Shown here: piece after piece, positions 1 to 64,000 of the stretch
Position numbering within the stretch: the first letter of the stretch is position 1
Layout of the letters: each line of letters starts with the position of its first letter
NCBI GenBank assembly: GCA_015179125.1
Contig: WHVA01000171.1
Location: 1-64,000, forward strand
From: Gautieria morchelliformis
Lineage: Eukaryota > Basidiomycota > Agaricomycetes > Gomphales > Gomphaceae
Reading direction: 5' to 3'
Length of the DNA stretch: 64,000 bases
Program-made: the position numbers and the translations under genes
The notes under the pieces: model-generated
Told to the model about the DNA's origin: nothing
Databases searched by the model: none
Seen by the model: only the letters and a program-made list of their open reading frames with translations

Positions 1-1580
1 CATGTGCCGCTGGAACATAGGTTCGGTTGTCGAGCTTGAGAAAGCCCTCGGGGTCTGTGGTCCACCTCGGGTCATCAACCAAGCCGAGGTGCAACTTGGC
101 TATGGGGTCCGAGGGAGGTTCGCTAATATGTCAGCTTGGATCTGCTTGGTATCAAGCAGAGAACAGCTCGGAGTACGACGGGAGCAAGGTTAGTAGCTCT
201 AAGGACTATGCCAGCTGGTGTTGAGTAAACACTGGCCGTAGTTCTATGGGTTATGGTGGCATAGTCGCTATTCCCTCTTTAAGGTAGAGTCCCATCGTCT
301 AGTGAGAGAGTCAGGCTTCGTTCCGAGGCAGCCCGGTCAGAAACGGATGGCAGGTTGAACTGGGAAAGTATTCTGACCACCGAGCTTGTCGACGGGTCAA
401 GAGCTTCGTTGTTGAAAAGTATTCGAGGTTCTTGTGATCGTGATAACGTCGACAGGGTTGCCAGAACCCTCGAGGTAGTGTCACCAGCGTTGAAAAGCTT
501 CAAAAATTGCTAGGAGCTCCTTGTCATGAACATCATAGTTGAGCTCAGTAGAGGTGAATGTGCAGGAGTGAAAGGCGATGGGATGAAGTTTGCCTTCCGA
601 GGTTCGCAGTGATAAGATGCCGCTAAGGCATAATCTGAAGCATCAGTCTCTACGATTAGTGGAAGGTCAGGAATCCAGTGGGTAAGGATAGGAGCGGTAG
701 TGAACGCCCTCTTCACCAGTTGAAGCCCTGTCGACAATCCTCGGAAAAGTTCCAAGGGGTACCCTTGCGGGTGAGTCGGTGAGAGGAATGGTGATGTCGG
801 AGTAGTTGTGAATGAAACGTGTGGCGAAACCGAGGAAAGACTGGATGTCGCGAACTTTGCGAGGCTCAGGCCAGCCTTGAATGACCTTTACCTTGTCGTC
901 CGCCATAGTGAGGCCCTTGGGAGAGAGTATGCAGCCGAGGAATTCAACCGAGTCACGATGAAACTCGCATTTGTCTTCTTTGGCGAAGAGGTTGTTGAGT
1001 CGCAGTCATCGCAAGACTTCCTTGACATGTTCAACATGTTTGGAGGGGTCACTGGAGTAGATTAGAATGTCATCCAAGTATACCACCACACAAACGTCCA
1101 GAAGGTCGGCGAAAATCTCGTTCATGAATCTCTGGAAAGCAGCAGGGCCATTAGTGAGACCAAATGGCATAACCAACCATTCAAAAGACCCATAGCGAGT
1201 CCTGAAGGCAGTTTCCATTCGTCACCCTTGGCCACCCTTACGAGGTGTAAGCGTGATGAAGGTCAATCTTCGTATAGATGCGAGCATTCTTTGGAGCATC
1301 AAGTAATCAGCAATCAATGGTAATGGTACCGATCTTTTTTCGAGATCTTGTTTAAACCTCGGAAGTTGACACACAACCGAAGTGAGCCATCTTTTTGCGG
1401 ACAAACAATACCGGTGCACCATGAGGCGAGCACAAATGTCAGATGAAACCGATGTTCAAGTGCTCGTCGATGAACTCGCGAAGTGCTTTGAGTTTGGAAG
1501 CTGAGAGAGAGTAGATGGGACCGATGGGCGGCGAGGTCCCTTCTTCAAGGTTGATCTTGATATTGTGCGGTCGGTGGGGG
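1..1580 (-). pseudogene. gypsy A reverse transcriptase and RNase H, frameshifted
   Basis: The minus strand encodes the gypsy RT-RNase H core in several frames. From right to left: the RT N-terminal segment (INLEEGTSPPIGPIYSLS, then REFIDEHLN, near 1575-1440); the fingers with GAPVLFVRKK near 1420-1380; the LDLHHAY region near 1255, where one base is gained and then one is lost near 1215; the palm with [20 protein letters not shown] and the catalytic YLDD (1218-1006); the connection with FLGFATRFIHNYSDI (about 840-780); and RNase H with VETDASDYAL (about 660-625). Positions 500-1 are RNase H and linker remnants in other frames. RT would copy element RNA into DNA and RNase H would remove the template. 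At least four frame changes make this copy non-functional. Confidence 0.85.
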
Positions 1581-1836
1581 GCTAGAGTGTCAGCGCATGC
1601 CTTGCTGAACACATCTGCAAATTCGTGGTATACTTCGGGAACATGTTTTTTAATGTTCTCAGAAAGCTCGGGAGAGCTTTTTCCCGATGTTGCTCCTCAG
1701 GCGAGGAGCTCAGGCGAGGCCAGATTGAGCTGAAACACTTCGGACCCTTCCAATCTAGATGCGCGCATGAAAGCGGGTGCATTGATTAGGGAAACGAGGG
1801 GTGCTTGCAACTTCGAAGGCCATAAATCCGGTAATT

Positions 1837-2343
1837 TTAAAATCTTTTTAAGGTCGAAGGCGGGGGCGAAGATGCCATAGGCGAGGTCGAAGTCCTAGCC
1901 GAAGCTGAGTGGGCTGACGTCGCCGTGGTCGCTGGAGTCGTAGTTAGGTCGATGGTCTTGAAAGTAATACTGCCCAATACCCAGTCAATCGACGGATTGT
2001 AGCGGGTGAGCCAGTTATGGCCAAGTACCACTGAGCAACTCGAGTCGAGCGAGGTTATGTAGAAGGTAACCCATTGTTGTTCACCAGTCGGAAAGCAGAT
2101 ACAGAGGTCTAGAGCTTGGGTAATGGCAGTGTTAGTACTACCGTCAAATAGTTTCAAGGGTATAGGAGAGACAGGATAAGCAGGCATAGAGTACTTCTGG
2201 ACAAATCTGGATTCAATAAAACAATCTGAGGACCCGCAGTCAACTAATGCAACAAAAGAGACGTTGGGAAGCAAAGGCGAGGTTAGATCTACATTAAGGG
2301 AATCTTTGGACAATGAATGAGAAGCGGCACTGAGTCTGAGCAC
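1837..2343 (-). pseudogene. gypsy A retropepsin-like protease segment
   Basis: Segment of about 168 residues between gag and RT. It has a retropepsin-type active site, ALVDCGSSDCFI, in which the usual D-S/T-G reads D-C-G, followed by the flap and the VVLGHNWLTRYNPSIDW segment typical of fungal Ty3/gypsy proteases. It would cleave the Gag-Pol polyprotein. It lies in a different frame from the preceding gag zinc-knuckle segment. The DCG triad and the neighbouring frameshifts suggest the copy is inactive. Confidence 0.75.
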
Positions 2344-2367
2344 GGTGAGGTTACCGCAATCCTCGGA

Positions 2368-3017
2368 TCATGTGGTTCCGAGGTTGCCACCTATTTTTTT
2401 CACCTCCGTAATGGAGGCCGAAGTCCCCTCGTTGGGGGTCTTCGCTGCCCGACCTTTAGAACCGCTACCGCTCGTAGACTTGTTCTTCGGGCAGTCCTTG
2501 ACGATGTGGCCTTTGGTGCCACAAAGTAGACAAAGGCCCTGGTCGACCCGACGTTGGCGTTCCTCGGGAAGTAGTTTGCCATCCTTCCCAAGCTTGCTCG
2601 ATATGTCAGGCTGGCTCTTGTTGTTCGAAGAGTTGTTGTTGGAACATTTGCTGTTGTTGTTAGTCTTGTTGCGGTTCTTATTGTTGTTGGAACCACTGGA
2701 AGACTGGTTGTTTTTCGTGGCATTGCTGCTGGACTGATTAGTGGCGCGTGCAGGCTGGGAGCTACGACCATTGATCATGGCATCATATTCCTTACGCTCC
2801 CAGTAACGGCTGTCGCATTCCAGTGTGAAGTTCCTAAGCTCGGAGAGGCTGCAGAATCGAGGGAAGTGAAGTAAGTCGTCCTTGATTCGTTTGGCCAAGC
2901 CCTTGTAGGCAAAGTGTCGGAGGGCCGCGTCGTTCCACTGAGTCCAAGTCGAAGCTCGGGCGAAGTCGATAAAGAATCGTGCGGCCTTGTGGTGCTCTTT
3001 CATAACGATCTTCTCGA
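2368..3017 (-). pseudogene. gypsy A Gag, C-terminal part
   Basis: C-terminal half of the gypsy Gag polyprotein. It contains the conserved capsid segment WNDAALRHFAYKGLAKRIKD and DSRYWERKEYD, an asparagine/serine-rich low-complexity linker, and a CCHC zinc knuckle (CLLCGTKGHIVKDC) that would bind genomic RNA. It is separated from its N-terminal half (8271-8874) by the nested copia element at 3023-8270. The residues at the two ends of the insertion join in one frame when one copy of GGTCA is removed, so the insertion disrupted a Gag frame that was still open here. Confidence 0.85.
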
Positions 3018-3022
3018 GGTCA

Positions 3023-3511
3023 TGTTAGCAACTAGGGGCTATGGCAGGGAAGGTTCGGTAGAGTTCTTTGAAAGCTAGAATCAAATATACTCTCTCAGTG
3101 AATTTATTGTCACTGATGTATTAATACAATACCTAGAATCAAATATACTACATGATTTTCAGTCAACATGCTATGTAAATATGAAAGATACTACTCGCCT
3201 CTCTCAGTGAATTTATTGTCACTGAGAGAGGAGTGTAATCCTGTCTCAGAAGGCATATACTTGCACCCGGCCCTTTAGCGCCCAAGGGCTCGCGCGTCGA
3301 AGTCATTTCAAACTCCGCTGGGTGCAGCCGCCTGTGAAAGTAGAAATAACAGAATGAAGTGGAGAGATAGGGAGTAACTAGAAAATTTCGAAAATAAGCA
3401 GAGAAGTGGATGCATGGTACAAGAGCAATGTGAGAAACAATTGGAAACACCATACAATAAATTGAACATATTATGCTTGATTTTGGTGCAGGAGCATAAA
3501 TGCACCCAACA
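3023..3511 (-). repeat. copia 1 3' LTR
   Basis: 489-bp LTR with TG...CA ends. It matches 7782-8270 without a difference that I could see. It contains a 13-bp perfect inverted repeat (3198-3210 and 3219-3231) around an 8-base loop, and a partial second copy of that motif near 3092-3120. Confidence 0.95.
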
Positions 3512-3524
3512 CGCCCCCTCAAGC

Positions 3525-6500
3525 TTAATATATTCCGATTTTCTCGTTGAGGATTCTCACTCTAGGACTAGGAAGTCCTTTAGTGAGAAGATCGGCTAGC
3601 ATGTGTTCCGTTGGCAGGTACACAAGCTTAATTTCTTCATCTTCGACTATATCTCTGATGAAATATAATCTAATGTCGAAATGCTTGGTCCTCGTGTGTT
3701 GTTGAGTGCCATAGACGATGGCAATGGCTGATTGATTGTCTGAATAAAGTTTGATGGGACAATTCAGCGGTTGGAATACTTCAGAAATAAAGTGGCGCAT
3801 CCATAAGGCTTCTTTGCTCGCATGAGTCAGAGCAACGAATTCGGCTTCAGTTGATGATAGGGCTACTATGGATTGTTTTTGACAACTCCATGATACTGTC
3901 CCTCCATCAATCTGAAAAATATAAGCCGAGTATGAGTGTCTGTGCTCTTGAGAAGCCCAATCCGCATCTGAATATCCAATGAGGCCGTCTCGATTTTTCC
4001 CAAGTGTCAATTTGTAGTCCATCATGCCTTTTAGATATTTAAAGACACGTTTGACTGCATGCCAATGTGTTGGACCTGGGTTTTCGAGGAATTGAGAAAG
4101 TAATGACACTGCGAATGCAATGTCTGGTCAAGTGGCTACTGCTGCCCACATCAATGATCCTATCGCTTGTCTGTATGGAATTCTTGACATCTTCTGTTTG
4201 TCTTCATCTGTGGAAGGGCATTGGTCTCTGGATAATTTAACGGCTGGGTCGAGAGGCGTGGGAAATGTTTTGGCATCATCCAGATTGAATTTTTTGATGA
4301 TTTTTTGGATGTATGCAGCTTGTGATATTGCAATCGATTTGTTATTCCAATCTCTTTCGATTTTGAGGTTCAAAAGCCAGTGAATCTCGCCTAGGTCTTT
4401 CATACTAAAAACCTGGGCAAGGTCATGCTTTACCTCATCGAGGATTGGTTGACTCTCAGCTGTGATAGTGAGGTCGTCTACCGCCGTTGCAATAATCGCA
4501 TGCCCTCTCGGTCCACGTCTGCAAAATACAGCTCCATCCGAAGCTGATTTAGTGAATCCTAACTTGAGAAATTCACCACTCAGACGTTTGTACCATTCCC
4601 TTCCAGATTGTTTGAGGCCGTAAAGTGCTTTCTTCAGCAGGAGGACATCATCTTTGTCTCCGGTCTCATATCCATACGGCTGTCTCATGTAAATAGGTTC
4701 TGGCAGTGTAGCATTCAAATACGCACTGTCCACATCCATTTGGTGAATAGGCCAGTTATTCCTGGCAGCAATGGCACATATAATCCGTAAGGAAGTCATC
4801 CGAGCAACAGGTGCATAGGTTTCATTGTAGTCAACTCCAAAACTTTGTGTAAAGCCTTGGGCGACCATCCTCGATCTAGGTGTGATGGGTTCACCTTCTG
4901 GATTGCGTTTCCAGAGGAATACCCATCTATTTCCGACAATATTTGCTCCAGGAGGTGGTTTAACCACTTCCCATACACCTTTGTCGAGTAGCACCTTGTA
5001 CTCTTTATCCATCGATGCTTTCCATATAGGATCATTTAAGGCTTCATCTGCATTGCTAGGCTCAGTCTGATTCAAATCCGGCAGCACCTTATCTTTGTTT
5101 TGATCGGAGGTCGAAAGTGTACTGATGGCAAGGTTATAATCACTGATGCCGTCAGTTTCAGAGGATAAATCTTGTTCGAATAATTTGTCTTGATGGTCCT
5201 CAATGTCCTCGTAAGCTAGTGTAGTGATATCTGCACCAGCATGTCTCTTAGTTTGAGATCTTGTTACGGGACCACTTGGGGCCGGCTGCACCTGCTGCTG
5301 ACGGATCCTTTCACTTCTCCTTGTTGGAGCAGCTTCTTTAGGTCTGACATCAACAGTCTGACTGGGTTGCAGCTCTTTCAGACGTTCCTCTGGTTCATCA
5401 TCATCAATTTCCTCGATCTTTGCCTCCTCGCTGACTAAGCGACTAGGCATAGGTGCTGGCGCCGAGATGGCCTGTACCATTTTTCTGGACGTAGGTAGCT
5501 GTGACTCTTCAATAGAAATGATTGGAGCTTTGCCCCCCTTCATCTCTGAGTCAAATATAACATTCCGCTCGACAGAAACCTTCTGAGAGTCAGGCCAGTA
5601 GATGCAGTGACCATGGCTCTGTCCAGAGATTCCTATCCACCGAGCTCTTTTGGCACGGGCTGCTAGTTTGTTTCCCTCTTTGACTTTAACGTAGACTTCA
5701 ATTCCCCACACGTGCATGTCTTTCAGGTTCGGTTTCTCGTGATGGATCATTTCAAAAGGGGTTTTATCTGGCAAAGCTCTTGTGTGTGTCCGATTCCTAA
5801 GATAGTTGGCGTGCAAAATTGCATGCCCCCATAAAGTCTTAGGACGACTTGATTCCAATAGCATGGCACGAGCTCTTTCAACTAGAGTTCGGGTTAAACG
5901 TTCAGCAACACCATTTGACTCTGGGGTGTCGTGCACGGTTAGCCGATGCTTCGTGCCTTGCTTGGCCAAATGCTGTTCAAATTCTGAGCTTGTGTATTCG
6001 CCCCCTCTGTCGGAAACAAGTGCTTTGATGTGTATATTCCTCTGTCGAAGCATCAAGGCCTCGTAGAGTTTGTATTTTGAAAATGCTTCCGATTTGTTTG
6101 CCATCAAATAGATAACCGATTCTCTTGAGTAGTCGTCAATGAAAGACACATAATAGGATTTCTTGTCAATTGTGGAGTGTCTCGCTGGTCCCCAGACATC
6201 AGAATAAATTCTGTCACCGAATTTTGATGATCGGCTTCTGGGTTCCTGAGGAAGTGATTTACGTGCAATCTTCACCTGAATGCACGCATCGCAAACAACC
6301 TTGTCACCTTTTGAGCTCAATTCAATGCCTAATATCATGCCACGGTTGAGCAAATGCTGTAGGGACTTTTGTGAAATGTGCCCCATTTTTTGATGTATCT
6401 CCATGGCTGATGCGCATATATGCGCTTCGGCACTTGTGTGTTGTAAATCAAATCGATATAAGCCATTCAGCTTCGGTGCTTGCATCAATATCCTGCCTTT

Positions 6501-7775
6501 ACGATTGGATATTGTGCATTTCTGATCAGCTATTTGTGTGTTATAGCCTGCATCATCGCACCGGCCGATCGAAATCAGGGTAACAGCCATTTTTGGCGCA
6601 TAGAACGTATCCTTCAATGTAATGTTCACAGTCTTATCTCCAACCTTGTTAGATAGCACAAGTGAGCCTGAACCGAAAGCATCAAAAGTGCCTTTGTTGG
6701 CTGCACGAATTGTGCGCGGCTGTGAGAATGGACTGTAATCCCTCAATAAATTCTTGTGAGGGGTCATATGTGCGGTCGTTCCAGTGTCGAGGATAACAAC
6801 AGTGTCCAGAGATAAACTACTCAAATTAGAGCAGTCGAAGTTGGCGAAAGCGGCTGGACTGCCACTCTCATCCTCCTCAGAGGACACTTCTTCGGCAACA
6901 TTCGCCTTGGCTTTGCCCTTCTTCTTTTTGGCTTTCGCTTTCTTCTTCTGACGTGGCCCCTGGCCTTCTTTACCACCTCCTTTAGCCCAGCAACTCTCTA
7001 TAGCATGTCCAGGCTTGTGGCAATTAGTGCATGCAGGCACCTTCGGGTCTTTCCGGCCCTTCTGCCCTTTCGTAGATGAACCAATAAATGCCTGCTCTTC
7101 TTGTGAAATATTGAGAGTCTTTCTCCTGTCGTATTGAGCCTTTAGTACTCTGAGAATATCATCAGGCACTAAGGGCATTCCACATTCTTCGAGCGACGTG
7201 GTAAGGGCATTCATAACTGCCTCATAGGAGGGTGGAAGTGATGCAAGGATAATGTCGGTGAACTCTCCTTCAGAAATTCTGGCTCCCATCTCATTGAGAC
7301 GAGCATATAGGTCTTGGGCCTTGTCCAAGTGATCTCTCAAGTCTCCATCCTCAGGACACCTCATACTGCGAAGCTGTCTCTGTAGGTTGGTGAGGACCAT
7401 CTTGGGCTTTTTGGTCATCTCATTGACCAATGCATCCCAGACTTCTTTTGCTGTATGTCTCTTCTGTAGCATCAGGGCTAGTGACTCTGACACTGAGACG
7501 ATTATTTGGGTTTTTGCCTGTCCTTCTCTGGCAAGATACTTCTCCAGCTTCTCCTCAGCCTTCTCTATCTGAGTTTCCTCAGCTTCTGTGAGAATATGGC
7601 CTGGGGGCATGACTGGAGGATCAGGAGGTCGAATGGCTCTCCCTTCTATATGCCTGAGTAGATTTTTGGACTCAAAATAACTTGTGAGAGTAGCTCGCCA
7701 CAGAGGCCAATTACTTCCATCTGTTGCAAGCTTCTCCACACCCAAAAGCTTCTGCGAAGTGTCTGCGGGGCCCAT
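3525..7775 (-). pseudogene. copia 1 Gag-Pol polyprotein with one internal TGA
   Basis: Single long frame from the ATG at 7775 to the stop at 3525, interrupted only by TGA at 4130-4128. Domains in order: Gag; CCHC knuckle CTNCHKPGHAIESC; aspartic protease ILDTGTTAHMTP; GAG-pre-integrase HQKMGHIS; integrase with D in SDVWGP, D in SDRGGEY and E in ESNGVAERLTRT; RT with QMDVDSAYLNA and ATAVDDLTI; RNase H with YSDADWASQ and SSTEAEFVA. The start at 7775 is chosen because MGPAD matches the start of copia 2 and an upstream in-frame Met lies inside the LTR. The TGA falls at the ...AT-*-PDIAFAV junction, where CGA (Arg) is the likely ancestor, so RNase H would be lost from the product. All catalytic residues I could recognise remain. 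Confidence 0.93.
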
Positions 7776-7779
7776 AACC
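7765..7779 (-). promoter_or_regulatory. copia 1 primer-binding site containing the gag ATG
   Basis: The minus strand reads GGTTATGGGCCCCGC just inside the 5' LTR. This resembles the Drosophila copia-type site that pairs with the anticodon stem-loop of initiator tRNA-Met (half-tRNA priming) rather than with a tRNA 3' end. The ATG at 7775-7773 inside the site is the likely polyprotein start. Pairing to a specific tRNA is inferred from the family, not tested. Confidence 0.75.
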
Positions 7780-7781
7780 CT

Positions 7782-8270
7782 TGTTAGCAACTAGGGGCTA
7801 TGGCAGGGAAGGTTCGGTAGAGTTCTTTGAAAGCTAGAATCAAATATACTCTCTCAGTGAATTTATTGTCACTGATGTATTAATACAATACCTAGAATCA
7901 AATATACTACATGATTTTCAGTCAACATGCTATGTAAATATGAAAGATACTACTCGCCTCTCTCAGTGAATTTATTGTCACTGAGAGAGGAGTGTAATCC
8001 TGTCTCAGAAGGCATATACTTGCACCCGGCCCTTTAGCGCCCAAGGGCTCGCGCGTCGAAGTCATTTCAAACTCCGCTGGGTGCAGCCGCCTGTGAAAGT
8101 AGAAATAACAGAATGAAGTGGAGAGATAGGGAGTAACTAGAAAATTTCGAAAATAAGCAGAGAAGTGGATGCATGGTACAAGAGCAATGTGAGAAACAAT
8201 TGGAAACACCATACAATAAATTGAACATATTATGCTTGATTTTGGTGCAGGAGCATAAATGCACCCAACA
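7782..8270 (-). repeat. copia 1 5' LTR
   Basis: 489-bp LTR with TG...CA ends, read as identical to 3023-3511. It would carry the promoter and polyadenylation signals for minus-strand transcription. It abuts the primer-binding site on its left and gypsy A gag on its right. Confidence 0.95.
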
Positions 8271-8874
8271 GGTCAATCTCGGCTTGGGCAGTGTTGTCGT
8301 ATGGGCCGAAGTTGAGCTCGAGCTTGGCCTTGAAGCTGCCCCAGTCCTTGAGCCAATCTGGCTTGGCAAGGACTTCGCTGAGGATCGCTGGCTTAAAATA
8401 CTGTAGAGCTGAGCCAGACAGGTAAGAAATAGCATACTGCACCTTCGAGGCCCCAGTCTTGAACACTGTGGGATGATCTCGGAAGTTGAGCACGCATTGA
8501 AGGAAGAAGGTGCGAAGCTTGGCCTGGTCGGTGCCATCATAACTATCCGGTTCCTTGACCTTGGCTCGTGCTTCAGACTCGTGAGGTTTCACGAGCTTGA
8601 TGAACACTCGACGCATAAGCTCGTTGTCCTCAAGGTCACCTAGGTCCTCAGGTGGCAGGTTGGGGAGGTCCAGATCATTGTCAGAACCTCCAGAGCCATC
8701 ACCTGGATCACCTGAAGGGTCACCGGGGTCAGCCCTACCTTTGCCTTTGTTACTAGGCTCGGCGGGGTCTGCGAGGGGTATCCCTGGGGACGGTGGTGAA
8801 TCGTCGGGGGCTTCCGAGAAACGTCGCTGTTCTGATATACCCCGAAGGGTGCGAGAACAAGCCATCATGGACAT
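8271..8874 (-). pseudogene. gypsy A Gag, N-terminal part
   Basis: N-terminal part of the gypsy Gag, from the likely ATG at 8874 (MSMMACSRTLRG) to the copia insertion point. The open frame extends upstream into the LTR to 9069, but those codons are LTR sequence. It has an acidic Pro/Gly/Asp-rich stretch and then the capsid-like segment KVKEPDSYDGTDQAKLRTF and YAISYLSGSALQYFKPAI, typical of basidiomycete Ty3/gypsy Gag. It continues at 3017 once the copia element is discounted. Confidence 0.85.
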
Positions 8875-8918
8875 AGTGAAGAAAAGGGATACGTAGGGTG
8901 TAAGCAGTCTGAAAATAC

Positions 8919-9467
8919 TGTTATGGTACGATCCGTTGTGAGGTTGACCCAGGTCGGGAGCGAAACCTGAGGTACGGTCCGAGGTTACGGGGCGAGGTTT
9001 GGATGGGGAAGTCGGAGAGGGACTAGGCTTCAGCTTATGTGCTGCGCCGACCCTACGCATGAGTCCCAACTTCAGAGGTAAACGAATAAGAGGCGAGGTT
9101 TGGCTTAAGAGGCGAGGCTTAGAAACTAACTAAGGATCGAAGTTATATGATAGTTGATTTTCAGACTGAGGAGTAGGAATGCATACAGGGGGGTTTATAT
9201 ATGGGGCGAGGGTACGAGTCAGGGGCGAACATATTAGTGGAGATCAGGGCGAGGTCAGGGCGAGGTAATATGTGAATGATGCGTGATGGAGCGGAATCAG
9301 TAACTAAGGAAATGCGGGCATGGGATCAAGGTCGGATATGAGCTCCACTCGGGTTCGTGCTCAGGCGCAGGATAAGAATCATATGTACTCAGGCACGAGT
9401 ATCACAAGGCTCGGGCTCGGAAGAAAGTTATACCGGTAAGTAACCGGCCAAAGGCCGGGTTCTTACA
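8919..9467 (-). repeat. gypsy A 5' LTR
   Basis: 549-bp LTR with TG...CA ends, next to gypsy A gag. It is recognised by its match to the TSD-flanked solo LTR at 10269-10829. Its right end abuts X-family sequence at 9468. It contains the ggcttcagcttatgtgctgcgcc motif that recurs in other LTR families here. Confidence 0.9.
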
Positions 9468-9693
9468 ATTTCCGACTCCGCTTCCAGTTCCGATTCCATC
9501 TCCACCTCCGCTTTTGGAAATGATTCTGCTTCTGGGAGAACTTCCACCAGTTCTGTTCGCTTTGCCAGTTCCACTCCAATTTCCGACTTCCACTCTCGGA
9601 ACAGTGTCGGAAATCAAGCGACTCATGTATTGGGGGCATCGAGGGTCGATCAAGGGTCAGGGAGGTCAGGAGGATGCAGGTTGATGGCAGGTG

Positions 9694-10951
9694 TGTTACG
9701 TATCGAGATTTCCACTAAGTCGGAACTGGAAAGGACAGCGGCTTCAACTTATAGGTTGCGCCCCCGATGAACTATCGTCCTAAGTATTTCGGAACTGAGT
9801 CGGAAGTCGGAAAGTACTGAACCAAAGGTTTGGTCGGAACTTGGGTCGGAACTGAGGCGGAAGGCGGAAAGATGGAAAGCGGAGAGACTGAGATCTTGCT
9901 AGACTTCGCTGTGCTAAGAACAGGAGATGGAGTGAAGGAAATCAAGTATCAAAGGCGATTATCTGATTGCAAAATAAGAGACATACATGACAGGCTTTTA
10001 TACAAAGAGCTGAGACAACAGGTAATGACATAGTACTAAGCAAATTCCGGGGGAAGCGGAAGTCGAGTAGACAATGCGTGGGAACTAACTATTGGGAACA
10101 ATGGGACTACAAGGGGGGTTCAGGGTAAGGTAGAACAATGGCAAAGAACAAGGGGTCGGGAAAACATATCTGACAACGAATTACAAGGGTGACCGGATAT
10201 GTGGTTTTGATCAACGATGAAACAGGTCCGGTGGGTCCGAGTAATAGAGTCAAAAGAACAAGGGAATATGTTACGATACGATCCGTCGTAAGGTTGACCG
10301 AGGTCGGGGACGAAACCCGAGTCAAGGTCCGAGGTTACAGGGCGAGGTTTGGATGGGGAAGTCGGAGAGGGACTTGGCTTCAGCTTATGTGCTGCGCCGA
10401 CCCTACGCACGAGTCCCAACTTCGGAGGTAAACGAATAAGAGGCGAGGTTCTGGCTTAAGAGGCGAGGCGTAGAAACTAGCTAGGGATCGAAGGGATACG
10501 ATAGTTGATTTTCAGACTGAGGAGTAGGAATGCATACAAGGGGGTTATATACGGACGAGGTGCAAGTCAGGGGCGAACAGATTAGTGGAGGTCAGGGCGA
10601 GGTCAGGAGACCGAGGTCAGGGCGAGGTAATATACGAATGATGCGTGATGGAGCGGAATCAGTAACTAAGGGGATACGGGCATGGGATCAAGGTCGGATA
10701 TGAGTTCAAGGTCGGGATCGGGCTCGGGCACGGATAAGTATCATATGTACTCGGGCATGAATATCACAAGGCTCGGGCTCGGAAGAAGGTTCTACCGGTA
10801 AGTAGCCGGCCAAAGGCCGGGTCCTTACAGAATAGAACAATGGGCGGAATGTCGGAAATATCGGAGGGGCGGAATGTGTTGCGGAAATATCGGAGGGGCG
10901 GAAGGTGTGGCGGAACTGAGGGTCGGAAGTCGGAAATGAACGGTCGTAACA
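9694..10951. mobile_element. B-family solo LTR, interrupted
   Basis: A TG...CA element flanked by AGGTG at 9689-9693 and 10952-10956. After subtracting the nested A-family LTR and its TSD (566 bp), the length is 692 bp, matching the 693-bp intact copy at 58898-59590. No coding region was found. It holds many CGGAA-type repeats and the ggcttcaacttataggttgcgcc motif. Confidence 0.9.
10269..10829 (-). mobile_element. gypsy A-family solo LTR
   Basis: 561-bp LTR homologous to 8919-9467, with TG...CA ends and a GAATA duplication at 10264-10268 and 10830-10834. It is inserted inside the B-family LTR. A solo LTR with intact TSD indicates past LTR-LTR recombination that removed the internal region. 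Confidence 0.93.
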
Positions 10952-11159
10952 AGGTGCCAAGTGTTGTCCCTGGCTGTGCAGCGTAGTATAATACGAGCTC
11001 GCTGACATTGGGGGTCCTTAGACTTTTCTCTTTGGATTTCCCCTTGTCAGGTGAGAATCCCCTCTCTTGTATACTCTGTTCATTTATACATACTTTGGAT
11101 TTCCCCTTGTCAGTTGTGCGGTAGTGTGATCTCCACAACCAGCCAGGGTTGCCCTTACA

Positions 11160-11430
11160 GTTCCAGGACCTCAGGTGTAGCACCGTTTCTGTCCCAGCTG
11201 TAATGTTGTTCCAGAACCTCAGGCGCGAGGGCCGTTTCTGTTCTGGTGTAAGTGTCAAAAGCGTCTGTTTACTGTCATTTGATGCCCGAATGAAGCGTCA
11301 TGGGTTATCATAGGGTGAAACTGCAGCAGTGAGATATACGAAGTAGAAGTGGTGCTTGTAAAGAACGTGCCACAGAGTGGAGATTAGGTGATAATAGAGG
11401 CGGCGTTGTGAAGACCGAAGAATCCACCAC
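11160..11430. other. non-coding stretch upstream of a primer site
   Basis: No supported gene. It holds an imperfect tandem repeat of about 55 bp (gttccaggacctcagg... and gttccagaacctcagg..., 11160-11240). Given the primer site at 11431-11450, it may be the leader of a minus-strand retrotransposon whose coding part was lost. Confidence 0.4.
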
Positions 11431-11450
11431 GTTCGACGCGGGGCACACCA
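11431..11450 (-). promoter_or_regulatory. primer-binding site complementary to a tRNA 3' end
   Basis: The plus strand reads GTTCGACGCGGGGCACACCA. This has the form of a tRNA 3' end: T-loop GTTCGA, acceptor arm, then CCA. On the minus strand it starts TGGTGTGCC, the classical PBS form, three bases from an LTR-like TG at 11454. The tRNA identity cannot be assigned without the host tRNA set. Confidence 0.65.
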
Positions 11451-11453
11451 TTA

Positions 11454-11832
11454 TGTGAGGTACATAGTTGTCCTGTGTCAGGAGTGGGGTCCCCTTCTTT
11501 TCTACCTACCCGACATCACTAGCTACTTATATAGTATAACTAGAACAATGACGAGAGAACAATGGCAGAAGAACAATAAAGTTCGCACTTGTGGGTGCTT
11601 GTGGGCGCCTCCAATCTCTCCTTATCCGCAACTAGACAGCGTAGCTGTCTTACAACGCTTGGTCACAGATATCAGTCAAGGAGACGAACTGTGAAAGACT
11701 AAGAGGTGTCGATAGTAGAATGGATTGTGAATAAGATTTGGACTTCTACTCGAAGTCAAATCGAGTGGGGTCGTAAAAGCAGAGATATAGAGAAAACACA
11801 ATGTGTGTATTCTCTCCAGTAATAACTACACA
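11454..11832 (-). repeat. putative 5' LTR of an otherwise missing element (H)
   Basis: Starts TGTGAGGTAC three bases after the primer site and contains TATA-like sequence. A CA end is possible at 11830 or 11832. No second LTR or TSD was found, so the right boundary is approximate. Confidence 0.45.
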
Positions 11833-12524
11833 AGATTGTGCGTTGCAGAGTATCAAGATGTTTCGAAAGGTGAGTTCTGATTGACCGAGGTTTTTGGATG
11901 TACAGGCTGAGGCATTTATCTTACTATGGGATGTGCTGTGGTGCGAGGAGTGGAGGAGTGATGTGTGGGTGTACTCGAACAACTGGACTCAGGGAAATGG
12001 TGGTCCGGATGCAGCGGTAACTAGGAGGCTCGTCTATCAAATGAGAGGGAGTGTAGGTAGTCATGTGTATCAGAAATGTGGAGTGTAGTCAGAAAGAAAG
12101 AAAGAAATATGGAAGGAATGTAAACGAGTGGCTAAACATCTAGTCTCTCCGTGGATCAGCGTGCCTCGGGCTCGGGGTTCGTCTCGGATTGGGATGGGTC
12201 CATGGGTACTGGATCAGGGTCAAGTGTGCGGGGTGATGGAGTCATCGGGGTGTGTCATGTGGATGTGTGTGGGCTCGGATGGCTTTGGTTGATGCATGCA
12301 GAGGTGAGTAGTCGGCGTGGGATAGGGTATATGTGGGAAACGTTTGAAGCACTCCATTCAGGATGAGCCTCTATGGTCAGCATGATTCTGCTACCTTCGG
12401 CTTGGGTGTAAGAGTGTATGTCATGTTGAGACTCACCTAAGATGCAGGCCAAGCTGAGGTTCAGGACAGGGGGCTTGGCTTCAACTTCATAGGTTGTGCC
12501 TACTTAGTGGCTTAGTGTTCCACC
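11833..12524. other. no recognisable gene
   Basis: No coding region could be supported. There is an AGAAAGAAAGAAAG simple repeat near 12090-12107. Near 12460-12510 lies a degenerate LTR-like segment with ggcttcaacttcataggttgtgcc, resembling the motif in LTR families A and B. Confidence 0.4.
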
Positions 12525-12775
12525 TGTCAAGATTGGATTTTAGGCGTTAATATCATGTATTAGTGAACACAGCGAATGCCCGAATGGCTTGTGCAATGAA
12601 GTGTGTAGTTCGGCAAATATGATGCGCGAATAAATGTTTTAGAAGGTAAGAGGGCTACCCGAACGGGGCTCGCCCTATCTACAGTCATAGCGAAATAGCC
12701 CATGACACTTGACGATGTAACGTACAAGGTCTCACAGAAAGGTTATCTAGTAGTAACAATCCTTTCGCTGGCGAA
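12525..12775 (+). mobile_element. truncated D-family element
   Basis: Begins tgtcaagattgg and matches the first ~250 bp of the D copies at 24481 and 52642 (ggcgttaatatc, gtgtattagtgaacacagcg, ctcgccctatctacagtc). The match stops near 12775 and the ...cgtcatgaca end is absent, so this copy is 3'-truncated or was recombined. Confidence 0.75.
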
Positions 12776-13133
12776 GTGTCAGGGTTCACGCGTTTCCTTC
12801 CACAAGTTTCTACTTCCTTCCATGAGTTTCCGTCACCTTCTGTCACATGTCACTTTCCGTCACATGTCACTTTCCGTCACTTTCCGTAACCTTCTACAAG
12901 TTTCCATCTCCCCTATTATGTAAGCCTTGCCAGCGCTATAAGACTGTAGCCCGTGTGGTGGCGTTTCCTCAGCTTGATCTCTGAGGATACCCACTACACA
13001 GGCAAGTCCCCATGTATCTATCGTTGGTAGAGTTATAAACTGAGGATACCCACTACACAGTTGGTCATTGTCCTAGTATCGGCTCTTATCTCCTTGAGTA
13101 TCTTTGGTTGTGGCTTCGTCATTAGTGTTTCCC
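12776..13133. repeat. short tandem repeats, non-coding
   Basis: Holds repeats of the TTTCCGTCACATGTCAC type (about 12825-12890) and two copies of gaggatacccactacacag (near 12985 and 13052). No gene could be supported. Confidence 0.5.
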
Positions 13134-13643
13134 TCACAAGGATGCGGGTAAGGCTTGAAGCACATTGAGGGTGTGGAGAGGGTCACTGATGGCTAGACCT
13201 GCGGCAACGATTCGATTTCTCAACTCAGACATTTCGTCGATCTGTTGCATGAGTTGGGTGTCGTGCGAGAACGTCATGGTCGTATATTTACGGTAGTTGA
13301 CCCATAAATTGAGACCGGTCCTCGTGCCATAGGTCGTTTTTAAATTGCTCCAGTTCTGTTCTAGAGTTTTCGCCATGTCGAGGGATTGATGGACGGAGGG
13401 TTTGACGGATACCAGCAGCAAGGAGAGGCCCTGGCGAGATCACTTCTCCCAGTCCTCGAGTCGCTTGCGCTCGTCGTCTGTTGGTGGCATGCTCAGGGAG
13501 GGTGTCGATTCTTGACCCTCAGCGATGTGCAAGGCATCGATGAACATAAGGGCGGCTTTCAGTGAAAAGGCCCATGTTTCCCAGTTAGTCCCGTCGAACT
13601 TTTCGATTGTTGATAGGAGCTTCGATGTGGTTGTGTCAGCCAT
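13134..13643 (-). pseudogene. copia G Gag fragment
   Basis: N-terminal copia Gag read from the ATG at 13643 (MADTTTSKLLSTIEKFDGTN). A TGA at 13442-13440 interrupts it where the related copia F Gag has Arg (KRSRHGLS). Beyond the stop the same frame continues with a DMAKTLEQNWSNL and MSELRNRIVAAGLAISD segment, homologous to copia F at 20489-21109. Gag would form the particle coat. The element is cut at about 13134, so protease and the rest of pol are missing. Confidence 0.82.
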
Positions 13644-13718
13644 GGCGTGGCTGGCTTGCTGTGAGACAGTGGTACGTTTTTGCGTGCGACGATTAGGTTA
13701 GGTTAAGTTTTTCAGGGA

Positions 13719-13733
13719 GCGGGGCCCATAACC
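13719..13733 (-). promoter_or_regulatory. copia G primer-binding site with a minimal upstream ORF
   Basis: The minus strand carries GGTTATGGGCCCCGC, identical to the copia 1 and copia 2 sites. Here the ATG opens only Met-Gly-Pro-Ala-Pro before TGA, and the real gag ATG is at 13643. An LTR-like TG begins at 13737, but its far end was not identified. Confidence 0.7.
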
Positions 13734-14069
13734 TATTGTGAGCAACCTCTATAGGCAGTGTCAGAACCTGGACGGCGTCAGAAGAATGTCTAATATTAAG
13801 AGGTCTAACTGCAAATACCTGGACAGCATCAGAAGAATGTCTGAAGCGCCGTCTTACACGCGTTGGGTAACTATACTAGTTGCTTAGTAATATCGTCTGT
13901 AAAGAGAAGGTGGTGCCGACTCGGCAACTGGTCATTCGTATTCACAACAATGACTAGCTATTTAATTGGTAGAATAGCGCTGTGATGGTATGTAGAAGGG
14001 TCACAGGACAATCAAGTGCCACCAGTGCATTATCATGCACCGGTGCTCATATCTCAGTCAGGGGACCTG

Positions 14070-14363
14070 AAGCGCAGCTTCAGATCTTGGTCTAGACCCA
14101 TCCCGGAACCTGGCTCAGGGTCAGAGGAGCCGGGTATATGTGCACACACACTGTACTTCACCATTAATAACAGAATCAAACCTCACCTGTTATTCATTTA
14201 CCTAAGAAATTGGGACTCGTACATAGGACAGGCACAGCACACAAGCTGAAGCCAAGTCCCTCTCCGACTTCCCTATTCAAACCTCACTCTGTAACCTCGG
14301 ACCCTACCTCAGGTTTTGTTCCCAAGCTCGGTCACCCACCTTCTGAAGGATTATGTCATAACA
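14070..14363 (+). repeat. diverged gypsy A-like LTR relic
   Basis: Reads similar to the reverse complement of the A-family LTR: gggactcgtacata, aagctgaagccaagtccctctccgacttccc, and a terminal ...ttatgtcataaca. It is much more diverged than the other A copies. The left boundary is unclear and no TSD was found. Confidence 0.5.
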
Positions 14364-15402
14364 CATACATAAGGTCCCTCTCAACATGTAATAGCTCCAT
14401 GATCGACTGTCTTTGCCCTGCAGACAGTCAGCATAATTGGTTTTCTCCCTGAGATCCAATGTATATGTGCCTGCATATACACTTGATCTCTATGTCCCTT
14501 CCAAAGGACAGTCAAATAGCCTTGACACATTATTCTGCTCACATCCTGCAAGTTCCAGTGCCTTTATATAGCATTTGTGGTGCTATATAAAATGTTTTTC
14601 CTTTTTGCCTCTGCTCAAACCATCCCCCCAATCCAGTGCTTGATCGACACAGGCACTTTAATCAGTTAGATCTGTCAGCTGATGGGAAGCTGCCGACTGA
14701 TGCCTATGGCATCATGACATCACCAGCACACTTATAGACCATTTAACCAGTAACCATACTGGTTCAATTATTAGATAATTCTTCCCAAAACTCTGTAATC
14801 ATGGTTTTAATATATTCTGTTAAAGAGTGTGAATGTTGGACTTAAAGGAAATCCAACTGTGGAGCATTTATCACGACAGGATCATCATTGTGATGCTTCT
14901 GTGGATTGCAATTAGACAGGCACTCAGGAAACCACTTACATGCAGGTGGGAGAAATCCGAGAACTTGAAGTAGCCTAGCACTCATGAGTCCTCAAGCAGA
15001 TATCGACGAAGCGTAGGGGCGATCAAATGTGACGAGGGGTACATATATATGAGAAGTCTTAATAAAACAAAGGAGCAGGTCACATAAGGGAGACAAAATG
15101 AATGATTCGATATAAAAAGCAGAGACGATGAAACCTGAGTGGTGTACCGACTTAGACCAGTTTGAGTCTATAATGAGAGTGCTGGATCATCCCTATATCA
15201 GACCATGATCGTCTCGCCGGGGGCGAAGAGAGTGAAGCACTGGAGTGGCGGGAGGTGGGATGGGCTACAGAAAACCACTGAAGAATGGCAGTCATTCATT
15301 TGAAGTTGAACATCCAAAGGCTTTCGCCGGAGGCATATTAGGTATACGAACCTGAATCTTATGGTGACCATCTCTGGCTTATTAGATCATGTACTCAGAC
15401 TT
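14364..15402. other. no recognisable gene
   Basis: About 1 kb without a supported reading frame or known repeat. A hairpin-like gactgtctttgccctgcagacagtc lies near 14405-14428. Confidence 0.4.
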
Positions 15403-16063
15403 CAGTCTTTAAGTCCCATGGTAAGTACCTGCAGTTTAACGTTCAACCGGGAACCCTGCCATCAGAGGACTCTACTAGAGCACGAGAAGATGATCATCAC
15501 TGCCAGCAGGTGATACACGAGTGAATGAACGGTACCAGATAGGCCCAACCTATCCGAGCTGGCTCAGTTCCTTCAATCCTCTTGTCGCATAGGGAACGCT
15601 CGAGAAGCGAAGTACTAGCCACAGTACTGCTTTCCCAGTACCATGTGCCAGTGGCCCGTACTCAGAAAGCTACTTGGAAGTCGTGAACACACTTCTATTG
15701 TAATCCGTACTCGAATTTGACTGGTAGAGGCGTTTGAGTGCCTTCAGGCGATGAGAAGTTCAAGATGCATGCATATCTTGGCCGGACTCAGTCGATCGGG
15801 CTGTGAATCTGACCCACAAAATTAGCTCTTCATAAGGCAATTACCGTCCAATGTTTGCAAAGAGAGTCGTGGCACCATGGTCCAGAACTATACCAATAGG
15901 TCAGTCACTGTGGTCAATGCCGGGAATATAGCCACTTGAACGGATACCTGTATATCTTATACAGCGGCAACCCTCGTCCGCTGTCAGGAACCGGCTGTCA
16001 CGCCTCACTCGAGATCACAGTCCCTCTTTACCTAGAATCTACCTACCTCATTCTTGTGTGTAC

Positions 16064-17773
16064 AATGTCTGTCACTCCTCAATCATTTGTTACAATGGCA
16101 AAATCAGGCCAGTGCTAATACGCAAGAATGGATGCGTCTAATTAATGCGTTCTTGAAGCAGATATAACCCTTACGGAGTACTCAGCGCTCGCATCGTTGG
16201 TGGTCCTCCTGTATGACCATGGTGAGGGGATTTTTGATGTTTGAAACCATTCACTAATACCAGACAGCTATAACCTTCGATGCTGAGGTTAGTTCGGCAT
16301 TTGCAAGTCGCCGTATTATTTCTAAGACAAACTTCAGATCATGAATATTTGGAGGGGCCCGCGCACATTGGGAAAGCTAATGTTTCTATGGGTCAGTCTG
16401 TACTGTACTTCCTGTGATTCTCTTGAAGTATGCGGCCATAAAACTCTCAATGCCCACAGACTCGTTATTTCGGACTTTCCTCGCTTATTATTGTAGTCAC
16501 AGGTGCGTCTGTGTCTTCGACTCTCCATATGAAGCTAACAGACAATGGCGGGATGAAGTGACGTTTCATGGATCCCTGCCGAATAAGGTGTGCGCGTAAG
16601 ATTAACATGATCAATGTGATATGATGCTTATCAATGCCTCCGTTCACAGTTGTAAGTGCAGAAAATGACAGTATTATAACACCGCATTAGAATGTTATTA
16701 CTCCAGCTGCAGTGCCGTTTTTTGGTTGGAATCTGTGTCGTACGTCCATCTTTGATACATTGTATGGACTCGGATTGACACAAGTAACAGCATTTTAATT
16801 GCGATTGTCAGTGTAGACAGTGAGTACATACAAGTTCATACATGTTATTTTACTGTAAATATGGCTGACCTTAAACAATCCAGTCATTCTACTGGCCCGT
16901 GTATGTTCTCTATTGCCTACATTCAGACACTGGGACGTAATTGATTCACAGGTCTATGCTGTGTATAATCGCAACAAACAACTTTTATGTGGCATGGTTG
17001 GTTTCCAATTGATTACAACTGCCGCCATTGTAGTCCTTTTTATGTTCTACATGTCGGCTGGTGAGGACCCCCACAGCAACATTCTGCCCGATCATTTCTA
17101 ATCGTGTGACAGGCGTGGGATTACCTTCCGTTGACAACTTGACTGGCTGCTTCAACCCTTCGGCGTCGAGGAATTTAGCGGTTTTTTTAGTTCCTTCCCT
17201 TGCAAACGAAGTCGTCCTATGCCTTCTCATGCTCTACAAACAGTGGGACAGACACAGGAACGAACTTGGTTCATCCCAACTTAAGCGCCTCGTTCAAGAC
17301 AGGTCAGCTCAGCCTTTTGGCTTTCTAAACATTCTTGTCTAGCTCCTGACATTGAGCTAGTATAAACTACTTTTTTTGGTCAATATTAGTGTCTTCTTCC
17401 TCCGGCACAATAGTGACGTGTGCTTCGCAGTATCTTGGCTGTGCATCTGACGAACTTGCTGGTATTTTACCTGGCTCCTCGTGGTCTTATACTAATAGCC
17501 ATTGGGTAGGTCACTTCTCCTTTTTAATCAGAAGTGATGGTAGTGACATCATTTTCAAGATGGGAATTTACAATACCTTGCACTATGGGCTGCCGTCTGC
17601 TTCTCAACATGTTCAACCACTACGGTTCTGCCAGTGGACAGGACACAACTTTACCTCAAAGTCGTCAGGACGCAAGCTACCTGTTGTCAGAGTCAGACGT
17701 GCGCATGCAGAGTCTATCTTCCCAGGATGTTGAGCCGCCCGTGGTCGCCGTGAAAGAATGCATTGGCAGGTGA
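16064..17773 (+). pseudogene. DUF6533-like membrane protein gene, copy 1
   Basis: Multi-exon gene resembling the basidiomycete DUF6533 seven-helix family, whose function is unknown. Recognisable pieces: N-terminal MSVTPQSFVTM (16064); TEYSALASLVVLLYDH (16177-16224); after a short GT-AG intron, ITFDAEV; then YIWRGPRTLGKLMFLW (about 16343-16390); VYAVYNRNK (about 16952); a transmembrane segment LITTAAIVVLFMFYMSAGED; TGCFNPSASRN and LANEVVLCLLMLYKQWDRHRNE (17140-17260); and the tail IPCTMGCRLLLNMFNHYGSASG (about 17566). Two paralogs lie at 39157-41040 and 47625-49092 on the other strand. Exon joins were not all resolved, so whether it is intact is undecided. It is filed as pseudogene because its locus is broken by insertions. 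Confidence 0.6.
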
Positions 17774-18332
17774 TGGCACTGGCGACGCCGTAGTAGGTAC
17801 TACATTGACCGTACCTTGCAACGGTTGTTCGGGAGGAATCTATGTGCTCAGCTCGACGACTTGGTCTATCGATCGCTTTGTTTGGACACACAGTGCTGCG
17901 TGTTATACTAGCAGGTATTCATGTATATATACTAGTCGGTCACCCTGCGATAAGACGTTTGAAAAAGTGTATTTATATACTGACACCGGGTACTAATCGC
18001 TAATTGATAATTGATAATCCATTAGTATCTGTAAATATTTCCCTTTTCTTGATCCAGCCAGCTAGAATGATCGTAATACCTAGGTCTTTCCCCGCAAATC
18101 GCTTTGGCACATGCCTTGTAACTAGCATCCCCTCTCATCCATTGTATCTCTGGTGCGTGATGCACGCAGCGATGTTACCTGGATACTCATTCTTTTTTTT
18201 TTATCGCAAGGATACCTACAATAACTGTTGAAATAATTTTAGTTGGTTTGTCGTTACAAGAGCTATCCAATCGAAACCGTGGATGTTCACATATGAGCAC
18301 AATATACTGGTTGCGTTGGTCAGAGACGGCAG

Positions 18333-19235
18333 CGGGGAGTGGGGGCGGCGGCGGTGCTGTACAGGAGGGGAAGACGGGTGGGAACCCTGAGGCATTACCT
18401 AGGAAAGGCGGAGGAACACACGGTCTACAAGGCTGAGCTGGTCGGAATGCTTCTAGGGATGGAGCTACTGAGAGGGGAACGGGCGTCCAGAGGCATGACG
18501 ATAGGGCTTGACAGTCAGGCTGCGATCAAGGCCACCGACCTCTCCAGGCCCGCCCCAAGCCACTACCTGGTGGACGCGGTGCACGATGAGGCGGATGCGC
18601 TGTCCCACCGACACCCGGGAGCGGGACTGCAAGTCCGGTGGGTCCCGGGGCACTCCCGGATCCCTGGGAACGAACTCGCCGATGCAGAAGCAAAAAAGGC
18701 AGCCCAGGGGGAGGCCAGCGTGCCCGGAGACCTACCCACAATCCTGCGCCGTCCCCTACCGACCAGCACCGCAGCCCTGTGGAAAACATACAAGGCTAGG
18801 GCCAGGGCGCAGAACGCGGAGAGATTCCAGAGCTCGCCGAGATACGCGAAGCTCAGCCTGATCGACCCCACCGTCCCCTCATCCAAATTCCGCAGACTGG
18901 TGAACCCCCTCAGCAGACGCCGCGCGAGCATCATGGTGCAGTTACGCACCGGCCACGCGCCCCTGAACGCGCACTTGCACAGGATTGGGAAATGGGAGAC
19001 CCCCACATGCCCGGCATGCCTGAGGGGCGCAGAGACAGTATTCCACTTCCTCATGAGATGCCCCGCGCACGAGCCCCACCGCCGCGCCCTCCGCAGCGCC
19101 CTCCCTCGAGACGCGCCCTCCCTCCCTGCCCTGCTGTCTGACCCGAACGCCACAAAGCACTTGCTGAAGTATGTTGATGCCACGGGCCGCTTCAAAGCGG
19201 CCGCCGGGAGGGGAAACCGGACGGGAGACAGCTAG
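18333..19235 (+). pseudogene. LINE E RNase H and C-terminal zinc-knuckle region
   Basis: Open frame ending at 19235. It encodes an RNase H fold: GAAAVLYRRGRRVG near the first Asp position; the glutamate strand VYKAELVGMLLGMELL; the aspartate in TIGLDSQAAIKA; and WVPGHSRIPGNELADAEAKKAA, which carries the His/Asp motif. It continues into the LINE C-terminal domain with LRTGHAPLNAHLHRIGK, CPACLRGAETVFHFLMRCPAH and KYVDATGRFK. RT and endonuclease are absent through 5' truncation at insertion, so it cannot act alone. The visible frame has no stop, suggesting a fairly young copy. Confidence 0.88.
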
Positions 19236-19364
19236 CTTAGCCAGACCCCTACCTACCACTTCCACGCGTAAGCTCTCCACGCGAGACTCGCCCCACCGTA
19301 CCACCGGTCTATGATTAGCATCCCCACACCATGTACAGAAGCAGTAGATGTGACGGCTGTGTAT

Positions 19365-19395
19365 TATCTTACATAGGGCTACGCCCCAATAGATA
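19365..19395 (+). other. LINE 3'-terminal hairpin
   Basis: TATCT pairs with AGATA, enclosing ACATA-like unpaired bases and an inner GGGC-TAC-GCCC stem-loop followed by CAAT. It lies just before the A-rich tail. The same architecture recurs at 27138-27166, 54220-54252 and 63563-63593. Confidence 0.85.
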
Positions 19396-20137
19396 CAAAT
19401 GGATTTTTTTTAAAAAAAAAACAAAAAGATGGCAGCTGGGCTTTATATGCAGTTCATTTTTACCTGGGAGTGCTCAAGTGATTTATTGCATTCCACATGC
19501 CACCAAAGCGGCGTGCCTATGGACAACTTGACCTTCTTGATTCAACCCTGCACAGGGAGCTATTGCATTTACGTGAGCGTTCTCAAACGTGTCAAGAATT
19601 GCGATCTTATCGCAAACTTGCTATGATCATTAGCTGGAGGATCACCCTGGTAGGATATTGTGTGAGTTCAACTGCCCCTTATTTTGTCATAGGTTATGCT
19701 TTTATTTTAGGGCACACATCTGGTTCTCAACTTGCGCTCGGAGGCGTTCAACGGAGAAGCTTTACAGCAACTCTTATGTAAGTCCCATGGCAAGTACCTG
19801 CAGTTTTACCGTTCAACGGCCATCAGAGGACTCCAGTATAACACGAGAAGCTGATCATCACTGTCATCAGTGATACACGGGTGAATTAAGGGTGACAGAT
19901 AGGGCCAATATACCCAAGCTCAGTGCCTTCTTCTTCAAGTCGCGTCGGGAACGCTCGAGAACGTCAACCGAAGTTGAGCTAATATTTTCAATTCAGTTGA
20001 GCTAGTATCTATTGGTAGCAAAAACACTCTACAGAAGAGCTACATTAGACTAGAGTACTGCTTTAATTCCCAGCACTGCCAGGGCCCAGTGGCACCTACT
20101 CAGATAACTGCTTGAAGACTTGAAGTCGTGAACACAT

Positions 20138-20378
20138 TGTTGAAAAACCGGTCATACTTGACCGATCACCGTCCCTTTGTCCACTTAGCGCATTGTTCCC
20201 TTTGCGCAGTCCCTTTTGTGTTTCACCCTATTGTTTTATCCCATTATTCTATTCCTCGTTTAGAGTACAAAAGGACTCTCTAGCTAGTATAAGTAGAGCC
20301 CGCTTGTATGACGACCCCTCAGCTTCGCCTGACGTCATCTTAGCCTTAGAGTCTTTGTCTCAGACCTCGGGGCCTACA
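20138..20378 (+). repeat. copia F 5' LTR
   Basis: 241-bp LTR from TGTTGAAAAACC to ...GGCCTACA, directly followed by the copia-type PBS. The element interrupts the locus A tail. Its 3' LTR and TSD partner are missing because the element is cut at 21480. Confidence 0.8.
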
Positions 20379-20400
20379 GGTTATGGGCCCCGCGCTCTAA
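20379..20400 (+). promoter_or_regulatory. copia F primer-binding site and minimal upstream ORF
   Basis: GGTTATGGGCCCCGC follows the LTR directly. The ATG at 20383 opens Met-Gly-Pro-Ala-Leu and then TAA. The Gag start is the later ATG at 20489. Confidence 0.75.
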
Positions 20401-20488
20401 ATCGCCCTAACTGATACCACCTTTAGACAAGCGCACTCTGGCTATCTCGACTACGCACAAACTCTTGCCTGTTATCTGATCCCTATCC

Positions 20489-21480
20489 ATGACCGACTTT
20501 GCCATCTCGCGACCTTCCATAATGGTGGAGAAGTTCGACGGTACAAACTGGAGCACCTGGTCTTTTGGTATCCATGCCAGTCTACTCTTCACCAACGCAC
20601 TCGGTATTTCTGACGGCACTGAGACCATCCCAACAAAATCATCACTGCCGACTGATGAAGAGCTTGCGAAACTCGAGGACTTTCACAAGCGCTCTCGTCA
20701 CGGCCTATCTATAGTTCTGTCGACTTACCCCTCGGTTTACCAATCTCTTGACCTTGCAAAATCGCTACGTGAAAACTGGGTCTCGCTCTCTGACAGGTAT
20801 GGCACCACCACTGGTCTCAATACTTGGGTCGACTTCAACAAATACATTTCGACCAAATTCACTACCGACACACCTCTTACCAAACAGATCGACGGCATGT
20901 CAGAACTCTCCACCCGCATCGTCGCATCTGGACTCGCCATTAGCGACTCTTTCCACGCCCTCTTCGTCATCCAGGCCCTTCCCACCTCATACGAAGTCGT
21001 CCAGCAAACCATCCTCGCTACCGTCACCGACTTCAAAAACATCTTGTGCTCTGACATATGCACTCGGATCCTATCCGAAAGCTTCGTCAAGGTTCACAGG
21101 TTGAAGTAAGTGTGATCGCTGTAGGTGGCAAAAAGAAGAAAGACACCTGAAACTACTGCAAGGGAGCTGGAAATTGGGAAAAAGATTGCCGACGCAAAGC
21201 TCGCGGCCTCTCACAAGAGGAGGCCCAGTCCGAGGCACGAAAAGGAAAGGGAAAGAAAAAGGAGAAAAAGGATAAGGGGATGGCGCCCTCAGTGAGTGCC
21301 GTTATATCAGGCAACCCTGACTCAGTTGCTCAGGCAGCACCTGTATCTATCACCATGACCCCAAACAATGCTGTTTGCTTCTACATTGCATGTGAACATG
21401 AGTGGATGTTGGACTCAGGTTGCACTGACCACATCACGAACAATATTTCGGATTTCTTGGAATACTGCTCACTACCCACA
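20489..21480 (+). pseudogene. copia F Gag and start of protease
   Basis: Gag from the ATG at 20489 (MTDFAISRPSIMVEKFDGTN) through a capsid-like helical region (SLDLAKSLRENWVSLSDRYG, GMSELSTRIVASGLAISDSF) to about 21109. After frame disruption it continues with a zinc-knuckle remnant (NYCKGAGNWEKDC, first Cys replaced by a stop), a Lys-rich linker, and the aspartic protease motif MLDSGCTDHIT (about 21405-21437). It breaks off at 21480 where a D element begins. No integrase or RT follows. It is related to copia G at 13134-13643. Confidence 0.85.
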
Positions 21481-23322
21481 TGTCATGACACGTTTATTTC
21501 ACATAATCAGATGCTCTGTTCTCCCATTTCTCACTCCACCTCCGTGTTCATTCTGATCGCCCTTGCCGTGTTCAGCAACCGATCTTCGCTGTTCGTGCCA
21601 TTTACCATAGCCACGCCGTCAAAGCACGATCGACGTCTTTGGACTGACTTGGCAGTCATCGCTGGGCCTATCACCTCCTCTGCTCAACCCTCTTTCGATG
21701 GTGTTCCTATGATCGTATTATCATGACTTGTGTATTTCCTGCACCTTGTTATCCCCATTTCCCCTTTCGCCACTCCTCCCCCGTGTTCACTCGGCTTCAC
21801 CCTCCACCTCGACCACTCCTCCCCTATGTCATCTCCGTTCGCCCTTCCTCGCATTTCGCCGAACAGCCATTCGCTGTTGGGTGTATTTATGCTCCTGCAC
21901 CAAAATCAAGCATAATATATTCGATTTATTGTATGGTGTTTCAATTTCTTCTCACATTGTTCTTGTACCATGCATTCATTTCTCTGATTATTTTGGAAAT
22001 TTTCCAGTCACTCTCTACCTCTCCATTTCATTTTGTTATCTCTATTTTCACAAGCAGCTGCACCCAGCGGAGTTTGAAATGACTTCGACGCACGAGATCT
22101 TGAGCGCTAAAGGGCCGGGTGCATGTATATGCCTTCTGAGACAGGATAGTGCTCCTCTCTCAGTGACAATAAATTCACTGAGAGAGGCGAGTAGTATTCT
22201 TTGTATTTTCATAGCATGTTGACTGAAAATCATGTAGTGAATTTGATTCTAGTTATTGTATTAATATAATAGTGACAATAAATTCACTGAGAGAGGCGAG
22301 TAGTATTCTTTGTATTTTCATAGCATGTTGACTGAAAATCATGTAGTGAATTTGATTCTAGGTATTGTATTAATATAATAGTGACAATAAATTCACTGAG
22401 AGAGTGAATTTGATTCTAGCTTTCTAAGAGCTCTACCAAACCTTCCCTGCAATAACCCCAAGTTGCTAACATTCGCTGCTCGCATCATTTGCCAGCAGGC
22501 ACACCATCAAATCACGCTCGACATCCCTACCCGGCATGATGGCTAGTCAGTAGCTCCATCAGCTACTCGATCCAACCCCCTTTTGGTGTTCATATGAGCA
22601 GGGTGCGTTCGTGGGATGTTATACCCGTAGGTTGTGTGGGATCAACCCAGTAGATGAAGAACCCGTGCAGGGTGGTGTATATGCGGGCCCCAAGACATGA
22701 TTTCATACATAGGTGCCTTCGCCACCTTTACTCTCTGTCGTTTCATGTTCTCCCTCTTCTCTCACTCTATTGTATGTTTATTTCATCTATGTTGTATCAC
22801 GACTGGGCACCCCTATCCAACCCTGACTTGTGATGGCCTCTTTCCTATTCGCTGATACCTTATGAGCATTCGATATAAATAGTTTGCATTCGCATGTATA
22901 TTCCCCAGTTCAATTATCATACGTCGTCCATCTTGTGCAAACTTGACCTCACTGTGATCAACGTCTTGAGCCTTCTCCTGGAGATTTCTATCTTCGACCA
23001 GAAGAGGACTTAGGCATCACTGGTGAGTTCTCATACTTCATCTTTGTTACCTTAGCCTTTGAACTATTTTCTGTGCTGACGGTGAAGGGATTGTCGCTAC
23101 TTAGATAACCCTTCCATGACACCTTGTACGTTACATCGTCAAGTGCCATGGGCTTTCGCTATGACTGTAGATAGGGCGAGCTCCGCTCGGGCAACCCTCT
23201 TATCTTGTGAACATTTATTGGTTCACCTATTCGCAGAAAGGCATACTTATTTGCACAAGTTATTCGGGCATTTGCTGTGTTCACTAATACACGATATTAA
23301 CGCCTAAAAACCAATCTTGACA
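21481..23322 (-). mobile_element. D-family LTR-like element, copy 2, with nested solo LTR
   Basis: Reverse-orientation D copy (tgtcatgaca... to ...ccaatcttgaca). Without the nested copia 1 solo LTR and its TSD it is 1240 bp, the same as D copy 1. Unlike copies 1 and 4 it has no matching 5-bp flanks: CCACA on the left and ATAAG on the right. The left flank is copia F and the right flank is KDZ gene 1. It therefore sits at a junction between two unrelated sequences. Confidence 0.85.
21875..22471 (+). mobile_element. copia 1-family solo LTR with internal tandem duplication
   Basis: TGTTGGGTG...GCTAACA, with TTCGC at 21870-21874 and 22472-22476. It is 597 bp rather than 489 because a segment of about 110 bp (gtgacaataaattcactgagagagg... 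to ...ttaatataata) is repeated in tandem near 22158-22380. Confidence 0.95.
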
Positions 23323-23551
23323 ATAAGGAAGGAATGATGCCAGAAGGTGCTGGAACAGGAAGGGAAACAAATGGAACACAAGACAGAAGGATGACGAAGG
23401 GTAGGAGAGGCCCAGGGCCACCTATAACACACTGCGATAATGCACTATCAGCGATAATGCATTTTTATCTCAAGCCGAAATTCACAGCTCAAGGGGGAAA
23501 CTCCACTTAACCCATCGATCATGGGTGCCTTGGAAAGTAACAATAGCCTGA

Positions 23552-23948
23552 CACTGGAGGCATATAAAAATTTTCTGGTCTGAAAAACCGTTCAAAAAAC
23601 TGTAAAGATATTCCAAATTTTTTAGCGTTTTTAATGTAAAAAAAACTTTAGAAAAATTTTGTGTTTTTGTTAGAATTTGTTGAGCAAGAAAACTGTGAAA
23701 ATTTTTAAAGTTTTTTTCAGGGTTTTTTCATGTCTTTTTATAAGTTTCTTTGTGAAAACACAAAGAAACCCATAAAAACCCCTGAAAAAAACTTTGAATT
23801 TTTTAATTTTCTTGCTCAACAAATTCTAATAAAAACACAAAATTTTATTATAGTTTTTTTTACATAAAAAACACTAAAAATATTTGGAAAATCTTTACAG
23901 TTTTTTCAACAGTTTTTCAGACAAGAAAACTTTGATATGTCTCCAGTG
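23552..23948. mobile_element. fold-back MITE 1
   Basis: 397-bp AT-rich element that is almost entirely palindromic. It begins CACTGGAGGCATAT and ends ATATGTCTCCAGTG, with arms that pair over most of their length. The flanking 3-bp duplication is TGA (23549-23551 and 23949-23951). CACTG termini with 3-bp TSDs resemble CACTA/EnSpm-type elements. No coding capacity. Confidence 0.88.
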
Positions 23949-23965
23949 TGAAGCGATTTGTCAGG

Positions 23966-24348
23966 CACTGGAGGCATATCAAAATCTTCTGGTCTGAAAA
24001 ACTGTTCAAAAGACTGTAAAGATATTCCATATTTTTTTAGTGCTTTTATTGTAAAAAAACTTTGACAAAATTTTGTGTTTTTGTTAGAATTTGTTGAGCA
24101 AGAAAATTGTAAAAGAGTTTAAAGTTTGTTGCAGGGTATTTTATGTGTTTTTTTAAAGAAACCCATAGAAAACCCTGCAAAAAACTTTGAATTTTTTTAC
24201 AATTTTCTTGCTCAACAAATTCTAATAAAAACACAAAATTTTATAATAGTTTTTTTTTAACTAAAAAAAACACTAAAAATATTTGGAAAATCTTTATAGT
24301 TTTTTGAACAGTTTTTCAGACAAGAAAACTTTTCTATGCCTGCAGTGA
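23966..24348. mobile_element. fold-back MITE 2
   Basis: 383-bp copy related to MITE 1 along its whole length, 17 bp downstream. It begins CACTGGAGGCATAT and ends ATGCCTGCAGTG, with AGG duplicated at 23963-23965 and 24349-24351. Confidence 0.88.
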
Positions 24349-24480
24349 GGGCTGATCGACAGTCAGACATGTTCACATTCAACAGTGACTACTTCCTTTC
24401 TCGGGAGACTGTTGATCAATTTGCACACGAGGTCAAACACAAAGTCAAGACATCAGACAAGGAATCTGTAAGTATGCTTC

Positions 24481-25724
24481 TGTCAAGATTGGTTTTTAGG
24501 CGTTAATATCGTGTATTAGTGAACACAGCGAATGCCCGAATAACTTGTGCGAATAAGTATGCCGTTCGGCAAATAGGTGAACCAACAAATGTTCACAGGA
24601 TAAGAGGGTTGCCCAAACGGAGCTCGCCCTATCTACAGTCGTAGCGAAAATAGCCCATGGCACTTGACGATGTAACGTACAAGGTGTCATGGACGGGCTG
24701 CCTAAGTAGTGACAATCCCTTTGCCGTCAGCACAGAAAATAGTTCAAAGGCTAAGGTAACAAAGATGAAGTATGAGAACTCACCAGTGATGCCTAAGTCC
24801 TCTTCTGGTCGAAGATAGAAATCCCCAGGAGAAGGCTCAAGGTGATGATCACAGCGAGGTCAAGTTTGCACAAGATGAACGACGTATGATAATTGAACTA
24901 GGGGATATACATGTGAATGTAAACTACTTATATTGAATGCTCGTAAGGTATCAGCGAATAGGAAAGAGGCCATCGTGAGTCAGGGTTGGATAGGGGTGTG
25001 CAGCCATGATACAACATAGATGAAATAAACATACAATAGAGTGAAGGAGGAGTGCGAACATGAAACGACGGAGAGTAAAGGTGGCGGAGGCACTTATGTA
25101 CGGAACCGTGTCTTGGGACCTGCATATATGCCACCCTGCATGGACTCTTCGTCTACTGGGTTGATCCCACACGACCTATGGAATGGATGTCCTGCGAACA
25201 CATCCTGGCTATATGACCACCCACAGGGGTTGGATCGAGAAGCTGATGGGAGTAGTGATGAACCACCATACCGGGGAGGGGGCGTCGATCGTATTTTTGA
25301 TGGCATGCCTGTTTATGAATGACGTGAGCAGCGAATAGTCGTTCAGCAAAATGTGAGGAAGGGTGAATGGAGATGACATAGGGGAGGAGTGGTCGAGGTG
25401 GAGGGTGAAGCCGAGTGAACACGGGGGAGGAGTGGCGAAAGGGGAAATGGGGATAACAAGGTGCAGGAAATACACAAGTCATGATAATACGATCATAGGA
25501 ACACCATCGAAAGAGGGTTGAGCAGAGGAGGTGATAGGCCCAGCGATGACTGCCAAGTCAGTCCAAAGACGTCGATCGTGCTTTGACGGCGTGGCTATGG
25601 TAAATGGCGCGAACAGCGAAGATCGGTTGCCGAACACGGCAAGGGTGATCGAAGCGAACACAGAGGTGGAGTGGGAAATGGGAGAACCGAGCATCTGAGT
25701 ATGGGACATAAACACGTCATGACA
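24481..25724 (+). mobile_element. D-family LTR-like element, copy 1
   Basis: 1244-bp intact copy from tgtcaagattgg to cacgtcatgaca, with TSD GCTTC at 24476-24480 and 25725-25729. It lies in or next to an intron of KDZ gene 1. TG...CA ends, a 5-bp TSD and no coding region fit a solo LTR. No full-length partner is in the window. Confidence 0.9.
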
Positions 25725-27137
25725 GCTTCTTTGATGTTAGTATGTCATTTAAGACATGATCCAGGTTGAAGTTGAGATAGAGGGTGACCCCCCTGATGGA
25801 CATCCAAGTGTGGCCACTTGCTCGGATTGCTGGTGTGCAGCAATCACTGATACACTCAAGGGCATGTACAATGCTTGTGAGGAGACAGGTGTCTTTGTAT
25901 AAGTTTGTCGGCATGGCTTCAGTTGGACAATTGTGGACATGATAAGAAGTGGCGAACTGTGCATATGATCTATCTATATTGTGTTATATTATTCACTAAC
26001 ACAGGCATCAGGGCAAAATACCCATTGGCCACCATAGATAGGTTGCTATCAGTGCTCCCTCCAGGTCTTGAGCTTGGTTATGACATTGCTTGCTCCTTTG
26101 CCATGACACTGAGGCAGAGTTCGCTTGGTAAGAGGCCACAGATGACTGGGCTGCGCATGGTAGTCCCTCCATTCCATGGGCATGCACATAACATATTTTG
26201 CCAGCTAGGTTTTCACATTCTTATGTCTCAAGGGTTCGGCTTGGAGGACCTGGAAACATGTGAACACGTGTTTTTGGCTTCAAATAGTGTTACTCAGCTC
26301 ACACGGCATGCAACCCAGTTCCATCGCCGGCAGTTCATTGACATGTTCTTCTGCCAATGTGATGCGGAAAAGTATAAGCACCTGGGTAAGACAGGCTTTA
26401 AATTGTGGATAGCAGGCACTCATTCGCACTTTAGGTCAGTTTTTGCTTAACAACTACAAGCAGGTGTTAGAAATACTTTGTGATACACCTGTCCACATCC
26501 AAAGCCTGCTTCCAGGATGGCACATATCAGATGCACAGTTCTCAACATGGCTTCAAGAAGAACACAAATATCTCAACTCAAAGAAAAGCAAACCAGAAAA
26601 GGATATCTTAGCTACTCAGTACGTTGGATTACTCAGCAAACATGAAGAAGCCCACAGTCTCTGGGAGTCCTCTCAAAAGCTCGCAGCGCAAGCAAACCCG
26701 GGCTACCGATCAGGCACGTTTGTGCCAGGTCACCCACGATGCATGGGAGGGTGTGGTTTTCCTTCAGAAGGAACTTGAGCAGGTTGAGGAAAAATTAGAC
26801 ATAGGCACACAATGGACACCCGAACAGCCTGAATACCAGCGTGCAGCTGATTATATCCATACCTGCAAGTTTCAAGTTGCAGTTGACAAGCTTGAGGGGC
26901 TCGTTGTGCAGTGGCTATTTGAACTAACAAAGGCAAATGTATCACAGACAGGTATGGACATTGAGACACTGCATCCTGGCATCCTACTAATCTACAAAAG
27001 GCTACAAGATGCGCATGCATATATCCAAGGCACTACAGAGTAGATCGAAAGCAATCCAACGAGCATTGAAGGTGTACAATGATGCAGCTCTCACCCTTTT
27101 TTTTTTTTTTTTTTTTTTTTTTTCATATCCAATTATG

Positions 27138-27166
27138 TCTTTTGGGGCCATGCCCTATGTAAGATG
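27138..27166 (-). other. LINE 3'-terminal hairpin
   Basis: On the minus strand, TCTT pairs with AAGA around ACATA and an inner GGGC-ATG-GCCC stem-loop followed by CAA. It is the same arrangement as at 19365-19395. Confidence 0.8.
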
Positions 27167-27316
27167 ATGCATACAAAGGTTCTGTCAACATGATTATTCT
27201 GTCTAGTCTATATCATCTATCTCCGCATGCACTCTGCGGACTTTGTCCCAAGCTTGTCCGTGCCTTTATGAAAGCGAGGTAAAGTTCTCTGTGCTGCACA
27301 CAGGTTGGTCCGCGTT

Positions 27317-29969
27317 TTAGTTTCCTTCCTCTGGCAGCGATACGTCCCCGAAATTTTGTCGAAATCTCCCTGTGGAATTTATGTATTGGAAGAGGGCTTC
27401 CATGGCCTTTGGTTTTGTCAGCAGCACTCCAAGCGATCTAGCTCCCCTCCTCAGCCTCCTCTCCAGTGGTTTTCTTTGTTCGCTATATGCCAGACACTGT
27501 AACAGGAAGTGGTGTACTGTTTCATCGTCACTGAGGCAGGCCACACAAGTGGGTGAATCGGCTTTTCCTATTTTGAACAAATGCTTCGCGAGTGGTATGT
27601 GAGCCATTCTAAGTTGAACTGGCAGTGAGCTGTGCCTTTGTGTCATGCTGCTGATCAGCTTCATGTATGCTGCCGAAGGCATTGATCAGTCGATTCTGCA
27701 CACGTATTGGGCCCTCGGAGATTTGGCGAACTCCTCCCTGGCCTGTGCTTTCAGCTCCTTGTGATATCTTTGCAATTCTGCCGCCTTGCTGATAGGCATC
27801 TCCCCCAGGCAAACCCTCAAGCCGCTCATATTTTCTGTGGACTCACCTCTCGCAGCTCTCTTGGCTTCTGTGTCTGCCTGCTCGTTCCCCTCTACTCCCT
27901 CGTGTCCCGGTATCCACCGCATCATTACTGTTGTCTTCCTTCCCCTTTCTCTCTTTATGGCCTCCATCTGCTCGTGTATTGCATTTACCAGGTATTGTCC
28001 TGATATCGCCCGCTCTTCCCTGGTCGTCTGTATCGTGACCTGGTTGTCTAGCCCCAGTGTGTGCTCTCTGCATCCTTCCTCCCTAATCATCCAGTCCCCC
28101 ATCGCCCCACCGAGTAACTCAGCTTAGAAAACAGTGTGTTCTTCTTCCGTTCCCATATATTTCCTGCTGACCCTCTTGACCATCTCCCCTCTGCACAACA
28201 CCGCCGTGGCCCCTACCCCTCCCTCGATTATCGACCCATAAACCTTCACCTCTGCTCTGTCCCCCGCTGCTAATTCTTCTGCTTCCTTCTTGTCCGCTGG
28301 TATGTTCGCCTCGAATGCTGGCTTCCATTTGGGGCCTCACCTTACCATTTCAATCATCTCCATCCGCTGTGGCTGCAGGTCGAAGGCATGTATTATTTCA
28401 TGGAGCAAGGATCTGTGCCTTTTGACATATCTGCGCGCGGCTTTCTTCACATGTGTTGTTAGGGGATGCTGTGAGGACAAGCATGTCAGCCTGACTGCAG
28501 CTCGGTGGATGAGTTTGGAAACTAGTAGTGGGAACAGCAGCAAGTTTGCATGTGCCTCAGCTGTGTTGCTCGCTGTCGATCACATCGCTCCCGTGATTGC
28601 GAGTGCTGCTTGTCTCTGTACCCTCGCTAGCTTGGTAATATGCCCCTTGGTGCCTTTGGACCATTTGGACTCTGGAACTAGGAACGTGTCAGCCGCATAT
28701 AGCACCTTCAGTATTACGACCGCTAAATAAAACTGTCTCATGTGCTTAGCTGATACTCCCTTCACGGTCTTTGCGATCCTGCGGTATTGGTCCATGAGCT
28801 TGGTACCTTTCTGTAGTGCGTAGTTGACCTGATGCTTGAATCTCATTTCCTGATCCAGTATAATTCCTAGGTACTTGTGTATCTTGGTCGGCACGATCTC
28901 CTGGCTGCCAATCTTGATAGACGGTCTGGTGACCGGCTTGTCTTCCTTGTGCCCATCGGGTCTTTTTTGCGTTTCCTGGTAAATCCTATCAGCCCGAACT
29001 TGTCCAAACCAAACTGACACTCATGCTTAGCCGCCCAGTCCAGGGTTCCATCCTTCCTATGGACTATATCTTTTAGCTTTCCAAAAGCTTCCTCTATGTC
29101 CGCTCCCTCTGCCAGAATCGTCTGTCGTCGACGAACGCCACTGCATCTTTGCCGTCTGCCTTACTCACGACCTCGAGCAAATCCGAATTATAGAACTGAT
29201 ATGCTATGGCAGAGAGCGGGCATCCCTGATCCATGCCTCTCGGGATAGGTGTGGGCGGCGCGCAATGGTCATCGATTTTAAGTGTCGCTACTCGCCCTTT
29301 GACCTTGTTCCGGATCCATTCAGTGTACTCTTGCGGTACTCCCCTACAGCGCATGTTGTGTATCAGCCTACTTAGTATGATGCTAGGAAATACCCCCTTG
29401 ATATATAGGAATAGTGCCCCCATCACATTCCCTTTATGCCACGCATCCTTCGCCTTCGTTATCGTGTAGTGAATGGCATCCGTTGTCGTCCTTCCCTGTC
29501 TGCATCCGTAGTGGTTGTCTGGAAGCAGTTTGTGTTTTTCCGCCATCTTGCCTAGGTCTTCCGCCACGCATGATGACAGTACCTTTCCCAATGTATCTAG
29601 CAACACTATTGGCCGGTAAGCACCTGGTACGGTGTAGTCCCTTTTCCCGGGTTTCCGCAGTACCAATACTTCCGAGTCGCGCCATAGAGTGGGGTACATC
29701 TGTAGCGTGAATGTGGCTCTGAAAAGCAGCCTAATGTACGGTAATAGCTGATGGGCGCATTGCTTCAGCACCACATTGGGGATCCCATTGGCGCCCGGGG
29801 CGTTGAAGGGATTAGTGTGCTTGATCGCCCTCATTATCTGTTCGTCCGTTATCTCTTCGTAAGTGAAGGCTGGGGGAGGGTACTCGAAGTCGTGGGGAAT
29901 CTGTGCACTGTCGGTTTGCAGTGGTGGGAAGAAGGTCTCCATTAGCATATCTGCCTTCTTGTCATTCAT
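27317..29969 (-). pseudogene. LINE RT, RNase H and C-terminal domain, broken
   Basis: Read right to left: RT with NPFNAPGANGIPN (about 29800), RPIVLLDTLGKVLSS, LLPDNHYGCRQGRTTTD, motif A as LFLYIKGVFPS (near 29400) where related copies have YVDIKGAFPS, GMDQGCPLSAIAYQF, and motif C FVDD (near 29125). Then a connecting region (29020-28580), RNase H (EHTVF-stop-AELL, LGLDNQVTIQTT, WIPGHEGVEGNEQAD, 28300-27850), and the C-terminal CVACLSDDETVHHFLLQC segment ending at 27317. The catalytic Asp of motif A is replaced by Tyr, and frameshifts and a TAA break the frame. It is non-functional. Confidence 0.88.
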
Positions 29970-30490
29970 CGTCGGCTCTCACCCCTGACCCTCCACATCC
30001 CAAGCTCACTTGGTCACAAATTGTAGAATATATGACTCTCGTGGAATTTGAGCTCTTACGATCAGGAGCCCAGGATGACATCTGTAACCTGGATTGGGCA
30101 AAAGCCAGACATCGGGAAGCTGGTATTTGCCAGCTGAAAATCTTACGTGCGCAGGAGGAGCTTTAGAGGTTAAACATTGAGGTGAAATGCTTGGCGACCT
30201 GGTCATCAATGATGAGGCCAGTCTGGTTGCGGCAATTACAAAGTGTCAGGGTTCAAATCTGCTGCTTGCCAAGGCAATGATGGGTTTTACTGCCAAGCAG
30301 AAATGAGTGAACCGCCGTGTGCAAGCTACTCTGCACAACATATATGACCTTGATGGATACTTGGGTGGGCTGGTATTGGACACTGGGAGGCAGGAGATCA
30401 GGATGGGGTCAACAAAGATCTGGGCTCAGAACAGGACGAGGAAATAGATGATATGATCAATGATGTTTTTGAAGGGGTTATGAAGTTAAC

Positions 30491-30897
30491 ATGAACATAC
30501 TCATACAGAAGTTTTATATGTATTAGTGTTGCTCTATAAATCTAATCTAATAATATTCTTATATATTAGAAATAGTAGTTTTGAAATATATACTATGTAG
30601 GTTCTTATCTCGTAGTACATAGACTTTATGAATAACCTCCCATGTACAGTAAGTACCGTATGTGGGCAGAGTAAGACTTTTGAAGTCACTTTCCTAAAGC
30701 TTAGATATTGTGAACTGTAAGGTTACTGAGTATTGAATAGCTTGAATATGTCAGACAGAAACAAGAATACATACAATTGGAGAAAGGATGTGTAACAAAG
30801 TGTGGGTACTTGTATTAGTCCCACTGGGTATACATACACAACATGCAAAACTGTGCACTTGATTCAAACGACTGGCAACTGGAATACACATAAGATC
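30491..30897. other. AT-rich spacer between convergent KDZ genes
   Basis: About 400 bp without a supported gene, between the decayed 3' end of KDZ gene 1 and the stop of KDZ gene 2. Terminal inverted repeats of either element were not recognised here. Confidence 0.5.
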
Positions 30898-33800
30898 CTA
30901 TATTTGAGTACTCTCAAGGAATTCTCCTAAGCGTAGCACCTCATCATTAGCCTGATCATCATTGCCGACTTCCATATCCTGTTCAGCTTCCAGCACCTCG
31001 ATTATCACACTCTCTTCTGGCATGCTAGGATTGACGGTGGTACTGGGATCATGGACCTCCATATGTCCCAGCTTTACTCCTGGCCTAGAAACACCTGTAA
31101 ACCCAGGGAATTCGTAAATGGTGTCAAGGTGAGCCCTGTGAATATTGTTCACACGGCTTCGTACGTGGAACAGAGACAGGAGTTCGGTTGCTAGTTCGGG
31201 TTGAGTGCTGCTGAGATGTTGATATGCGTTCTTCAGCTGCCTATCCTCATCTTGGACCCATGTGTGCATGCGACAAATTTCAATATTAAGATGTTGGATC
31301 CCCTCTCTTGCTCGAACAATTTTGAAGTACTTCGATGCTACCAGTCGATTTGCAGGTATGCTCCAGGATTTCTCTGTGATATCATGCCGTGACTGCTTGA
31401 GCAATTCGAAGTCTGCCAGCATTCCATACCCGGCTACATCACGATACTCCAAATGAGGATGCAGCGGGTTTTGCATGGGGGCCAATAAATTGTATTTGTC
31501 CAGGGCGGTATCGACTGCCACTGATTGCCGTGTAATTGCCTTGGGTATATGCTTCCGCATCTTATAGCCTGATACATACTGAGATCAAAAAATATGAATG
31601 CATATGACGTGAAATCCTTACAAGTACCCATTGTTATGATATTCAAGTAACGACGTTAATGACATCACCCAGATCTAAATCTAAAATATACTGATGTCAC
31701 CAAACCACACGATCCCCAAAATCCATGCCCGCGTCCATACACAGACATACAGAAATATCCCCGAATCCCCTGACTCGCATATACACGACGCCGGACCAAT
31801 ACATTTTCACGCACGCGCACAGGGCACGCCAAGTCAATCAGCATCATATTACATATGTCGATCCCATCAATCTCGATCGAGAGACCGACCCGGGACACAG
31901 ATTCCCGCTTAGGCACCAATTCAATTGCGACCGAGACACGATATACATCCGATCGTCCCTGAGCGGCTCTGGCTGCAGCTCCATGATTTCTCCTATATAT
32001 CACGCACATGTCCCTTTACACCATCGCCTTGCATACAGTAAACTCTTAGCATTAACTTGTAACATTCACTCGAGAGTTCACCCCAGACCACAGTCCACAT
32101 CCCCCTGTGTCTCTGCATCACATGTCGTACGTATCGTATCGACGCCAAGTCCTTTCCAGTAGTTAAATAGTATAAACAAATGTAACTGTCGAACAAGAAT
32201 AAGAATAGTCTTGCCTCTCCATCGTCTCGAAATCCCAGACCGAAATAGTTCTCGTAGTATACACAGTTCCCTCAGTACTCAGACCTCTACTCGATTCAGC
32301 TTCTCTCGAAGCTTGAATTAAACCTCAAACACCAAAAACTCAAATATATTCAGAATTACTCTTATCACCCATGAGATTAGCCTTGGCTAGTTCAAACAGC
32401 CGTGCCACTACAAGGCCCTCAAGTCGTTCCACCACTCTAATAAAACCTTGATTATTGATGTAGGCAGCTGCTTCCTGATAAGCAGGGTGTTCATGAGTCC
32501 ACCGTTCATTCAGCCCAAGCCGTCGTTCAATATCCTCAACCACGTTCATAGCCAGTTCCAATTTGCGAAGGGTGCTGCAGCGCTCAGCCTCTAGTGCCTT
32601 GACCTCAGATCCTTCTGCAGCTGAAAGGGTGCCTGACAGTGCCAAACTGGAGGGGGTGTATTCAAGCCATTTTACAGTTGTCATGCTCTCCCATCGCTCA
32701 CTGTACAGAGGTTATTACGCATCATGCGATCAAGAAGCAAAGTGAACACTTACTTCTGCTGGTCAAGCTTTTGCAACACCTCAACATAAGCCACTTTCAG
32801 AGCATCCTCCGGTGGCTCTTTCCCTGAATTGGCAAGGTAGGTGAACTCTTCATCATGCCAAGAAATGAAATCTTCATCGATATACCCATGAGCAGATTTG
32901 AATGCTTCCACTTCTGGGATGTATTCATTGATAATTGACAAGGCTTGCTTGTAATTGTTGTACATAAAGTTCGCTGCAATGATAAATCAGTGGCATGTAT
33001 ATGATGACACGCTTGAACGTACTCAGCTTGAGGTATTTGTCATCCTCCCATTGTTGAAAATGCAAGTCGATGAATTGGAGATAATGGAAGTATGATGCAT
33101 GTCGGATAAGTCTGGCTATAGCATTGGAAGCCGAAAAGAGTCTTTCACAGGTTTCAAGATCTTCAAGTCCCACACCAGGTAGGTACATTGGGTGCCATTT
33201 GAGCTGACACAGTCGTCCGTGAGCATGTCCATGAAATGCATTTAGTGCCATTGTGAGTCGTTTGTTATGTGCATCTTCAGAAAGTGAGCTGTTGTGGACT
33301 GTCGCCATAAATGAGCAGGCAATGTCAGATCCAACACATTGGTCCTCTTGGAAGACTTTGAGACTCTTCTCCAAGGTCGCTAATCCATACTTAGCAAGCT
33401 CTCCACCTTTCCGCATCTCCACGAATGTCTGCACAAAGCCATGCCGGCATGCACATACAAATCCACCTGTCTGTTCAAAAACCTTGACAGTTTCCTCAGA
33501 AATTGCATTGGCAGCCGCCCAGTTCTCTGTGCAAAGAGTCTCGTCATTTCCATAAAGAGGTGCTTCTTTGATAGTTGTTTTTATCCCATTCTTAGATGCC
33601 ATTGCCTTACCAGGACGTTGACGAACATCATCCTTGAACCTGTCTACCTGGCTGGGCAAAATATGATAATCACTGTGAAAGACACGTTCATCAGTGTGGC
33701 CAGCACCATTAATATGCTTGAGGAACATGTTTCTGTCCATTGCTTGAAGCTGTGCTGGTATTAGTGGTGTTTCATCCTCAACCTATATATTGTCAGTATG

Positions 33801-35037
33801 TGAAGAAGTGAATACCCAAATACTTACCCTGTAGCTGCATGGCGGGCAGGCATTGAGTAAATGCCAGTCTGCTCCATCCCGGCCAAGTGCCTGGTTAACC
33901 AGCAGGCAGACATGTCGCAGTAGATCCAAGTAGACATCAAATGTGTTGGACAATTGAATTCTAAAGTGTGGTGAATAAGTGACCTACCAAGAGGTTTCGC
34001 TTCAATGAGATCAATATAAATAAGTTAAAGGCAAAACTTACATTATGCACTGCACACAGCATCTTACACATAGCTTGGACACTGAATCCTGATTGTCTCC
34101 TTCGAATTTGGTGATAGAACTCAAGAGCGTCAAGTGTGATCGCGACGGAGGGATCATTGGGGGTGCTGCCAAGTAAACCTGCACGCAACAGCGATACATT
34201 GGCAAGTTCATCCGGTCCCTGTGCTATATCACGACACAGAACATATTCTGAATGTAGCAAACATATCAATGTGCTGCATCAGAAGCAACTGCAGATATCA
34301 CCTTTGAGGTCAATAACGGTGACCTGGAAGTACTTGTCTGCTGTCTGAACAAAATCACGTGTGCCATTGTCAAACTGAGGCTCTTGCAGATCCACTAAAG
34401 CCAATAGAGGTTGTGTTGCCTTGGTTTTGTTGTGTTTCCAGTAAAGATATGCTGAGACAAGTGTGGGGGCTTGTATTTCCCATTCAGAATGCATTGCTCG
34501 GTTACGATGCAAGTAACTATGCCTATCCCGTTGACGGCGCAAATAGTACCTTTGAAGAAATTATACTGTTGGATGGCATGTAACGAGAAGATAAAGTTTG
34601 GGTGTACGGACCTTTGAAAGGCATCCCGTTGTGCATTGTCAACCACACGCCCTTGATGACTTACCATCTCTGCATAATCTCCATTTGACTCGCTAGACAC
34701 GTCACTCCCATGGCCATATTCATGAGTGGGTGTGCCATTGTTGTCGTTAACATCGAAGCCTGATCAATTAAGACCTACTTCAAGTTGCGCTTCCGCGATC
34801 CTCTGACGGGCTGCAGCTGTTAGACCTTTGATACTGCTCAGCAGGATAGTTCTATGACATGTAGTGTAGGATTAACACACCTCTAAATCTCTCCTCTTGT
34901 TCCCATTTATGTGCAAGTCGATCTCTACGGATTTGTGCAAGATTAGCCTTAACTGTCTGAGAGCTAGTGAGACCTCGATGGACAGTGTAGGTAACATGTG
35001 ATGAAGTGAGCCATCCCCCTTTCTTGCGCTTGCCCAT
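30898..35037 (-). CDS. KDZ-type transposase gene 2, multi-exon, nearly intact
   Basis: Minus-strand gene from the ATG at 35037 (MGKRKKGGWLTSSHVTYTVH) to the stop at 30898, with several short GT-AG introns. Recognisable blocks: NRAMHSEWEIQAPTLVSAYL (about 34500); NVSLLRAGLLGSTPNDPSVA and ALEFYHQIRRRQSGFSVQA (34200-34070); the CPPCSY motif (about 33845); CTENWAAANAISEETVKVFE and CACRHGF (33530-33435); SDIACSFMA (about 33310); AFHGHAHGRLCQLKWHP; GLEDLETCERLFSASNAIARL (33190-33110); the helical C-terminal part with WTHEHPAYQEAAAYIN and LEGLVVARLFELAKANLMG; and RKHIPKAITRQSVAVDTALD to the end. The blocks follow the usual KDZ order. No stop was seen within the exons I could trace, so it may be functional. 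A solo LTR (31632-32367) sits at the 5' splice site of the last large intron. Confidence 0.75.
31632..32367. mobile_element. solo LTR (family J) inside KDZ gene 2
   Basis: 736-bp TG...CA segment (TGTTATGATATTC to ATTACTCTTATCA) with CCCAT at 31627-31631 and 32368-32372. It sits at the exon-intron boundary of KDZ gene 2. Without it the last large intron would be about 50 bp, like the other introns. No coding region. Confidence 0.85.
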
Positions 35038-35481
35038 ACGAGTAGTTGTATGTGACTGCCAACTGACGAGCGTTGGTGAGCACGTGCAATAGTCACGTGA
35101 GTTTGGGGTTTGAGTAGATATGGGACCGTGTCCCGGAGCCCCAGGAACGAGCCAGGGCATTGGGTTTTTCAAAAAAAATTCCGAGGGAGAGCTGAACACT
35201 GGTATGATTGCTGGTACAGCGTAGCATAGCTAGATCCCTCTAACTAGAACCGCGCAAGGGGCGCCATCAAACTTCTAAATAGAGGCGATATGGGCGCTAC
35301 CCAGGTGGACAAGAGACCACAAGACGAGCACTGACCTTTTCCACGGAATTATTGACGGAATAGGTCCTTCACGAGAAAATTTCTAGTTAGACTGACACAC
35401 ATGTGAGGTGTGGGTCCAACTGGATTTCCATTTGGTGCCGTACAGGTGTCCCTATTCATGGACGTCACTTGACCTAACGTC
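35038..35481. other. no recognisable gene
   Basis: Upstream region of KDZ gene 2 and of the divergent gene at 35482. No coding region or repeat was identified. Confidence 0.4.
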
Positions 35482-36557
35482 TTGTTCGAGAATCCGACCC
35501 CGACACCTTTGACTATCCAGGCAGCCATGATCAATGCCCTTGTCCAATACTCGGTCAACGTCGTGGTTGAAGTGGAATTTAGAAAGATGCCGTCAGCACC
35601 ATACCACGAATTTTTCATCTTCAAAGTTGAGGATCCTCGTTATTCTCCCGCCGGAATCGTTGTGATAGACCGATACGTAGGGGAAGTCACTGAGGAGGAG
35701 TTATGGTGCCGTGCCATCCCTGCCGACAGCGACGAACCAGAGCTAAGATATGTAGCCCCCCCCCCACCTGCTGCCTACCAGAAGGATACCATTACAAGTG
35801 TAGCCGGCCCGGGTCTACTTTCACTTTCGAGCGCGTCTTCAATCGCTGCTTCGAGCGCTGCCTCGAACGCCGCTTCCGAACTGTCAATGGCAGCTTCAAT
35901 GAAATTGGCATCTTCAGTGATCCCTGACAAACCTGCGCTGGACCGTCTTGTGTTTCTCAACGTACCCAGTGAATATTATGTGAAGAAGCATAGGGAGGGC
36001 AGTTTTGTATGCAAGAAATTCAGCACTTGGAAGTGGACACTTACTGTGGCCGATCGACTCCTTTAGGTGCACGCCGTACATCAACAAAATCAATCCTACC
36101 ATCTCATACCAATGTTATTGGTTTGCGGATGTACTTTATAATGCCGTGAAGGAGAGGTGCGGTAAAGTAAATGAGACCATTGTAAAATGTTGCATGTCAC
36201 CAGGAAATGTCGGGATCGTGCAGGTCATACGCCACAGGCCTAAAACCCACTCAGAGGTACTTCAGAGGCATGAGGAGGTGTGGGTGACCGCCAACCAGAG
36301 ACTTAAGGATATAGGCCTCGTGAGTTTTGACTTTGTCTTCGCATGTGTTCGCTTGTCTGAAGCATAGGTTACGGAACAGTATAATCAATCACTTCAAGAA
36401 GCAATAGAAGCCAAGCAGAAGGAAGCTCAGGCTACACGGAAGGCTGAGGCTGACGCGCAGAATGAAGGTCGGGCTAGGCAGAAGGTTGAGGAGGAAATCA
36501 AACAATTAAAGCGGCCGCTACAGATATCCGAGGCAAATAGCGCTTCATCGCGTCGTT
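35482..36557 (+). pseudogene. unrecognised fungal protein gene, decayed
   Basis: Begins MFENPTPTPLTIQAAMINAL, followed by a beta-rich segment (PYHEFFIFKVEDPRYSPAGI, IVVIDRYVGE), a Ser/Ala low-complexity linker, then TWKWTLTVADRLL. TAG at 36064-36066 interrupts it. The same frame continues as VHAVHQQNQSYHLI, then shifts to SYQCYWFADVLYNAVKER (about 36095-36150). After TAG at 36365 the frame continues as a Glu/Lys/Ala-rich coiled-coil-like tail to the stop at 36557. The pattern resembles a family of hypothetical basidiomycete proteins, but I cannot assign a function. Two nonsense codons and one frameshift argue for a pseudogene. Confidence 0.55.
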
Positions 36558-37399
36558 AATGAGATATGCGTAGGTTTCGTGACTAGCGCTGCCTCCTGTT
36601 TCCTATGTTGAACTTCGATCTCACACAGATGCCCGTCCTCCCTTCGCTTTCATAGTGCTTTACCGCGCTTTCATCTTCGTTATGGTCCAAACTTGTTTTG
36701 TCGTTAGGTCCGCTGTCTTGTCCGATATATCATGTCCCAGCGAAAATGGTGAATAATTGGAACGTTGGAATTAGCGCCCCCATTTTCACTTTCGACCAGC
36801 TCCACTCCGTACGTAACACCCCCGCTGCCGAGAGCTGCGTTCATCGCGGACGGAATGTATGCGGAGGAGGCGGCGTTTGTGTATGCAGTATTGGACTTCT
36901 TGTTGTATGAGGTGTATCCACCGTCTGTATTGTTGTTATTGGGCTAGGAATCCAAGGAGGTATCCAGGCTGGTTGGCATGTTGAGCTCTGCACCGGGGTT
37001 GGAAGTGGAGTATGTGGAAGAGGGTCTAGCAGAGAGGGTCCCCACTGTGGGTGTGCGAGTGATCTTGTGGGCTTGGCGGAGAGCGAATGAGAAGTATATT
37101 AGTATAAAGGGAGTGTCACGATACTCGGCGGAACTTCTTCAAACTTAGAACATACTCCTAAAGAAGACGTTTAAAGACGAAACAGACGCACCTTCGCAAA
37201 TGCAGGATGCAAGTTATAATGCGAGCGCAGCACGTCTATACATGGGCTGCGGGAAGGGTGTCGAAGCTGGGTGTGAAGTTTGTTAATTTAGGTAGGGTGG
37301 GTAGTGGGTGGGGTATATCAAGCAAGTACGTTGCATACGAGGATTGAGTGAGTTAATGTTTAATAATTGATTGTGTTAGTTTATTTGATATAAGACGCG
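36558..37399. other. no supported gene; possible decayed coding stretch
   Basis: On the minus strand, 37050-36740 reads as a low-complexity frame (PNNNNTDGGYTSYNKKSNTA... then YIPSAMNAALGSGG) preceded by a TAG. It might be a remnant of the C-terminal part of the RRM gene at 37400-38380, but nothing confirms this. Confidence 0.3.
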
Positions 37400-38380
37400 G
37401 GTACGTTCACAGGACGAATCCATACCCACTTCATAATGAAACACGCCAGTCAGAATAGGATAGATTAAACGAGGAGACGGGGAAAAAAAACCGGCGACTG
37501 CTAACTCGGAACACGATCGATCACGAACCCAATAGATCAACGTAAACGGCCGCGATGAAAACCAACTCACGACGGACATTCCGCCAACTGCCTCGTGTAC
37601 GTCCTGCAACTAAGCACCGTGCCGAATTGAGACGTGAGCGCGTAAAGTTGTTCTGCTTTAAAGTGTGGGGGGAGGCCGTTGATGTAGACATTTGTGGTCC
37701 TGAGGAGACTTGTAAGCGGAAAGACAAGTGAAATGGAACGTGTCATTTGAAGAGATCAAAGGGGCGCACTGGAGAGGATTAGGCGTATTAGTCGAACACG
37801 CGGCCGCCACTGCAGAGGCGGGTGAAGATGGTGAAGGTGAGGCAGAGGGCACCGGTGTAGAGGACGACACCGTAGTTGCTCGGTAAGGTCACACTATATC
37901 TTACCGACAAGGGGAAAACTGGGAATTACGTACTAAGACTTGAAGCAGAAGTGGCATCGAGGTGATCCTGCCCTTGCGGGGGAGTGGACTGAGAGTGTGA
38001 CTGCAACTGCGTAGCTTCCTCCTCACATCGATCATCTACATTGGTTATTTCGGCCATGAGTGGGCTACCGCGCCATTTCACGTTGCGGTTGTGGTTAAGG
38101 CTGTGCTTGTTATCGGACGGAGACTCGGGCAAGGGGCGTGATGATGAGGGCGGGGGAGTAGGGGTCATGAGGGTGAAAGAAGGGTGTACCGGCGTGACGG
38201 GGGGCGGGATTGATGGCGGGACTGGTGGGAGAGTCGTGGGGGTAGCCTCGGAGGCGGGAACGGCCCGTGCGGGATTATTGAGGCACGAATATGACGACGT
38301 GAAGGTCGTTGGCATGGGCGTAGATGACTGAGAAGACGACGAAGATGCGGAGGAAGAACGGGAGTTGGATAGTGTAGACA
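37400..38380 (-). pseudogene. RRM-type RNA-binding protein gene, truncated
   Basis: Read on the minus strand from an ATG near 38380 (MSTLSNSRSSSASSSSSQSS). A Ser/Pro-rich N-terminus runs to about 37935, then a GTACGT intron. A second Ser/Pro-rich exon ends in NPLQ, then comes an intron of about 75 bp (GTGCGC...CAG). The next exon gives TTNVYINGLPPHFKAEQLYA and TSQFGTVLSCRTYTR, which is RNP2 and the first half of an RRM. A third intron (GTGAGT...AAG) leads to SGYGFVL and then TGA. RRMs have RNP1 at the GYGFV position, so the domain stops in its middle. A small deletion after GFVL would explain the TGA. A role in RNA binding follows from the domain; the specific function is unknown. Confidence 0.55.
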
Positions 38381-38389
38381 TGTAGTTTG

Positions 38390-38899
38390 TGAACGAGTGT
38401 GAAGTGTAGAGGGTGGGGGTGGGAGAGAGAGAGAGAGAAACAATAGAGACAGTTACAGCTTTATAGGACGTACGATTAGAAAATTGATGGACATGACAAC
38501 TGACTCCGACGCTGGTATCACCGATTATATCCATTGGAACATATTAGAGGAATTAGAAGGGGAAGTGCGATTTAGACATTATTAGGATTATTTGAGAACG
38601 TAGTTTAGCACTGCGGGCTAGCGAGCGAGGTGGATCCAGCTTAATTAGCTAGCGTAGTTCTCAGTTACATAAAGACGCCACAGCATAGCAAAGTAAAAGT
38701 GACAAAAGCGTGCAGAAATCAACAAAGATCCAAGCCAGAAGTGTATCTGGATAGTTTGCTGTGATGAAGGGATAGAGCTTAGAGTTTTGTTGAAAACTTC
38801 AAGTTACCGTCAACGTCGACGGGCGACCGGGCCCCGTGGGAAAAGACACCGACTCCCAAAAACAGGTGAAAACCTGCGATTGATCAGAACAAGCGCTCT
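38390..38899. other. no recognisable gene
   Basis: Holds a GAGAGAGAGAGAGA simple repeat near 38430-38444 and nothing else I can support. Homology to the duplicated unit begins near 38900. Confidence 0.4.
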
Positions 38900-39156
38900 G
38901 GATCAAAAAAAAAAGGGAAACATTTACAGATGCTATTGGATTATCGATTATCGAGTAGTACCCGGTGTCAGTATATAAATTAATTTTTTCAAGCGACTTA
39001 TCGCAGGGTGGCCGACTAGTATATATACATGAATACCTGCTAGTATAACACGCAACACTGTGCGCCCAAACAAAGCGAGAGACCAAGTCGTCGAGCCGAG
39101 CACATAGATACATCCCGAAACACAACCGTTGCAAGGTATGGTCGATGTAGTATCTA

Positions 39157-41040
39157 CTACGGCGTCGCCGGTGTCACCTGCCAATGCATTTTCACCGCGA
39201 CCACAGGCGGCTTAACATCCCTGGAAGATGGACTCTGCATGCGCACGTCTGACAACGGATAGCTTGCGTTCTGACCACTTTGAAGTAAGGTTGTGTCCTG
39301 TCCACTGGCAGAACCGTAGTGGTTGAACATGTTGAGAAGCAGACGGCAGCCCATAGTGCAAGGTATTGCAAATTCCCATCTTGAAAATGATGTCACTATC
39401 ATCTCGTCCTATCAAAAAGGAGAAGTGACTTACCCAGTGGCCATTAGTTGAAGATCACCAGGAGCCAGGTAAAACACCAGCAAGTTCATCAGATGCACAG
39501 CCAAGATACTGCAAAGCACACGTCACTATTGTGCCGGAGCAAGAAGGCACTAATATTGACCAAAAAAAGTAGTTTATACTAGTTCAATGTCAGAGGGGCT
39601 AGAAGAAAATGTTTAGAAAGACAAAAGGCTGAGCTGACCTGTCTTGCACGAGGCGCTTAAGTTGGGATGAACCAATTTCGTTCCTGTATCTGTCCCACAG
39701 TTTGTAGAGCATGAGAAGGCATAGGACGACTTCGTTTGCAAGGGGAGGAACGAAAGCAGCCCCTAAATTTCGCGACGACGAAGGGTTGAAGCAGCCAGTC
39801 AAGTTGTCAAAGGAAGGTGTTCCCATGCCTGTCAGACGATTAGAAATGATCGGGCAGAATGTTGATGTGGAGGTACTCACCAGTCGTGTAGAACACCGCC
39901 TGAATGACTATAGTGGCGGCAGCTGCAATCAATTGGAAACCAACCATGCCATATAAAAGTTGTTTTTGGCGATTATACACAGCATAGACCTGCGAAACAG
40001 TTACGTCCCAGAGTCTGAAAGTGTGCGATAGAGAACATACACGGGTCAGTAGAATGACTGGAATGCTTAAGGTTAGCCATATTTACAGTAACCTAACATG
40101 CATGAATGTCTGTACTCACTGTCTACACTGATATTCGCAATTAAAATGCTATTATTTGTGTCAATATGAGTCCATACAATGTATCAAAGATGGACGTACG
40201 AGACACCTTCCAACCAATAAACAGCACTGCAGCTGGAAGAGTAATATTCTGATGCGGTGTTATAATACTGTCATTTTCTGCACTTACAACTGTGAACGAA
40301 GGAACTGATAAGCATCATATCACATTGATCGCGCTAACCTTACGTGCACACCTTATTCGACGGGGATCCATGAAACGTCACTTCATCCCCACATTGTCGA
40401 TAACTTTATATGGAGAGTCGAAGACACAGACGCACTTGCGACTACAATGATAAGCAAGGAAAGCCCGAAATAACGAGTCTATACCCGTTGGGGGTTTTAT
40501 GGCCGTATACTTCAAAAAAAAATCACAGGCGGTACAGACTGACCCATAGAAACAGTAGCTTTCCAAATGTGCGCGGGCCCCTCCAAATATTCATGACCTG
40601 AAGCATGTCTAAAAAATAATATGGCAACTTGCGAACGCCGAACTAACCTCAGCATCGAAGGTTATAGCTGTCTCCTATTAGTGAATAGTTTCAAACATCA
40701 AAAATTCCCCTCACCATGGTCATACAGGAGGACCACCAACGATGCGAGCGCTGAGTACTCCGTAAGGGTTAGGTCTGCTTAAGAACGCATTAATTAGATG
40801 CATCCATCTCTTGCGTATTAGCACTGGCCTGATTTTGCCTTTGTAACAAATGATTGAGAAGCGACAGACATTGTACACACAAGAATGAGGTAGGTAGATT
40901 CCAGGCAAAGGGGGACTGTGACTGCTAATTATTATATCTGGACTTGACCTCCTTGATATTTTTGGTATGATGTCGTTAGCCATCATTTGAGATACCGACT
41001 CAACATGAAATTCAATGCGCGCGTGATTTGGGTAGGTGAC
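39157..41040 (-). pseudogene. DUF6533-like membrane protein gene, copy 2
   Basis: Paralog of the gene at 16064-17773 on the opposite strand. It has MSVASQSFVTKAKSG at the start (about 40875), YSALASLVVLLYD-like sequence (about 40765-40720), an intron, then IWRGPAHIWKAT-like sequence near 40590, a VYAVYNRQKQLLYGMVGFQL segment (about 39990-39930), TGCFNPSSSRN and LANEVVLCLLMLYKLWDRYRNE (39810-39690), and the tail IPCTMGCRLLLNMFNHYGSASG (about 39360-39300). Most exons are alignable to copies 1 and 3. The product would be a multi-helix membrane protein of unknown function. I could not confirm an intact spliced frame. Confidence 0.55.
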
Positions 41041-41489
41041 CAGAGGACCTGTCAATTACATAAAGGGTCGATCTCGAGTGAGGCGTGACAGCCGATTCCT
41101 GACAGCAGCGAACGAGGGTTTCCCCGTACGTTGAGGTTTGGAGGAGGATGTCCAGGTATCAGATAGGTTATCTCAAGTGGCTAAATTCCCGCCCAATATT
41201 AAACTATCAACCCATACCGGCATGGACCACAGTGGTATGGTTCTGGACCTTGGTGCCACGACACTCTTGGAAAACATTGGACGGTAATTGTCTTGATTGA
41301 AGAAAGAGAGAGATACTTACATCGAAAATGGTATACAGCCGCACGAAGCGTCGTCGCGTCGTCTGGTGACCAGATTCGCGGCCCGATCGACTCCGGCCAA
41401 CTGAGATTTGCATGCATCTTGAGCTTCTCATCGCCCCAGGCGCTCAAACCCCTCTACCAAACAAATTCGAGTACCGATTAAAATAGAAG

Positions 41490-42123
41490 TATCTATCAGT
41501 GAACATGGCGAGGTGTATGCATGTGGTGTCTTCACGACTTCAAGTCTTCAAGTAGTTATCTGAGTAGGTGCCACTGGACCCTGGCAGTGCTGGGAATTAA
41601 AGGAGTACTCTAGTCTACTGTAGTTCTTATGTAGAGTGTTTTTGCTACCAATAGATACTAGCTCAACTTCGGTTCTCGATCCAGCGTTCCCGACGCGAGG
41701 AACTGAGCCAGCTCAAGTAGATTGGGACTATCTATATATCTGACACCCTTAATTCACTCGTGTATCACTGCTGACAGTGATGTTCATCTTTTTGTGTTCC
41801 CTCTGATGGCCGTTGAACGGTAAAACCGCAGGTACTTGCCATGGGACTTACATAAGAGTTGCTGCAGAGCTTCTCAACGCCTCCGAGCGCAAGTTGAGAA
41901 CCAAATGTGTGCCCTAAAAATAAGAGCATAAGGGGTGGCCAAACAAGGAGCAGTTGAACTCACACAATAGCCTACCAGGGTGATTCCCCAGCTAGTGATC
42001 ATAGCAATTTTGTGATAAGATCGCAATTCTTGACACGTTTGAGAGCACTCTGGGGTTGACTCGAGACGACGAGAAGCTAAAGTAGCTCATAGACACGCCG
42101 CTTTAGTGACATGTGGAATGTAA
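41490..42123 (-). repeat. tail segment of the duplicated unit
   Basis: Reverse complement of 19500-20137, including QTCQELRS-type and GHTFGSQLALGG-type coding pieces. It ends at the TSD of copia 2. Its continuation is at 46997 on the other side of copia 2. Confidence 0.8.
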
Positions 42124-42440
42124 TGTTGGAGTCAGGGTCGGTAAGCGGAGAACGCAGGGCCAAGTAGGTTAGGGGGAAGGATTTATCATTGTATAGTAAA
42201 ATAGTATTACTGGCCTCGGTCAAGTATGACCGAGGCCCTATATCTACTCGCTCCACAATCGCTAACCCCTCAGTGAACTGACCGTTCACTGAGGTACGTG
42301 CCCCCATCCCATTATGTATCCTAATGGTATACTTACTGTCATGTAGGCTTCATACTATTAGGTAGAGTACTTATATACACTCAGTGAACTGACCGTTCAC
42401 TGAGGCTTCATACTATTAGATACTGCGCATAACCGCTACA
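42124..42440 (+). repeat. copia 2 5' LTR with two identical hairpins
   Basis: 317 bp with TG...CA ends. Two copies of CTCAGTGAAC-TGACC-GTTCACTGAG (42269-42293 and 42380-42404) form 10-bp perfect hairpins. A TATA-like acttatatacac lies just before the second. Confidence 0.95.
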
Positions 42441-42455
42441 GGTTATGGGCCCCGC
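42441..42455 (+). promoter_or_regulatory. copia 2 primer-binding site containing the gag ATG
   Basis: GGTTATGGGCCCCGC begins directly after the LTR. The ATG at 42445 starts the polyprotein (MGPAEPTTS). This is the same arrangement as copia 1. Confidence 0.8.
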
Positions 42456-45400
42456 AGAGCCCACAACGTCTACCCCCACCTCCAAGTCGTTCGTCGTCCC
42501 GAAGCTGGCCAGGGACGGCACGAACTGGGTCACCTGGAAAAGCCAGACGTTAGCTACGCTGGCGGCGACCCGTGGTGAAAAGCGCCACCTAGAAGGGACC
42601 GCTCGGATCCCTCGCACGATCCCGACGTACCCTAACGGCTACACGCTCACAGACAAGGAGGAAGAGGACCTAGAGGATCTTGAGAAACGCTGGGATGACT
42701 ACAATCAGCGCGAGGCAGCGATAATGGCACAAATATTTACCACTGTCCCCGATAGCGTCCTCATCGAAGTCCGCAACCTAGCGACAGCAAAGGAGGTCTG
42801 GGAGGCCGTATGTGCAAAGCACGAGACAAGGGCACTCACGGTCAAGGTTGACATGCGACGACGCATGTACGAGCTGAAATGCGAGGACGAATCGAACGTC
42901 CGCACGCACCTGGAATCCCTCATGAGAATGCAGGAGCAACTCGCAGGGATGAACGCGGGACTCACCGATGACGACCTTCTCACCGTCATCCTCGGCTCGC
43001 TCCCGAAGTCGTATCGGCCCCTCATCAATGCGATAACGATGTTGGCGACTCACGCAAAGGCAAGACTTGAACCGGACCAGGTAGTCAGCACTCTAATTGA
43101 CGAGTTTTAGCGATTAGCAATCGAAGAACGACAATTGAAGGCAAGTGAGAACGCACTCGCGGTGGTCAAGAGTTGTGGAAAGCACCAGCCACGCAGCAGT
43201 GGTTCCAATACCACGCGGACAGATGTGGAATGTTGGAAGTGCGGCAAAAAGGGGCACCTCAAAGCAGACTGTCGTTCTAAAGGCAAGAAAAAAGAAAAAA
43301 AGGACGAGGACAAGAAAGGAGGCGACTTGGCGAACGCAGCAGTAGAAGGCGAGGATTTTGCCTTTACCGCGACGCTCACTGGGACCGCGCTTGCGCTGGG
43401 AACAAGTCGGTCAACGGGGCGAGAAGTCGATGTGTACGACTCGGGCGCGTCAGGCCACATGTCACCGAGTAGGCATCGCTTCACCACTTTCAGTGAGATC
43501 GCGCCGCGGACCGTCACTGCCGTGGACAAGACAGTCTTCAAGGCTACCGGGATAGGTAACATGAAGATCGGGATACCTAACGGTAGAACGACAACGTACG
43601 TTACCTTGAAGGACGTACTGTACTGTCCCGATCTCGCGTTTACACTCGTCTCCCTAACGCGATGCAACACGGCTGGCTACACGGTTCTACTCAAGAATCA
43701 GAAATGTTTAATTCGAGACAAGAAAGGAACGTTACTTGGTCAAATCCCGCTCTCAAATGGCCTGTATAAAGTAGAACATCAGTCTACTGCAGCAGCAGCG
43801 AGTACTACACGAAAAGTACTCACATTGGACGAGTTACACCGCCGGATGGGACACATATCGCCCCAGGCCGCTCGCAAGCTCATCCGAGACCAAACCGTCA
43901 CTGGACTAGATCTCGACATGGCGAGTCAGCCAGGCTTTTGCACGGAGTGTGCACAAGCCAAACCTACCCAAAAATCCGTGCCACAGAAACGGGAGGGGCC
44001 GCGAGCCACCAAATTCGGCGAAGAAGTGCACTCGGACGTCTGGGGGCCCGCAAACCCCCAGAGCTACGACGGAAAGGACTATTTCGTCAGTTTCACCGAC
44101 GACTATAACCGGTGGACTTACCTGGTACCAATGGCTAGGAAAAGCAACGTGTTCAACTGCTATAAGCAGTACGAGGCGTGGGTCGAGACGCAATATAACG
44201 CAAAAATAAAACGCTTACAGACTGACCGCGGGGGAGAATACCTCTCCGACGCCTTCACGGCCCACCTAAAGTCAAAGGGGACGACCCGGAGCCTCACGGT
44301 GCACGATACCCCTGAAGAAAACGGCGTGTCAGAACGTTTGAACAGGACGCTGCTAGAACACGCACGTGCAATGCTCCTGGCAGCTGGATTACTGAAGTTT
44401 CTGTGGACTGAAGCGGTACAGCACGTGGTCTGGCTGAAAAACTGGACTTCAACGCGTGCACTCAATGGCAGGACGCCGTATGAGATTGTGCACGGCGTGA
44501 AGCCGGATCTCACGGACCTACCAGAATGGGGAACTAGAGTCTATGTTCTAAAAGAAAGCAGCAGTAAGCTAGACTTGAAGGCGGATGAAGGAAAATGGGT
44601 GGGGTATAGCAATGAGAGCAAAGGGCACAGGGTCTACTGGCCCGGGAAACGCCGCGTCACAGTCGAAAGGAACGTCACGTTTGACGCCTTTGTCCATGTG
44701 ACCCCCAACGACAGTCTGACTGAGGGGGAGTTGTCTGCTCCAGACACTCAGGACGTCGTCGCCGGCGTTCCCGCTCCTCGCACACCCCACCAGCACCCGC
44801 CACTACAACCCCCGGACCCGGAAGCAGGCCCCACAGACACCGGGTGAATAGACCCCCTCGAGGAATTCGAGGCCGCGGATCTCCCGGCAGACCCGCCCCA
44901 AGGAAGGGGCCACCGCACGCGGAAACCGTCCGTGTACGTGCGGGGGATCGCAGACGGCGTGGGCAGCAGCACAGGTCATCCACACGCACCCGCGTACCCC
45001 CGAGGTCTGCCGATGCCCACCAATGACTCAGCCCTAGTCACGCTGACAGGGGGCGGAGGGGAGATCGCCAGAGCTGAGGGGGACCCTCGTCACCCTGCTA
45101 GGCACACGACCGCTGCCACAGCGCACAGCCCAGGGCCCGACCCGACTAACCTCGACGACACCTGTTCCCGCGCTGACTGGCCGCAGTGGGACGCGTCAAT
45201 CAGGTGGGAGTTGGACCAACACGCGGCGCTGCGCACCTGGGACCTCGTCGAAGCCCCGGATGGCGCGAACATCGTGGGGAGCAGGCTCGTGTTTCATTAC
45301 AAGCACGACGCGGAGGGAAAGGTTGTAGATCGAAAAATGAGGCTCGTCGCGCAAGGATTCTCACAGGCACATGGAATTGACTACAATGAGACCTTCTCCC

Positions 45401-46672
45401 CCACAGCAAAGCTCTCTGCTATCCGAATAATCGCAGCCATCGCAGTCCGGAACGACTGGGAACTCGAACAAACAGATATAGATGGCACGTACTTGAACGC
45501 ACCAATCACGGAGACCATATACATGCGACAGGCCAGGGGATATGAAGCCCCTGGAAATGAGCACAAGGTCTGCCGGCTCAACCGTGCGATATATGGGCTG
45601 AAGCAATCCGGTAGGGAATGGTACGACACGCTGCGCGGGTTCATGAACCAATTTGGGTTCACGCGCTGCGAGACGGAACACGCAGTCTTTCACAGGTATG
45701 CCGGACAGGACGCGCTTATCGTCGCGGTCGACGTAGACGACCTGACCATGGCCAGAAGCTCGAAGAGCGCAATCCTTGAATTCAAGAACGAGCTACGTAC
45801 GGTCCTCAAAATCAAGGACTTGGGCGACCTGCATTGGTTATTGGGTATAGAGGTGAAACGGGTGCGCGAGACGCGCACAATATCGTTCTCACAACCTGCT
45901 TACATCGAGAGAATTCTCGAAAGATTTGGTCTGCAAGATGCGAACGCCCTGAGCACGCCGCTCGACCCGCATCACAGGCTATCCCTATCCCAATCGCCCA
46001 CCACTCCTCGCGAACGCCAAGAAATGCATGCCGTACCATACAGGGAAGCTATCGGCTCACTCATGTACGCGGCTCTGGGCACACACCCTGACATTGCGTT
46101 CGCGGTGTCCTTCTTAGCTCAGTTCATGCAAGACCCTGGGAGGCCGCATTGGGAGGCGGTCAAACGCGTGTTTCGATACTTGAAGGGCACGAAGGACGTG
46201 GCCCTAACTATTGGCGGATATCGCAGGGGACTGGAAGCGTTTTCTGACGCTGACTGGGCATCACAAGAACACCGACACTCGATTTCGGGGTACGTATTCA
46301 CGATCGACGGAGGCGCTGTGTCTTGGAGTTCCAAGAAGCAGCCGATCGTCGCGTTGTCAACAACAGAGGTGGAATACGTCGCAGCGACTCATGCCGCGAA
46401 GGAGGCTTTGTGGATACGCGCCACTCAGCCAGCCCATCACCATCCACCTCGACAATCTCTCCGCGATATCTATCACAAAGAACGACGAGTATCACCCGAG
46501 GACCAAGCATATCGATATACGGTATCATTTCATACGCCATGCGGTACAAAGACAGCTACTGTACATCGACTACGTACCAACAGATGACATGGCAGCCGAC
46601 ATATTCACTAAAGCCCTCCCCCGACACAAGGTTTTACACCTGACCGCCCTCCTTGGTCTACGTTCGGCTTAA
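42445..46672 (+). pseudogene. copia 2 Gag-Pol polyprotein, two stops and one frameshift
   Basis: One frame from 42445 with TAG at 43108-43110 and TGA at 44845-44847, then a frameshift near 46416-46425 caused by a small deletion; the RNase H end continues in another frame to the stop at 46672. Domains: Gag (VPKLARDGTNWVTWKSQ); CCHC knuckle CWKCGKKGHLKADC; protease VYDSGASGHMSP; GAG-pre-integrase LHRRMGHIS; integrase with SDVWGP, TDRGGEY and EENGVSERLNRT; RT with QTDIDGTYLNA and AVDVDDLTMA; RNase H with FSDADWASQ and STTEVEYVA; and a C-terminal MAADIFTKALPRHK. TGA at 44845 fits CGA to TGA. Without repair no Pol is made. Confidence 0.93.
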
Positions 46673-46679
46673 GGGGGAG

Positions 46680-46996
46680 TGTTGGAGTCAGGGTCGGTAA
46701 GCGGAGAACGCAGGGCCAAGTAGGTTAGGGGGAAGGATTTATCATTGTATAGTAAAATAGTATTACTGGCCTCGGTCAAGTATGACCGAGGCCCTATATC
46801 TACTCGCTCCACAATTGCTAACCCCTCAGTGAACTGACCGTTCACTGAGGTACGTGCCCCCATCCCATTATGTATCCTAATGGTATACTTACTGTCATGT
46901 AGGCTTCATACTATTAGGTAGAGTACTTATATACACTCAGTGAACTGACCGTTCACTGAGGCTTCATACTATTAGATACTGCGCATAACCGCTACA
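46680..46996 (+). repeat. copia 2 3' LTR
   Basis: 317 bp, matching the 5' LTR with one C/T difference. It is preceded by the purine tract AAGGGGGAG and followed by TSD TGTAA. Confidence 0.95.
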
Positions 46997-47240
46997 TGTA
47001 ATAAATCACTTGGGCACTCCCAGGGAAAAATGAACTCACCGAGGATGCATATAAAGGCCCATCTGCCGTCTCTGACCAACCCAACCAGTATATTGTGCTC
47101 ATATGTGAACATCCACGGTTTCAATTGGATAGCTCTTGTAACGACAAAACCAAATAAGATGACTTCAACAATTATTGTAGATATCCTTGCGACAACAAAA
47201 AAGAGAATGAGTATCGAGGTAACATTGCTGCGTACATCAT
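46997..47240 (-). pseudogene. second membrane-protein gene segment, uninterrupted paralog
   Basis: The minus strand reads, from about 47240, a hydrophobic helix (VTSILILFFVVARISTI), then VVTRAIQLKPWMFTYEHNIL, VGLVRDGRWAFICIL and a GTGAGT splice donor. This matches the DUF6533-like pattern of a helix followed by a cytoplasmic loop with LVRDG. It is the empty-site paralog of the LINE-interrupted copy at 18240-18332. The product is not assignable. Confidence 0.45.
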
Positions 47241-47624
47241 ATCACGCACCAGGGATAAGATGGCTGAGAGGGGATGCTAGTTACAAGGCATATGCCAAAG
47301 CGATTTGCGGGGAAAGACCTAGGTATCACGATCATTCTAGCTGGCTGGATCAAAAAAAGGAAAATATTTACAGATACTAATGGATTATCAATTATCGAAT
47401 AGTACCCGGTGTCAATATATGAATAAACCTTTTCAAACGTATTATCGCAGGGTGACCGACTAGTATATATACATGAATACCTGCTAGTATAACACGCAAC
47501 ACTGTGCGTCCAAACAAAGCGATCGATAGACCAAGTCGTCGAGTGGAGCACATAGATCCATCCTGAAACGCAACCATTGCAAGGTACGGTCAATATAGTA
47601 CCTACTACAGCGCCGCTAATGCCA

Positions 47625-49092
47625 TCACCTGCCAATGCATTCTTTCATGGCGACCACAGGCGGCTTAACATCCTTGGAATATAGACTCTGCATGCGCACG
47701 TCTGACAACAGGTAGCTTGCGTCCTGACGACTTTGAGGTAAAGTTGTGTCTTGTCCACTGGCAGAACCGTAGTGGTTGAATATGTTGAGAAGCAGACAGC
47801 AGCCCATAGTGCAAGGTATTGCAAATTCCCATCTTGAAAATGATGTCACTACCATCTCTTCTGATCAAAAAGGAGAAGTGACCTACCCATCAATGGCCAT
47901 TAGTACAGGACCACGACAGTCCAGGTAAAGCACCAGCAAGCGCGTCAGATGCACAGCCACGGTACTGCAAGCACACATCACTATTGTGAGGAGCACGAAG
48001 ACACTAATATTGACCAAAAAAAGTAGATTATACTGGCTCAATGTCAGAGGGGCTAGACGAAAATGTTTAGAAAGACAAAAGGTTGAGCTGACCTGTCTTG
48101 AACGAGGCGCTTAAGTTGGGATGAACCACATTCGTTCCTGTATCTGTCCCACTGCTTGTAGAGCATGAGAAGGCATAGGACGACTTCGTCTGCAAGGGAA
48201 GGATCGAAACAAGCCGCTAAATTTCTCGACTCCGAAGGACTGTAGCAGCCAGTCAAGTTGTCAACGGAAGGTAATCCCACGCCTGTCGGACGATTAGATA
48301 GAAATGATCGGGCAGAACTTTGTTGATGTGGGGGTCCTCACCAGCCGACATGTAGAGCACAAAAAGGACTATAGTGACGGCAGTTGTAATCAATTGGAAA
48401 CCAACCATGCCGTATAAAAGTTGTTTGTTACGATTATACACAGCATAGACCTGTGAATCAATTACGTCCCAGTGTCTGAATGTATGCAACAGAGAACATA
48501 CACGGGCCAGTAGAATGACTGGATTGCTTAAGGTTAGTCATATTTACAGTAAAATAACATGTATGACCTTGTATGTACTCACTGTCTACACTGACAATCG
48601 CAATTAAAATGCTGGTACTTGTGTCAATCCAAGGCCATACAATGCATCGAAGATGGACGCACGACACAGTTTCCAACCAAAAAAATGTGGAACGAAGGAG
48701 TTATAATAAAACTGATATTCTACGATCTATACAAGATCGTCTGTCCTTATATACTAAATATGATGTTCCTATATTACTAATCCTTCGAGCTGATGCTGTG
48801 CCGATGCCGTGCCGGTGCACCAGCATCCCGGAGTTGAGAGCGATCTCGAACTTCCGGCTAAGTGCGTGCCGGCTCTGCCTCGGCCGTATCATCGTCCCGA
48901 TTACTAACAAGAAAGGCACTGCAGCTGGAGTAATAACATTCTAATGCGGTGTTATAATACTGACATTTTCTGCACTTACAACTGTGAATGGAGGAATTAA
49001 TAAGCATCATATCACATTGATCACGTTAATGTTACGCGCACACCTTATTCGGCAGGGATCCATGAAACGTCACTTCATCCTGACATTGTCTG
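47625..49092 (-). pseudogene. DUF6533-like membrane protein gene, copy 3, N-terminus displaced
   Basis: Minus-strand paralog of copies 1 and 2. It has VYAVYNRNKQLLYGMVGFQL and VLFVLYMSAGEDPH (about 48460-48350), TGCYSPSESRN and LADEVVLCLLMLYKQWDRYRNE (48250-48125), and IPCTMGCCLLLNIFNHYGSASG (about 47820-47755). Its upstream exons are separated by the TTA-target DNA element at 49096 and the LINE at 50931. A few bases of the next exon resume at 63635 and are cut again by a D element. A 224-bp insertion (48686-48909) also breaks it. It is non-functional. Confidence 0.65.
48686..48909. mobile_element. 224-bp insertion in DUF6533-like copy 3
   Basis: This segment is absent from copies 1 and 2 at the same place. 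It runs TGTGGAACG to ACTAACA (TG...CA), with imperfect 5-bp flanks AAAAA and AGAAA. It may be a short solo LTR. No coding region. Confidence 0.6.
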
Positions 49093-49095
49093 TTA

Positions 49096-50914
49096 GGGCC
49101 CGTTCGGCGCCTGCGAATTGATACGCAATGGTGAAGTAGTTCAGATATAAGCAGGGTAGTTAAATCTGGACAGATTTTATTTTCTTCGTGAATTGAAACC
49201 AACCGAACAGCTGCTGTTCTCAACCCAAGCAAGGAGTACTGCCGGCACCGCGGCCCTATCTAGTATTGATGCATCGGCAGATTGATTGCCAAGAGCGTGT
49301 GCAAACATAATTAAGCTGTCACGTGACATAGCCAATGTTTGCCACTGGCAGTTCGTAGAAATTCTGCGGATTGTGACTGTCCGGCGCGCGGTTTCGCAAG
49401 ATTTTTGTGATGCAGGTCGCAAGGAACCCTCTACTATTTTTCCGTACTGGTTTGAGCAGTGTAAGCAATTTAAATTTCTAGTTCTTTGATATCTAGCCAT
49501 AATCTAGTGGCCTTTAACTCAAACTGTATTGTCAGGTCCGTGACCGTCCGTCCCGTCGCCTGGTCCACGACACCCATCATCTGGTCCATTGCCAGTGCTG
49601 CAATGCTCTAGTACTCATTGTTAGAATAAATGGATAGCTATATCAAACATTATTCTAAGGTCTATACAATCGTCTAACTGAGCTAACATCTGGGAGAAAT
49701 AATCCATGCACCAGTCACAGTGCCTGCCCTGGAAAGCAGGCACCTGGGCCCTGGTCAGAAGAAATATTGCTATGGGACTAATAGTCCCATACAGATGGAG
49801 ATGACAGTATACAGTCCTATCTATGGACGTACTGAATAGCTGCCTCAGGAGAGAGGTACAGAGATGGCAAATGCCTTGCCAAGGCTGCTGTAGGCACACA
49901 GCACAGGACACACAAGTTTTCTATTCTATTCCCCTGACCAGCTCCGCTGATTACGAGCTGTATTACATGTTGAAAGGGGCTTTGTACATTGCTCCAAGGT
50001 CCCAGCTTAGATACTTGTCAGTAGGACAAGTATCCCCATCATTGTTCCTGCTCCACAGCTGTATGCAGCCTGTGGAGCATTTCCACATTATCCTGACCCA
50101 TTCTATCACTATCTTGAACACTGGTAGTCACTACTATTTTAGTATAAGTGGCTACCATAAATGTACGAACAAAAACATCCAGAATATTATCCAGAACAAT
50201 CCAGAATTGCTGTTTCACCTCCTGAAGTAACTGTAGACTTGTTTGATAGTTAAAGAGCTCATTTCTTGATAGATTTCTCTAATTCTTTGTTGAGAGTCTA
50301 CTATAACTGGCTACACTATACTGGTCCAAAAGCGAAAGCTTCGGACCTCTTGTGCCTCTGTTCTCACCTGTTTCTTCCTCGACTCGGTCACGTGACCTAC
50401 ATCAATCAGTGACGCACTCGTCCCACAGAGCTTAGTCAGCTCGCGCATATACTGTGCACAGGGGTGCACGAAGGATTCCCACTCCCTGAGTCACCAAATA
50501 TATCTGTTCTAATATATCTGATATAATATTCCTAAAACTCATAGACCATTGTACTGCACTAGAGAACAGGTAAATCTTTTGTAGTATGAAATAAGTAAGC
50601 CTCCTTGTGAGCCGAGTCCCTTACATCGCACATAGGCATGGAAAACCCTCTGAAATGCCAAACATTGGCTATGTCACGTGACAGCTTAATTATGTTTGCA
50701 CACGCTCTTGGCAATAAATCTGCCGATGCATCAATACTAGATAGGGCCGTGGTGCCGGCAGTACTCCTTGATTGGGTTGAGAACAGTTGAAAACTGCAGC
50801 TGTTCAGCTGGTTTCAATTCGCGAAGAAAATAAAATCTGTCCAGATTTAACTACCCTGCTTATATCTAAACTACTTCACCATTGCGTATCAATTCGCGGG
50901 CGCCGAACGGGCCC
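49096..50914. mobile_element. long-TIR DNA element, PIF/Harbinger-like, non-autonomous
   Basis: 1819-bp element with terminal inverted repeats of about 250 bp (49096-49348 and 50657-50914), starting GGGCCCGTTCGGCGCC and differing at only a few positions. The 3-bp target duplication is TTA (49093-49095 and 50915-50917). GGGCC... termini and TTA/TAA targets suggest PIF/Harbinger. The inner ~1.3 kb has no transposase-like frame. Copies 1 and 2 of the DUF6533-like gene show the empty site (ctgttagcttcatatgg in copy 1, read on the reverse strand). Confidence 0.88.
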
Positions 50915-51078
50915 TTAACTTCATATGGAGGAGAACTTTCTCATGCCTACCACAACATCCAAAACACCAAAAGCCACTTTTTTCACCAAACACACTATAT
51001 ATACACCCAACTGGTGTATCGCTGGCAACAGTCAGCGACTACACACAGCTTCTGCAAAAAGAAGCGACCCAAAAATTG

Positions 51079-52641
51079 ATGCCACTGAGCGTCGACCCCC
51101 AAGTGCTGGCCACCTCACAGGGCCGCACAAGAGCGAGCAACACTCAGCAGCCCAGTAGTAAGGCAAGAGCTGAATTGCTAGCAGAGCCGAATGTGTCAGT
51201 GCGAACCAGAGAACAAGTGAGGCAATACCTCGATAGATACAGGTACCTCGCAAAGGACGACCCCTTGTCGATGGAGCAGCTCAGTTACGCCCTGCTATCC
51301 CTAACACACAACGCAAGTGGAAAGACCTTACAGGAAGGGGCCAGGGCGGTGGCAATACTCATGCTGGAGGAAGCGGCGAAGGCAGTGGGGGTAGCGATGA
51401 AGCAGCATGTCGAGAGGTGGAGGTGGCGATAGACGATGCCAAGGCGGCCACAGATATCACACAGGAGACCGCAGGGGACACTAGCAACCTAGTGGAGCAT
51501 CTGAACAGCATGGGCAGGTTGAGGGAGCAGGAAGCAAGAAGCGGGCAAGGGTTGCACTCAAGGATAACGTACCATCGTCACATCCCAATAATCTGGCAAA
51601 GAAAAGAAGAGAGCGAGGCAGATACTGATAGACACTTGGCGATCTCATGGAGCGGGAGTTGGTAGCCAAGGCGAACGAGGCCGTCGGCAACCTATAAGAG
51701 AATCATGACTCGGTCAACATAGCCTTCATCGGGGCAAAGAAGCTAGAGGGTGGGATCATGTTCAATCTAGACACGGAGGAGGCAGCAAAGTGGATCCAAC
51801 AAAACAAAAAGGGCTTTCTTAGCAAGTTCAGTGGCATGGCCACAATCAAGGACAGGGCTCTAGCTGTGATAGTCAAATATGTGCCTTTGGGACATGCGCC
51901 TGATGCACTCGCAGAGATGAGAAAAATAGAGTGAGATTCAAAATTACCTGCCGGATCTCTGCTATTGACCTGTTGGATAAAGCCCATACACAGAAGGACA
52001 CTGGGTCAGAAGTCAGCTCACATTATCGCAAAGTTCGCCACCGCCGAGGCTGCGAACTAAAGCATCAGAGATGGATTAATCATCGCCGGCAAGAGGATGT
52101 GGGCCGGAAGGATGAAGATAGAGCCACACTGCTGCCTGAAGTGCCAAAGATACAACACACAGCACATAGCAGTGGATTGCACCAGTCAGGAGATGTGCGG
52201 GATGGAGCATAGGATGGCAGATTGCGAAGAGAGCGACCCACAAAGATTCAAGTGCGCGAACTGTAACGTGCACGGGCACGCCTCGTAGGACAGAACGTGC
52301 CTGGTCTTCAGGGTAGCATGCATGGTGGTGGAGAAACGCGAACCCGAGCACACATTTAGGTTCTTCCTGAACGAGAGTCCGTGGACATGGGAACAACAAC
52401 AGGCGGCAGAAGATGTTGAGGATGCAGGTGATATACTCAGGAGAGCCAGCGCTAGAGAGGACAGGAGAGGGGGAGCAGAGGGGGCGAGAGTTCGCATTGA
52501 ACAGCAAATGGACCATGATGACAAAGAGGGATCACAGTGTAGAGAGGACGGCCCCCAGGACAGGGGGAGGCTGGAATACAGAGGAAGCGTGCCGGGAGAC
52601 AAGAGAAGAGCCAATCCCCAAGTGGGACATAGGGATCCAGG
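51079..52641 (+). pseudogene. LINE ORF1 (zinc-knuckle RNA-binding protein)
   Basis: Starts near 51079 (MPLSVDPQVLATSQG); an alternative start, MPTTTSKTPKATFF, lies near 50943 in another frame. It has a helical Ala/Glu-rich region (EQVRQYLDRYRYLAKDDPLS), several frame changes, then tandem CCHC-like knuckles at about 52132-52300: CLKCQRYNTQHIAVDC, CGMEHRMADC and CANCNVHGHAS followed by a stop before DRTC. ORF1 of this LINE group binds its RNA. The frame is broken in several places and then interrupted by D copy 4 with TSD CCAGG; the ORF1/ORF2 junction continues after 54362. Confidence 0.75.
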
Positions 52642-53860
52642 TGTCAAGATTGGTTTTCAGGCGTTAATATCGTGTATTAGTGAACACAGCGAATGCCCGA
52701 ATAACTTGTGCGAATAAGTATGCCGTTTGGCAAATAGGTGAACCAATGAATGTTCACAAGGTAAGAGAGTTGCCCGAACGGGGCGGGGCTCACCCTATCT
52801 ACAGTCGTAGTGAAATAGCCCGTGGCCCTTGACGATGTGACGTGCAAGGTCTCACGGAAGGGCTGTCTAAGTCTCGACAATCCCTTTGCTGGAGAAGGTG
52901 CTCCTTCGGAGCCCTTCGCCAACAGCGCAGAAAATGGTTCAAAGGCTAAGGTAACGAGGATGAAGTATGAGAACTCACCAGTGGCGCCTAAGTCCTCTGC
53001 TAGTCGAAGATGGAGATCTCCAAGAGAAGGCTTAAGATGATGGCCACAGAGAGGTCAAATTTGCACAAGGTGAACGACATATGATAATTGAACTGGGAAA
53101 TATACATGCGAATGTAAACTACTTATATCGAATGCTCGTAAGGTATCAGCCAATAGGAAAGAGGCCGTCACAAGTCAGGGTTGGATAGGGGTGCGCAGTC
53201 ATGATACAACATAGATGAAACAAACATACAATAGAATGTGAGAAGAGGAGAACATGAAATGACGGAGAGTAAAGGTGGTGAAGGCACTTATGGACAAAAC
53301 CATGTCTTGGGACCCGCATACATGCTACCCTGCATGGACTTTTGGTCTACTGGGTTGATCCCGCACGACCTATGGAAGGGATGTCCTGCGAACACACTTT
53401 GACCATACGAACGCCCAATGGGGTTGGATTTAAGAAGACGATGGGGTTGATGATGAACCATCATGCCGGGTGAATGGTATCGATCATATTTGATGGTGTG
53501 CCTGCTGGCGAATGATGCGAGCAGCGAATGGCCGTTCAGCAAAATGCAAGGAAGGGCGAACAGAGGTGACATAGGGGAGGAGAGGTCGAGGTGGAGGGTG
53601 AAGCCGAGTGAACACTGAGGAGGAGTAGTGAAAGGGGGAATGGTGATAACAAGGTGCAGGAAATACACAGGTCATGACAATCCAATTACCAGAACACCAT
53701 CGGAAGAGGGTCGAGCAGAGGAGGTGGGAGACCCAGCGATGACTGCCATGTCAGTCCAAAGACGTTGATTGTGCGTTTGACGGCATGGCGATGGTAATTG
53801 GCACGAACAGCGAGCATCGATAGCCAAACATGACAATGGCGATCGGAACGAACACGGAAG

Positions 53861-53895
53861 GGTGTGGGTTAGCACAGGTGGAACTAACCCACACC
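53861..53895 (+). other. 12-bp perfect hairpin at the SINE head
   Basis: GGTGTGGGTTAG and CTAACCCACACC are perfect inverted repeats separated by 11 bases that include most of the A box. Confidence 0.8.
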
Positions 53896-54219
53896 AAGCG
53901 CCCGTTTGGGATAATGCGAAGGGAGAGCCTCTGGTTCGAATCCCCCCCCTCCACATTTGTAGCAGTAATTACTACAATGTTTCGCCCCACTGATAGGTGT
54001 TGACAAATGTTAGGATTACGAGGCTCCTGGAGTTCCATACGGCATATAAGACCTACTGAAACTGACCGGTACTGTTATGTATCTAAGGTGATTAGGCATT
54101 GTAAAACAAACAGGAAGTATCCTATGTTGGTGCCAGCATATCTCTGGCTTACTTTGGTAACTACGATACCCTAGCATGTAAAACACTTTGATTACTCTAT
54201 TCCATGTTCCGGGTAGAGA

Positions 54220-54252
54220 CTGCCTATATAGGGCACCGCCCCAAGGTGGCAG
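54220..54252 (+). other. SINE 3'-terminal hairpin matching the LINE hairpins
   Basis: CTGCC pairs with GGCAG around TATATA and an inner GGGC-ACC-GCCC stem-loop followed by CAA. This is the same plan as the LINE tails, with a different outer stem sequence. Confidence 0.8.
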
Positions 54253-54508
54253 TATAATAAACGGAATTCAAAAAAAAAAAAAAAAAGAAAACGACCATGG
54301 AAATGGGGTGAGAAATGGCAGGACAGAGCACCTGAGTATGAGGAATAAACACGTCATGACACCAGGGTGGCAAAGACGGGAGCCTGGAGGAGGCAGGCAG
54401 AGCCGGCTAGATGACTACGGAATCGGGAGCAGCCGCAAGCGGACATAAGGGAGAGATGGAAACACAGATGACAATGACCCACACCGAGGATGAATGGGGA
54501 CAAGCCGG

Positions 54509-54653
54509 CAGATCACAAAACTAAGGGTTAGACAACAGAATGTCAATAAATCGCTGACTGCGACATCGGAAATACTAGCTAAGTGCTCACCTGACCATTA
54601 TGACATCCTTGCCATCCAAGAACCACACATTGACTTCCTAGGCAACACCAGGG
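54509..54653 (+). pseudogene. LINE endonuclease, N-terminal piece
   Basis: Encodes LRVRQQNVNKSLTATSEILA and HYDILAIQEPHIDFLGNTRA. This is the start of an apurinic-like (exonuclease-endonuclease-phosphatase) domain with the Asn of QQNVNKS and the catalytic Glu of QEPH. It stops at the repeat-bounded insertion at 54654 and resumes near 57470. Confidence 0.85.
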
Positions 54654-57470
54654 CTGTTGTTATAATACGAGGAGGAAGATGGAGAGAGACAAAGGCTGGA
54701 ACAGAACTCGGTGCGCTGAGTGCAGAAACAGATGGAACTCGAGTGTTAGCTAACTCTAGCTGTAACACTAAACAGAGCTGCAGTGCAGCTGAAAGGGCTG
54801 AAACCGATGGATTTGTTGTAACTACTGAGCTAGCTACTTATACGTATGGATGCATATGTGAGTGCTCGGTCAGGGGACTGCGGAGTGGGAACTAAATAGG
54901 AGTATCCTAAAGCGGATAGTCCTGGGAAAATGCTGGTTCACGACACAGGCAGCGCTGACATAGTAAAGAGATGAACTACGTCCAATCGTGCTCACGGCCC
55001 CCACTCACTCCCTTACATCTTTCACGCCTCTATACACATCCCTTGTGACTCCTAGATGCTGTCCCAACCTCTAGGGTCCTGTTCCGCACACTCTGCATCG
55101 CCGCCGCCGCCGATTCTTCACCGGCTCTCATCCAATCCGCGCAGCAATGCCTCTAACCCCTCTCCATATGTCCAGCGCTGCAACTGCTGCTGTTCCACAG
55201 CCTACACAGCTGCTGCTCTCTTTTCCAGCATCACCGTGGCCTTCACACGCAGTTCCAATGCAGCCGGTAGCCTCCGCACTATGTCCTTGCCTGTGTCCGC
55301 CCCATACGCCTCTGCACCGCACGCTGACTCCCCCTCCACCCTACTTGTTCGCCAACTTCTTTCTATGATACGATGACCCGATTACGCGCGCTCTTGCTGT
55401 CACTGACGCCGTCCTTCCATATCGGCCGCACATCATTTTCCTTATCTTCAACACATCACTTAACGATCTAGTTTCATTCGTGCAAACCTCATCAAAACCT
55501 CATGCTTTGGAGTCGATCAGGTTTGAAGGGGTGTGTTGTAAACTGGTTGCGCACCCAGCGCGGCTTAGGTGGCTTCTGGAAAAGTAATGGAGGTAAAGAA
55601 TAGAATTCAATGGGGAAAACCATTCTGGATGAAAAAGCGATGGCAAAGTCGTAGAAATGAACGGCCAGGAGGCCGGTATCAATGTAGATCGAGGTGGAGC
55701 GGTTGGGTGCCTGAGCAGGGTGGCATGCCCGGTGCAAGCCATGATCGCAAGATATGAAGGCTGCACGGCCGGCGTGGCTTACGCGTCGAAAGGAGGGTCT
55801 GGGAGCTTCTGAGCAATTCCAGAGACGAATATGCACCCCTTGAAATGGGTGCTGTCATCCGCGCTGTCCTGGAACGATCTGGAGCGCGGATATGACGATG
55901 GATGGCATTGAGCGGCGTATGAAGCTTGTACACCGCCCAGGAATGTCTAGAGATATCTTGAGAGTCCCTAGAAACGAATACAAAGCCCTGTGGGCTTGTA
56001 GGAAGGTCGAAGCTCCTTTTGAGTGAGCTTGCCAGTGGATGTGAGTCCAGCGGCATCGGCGGTGTTGACGGCGAGCGGATGGCATAGCACACCTCGTACG
56101 ACGTCGGATCGGTGTCAGGGATATGGTGATGTACTGCGTAACATACCCCTGGGTGTCCTGCATGTCCAACGCTCGATGGTGCGTCGGTTTTGCACGTAGA
56201 CGGGTGCGCCGGCGATGTGTGGCACAATGGAAGTGGGACAGCTCCCTTTGAAATGTGGCTGGGTCTAAGGCGACAAATGGGGGCCGCAATGGTTGCTTGA
56301 TACATGAAGGGTGCTGAGGCTTGAGATGATGAGCGAGTTCAATGTGGCAGGCGACGAGGAACTAGTGGTCGGGCTTGGTAAACGACGGGCATGGGGTCGT
56401 TTGGATAGTTGTACGGTGAACATGTACGGTGCTTGAATAGAACTCGTAGAATAACAGTGTGGTCATAAAGGTAGCTCAACGTCAGTGAGACCTTGAGACT
56501 CTTAATCTGTTGTTATAATGCGAGGAGGAAGACGGAGAGAGACGAAGGCTGGAACAGAACTCGGTGCGCTGAGCGCAGAAACAGATGGAACTCGAGTGTT
56601 AGCTAACTCTAGCTCTAACACTAAACAGAGCTGCAGTGCAGCTGAAAGGGCTGAAACTGATGGATTTGTTGTAACTACTGAGCTAGCTACTTATACGTAT
56701 GGATGCATATGTGAGTGCTCGGTCAGGGGACTGCGGAGTGGGAACTAGATAGGAGTATCCTAAAGCGGATAGTCCTGGGAAAATGCTGGTTCACGACACA
56801 GGCAGCGCTGACATAGTAAAGAGATGAACTAATATATACCAGTTTACAACAAGGGCCACTCCTAGTTGGTACTTGGTGTACCCGGAGACCCACTTCCAAG
56901 ACAAAGAGAAGCGGATAAGATCAATGATACTAGTAAGCAAGGGAGGATAATCACAATGGTTATGTAATACAGCATATATGAGTATATAATATATACTATA
57001 AGAGTATTAATAAGGAGAATAATAGATGTTATTAGATGATTCTGTATATATTTAAACATCTCGAAGATATATATACATATGAGAGAGTATTAGACTACAA
57101 GATAGAGTAACAGATACTTGGAGAGATACTTGTAACAGATATGAGTAGGAGTATTAGTATGACTAGTTATAATGAGAGAGTATTAGACTAGCATATGGAG
57201 TAATAGTAGTTGTGTAGATATTTGTAATATATATGAATAGTTATAATGATATAGTGTATATTAAAAGTGGGTAGAAAAAATAAGAAGAGGGGTAAAAATA
57301 AGAATGGGCATTCTCGTTGGCGGAGCCTCCGCTCGAGGAGGGACAAAAGAAAATTTATTTATATCCCAACAATAAGATTGGCATGTACTTTCGTCCTCTT
57401 CTTTTCTATAATTTGAGAATAAAATGGGTGAAGCTACAGGTAATAAAAAGTTGTGAGCATCTGCGAAGAG
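54654..57470. other. unclassified insertion bounded in part by 325-bp direct repeats
   Basis: Interrupts the LINE endonuclease. Two 325-bp direct repeats (54654-54978 and 56507-56831) begin CTGTTGTTATAAT and end GATGAACTA and differ at about ten positions. The 1.5-kb interior holds no recognisable domain. After the second repeat comes an AT-rich stretch with imperfect repeats of gagagagtattagacta (about 57080-57200). No TG...CA ends, PBS, PPT or TSD was found. About 100 bp of the LINE appears to be missing at this site. Confidence 0.6.
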
Positions 57471-57479
57471 AATCGCAAT

Positions 57480-58208
57480 GGGCATGTGGAAAGTGATGGA
57501 AATAGGGATGCCGGATGTCACAGCAATAAAAATCAAAAGTGAACATGGGTGACGTGCTCGTTATAAATATCTACGCCGACTGCACACAATCTAACAGTAT
57601 AAGAGCCATACAGGAATACGTACAGAGAAGCGTGGCAGACGAAAGAACACACGGACAGGAGGTAGCAGGCATAGTATGGCTGGGTGATTTCAACAGGCAT
57701 CATCCGATGTGGGACAAGCTGCGGAACTCACACCTGTTTACCAGAGCCAACCTGGATGAGGCGCAGGTACTGTTGGATGCAATTGCAGACCACAACTTGC
57801 ACATGGCGCTGCCAAAGGACACACCCACACTCAGAGCAATGGCGACTGGAAATTACACTCACACAGATAATGTATTCATTTCCTCTTCATTGATAGAGAG
57901 CTTAGTCAGTTGTAAAGCAGTACCAGAAGATTGACCCCCCAAAAGCAATCACTTCCCAGTTGACACCCTCCTCGATGTCACTGTCATGGCAAGCGCTCAG
58001 GTTCCCGAGCTAAACTACAGACAAGGTGACTGGAAGGAGTACAGCAAGCAGCTCAGAACGAGGCTCAGGGAAGTAATCAGCGAACCAACCCCAGTTACCC
58101 CACAACACTTCCACCACCTCCTGCATGCACTAACAGAGGCCATAGCGGTCACCACTGAAGAGCTGGTACCAAAGAGCAAGCCGTCATCCTATGTGAAGCA
58201 CTGGTGGT
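57480..58208 (+). pseudogene. LINE endonuclease, C-terminal piece
   Basis: Resumes with MPDVTAIKIKSEHG. One extra base follows, then DVLVINIYADC, the catalytic segment WLGDFNRHHPMWD (about 57678-57716), and the C-terminal motif region near TDNVFISSS where a YTHTDNVF stands in for the usual SxID. Stops at 57932 and 58208 are followed by continuing linker sequence. It would nick target DNA to prime reverse transcription. Confidence 0.82.
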
Positions 58209-58897
58209 AATTACAGCTAACGCGCACCAGAGCTGAAACCAGGCGGCTGGGCAGGAGAGCCTACGCAAGGTGCAACAATCCAACTGACGCAGCGCATGAG
58301 GCGTACAGGACTGCAAGAAACAAGTATGCAGAGGCCATCGAGAAATTGAAAAAAGATCACTGGAAAGATTTCCTCGATGGCATATACCAGAGGACAATCT
58401 GGACAGCACATAGGTATGCCTCAGCGGATGCATCTGATGGGGGGCGGGCATGCATCCCGACACTAATGATGGTACAACCAAACCGGACGCGACTGGTCAC
58501 AGAGACAAATGATCAGAAAGCTGACTTTTGGACACATTCTTCCCAAAGCCGAACACCAACGCTGAGAGCATTCCATCAGATTATGAGTACCCAACCCCGG
58601 CCTTTGAGTATGAACCAATATCCGACACACAGATATGCAGGGCTGTAGACAAACTCAACCCATTCAAAGCCCCGGGGGAGAACGGTATCCCAAACATACT
58701 CATTAAACAGTGTATTGATGTACTCCTGCCTTACATAGGACCCCTCTACCGAGCCACGTTTGAGCTCGGGACTTACCCGGAAGAGTGGAGGGACTCAATC
58801 ACGAGAGTTCTCCGCAAACCAGGGAAAGCCTACTACACGGTGCCCAGTGCATATAGACCCATAGCACTGCTGGATACGATGGGCAAGGTACTATCGG

Positions 58898-59590
58898 TGT
58901 TACGTATCGAGATTTCCACTAAGTCGGAACTGGAAAGGACAGCGGCTTCAACTTATAGGTTGCGCCCCCAATGAACTATCGTCCTAGGTATTTCGGAAAT
59001 GAGCCGGAAGCCGGAAAGTACTGGACCAGAGGTTTGGTCGGAACTTGAGTCGGAACTGAGGCGGAAGGCGGAAGACGGAAGGCTGAGAGAGAGACTGAGA
59101 TCTTGCTAGACTCGCTGTGCTAAGAACAGGAGATGGAGCGAAGGAAATCAAGTATCGAAGGTGATTATCTGATTGCAGAATAACAGACATACATGAGGGG
59201 GTTTTATACAAAGCGCAGAGCAACAAGTAATGGTGTTGTACTAAGCAAATTCCGGAGGAAGCGGAAGTCGAGTACAATGTGTGGGAACTAACTAATTGGG
59301 AACAATGGGACTACAAGGGGGGTTCAGGGTAAGGTAGAACAATGGCAAAGAACAAGGGGTCGGGAAAACATATCTGACAACGAACTACAAGGGTGACCGG
59401 ATATATGGTTTTGATGGATGGCGAGGTGGGTCCGGTGGGTCCGAGTAATAGAGTCGAAAGAACAAGGGAAATGTACAAGGGGCGGAATGTCGGAAATGTC
59501 GGAGGGGCGGAACGTTGTGGCGGAACTATTGGAGAGGCGGAATGTATGGCGGAACTGAGGGTCGGAAGTCGGAAATGAACGGTTGTAACA
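58898..59590. mobile_element. B-family solo LTR, intact
   Basis: 693 bp, TGTTACGTATCGAG to CGGTTGTAACA, with TSD ATCGG at 58893-58897 and 59591-59595. It is inserted in the LINE RT between GKVLS and CVGED. It serves as the reference copy for 9694-10951. Confidence 0.95.
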
Positions 59591-59780
59591 ATCGGCTTGC
59601 GTGGGGGAGGATTTGGTGAAGATGACTGAGAGGTATTGCTTGCTGCCTGACAATCATTTTGGCTGCAGGCCGGGGCGGACAACTACAGACGTGGTACACT
59701 ATCTGCCAAAAGACACATGGAGGAGAGGAAAAGTAATGGGAGTGCTGTATGTCGACATCAAGGGAGCTTTCCCAAGCATT

Positions 59781-60270
59781 TGTAAGGGCAACCCTGGCTG
59801 GTTGTGGAGATCACACTACCACACAACTGACAAGGGGAAATCCAAAGTATGTATAAATGAACAGAGCATACAAGAGAGGGGATTCTCACCTGACAAGGGG
59901 AAATCCAAAGAGAAAAGTCTAAGGACCCCCAATGTCAGCGAGCCTGTATTATACTACGCTGCCCAGCCAGGGACAACACTTGGCACCTGCCATCAACCCT
60001 GCATCTCCCCGACCACCCTGACCCTTGATCGACCCTTGATGCCACCTATTACGCGAGTCGCTTGATTTCCGACACTGTTCCGAGAGTAGAAGTCAGAAAT
60101 TGGAGTGGAACTGGCGAGGCGAACAGAACTGGTGGAAGTTCTCCCAGAAGCAGAATCATTTCCGAAAGCGGAGGCGGAGATGGAATCGGAACCGGAAGCG
60201 GAGTCGGAAATGGAGTCGGAACTGGGTGTGGTGTCGGAACTGGAAATGGAAAACAGGGTGTCCCCTGACA
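59781..60270 (+). mobile_element. X-family solo LTR, intact
   Basis: 490 bp, TGTAAGGGCAACC to TCCCCTGACA, with TSD GCATT at 59776-59780 and 60271-60275. It is inserted between the motif A region and LDRL of the LINE RT. It contains a run of GGA-rich hexamer-like repeats (60090-60260) and two copies of CTGACAAGGGGAAATCCAAAG. Confidence 0.93.
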
Positions 60271-61283
60271 GCATTATCCTGGACAGACTCACTCACAATA
60301 TGTGCAGATGAGGGGTACCAATTGAGTACACTGACTGGGTATGCAGAAAAGTCCAGAACAGACTCACAACAATCAGCTTCGATGATCACACTTCCGTGAC
60401 CAGGCCGATAGGGTGCAGCATGGACCAAGGGTGCCACTTGTCTGCCATTGCCTACCAGTTCTACAATGGGGACCTGCTGGACATAGGGCAGAGGAAAAAG
60501 GGGGAGGGCAGTGTAGGCTTTGCGGATGACACAACCATCATAGTGGAAGGGGTCGACTTCGAGGAAGCTTTCAACAAGCTGACGGACATAATGACCAGAC
60601 CTGATGGGGCATGCAGCTGGGCCGCAAGGCACGATTTCCAGTTCGCAATGGATAAGTTCGGGCTAATGGGGCTTAGCAGATGCAGGGAGAAGGACCCCAC
60701 GAAGATGAGCGAAACCAGATCGGTGACCAAGCCATCGATAAAAATTGGCCTGCATGTTATAGAACCTACAGCGACACACAAGCTCCTGGGGGTGTTCATA
60801 GACCAGGAGCTCAGATTCAAGGAACACACAAACTATGCGCTGAAGAAGGGCGAAGCATACATTGGCCAATACTGGAGGAGGTTGGCAAGGCCGACCAAGG
60901 GAATTATAGCTAAGCATATGAGAACTTATTACCTGACTGTGGCAGTTCCAAAATTGCTATACGCTGCTGATGTGTTTCTCGTGCCAGCAAGCAAACGGGG
61001 CAAGGGGACCAAGGGAAAAATAAACGAGCTAGCATGGATACAAAGGCAAGCGGCACTGGACATTACAGGAGCCCTCAGGACCATGGCCACAGACACACTC
61101 GAAGCGCATGCCAATCACATGCCATTCATGCTGCTGGTGGCCAAGCTGGTACACAGAGCAGCAGTGAGGCTTGCCTGCCTACCAGATGGCCACCCAATCG
61201 CAGCAAAAGTGAAGAAAGCAGAAAAAGATACGTACAGCATCATCGGTCGCCGCTTCATGAGATCCTGCATGCTTATGGGCTGA

Positions 61284-62520
61284 ACAGGATGGAAAAGATC
61301 CAAACCATCGTATTCGGGGCCAAGTGGGTTCCGGCCTTTAGCACATGGCTCCTGCGTGACAAGGAGCAGGCAATTGAGCAGATTGAGGCAGAAAGGGCAG
61401 AAGTAGTCGTCTTCTTGGACGGGTCATGCCTGGAAGGCAGAATAGGAGCGGCAGCCGTACTATACAGAAATGGGAGGGAGCAGAAGTCGGTGCGACTGCA
61501 CATGGGGTTGGAAAGTGAATACACGATGTTTGAGGCAGAGTTGGCAGGGGCGGCCATGGCAGCCAAAATGTTACATGCGGAGAGTGTTGGGTGCATTTAT
61601 GCTCCTGCACCAAAATCAAGCATAATGTATTCGATTTATTGTATGGTGTTTCAATCTCTTCTCACATTGTTCTTGTACCATGCATTCATTTCTCTGATTA
61701 TTTTCGAAAATTTCCAGTCACTCTCTACCTCTCCATTTCATTTTGTTATCTCTATTTTCACAGGTGGCTGCACCCAGCGGAGTTTGAAATGACTTCGACG
61801 CGCGAGCTCTTGAGCGCTAAAGGGCCGGGTGCACGTATATGCCTTCTGAGACAGGATAGTGCTCCTCTCTCAGTGACAATAAATTCACTGAGAGAGGCGA
61901 GTAGTATTCCTTGTATTTTCATAGCATGTTGACTGAAAATCATGTAGTCAATTTGATTCTAGGTATTGTATTAATATAACAGTGACAATAAATTCACTGA
62001 GAGAGTGAATTTGATTCTATCTTTCTAAGAACTCTACCGAACCTTCCCTGCCATAACCCCAAGTTGCTGACAGAGAGGAGTGACAGCTACGTAGTAGCCC
62101 TGGACAGCCAGGCGGTGATCCGGACAACCAGAAGGGAGAGTGCCATACCCAGGCAGTATCTGGTCAACGCAGTACACAGACAAATCCAGGGTGTTGTCGA
62201 GCAGCAGGTGGGAGCGAGTGTGGTGAGGAGATGGGTACCAGGACACGAGGGGGTAAAAGGAAACGAGAGGGCGGATGTAGGGGCGAAGAAGGGAGCGATG
62301 GGAGAGACCAGTGATGAGTGGGAAATACCGATAGAGTGCCGGGGAGTTCTGCCGATAAGCAGAGTGGCTGAGACGCAGAGACACAACACGGAACTGAAGC
62401 AGCAGGTGCAGGCAGCATTTGCTAAGTCACCCAGGGCACAGTTTGCGCTCGAAATTGACCCTAATATAAATCAGATTAAGGGGTTGGAGTCGAGTGGTTA
62501 ATAGTATGATAGAAAGCTCA
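61284..62520 (+). pseudogene. LINE RNase H, split by a solo LTR
   Basis: First part to 61584: VVFLDGSCLEGRIGAAAVLY and YTMFEAELAGAAMAAKMLHA (61405-61580). After the solo LTR with TSD GAGAG it resumes at 62073 with VVALDSQAVIRTTRRES, VVRRWVPGHEGVKGNERADV and AKSPRAQF to 62456. The D, E, D and H/D motifs of RNase H are all present. The frame beyond 62462 is element sequence, so the stop at 62502 is not native. It would degrade the RNA strand after reverse transcription. Confidence 0.85.
61585..62072 (+). mobile_element. copia 1-family solo LTR
   Basis: 488 bp, TGTTGGGTGC to TTGCTGACA, with TSD GAGAG at 61580-61584 and 62073-62077. The joined LINE codons read H-A-E-R-S-D, showing precise insertion into RNase H. 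Confidence 0.95.
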
Positions 62521-63026
62521 AGCAGTGTTCTGGTGAGAGATAAAAGCAATGTTCTAGAGTTCTAGAATTAAGCAATGTTCTTAGTGCAAGAGGTGAGGAG
62601 GAAACAATAATTATCCAAAGATGCTTATGACTCGAAGCTCTAAGGAAAAAGACTGTTAAGTCGCTTCTTTATTCGTATCTAAAGTCCAAGTATTTAAACA
62701 ATGCACAATAGGAGTAGATAGTCATGTGAAAAATAATGGGGCTAGGAGTTAGTGTCAAGATGATGTCAAGTATGATGCTATGACCCCTAAATGGCTAATT
62801 CCTGGACAGATGATGTCAAATATGATGTCAGGCATATAGGACAAGGATTCGACTCGATAATATGTGGAAAATGATATGCATATGTGCACCTCGACTCGAC
62901 TCGACTCGAAATAATTCTCGGCTTGGAATGGTTCTCGGAATGACAAGAAATATGGTGAAAAGTGAGAATGATTGATAACAAAATAGATTGTTCTGACTGA
63001 AATGTTTTCTTCCTCCTCAAATAACA
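62462..63026 (-). mobile_element. 565-bp LTR-like insertion (family I)
   Basis: Flanked by GACCC at 62457-62461 and 63027-63031. On the minus strand it starts TGTTATTTGAGG and ends ...TTATATTA, so one end is TG and the other TA instead of CA. LINE homology stops and resumes exactly at the GACCC copies (EIDP before, DPTMPSAAF after). No coding region. Confidence 0.7.
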
Positions 63027-63031
63027 GACCC

Positions 63032-63412
63032 CACTATGCCATCTGCAGCTTTCTAAAAAATAACCAAGAACATACCACGAAAACACACAAGTATGCTCAT
63101 ACAGCTCAGAACAGGGCACATAGCGCTAAACAAACATATGTACAAGATAGGCAAAGTGGACTGGCCGATGTGTCCCGCATGAATGTACCAGAAACCATCC
63201 ACCATTATCTGTTTCGATGTCCAGCCTACAGCGGGCCTAGGAAGAGGATGGAGAAGAGTCTTAAAAGGGGGGCTAAATTGGTGAAGACACTCTTAGGCAG
63301 GCACAGAGCCATGGAGCACCTGTTAAGATACGTGCATGAAACAGGGTGGTTCGAAAACTCCTGCGGGGACATGACACTTCTGAAGGAAACACGAGCGGGA
63401 AACAGGGCATGA
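63032..63412 (+). pseudogene. LINE C-terminal zinc-knuckle-like domain
   Basis: Continuation of the LINE after the 565-bp insertion: MPSAAF then a stop, NIPRKHTSMLIQLRTGH, KHMYKIGKVDWPMCPA, and after a frameshift VPETIHHYLFRCPAYSGPRK and MEHLLRYVHETGWFENSCGD, to the stop at 63412. It matches the end of the LINE at 27317-27682. The C-x2-C...H...C pattern is typical of this LINE group. Confidence 0.8.
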
Positions 63413-63562
63413 GATGGGGCAAGCAGAGGAGTCATGAACGAGAGAATGCACACACCCAGCCCAAACAGGCTTGGACATACCCAGGGCCATGCCCAAGGGG
63501 TACAAGCTGAGAAAGAGGTTGAGAGGCAAGAAGGAAACAATCTAAGACAAACATGTACACAC

Positions 63563-63593
63563 CATCTTACATAGGGCGCGGCCCCAAAAGATG
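63563..63593 (+). other. LINE 3'-terminal hairpin
   Basis: CATCTT pairs with AAGATG around ACATA and an inner GGGC-GCG-GCCC stem-loop followed by CAA, about 10 bases before the poly(A) tail. Confidence 0.85.
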
Positions 63594-63639
63594 ATAAATT
63601 GGAAAAAAAAAAAAAAAAAAAACTTCATATGGAGAGTCA

Positions 63640-64000
63640 TGTCATGACGTGTTTATCTCCCTTACTTAGAAGCTCAGTTTTCCTATTTTTCACCCCACCT
63701 TCGTGTTCGTTCCGATCACCATTGTTATGTTCGGCAACCAACTCTCACTGTTCACGCCAACTACTATAGCCGCACCGTCAAAACACACCATCGACATCCT
63801 GAGACTGACTCGGCAGTCATCACTGGGCCTACCACCTCCTTTGCTCGACCCTCTTCCGATGGCGTCCGAATAGTTGGGTTGTCATGACCTGTGCATTTCC
63901 TGTATCATGGTATCCCCGTTTCCCTTTCGCCACTCCTCCTCAGTGTTCGCTTGGCTTTGCCCTCCTCCTCGGCCTCTCCTCCCCTATGTCACCTCTGATT
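63640..64000 (-). mobile_element. D-family element, copy 5, partial
   Basis: Begins tgtcatgacgtgtttat and matches the reverse-orientation D copies (gttcactgtt-like and gcccttcc-type segments, gtcatgacctg). It continues past the window edge. It interrupts the few bases of DUF6533-like copy 3 left after the LINE TSD. Confidence 0.8.

Follow-up and report, generated by a model that had tools for sequence, protein, structure and literature searches.

SINE/LINE pairs have already been published from fungi: Mg-SINE with MgL/MGR583 in Magnaporthe and SINE2-1_BG with Tad1-24_BG in Blumeria (PMC3747384). In the parts of that paper available to us, each joins, as here, a tRNA-type SINE to a fungal LINE with a similar 3′ end, and AfuSINE2-1a of Aspergillus fumigatus likewise has a 3′ end similar to the 3′ UTR of a Tad-clade LINE, I-1_AF (PMC5063351, from the portion available). 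Maize and sorghum SINEs and the monocot L1 LINEs resemble the present case in their conserved last 45 nt (divergence 0.144 versus 0.570 overall) and hairpin, and they show compensatory changes, which here are weakly supported, as part of PMC3747384 describes. A 3′ tail stem-loop is also found in the stringent-type L2 LINEs UnaL2, ZfL2-1 and ZfL2-2, where, according to the available part of PMC4176376, the ORF2 protein requires it; in zebrafish L2 the same paper assigns tail binding to the stretch of the protein that separates endonuclease from RT.

The window analyzed here, a whole stretch of 64,000 nucleotides from Gautieria morchelliformis, contains the tails of three LINEs and of one SINE, all with the motif (C/T)ATAGGGC-NNN-GCCCCAA, set within a longer hairpin just 5′ of poly(A). 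All four tails lie where a preliminary description of this DNA had placed them. The features are as follows.

18297–19425, plus strand: LINE1, the 3′ part of a third LINE lineage, with RNase H, a zf-RVT-like region below the Pfam cut-off, the tail and an A-rich end
19365–19395, plus strand: LINE1 3′ hairpin, TATCT / GGGC-TAC-GCCC / AGATA, with an extra U·U in the outer stem
27097–29974, minus strand: LINE2, 5′-truncated, with an RT domain and 10-bp flanking repeats GCTCTCACCC at 27087 and 29975
27138–27166, minus strand: LINE2 3′ hairpin, TCTT / GGGC-ATG-GCCC / AAGA, with A·C at the next pair
50931–63620, plus strand: LINE3, a full-length non-LTR retrotransposon broken into pieces by later insertions, aligned by blastn with the copy L149 (pieces 77–87% identical), with RT and RNase H fragments
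52642–54361, plus strand: solo-LTR-like element that hosts the SINE inside LINE3, TGTCA...TGACA (TG...CA), with 5-bp duplications CCAGG
53859–54286, plus strand: SINE with A-tail, body of 410 bp (53859–54268), flanked by a 12-nt repeat that is imperfect (10 of 12, judged by eye)
53870–53881, plus strand: A-box-like TAGCACAGGTGG, read against the box consensus
53933–53943, plus strand: B box GGTTCGAATCC, read against the box consensus
54206–54267, plus strand: closing helix present in the SINE only, GTTCCG (54206–54211) with CGGAAT (54262–54267)
54219–54253, plus strand: SINE 3′ hairpin, ACTGCC (54219–54224) with GGCAGT (54248–54253) and GGGC (54231–54234) with GCCC (54238–54241), loop ACC
63563–63593, plus strand: LINE3 3′ hairpin, CATCTT / GGGC-GCG-GCCC / AAGATG, scoring 62.9 bits with model R1, which includes it

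The nesting reported earlier was borne out: the SINE sits within the LTR-like element and this within LINE3, the two being flanked by the duplications CCAGG and AACTTCATATGGAG (50917–50930 and 63621–63634), respectively. Poly(A) always lies close to the hairpin, and on its own it could serve an enzyme of the relaxed type.

When the window was searched for TATAGGGCNNNGCCCCAA with up to three mismatches, five matches were obtained against 1.34 expected, a number that none of 100 shuffles reached; four of these are the tails described above, and the fifth, at 58954, is not a tail. The short stem GGGCNNNGCCC alone, with up to one mismatch, was not above chance in the window (21 matches versus 18.1 expected; 23 of 100 shuffles reached 21), and the meaningful unit is therefore the longer motif. 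Across the 122-Mb source genome TAGGGCNNNGCCCCAA occurs at 580 places and the reversed control pattern at one. Model R1, built from LINE tails alone and run against 56 of 129 sequences (230 kb), retrieved SINE tails in 25 matches (23.5–25 bits, E 5.5e-4 to 1.5e-3), or 22 distinct places once three duplicates were removed; five further SINE tails scored 13.4–15 bits, where the best non-tail match scored 14.1 bits. These results agree with the earlier proposal that the SINE and several divergent LINEs have a 3′-terminal hairpin and poly(A) in common. The SINE hairpin might instead have arisen independently and merely resemble a LINE tail, as its different outer stem (ACTGCC/GGCAGT), the three extra letters on the 3′ side of its internal loop and its 5′ bulge TATATA would allow. 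Against such convergence, which we regard as highly improbable, stand the 14 letters (ATAGGGC and GCCCCAA) identical in SINE and LINE tails, with the same 3-nt spacing and about 15–25 nt before the A-tail, as well as the recovery of the SINE by the LINE-only model.

By architecture, the LINEs form an APE-type, Tad-like superfamily with ORF1 zinc knuckles followed by endonuclease, RT and RNase H. In L149, RVT_1 and RNase_H score above the Pfam cut-off, and Exo_endo_phos (E 1e-4) and zf-RVT just below theirs; CCHC knuckles are visible by eye in its ORF1, which has no Pfam match. Of 28 non-SINE 3-kb loci, 18 have LINE coding sequence that stops 159–208 nt 5′ of the tail. An initial blast count of 20 was cut to 18: the match at L017 belongs to a neighboring copy, L016, and that at L031 lies 1.2 kb away. 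Eight of the 28 loci, without upstream LINE coding sequence, were considered as further SINE families with a LINE-type tail, which was rejected, and they are taken as truncated LINEs. Seven of them were compared with other loci and, L030 and L033 excluded, had a 3′ UTR in common with LINEs among the matches listed; L034 was too short for this comparison. A search of the 600 bp preceding the non-SINE tails, for those with this length of sequence covered, turned up no B box with fewer than two mismatches. Both kinds of element bear the A-tail and target-site duplications that mark retroposition: duplications of at least 10 nt flank 5 of 23 LINEs (control 6 of 291), and duplications of at least 8 nt flank 35 of 47 SINEs (mismatched-flank control 3 of 196).

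Conservation in the LINEs is far stronger in the shared tail than elsewhere. In 19 LINEs, with L017 and L031 left out of the recomputed table, the tail arms outside the search pattern show 0.135 differences per pair, versus 0.394 in coding sequence and 0.381 in the 3′ UTR, and the arms are less divergent than the flanks in 167 of 171 pairs; with one doubtful locus added, the values are 0.136, 0.402 and 0.401. In the source genome the SINE has at least 40 copies, and the hairpin is kept in 38 of the 40 found by the body alone among the matches listed (31 exact, 7 differing by one or two substituted or extra letters), so that copies without it, which would have spoken against the pairing, are rare (2 of 40). 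One of them, L215, lacks precisely the hairpin and keeps an A-rich tail.

Two other accounts of the hairpin bear on these figures. The first is relaxed recognition, in which the enzyme needs poly(A) only and the tail of the SINE is a relic, derived from a LINE 3′ end; it accommodates both the A-rich tracts in which the tails end and the hairpin-less L215. A relic should decay like the rest of the element, yet conservation is about threefold higher in the LINE arms than in the sequence flanking them. In SINE copies with identities as low as about 86%, which were partly chosen by the motif, the hairpin hardly varies apart from its CpG and loop positions. We consider relaxed recognition quite unlikely. 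The second holds that the hairpin serves the RNA: in the LINE transcript it would act in 3′-end formation, export or stability, and the SINE would have inherited it together with the tail. Its position shortly 5′ of poly(A) is a usual one for such elements, an AATAAA is present in the SINE tail, and conservation alone cannot separate this role from recognition by reverse transcriptase. A SINE with A and B boxes would presumably be transcribed by Pol III, its A-tail being encoded in the genome, and would have no need of a Pol II 3′ element, yet the hairpin is kept in nearly all listed copies; we judge an RNA-element role rather unlikely.

Minimum-energy folds of the 36-nt cores of 77 LINE tails contain the inner stem in 73 cases, its motif being fixed beforehand by the search pattern, and the outer stem in 70 (mean z −2.5). 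With longer flanks the window tails gave mixed results (z −3.7 for the SINE; −1.6, −0.3 and +0.2 for the LINEs), and the outer stem of the 19365 tail did not form. The invariance of the inner stem in the LINE sample is imposed by the search pattern; two LINE tails that the model recovered independently of this pattern have GGGU-NNN-GCCC. Outer stems had been described as differing in sequence while still pairing, and this as a sign of selection on structure. The difference is clear for the SINE, but the LINE outer stems are less varied than implied, most being GTCTT/AAGAC. Among 67 distinct LINE tails, four of six outer pairs have double changes, and the 20 double-changed cells were reached in none of 500 column shuffles. 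The same evidence did not surpass a phylogeny-aware simulation (500 runs), in which the number of double-changed cells was reached in 22% of runs, that of covarying pairs in 5.6% and that of paired cells in 7%; genome-wide, independent double-change events are few and confined to few LINE lineages. Among SINE copies no covariation exceeded shuffles. The covariation claim for the outer stems is thus weakly supported: an effect beyond phylogeny was not demonstrated in the LINEs, and the SINE gave none beyond shuffles. The SINE closing helix GTTCCG/CGGAAT was rejected as a covarying helix, its changes tracking CpG decay with no covariation.

The terminal triloop varies in both kinds of element, with 27 different triloops in 77 LINE tails and 10 in 36 SINE tails, and near-identical SINE copies bear different ones. 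On a tree of 27 full SINE copies the three loop sites changed 3, 5 and 6 times, and most other much-changed sites are CpG sites. The loop partly tracks subfamilies (young copies have ACG and old ones CTT, with CCG as a further type), and some of its changes are not of the CpG kind. A hypervariable SINE triloop was considered and rejected, since the variation is mostly explained by decay at CpG sites, by descent within subfamilies and by an absence of constraint.

The tRNA origin claimed for the SINE rests mainly on the A and B boxes, TAGCACAGGTGG and GGTTCGAATCC, which we take to be Pol III boxes. Similarity to tRNAs is weak (40 of 47 tRNA places compared, 80 comparisons each), the best z being 5.6 for the SINE consensus with tRNA-Glu and 4.8 for the window copy with tRNA-Tyr. 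ARAGORN called no tRNA in the window or in 27 loci, and Rfam, at E up to 10, matched no tRNA in 10 loci or in the SINE of the window.

Among the genomic places read, none held a LINE whose outer stem was that of the SINE, ACTGCC/GGCAGT. CTATATAGGGCNNNGCCCCAA occurs at 71 places; of 19 read in this search, 18 were SINEs and one, L139, was of LINE type. Another letter precedes TATATA at seven places, and the three read (L094, L148 and L169) are all LINE-type; CCTACATAGGGC occurs at five. L139 (CCTATATAGGGCGCGGCCCCAAGGAC) is the LINE-type tail nearest to the SINE stem and may be intermediate between the two types. The SINE is therefore paired with the LINE superfamily and not with a particular LINE.

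Most probably, then, this is a stringent-type LINE/SINE pair, with the hairpin as the 3′ recognition signal read by the reverse transcriptase of the APE-type superfamily. This reading builds on the tail common to both kinds of element, on the excess of conservation in it, on the SINE copies that retain it and on the retroposition marks of both. By bearing a version of the LINE tail, the SINE RNA would be taken up by the LINE-encoded ORF2 protein, which we infer binds the hairpin, and target-primed reverse transcription would start in the adjoining poly(A). The parts read by the ORF2 protein would be the stem, the ACAUA bulge and the CAA side, with the terminal triloop unread. Tentatively, the signal may be stringent yet 'loop-blind': the G+C stem and the fixed ACAUA/CAA internal loop would be recognized, the triloop could vary freely, and pairing would be the main demand on the outer stem. 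If so, one signal would be common to LINEs that differ at about 40% of their coding letters, and many LINEs could mobilize the SINE, in contrast to the specificity for the cognate loop that has been reported in L2 LINEs. Instead of having one partner, the SINE may draw on many LINE lineages at the same time. This compact signal comes in hundreds of natural versions within a single genome, which makes it possible to test directly, outside animals and plants, whether a LINE protein reads the loop, the stem or the bulge of its RNA tail.

The Magnaporthe and Blumeria pairs come from other fungi, and the available part of PMC3747384 describes for them no hairpin whose stem is fixed and whose loop is free, a distinction drawn between descriptions, not letters. 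AfuSINE2-1a ends in ACT repeats instead of poly(A), and the word 'hairpin' is absent from the main text of its report (PMC5063351, available in part). In the maize and sorghum SINEs, as partly covered in PMC3747384, the UCU loop is conserved, the stem varies and the LINE clade is another; here the triloop varies, and stem and internal loop are near-constant. For UnaL2, ZfL2-1 and ZfL2-2 the accessible part of PMC4176376 places recognition above all in the loop, with the stem also mattering, whereas here the loop looks unconstrained. What sets this pair apart from the known ones is a terminal loop that seems free to vary on a near-fixed stem and inner bulge.

The three LINEs and the SINE all carry a two-part hairpin close to their poly(A), in which an outer stem and an internal loop lead to an inner GGGC-NNN-GCCC stem with its triloop:

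19365-19395, plus strand: two-part hairpin, 3' end of LINE1
27166-27138, minus strand: two-part hairpin, 3' end of LINE2
63563-63593, plus strand: two-part hairpin, 3' end of LINE3
54219-54253: two-part hairpin, 3' end of the SINE

The hairpin stands about 15-25 nt from the A-tail in all four, and the letters they have in common are (C/T)ATAGGGC-NNN-GCCCCAA. Within the window the short stem GGGCNNNGCCC is no commoner than chance; the longer motif is above chance (5 matches vs 1.34 expected), four of the five being the tails themselves. Across the 122-Mb source genome, TAGGGCNNNGCCCCAA is found at 580 places and the reversed pattern at one, which, with the four window tails, bears out the common 3' hairpin proposed in the preliminary description. 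The tail is real, and there is good support for its being shared by LINEs and SINE and conserved.

Tails were sampled from 90 of the first 100 listed among the 580 places (30 loci of 3 kb and 60 of 301 bp), with window and SINE loci from separate searches added; once duplicates, tails cut by the end of a locus and one non-tail place were left out, 77 LINE-type and 27 SINE tails remained. Two of the 30 longer loci are SINEs. Among the other 28, LINE coding sequence ends 159-208 nt upstream of the tail in 18 and is absent in eight; in two more it is part of an adjacent copy or sits 1.2 kb off. The encoded proteins are about 44-71% identical (stretches of at least 90 residues) to that of LINE L149, which matches reverse transcriptase and RNase H and, below threshold, endonuclease. 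Between 50935 and 63621 LINE3 aligns with L149 piece by piece, LINE2 shows only 64% DNA identity to it, and LINE1 aligns in translation only. Given these protein identities and distances, the tail is common to divergent LINEs.

A covariance model trained on 71 LINE tails and zero SINEs was run on 56 of 129 sequences (230 kb). It matched SINE tails at 23.5-25 bits (E 5.5e-4 to 1.5e-3; 25 matches, 22 distinct places), and five further, slightly changed SINE tails at 13.4-15 bits, the top non-tail match scoring 14.1 bits. The SINE has an outer stem of its own, ACTGCC/GGCAGT, and TATATA where LINE tails have ACATA; no LINE with this stem was found in the genome motif search or among the loci read. 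One LINE-type tail, L139, has CCTATATAGGGC-GCG-GCCCCAAGGAC.

When SINE copies were searched by body alone, at least 40 were recovered. The exact motif is present in 31 of the 40 listed and a version with one or two letters altered or inserted in seven; copies without the hairpin, which the preliminary description had set against its own claim, are rare (two of the 40). One of these, L210, lacks its 3' end, and the other has lost exactly the hairpin, from one base of its outer stem to the other, and kept its A-rich tail:

G000:C481:31920-32060: L215, SINE copy without the hairpin

L215 could have arisen by a reverse-transcription jump across the stem or by later deletion. In SINE copies found by anchors outside the hairpin (36 of 39 compared, those of equal length), changes fall nearly all in the triloop. 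A hypervariable SINE triloop was considered and rejected, being mostly explained by CpG decay and subfamilies. In the alignment of SINE copies, many of the sites that vary most are CpGs showing C-to-T or G-to-A changes, suggesting methylation-linked decay.

Target-site duplications of at least 8 nt flank 35 of 47 SINE copies (two of which have identical flanks) vs 3 of 196 mismatched-flank controls, and duplications of at least 10 nt flank 5 of 23 LINE copies vs 6 of 291 controls. Two SINE copies on different contigs, L044 and L065, have the same flanks and are either a duplicated segment or assembly haplotype copies. LINE3 is flanked by a 14-nt duplication and LINE2 by one of 10 nt. The proposed nesting also holds: a 1.7-kb TG...CA element flanked by 5-bp CCAGG duplications contains the SINE and is itself inside LINE3. 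The window also contains a solo-LTR-like repeat of ~1.3 kb in several copies, complete or partial, that are 81-87% alike (24481-25724, 21481-23322, 52642-54361). Direct repeats of 300 bp, 100% identical, surround long reading frames at 3023-8081 (spacing 4759 bp; Copia-type by Pfam) and 42124-46979 (spacing 4556 bp), and both look like recent LTR retrotransposon insertions. KDZ transposases, typical of basidiomycetes and pointing to a probably fungal source, are represented by two fragments:

25881-26447, plus strand: KDZ transposase fragment (Pfam PF18758)
32928-33782, minus strand: KDZ transposase fragment (Pfam PF18758)

Conservation was compared among 19 LINEs that have coding sequence as well as a tail (167 of 171 pairs, four being too short; L017 and L031 dropped). 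The mean pairwise difference was 0.394 for coding DNA, 0.381 for the 3'UTR over the 110 bases preceding the tail and 0.135 for those 15 letters of the arms that the search pattern left free; with L031 kept, the values were 0.402, 0.401 and 0.136.

The preliminary description also read the changed but still paired outer stems as a sign of selection on structure. In 71 LINE tails (67 distinct; six of 77 were excluded for irregular or shortened stems, which biases the set toward pairing), 94.8% of cells are paired, four of six outer pairs show double changes, and the 20 double-changed cells were reached by none of 500 column shuffles. The inner stem is invariant here, as the search pattern forces; two tails found by the covariance model alone have GGGU-NNN-GCCC, a wobble. 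A tree-based simulation reaches 20 double-changed cells in 22% of 500 runs, four double-changed pairs in 5.6% and the observed paired cells in 7%. Of 903 column pairs ordered by corrected G-statistic, those at 15-41, 18-38 and 13-43 come 8th, 10th and 17th, and the seven highest all lie outside the structure. Genome-wide, C at position 15 faces G at six places and A at three, and T faces A in 100 of 100 places listed out of 389; A at position 18 faces T in 13 of 13, and T lies opposite T 23 times. Judged by eye, all six C-G copies belong to a single LINE lineage. Among the three C.A copies, L150 is closely related to L121, which has U-A, and for the other two no close relative was seen among the loci compared. 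Seven of the 13 A-U places were read and comprise six of one lineage plus L159, and several lineages contain U.U mismatches. Outer-stem pairing has thus often been restored, but through few independent events. Because of this, and because covariation in SINE tails equals that of shuffles (46 tails; four of 50 excluded for length), the covariation argument for selection on structure is suggestive only.

Recognition of the tail by the ORF2 protein, serving LINE and SINE alike, is the most likely explanation. By analogy with stringent-type LINEs, the LINE-encoded protein would bind the tail, reverse transcription would begin in the poly(A) adjoining the hairpin, and SINE RNA, bearing the same tail, would be copied as well. 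Outside subscription journals and Repbase reports, no title or abstract opening listed on SINE/LINE pairs, hairpins or Tad LINEs in fungi describes this tail. One study (PMC5135761) reportedly deals with a 3' stem-loop that is conserved in human L1 and Alu.

The pair joins an already known type, and fungal pairs have been published: a table in PMC3747384 lists two, from Magnaporthe and Blumeria, and an Aspergillus SINE has a Tad-LINE-like 3' end (PMC5063351, in part). According to excerpts of PMC4176376, stringent-type LINE proteins require a 3' stem-loop, and zebrafish L2 LINEs no longer retrotranspose once it is removed, the loop mattering above all and the stem too. Stringent recognition combined with poly(A) has precedents in SART1 and plant or algal L1, and an L1 lineage of monocots, whose SINEs carry hairpins, shows a tail-versus-overall contrast (0.144 vs 0.570) similar to that of the LINE tails here (review, excerpts of PMC3747384). 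The unusual feature is an apparently free triloop with near-constant sides: 27 different triloops occur in 77 LINE tails, and the sides GTCTTACATA and CAAAAGAC hardly vary. This pattern is the opposite of that of the L2 proteins, which read the loop (PMC4176376, in part), and of the plant case excerpted from PMC3747384, in which the loop UCU is fixed and the stem variable.
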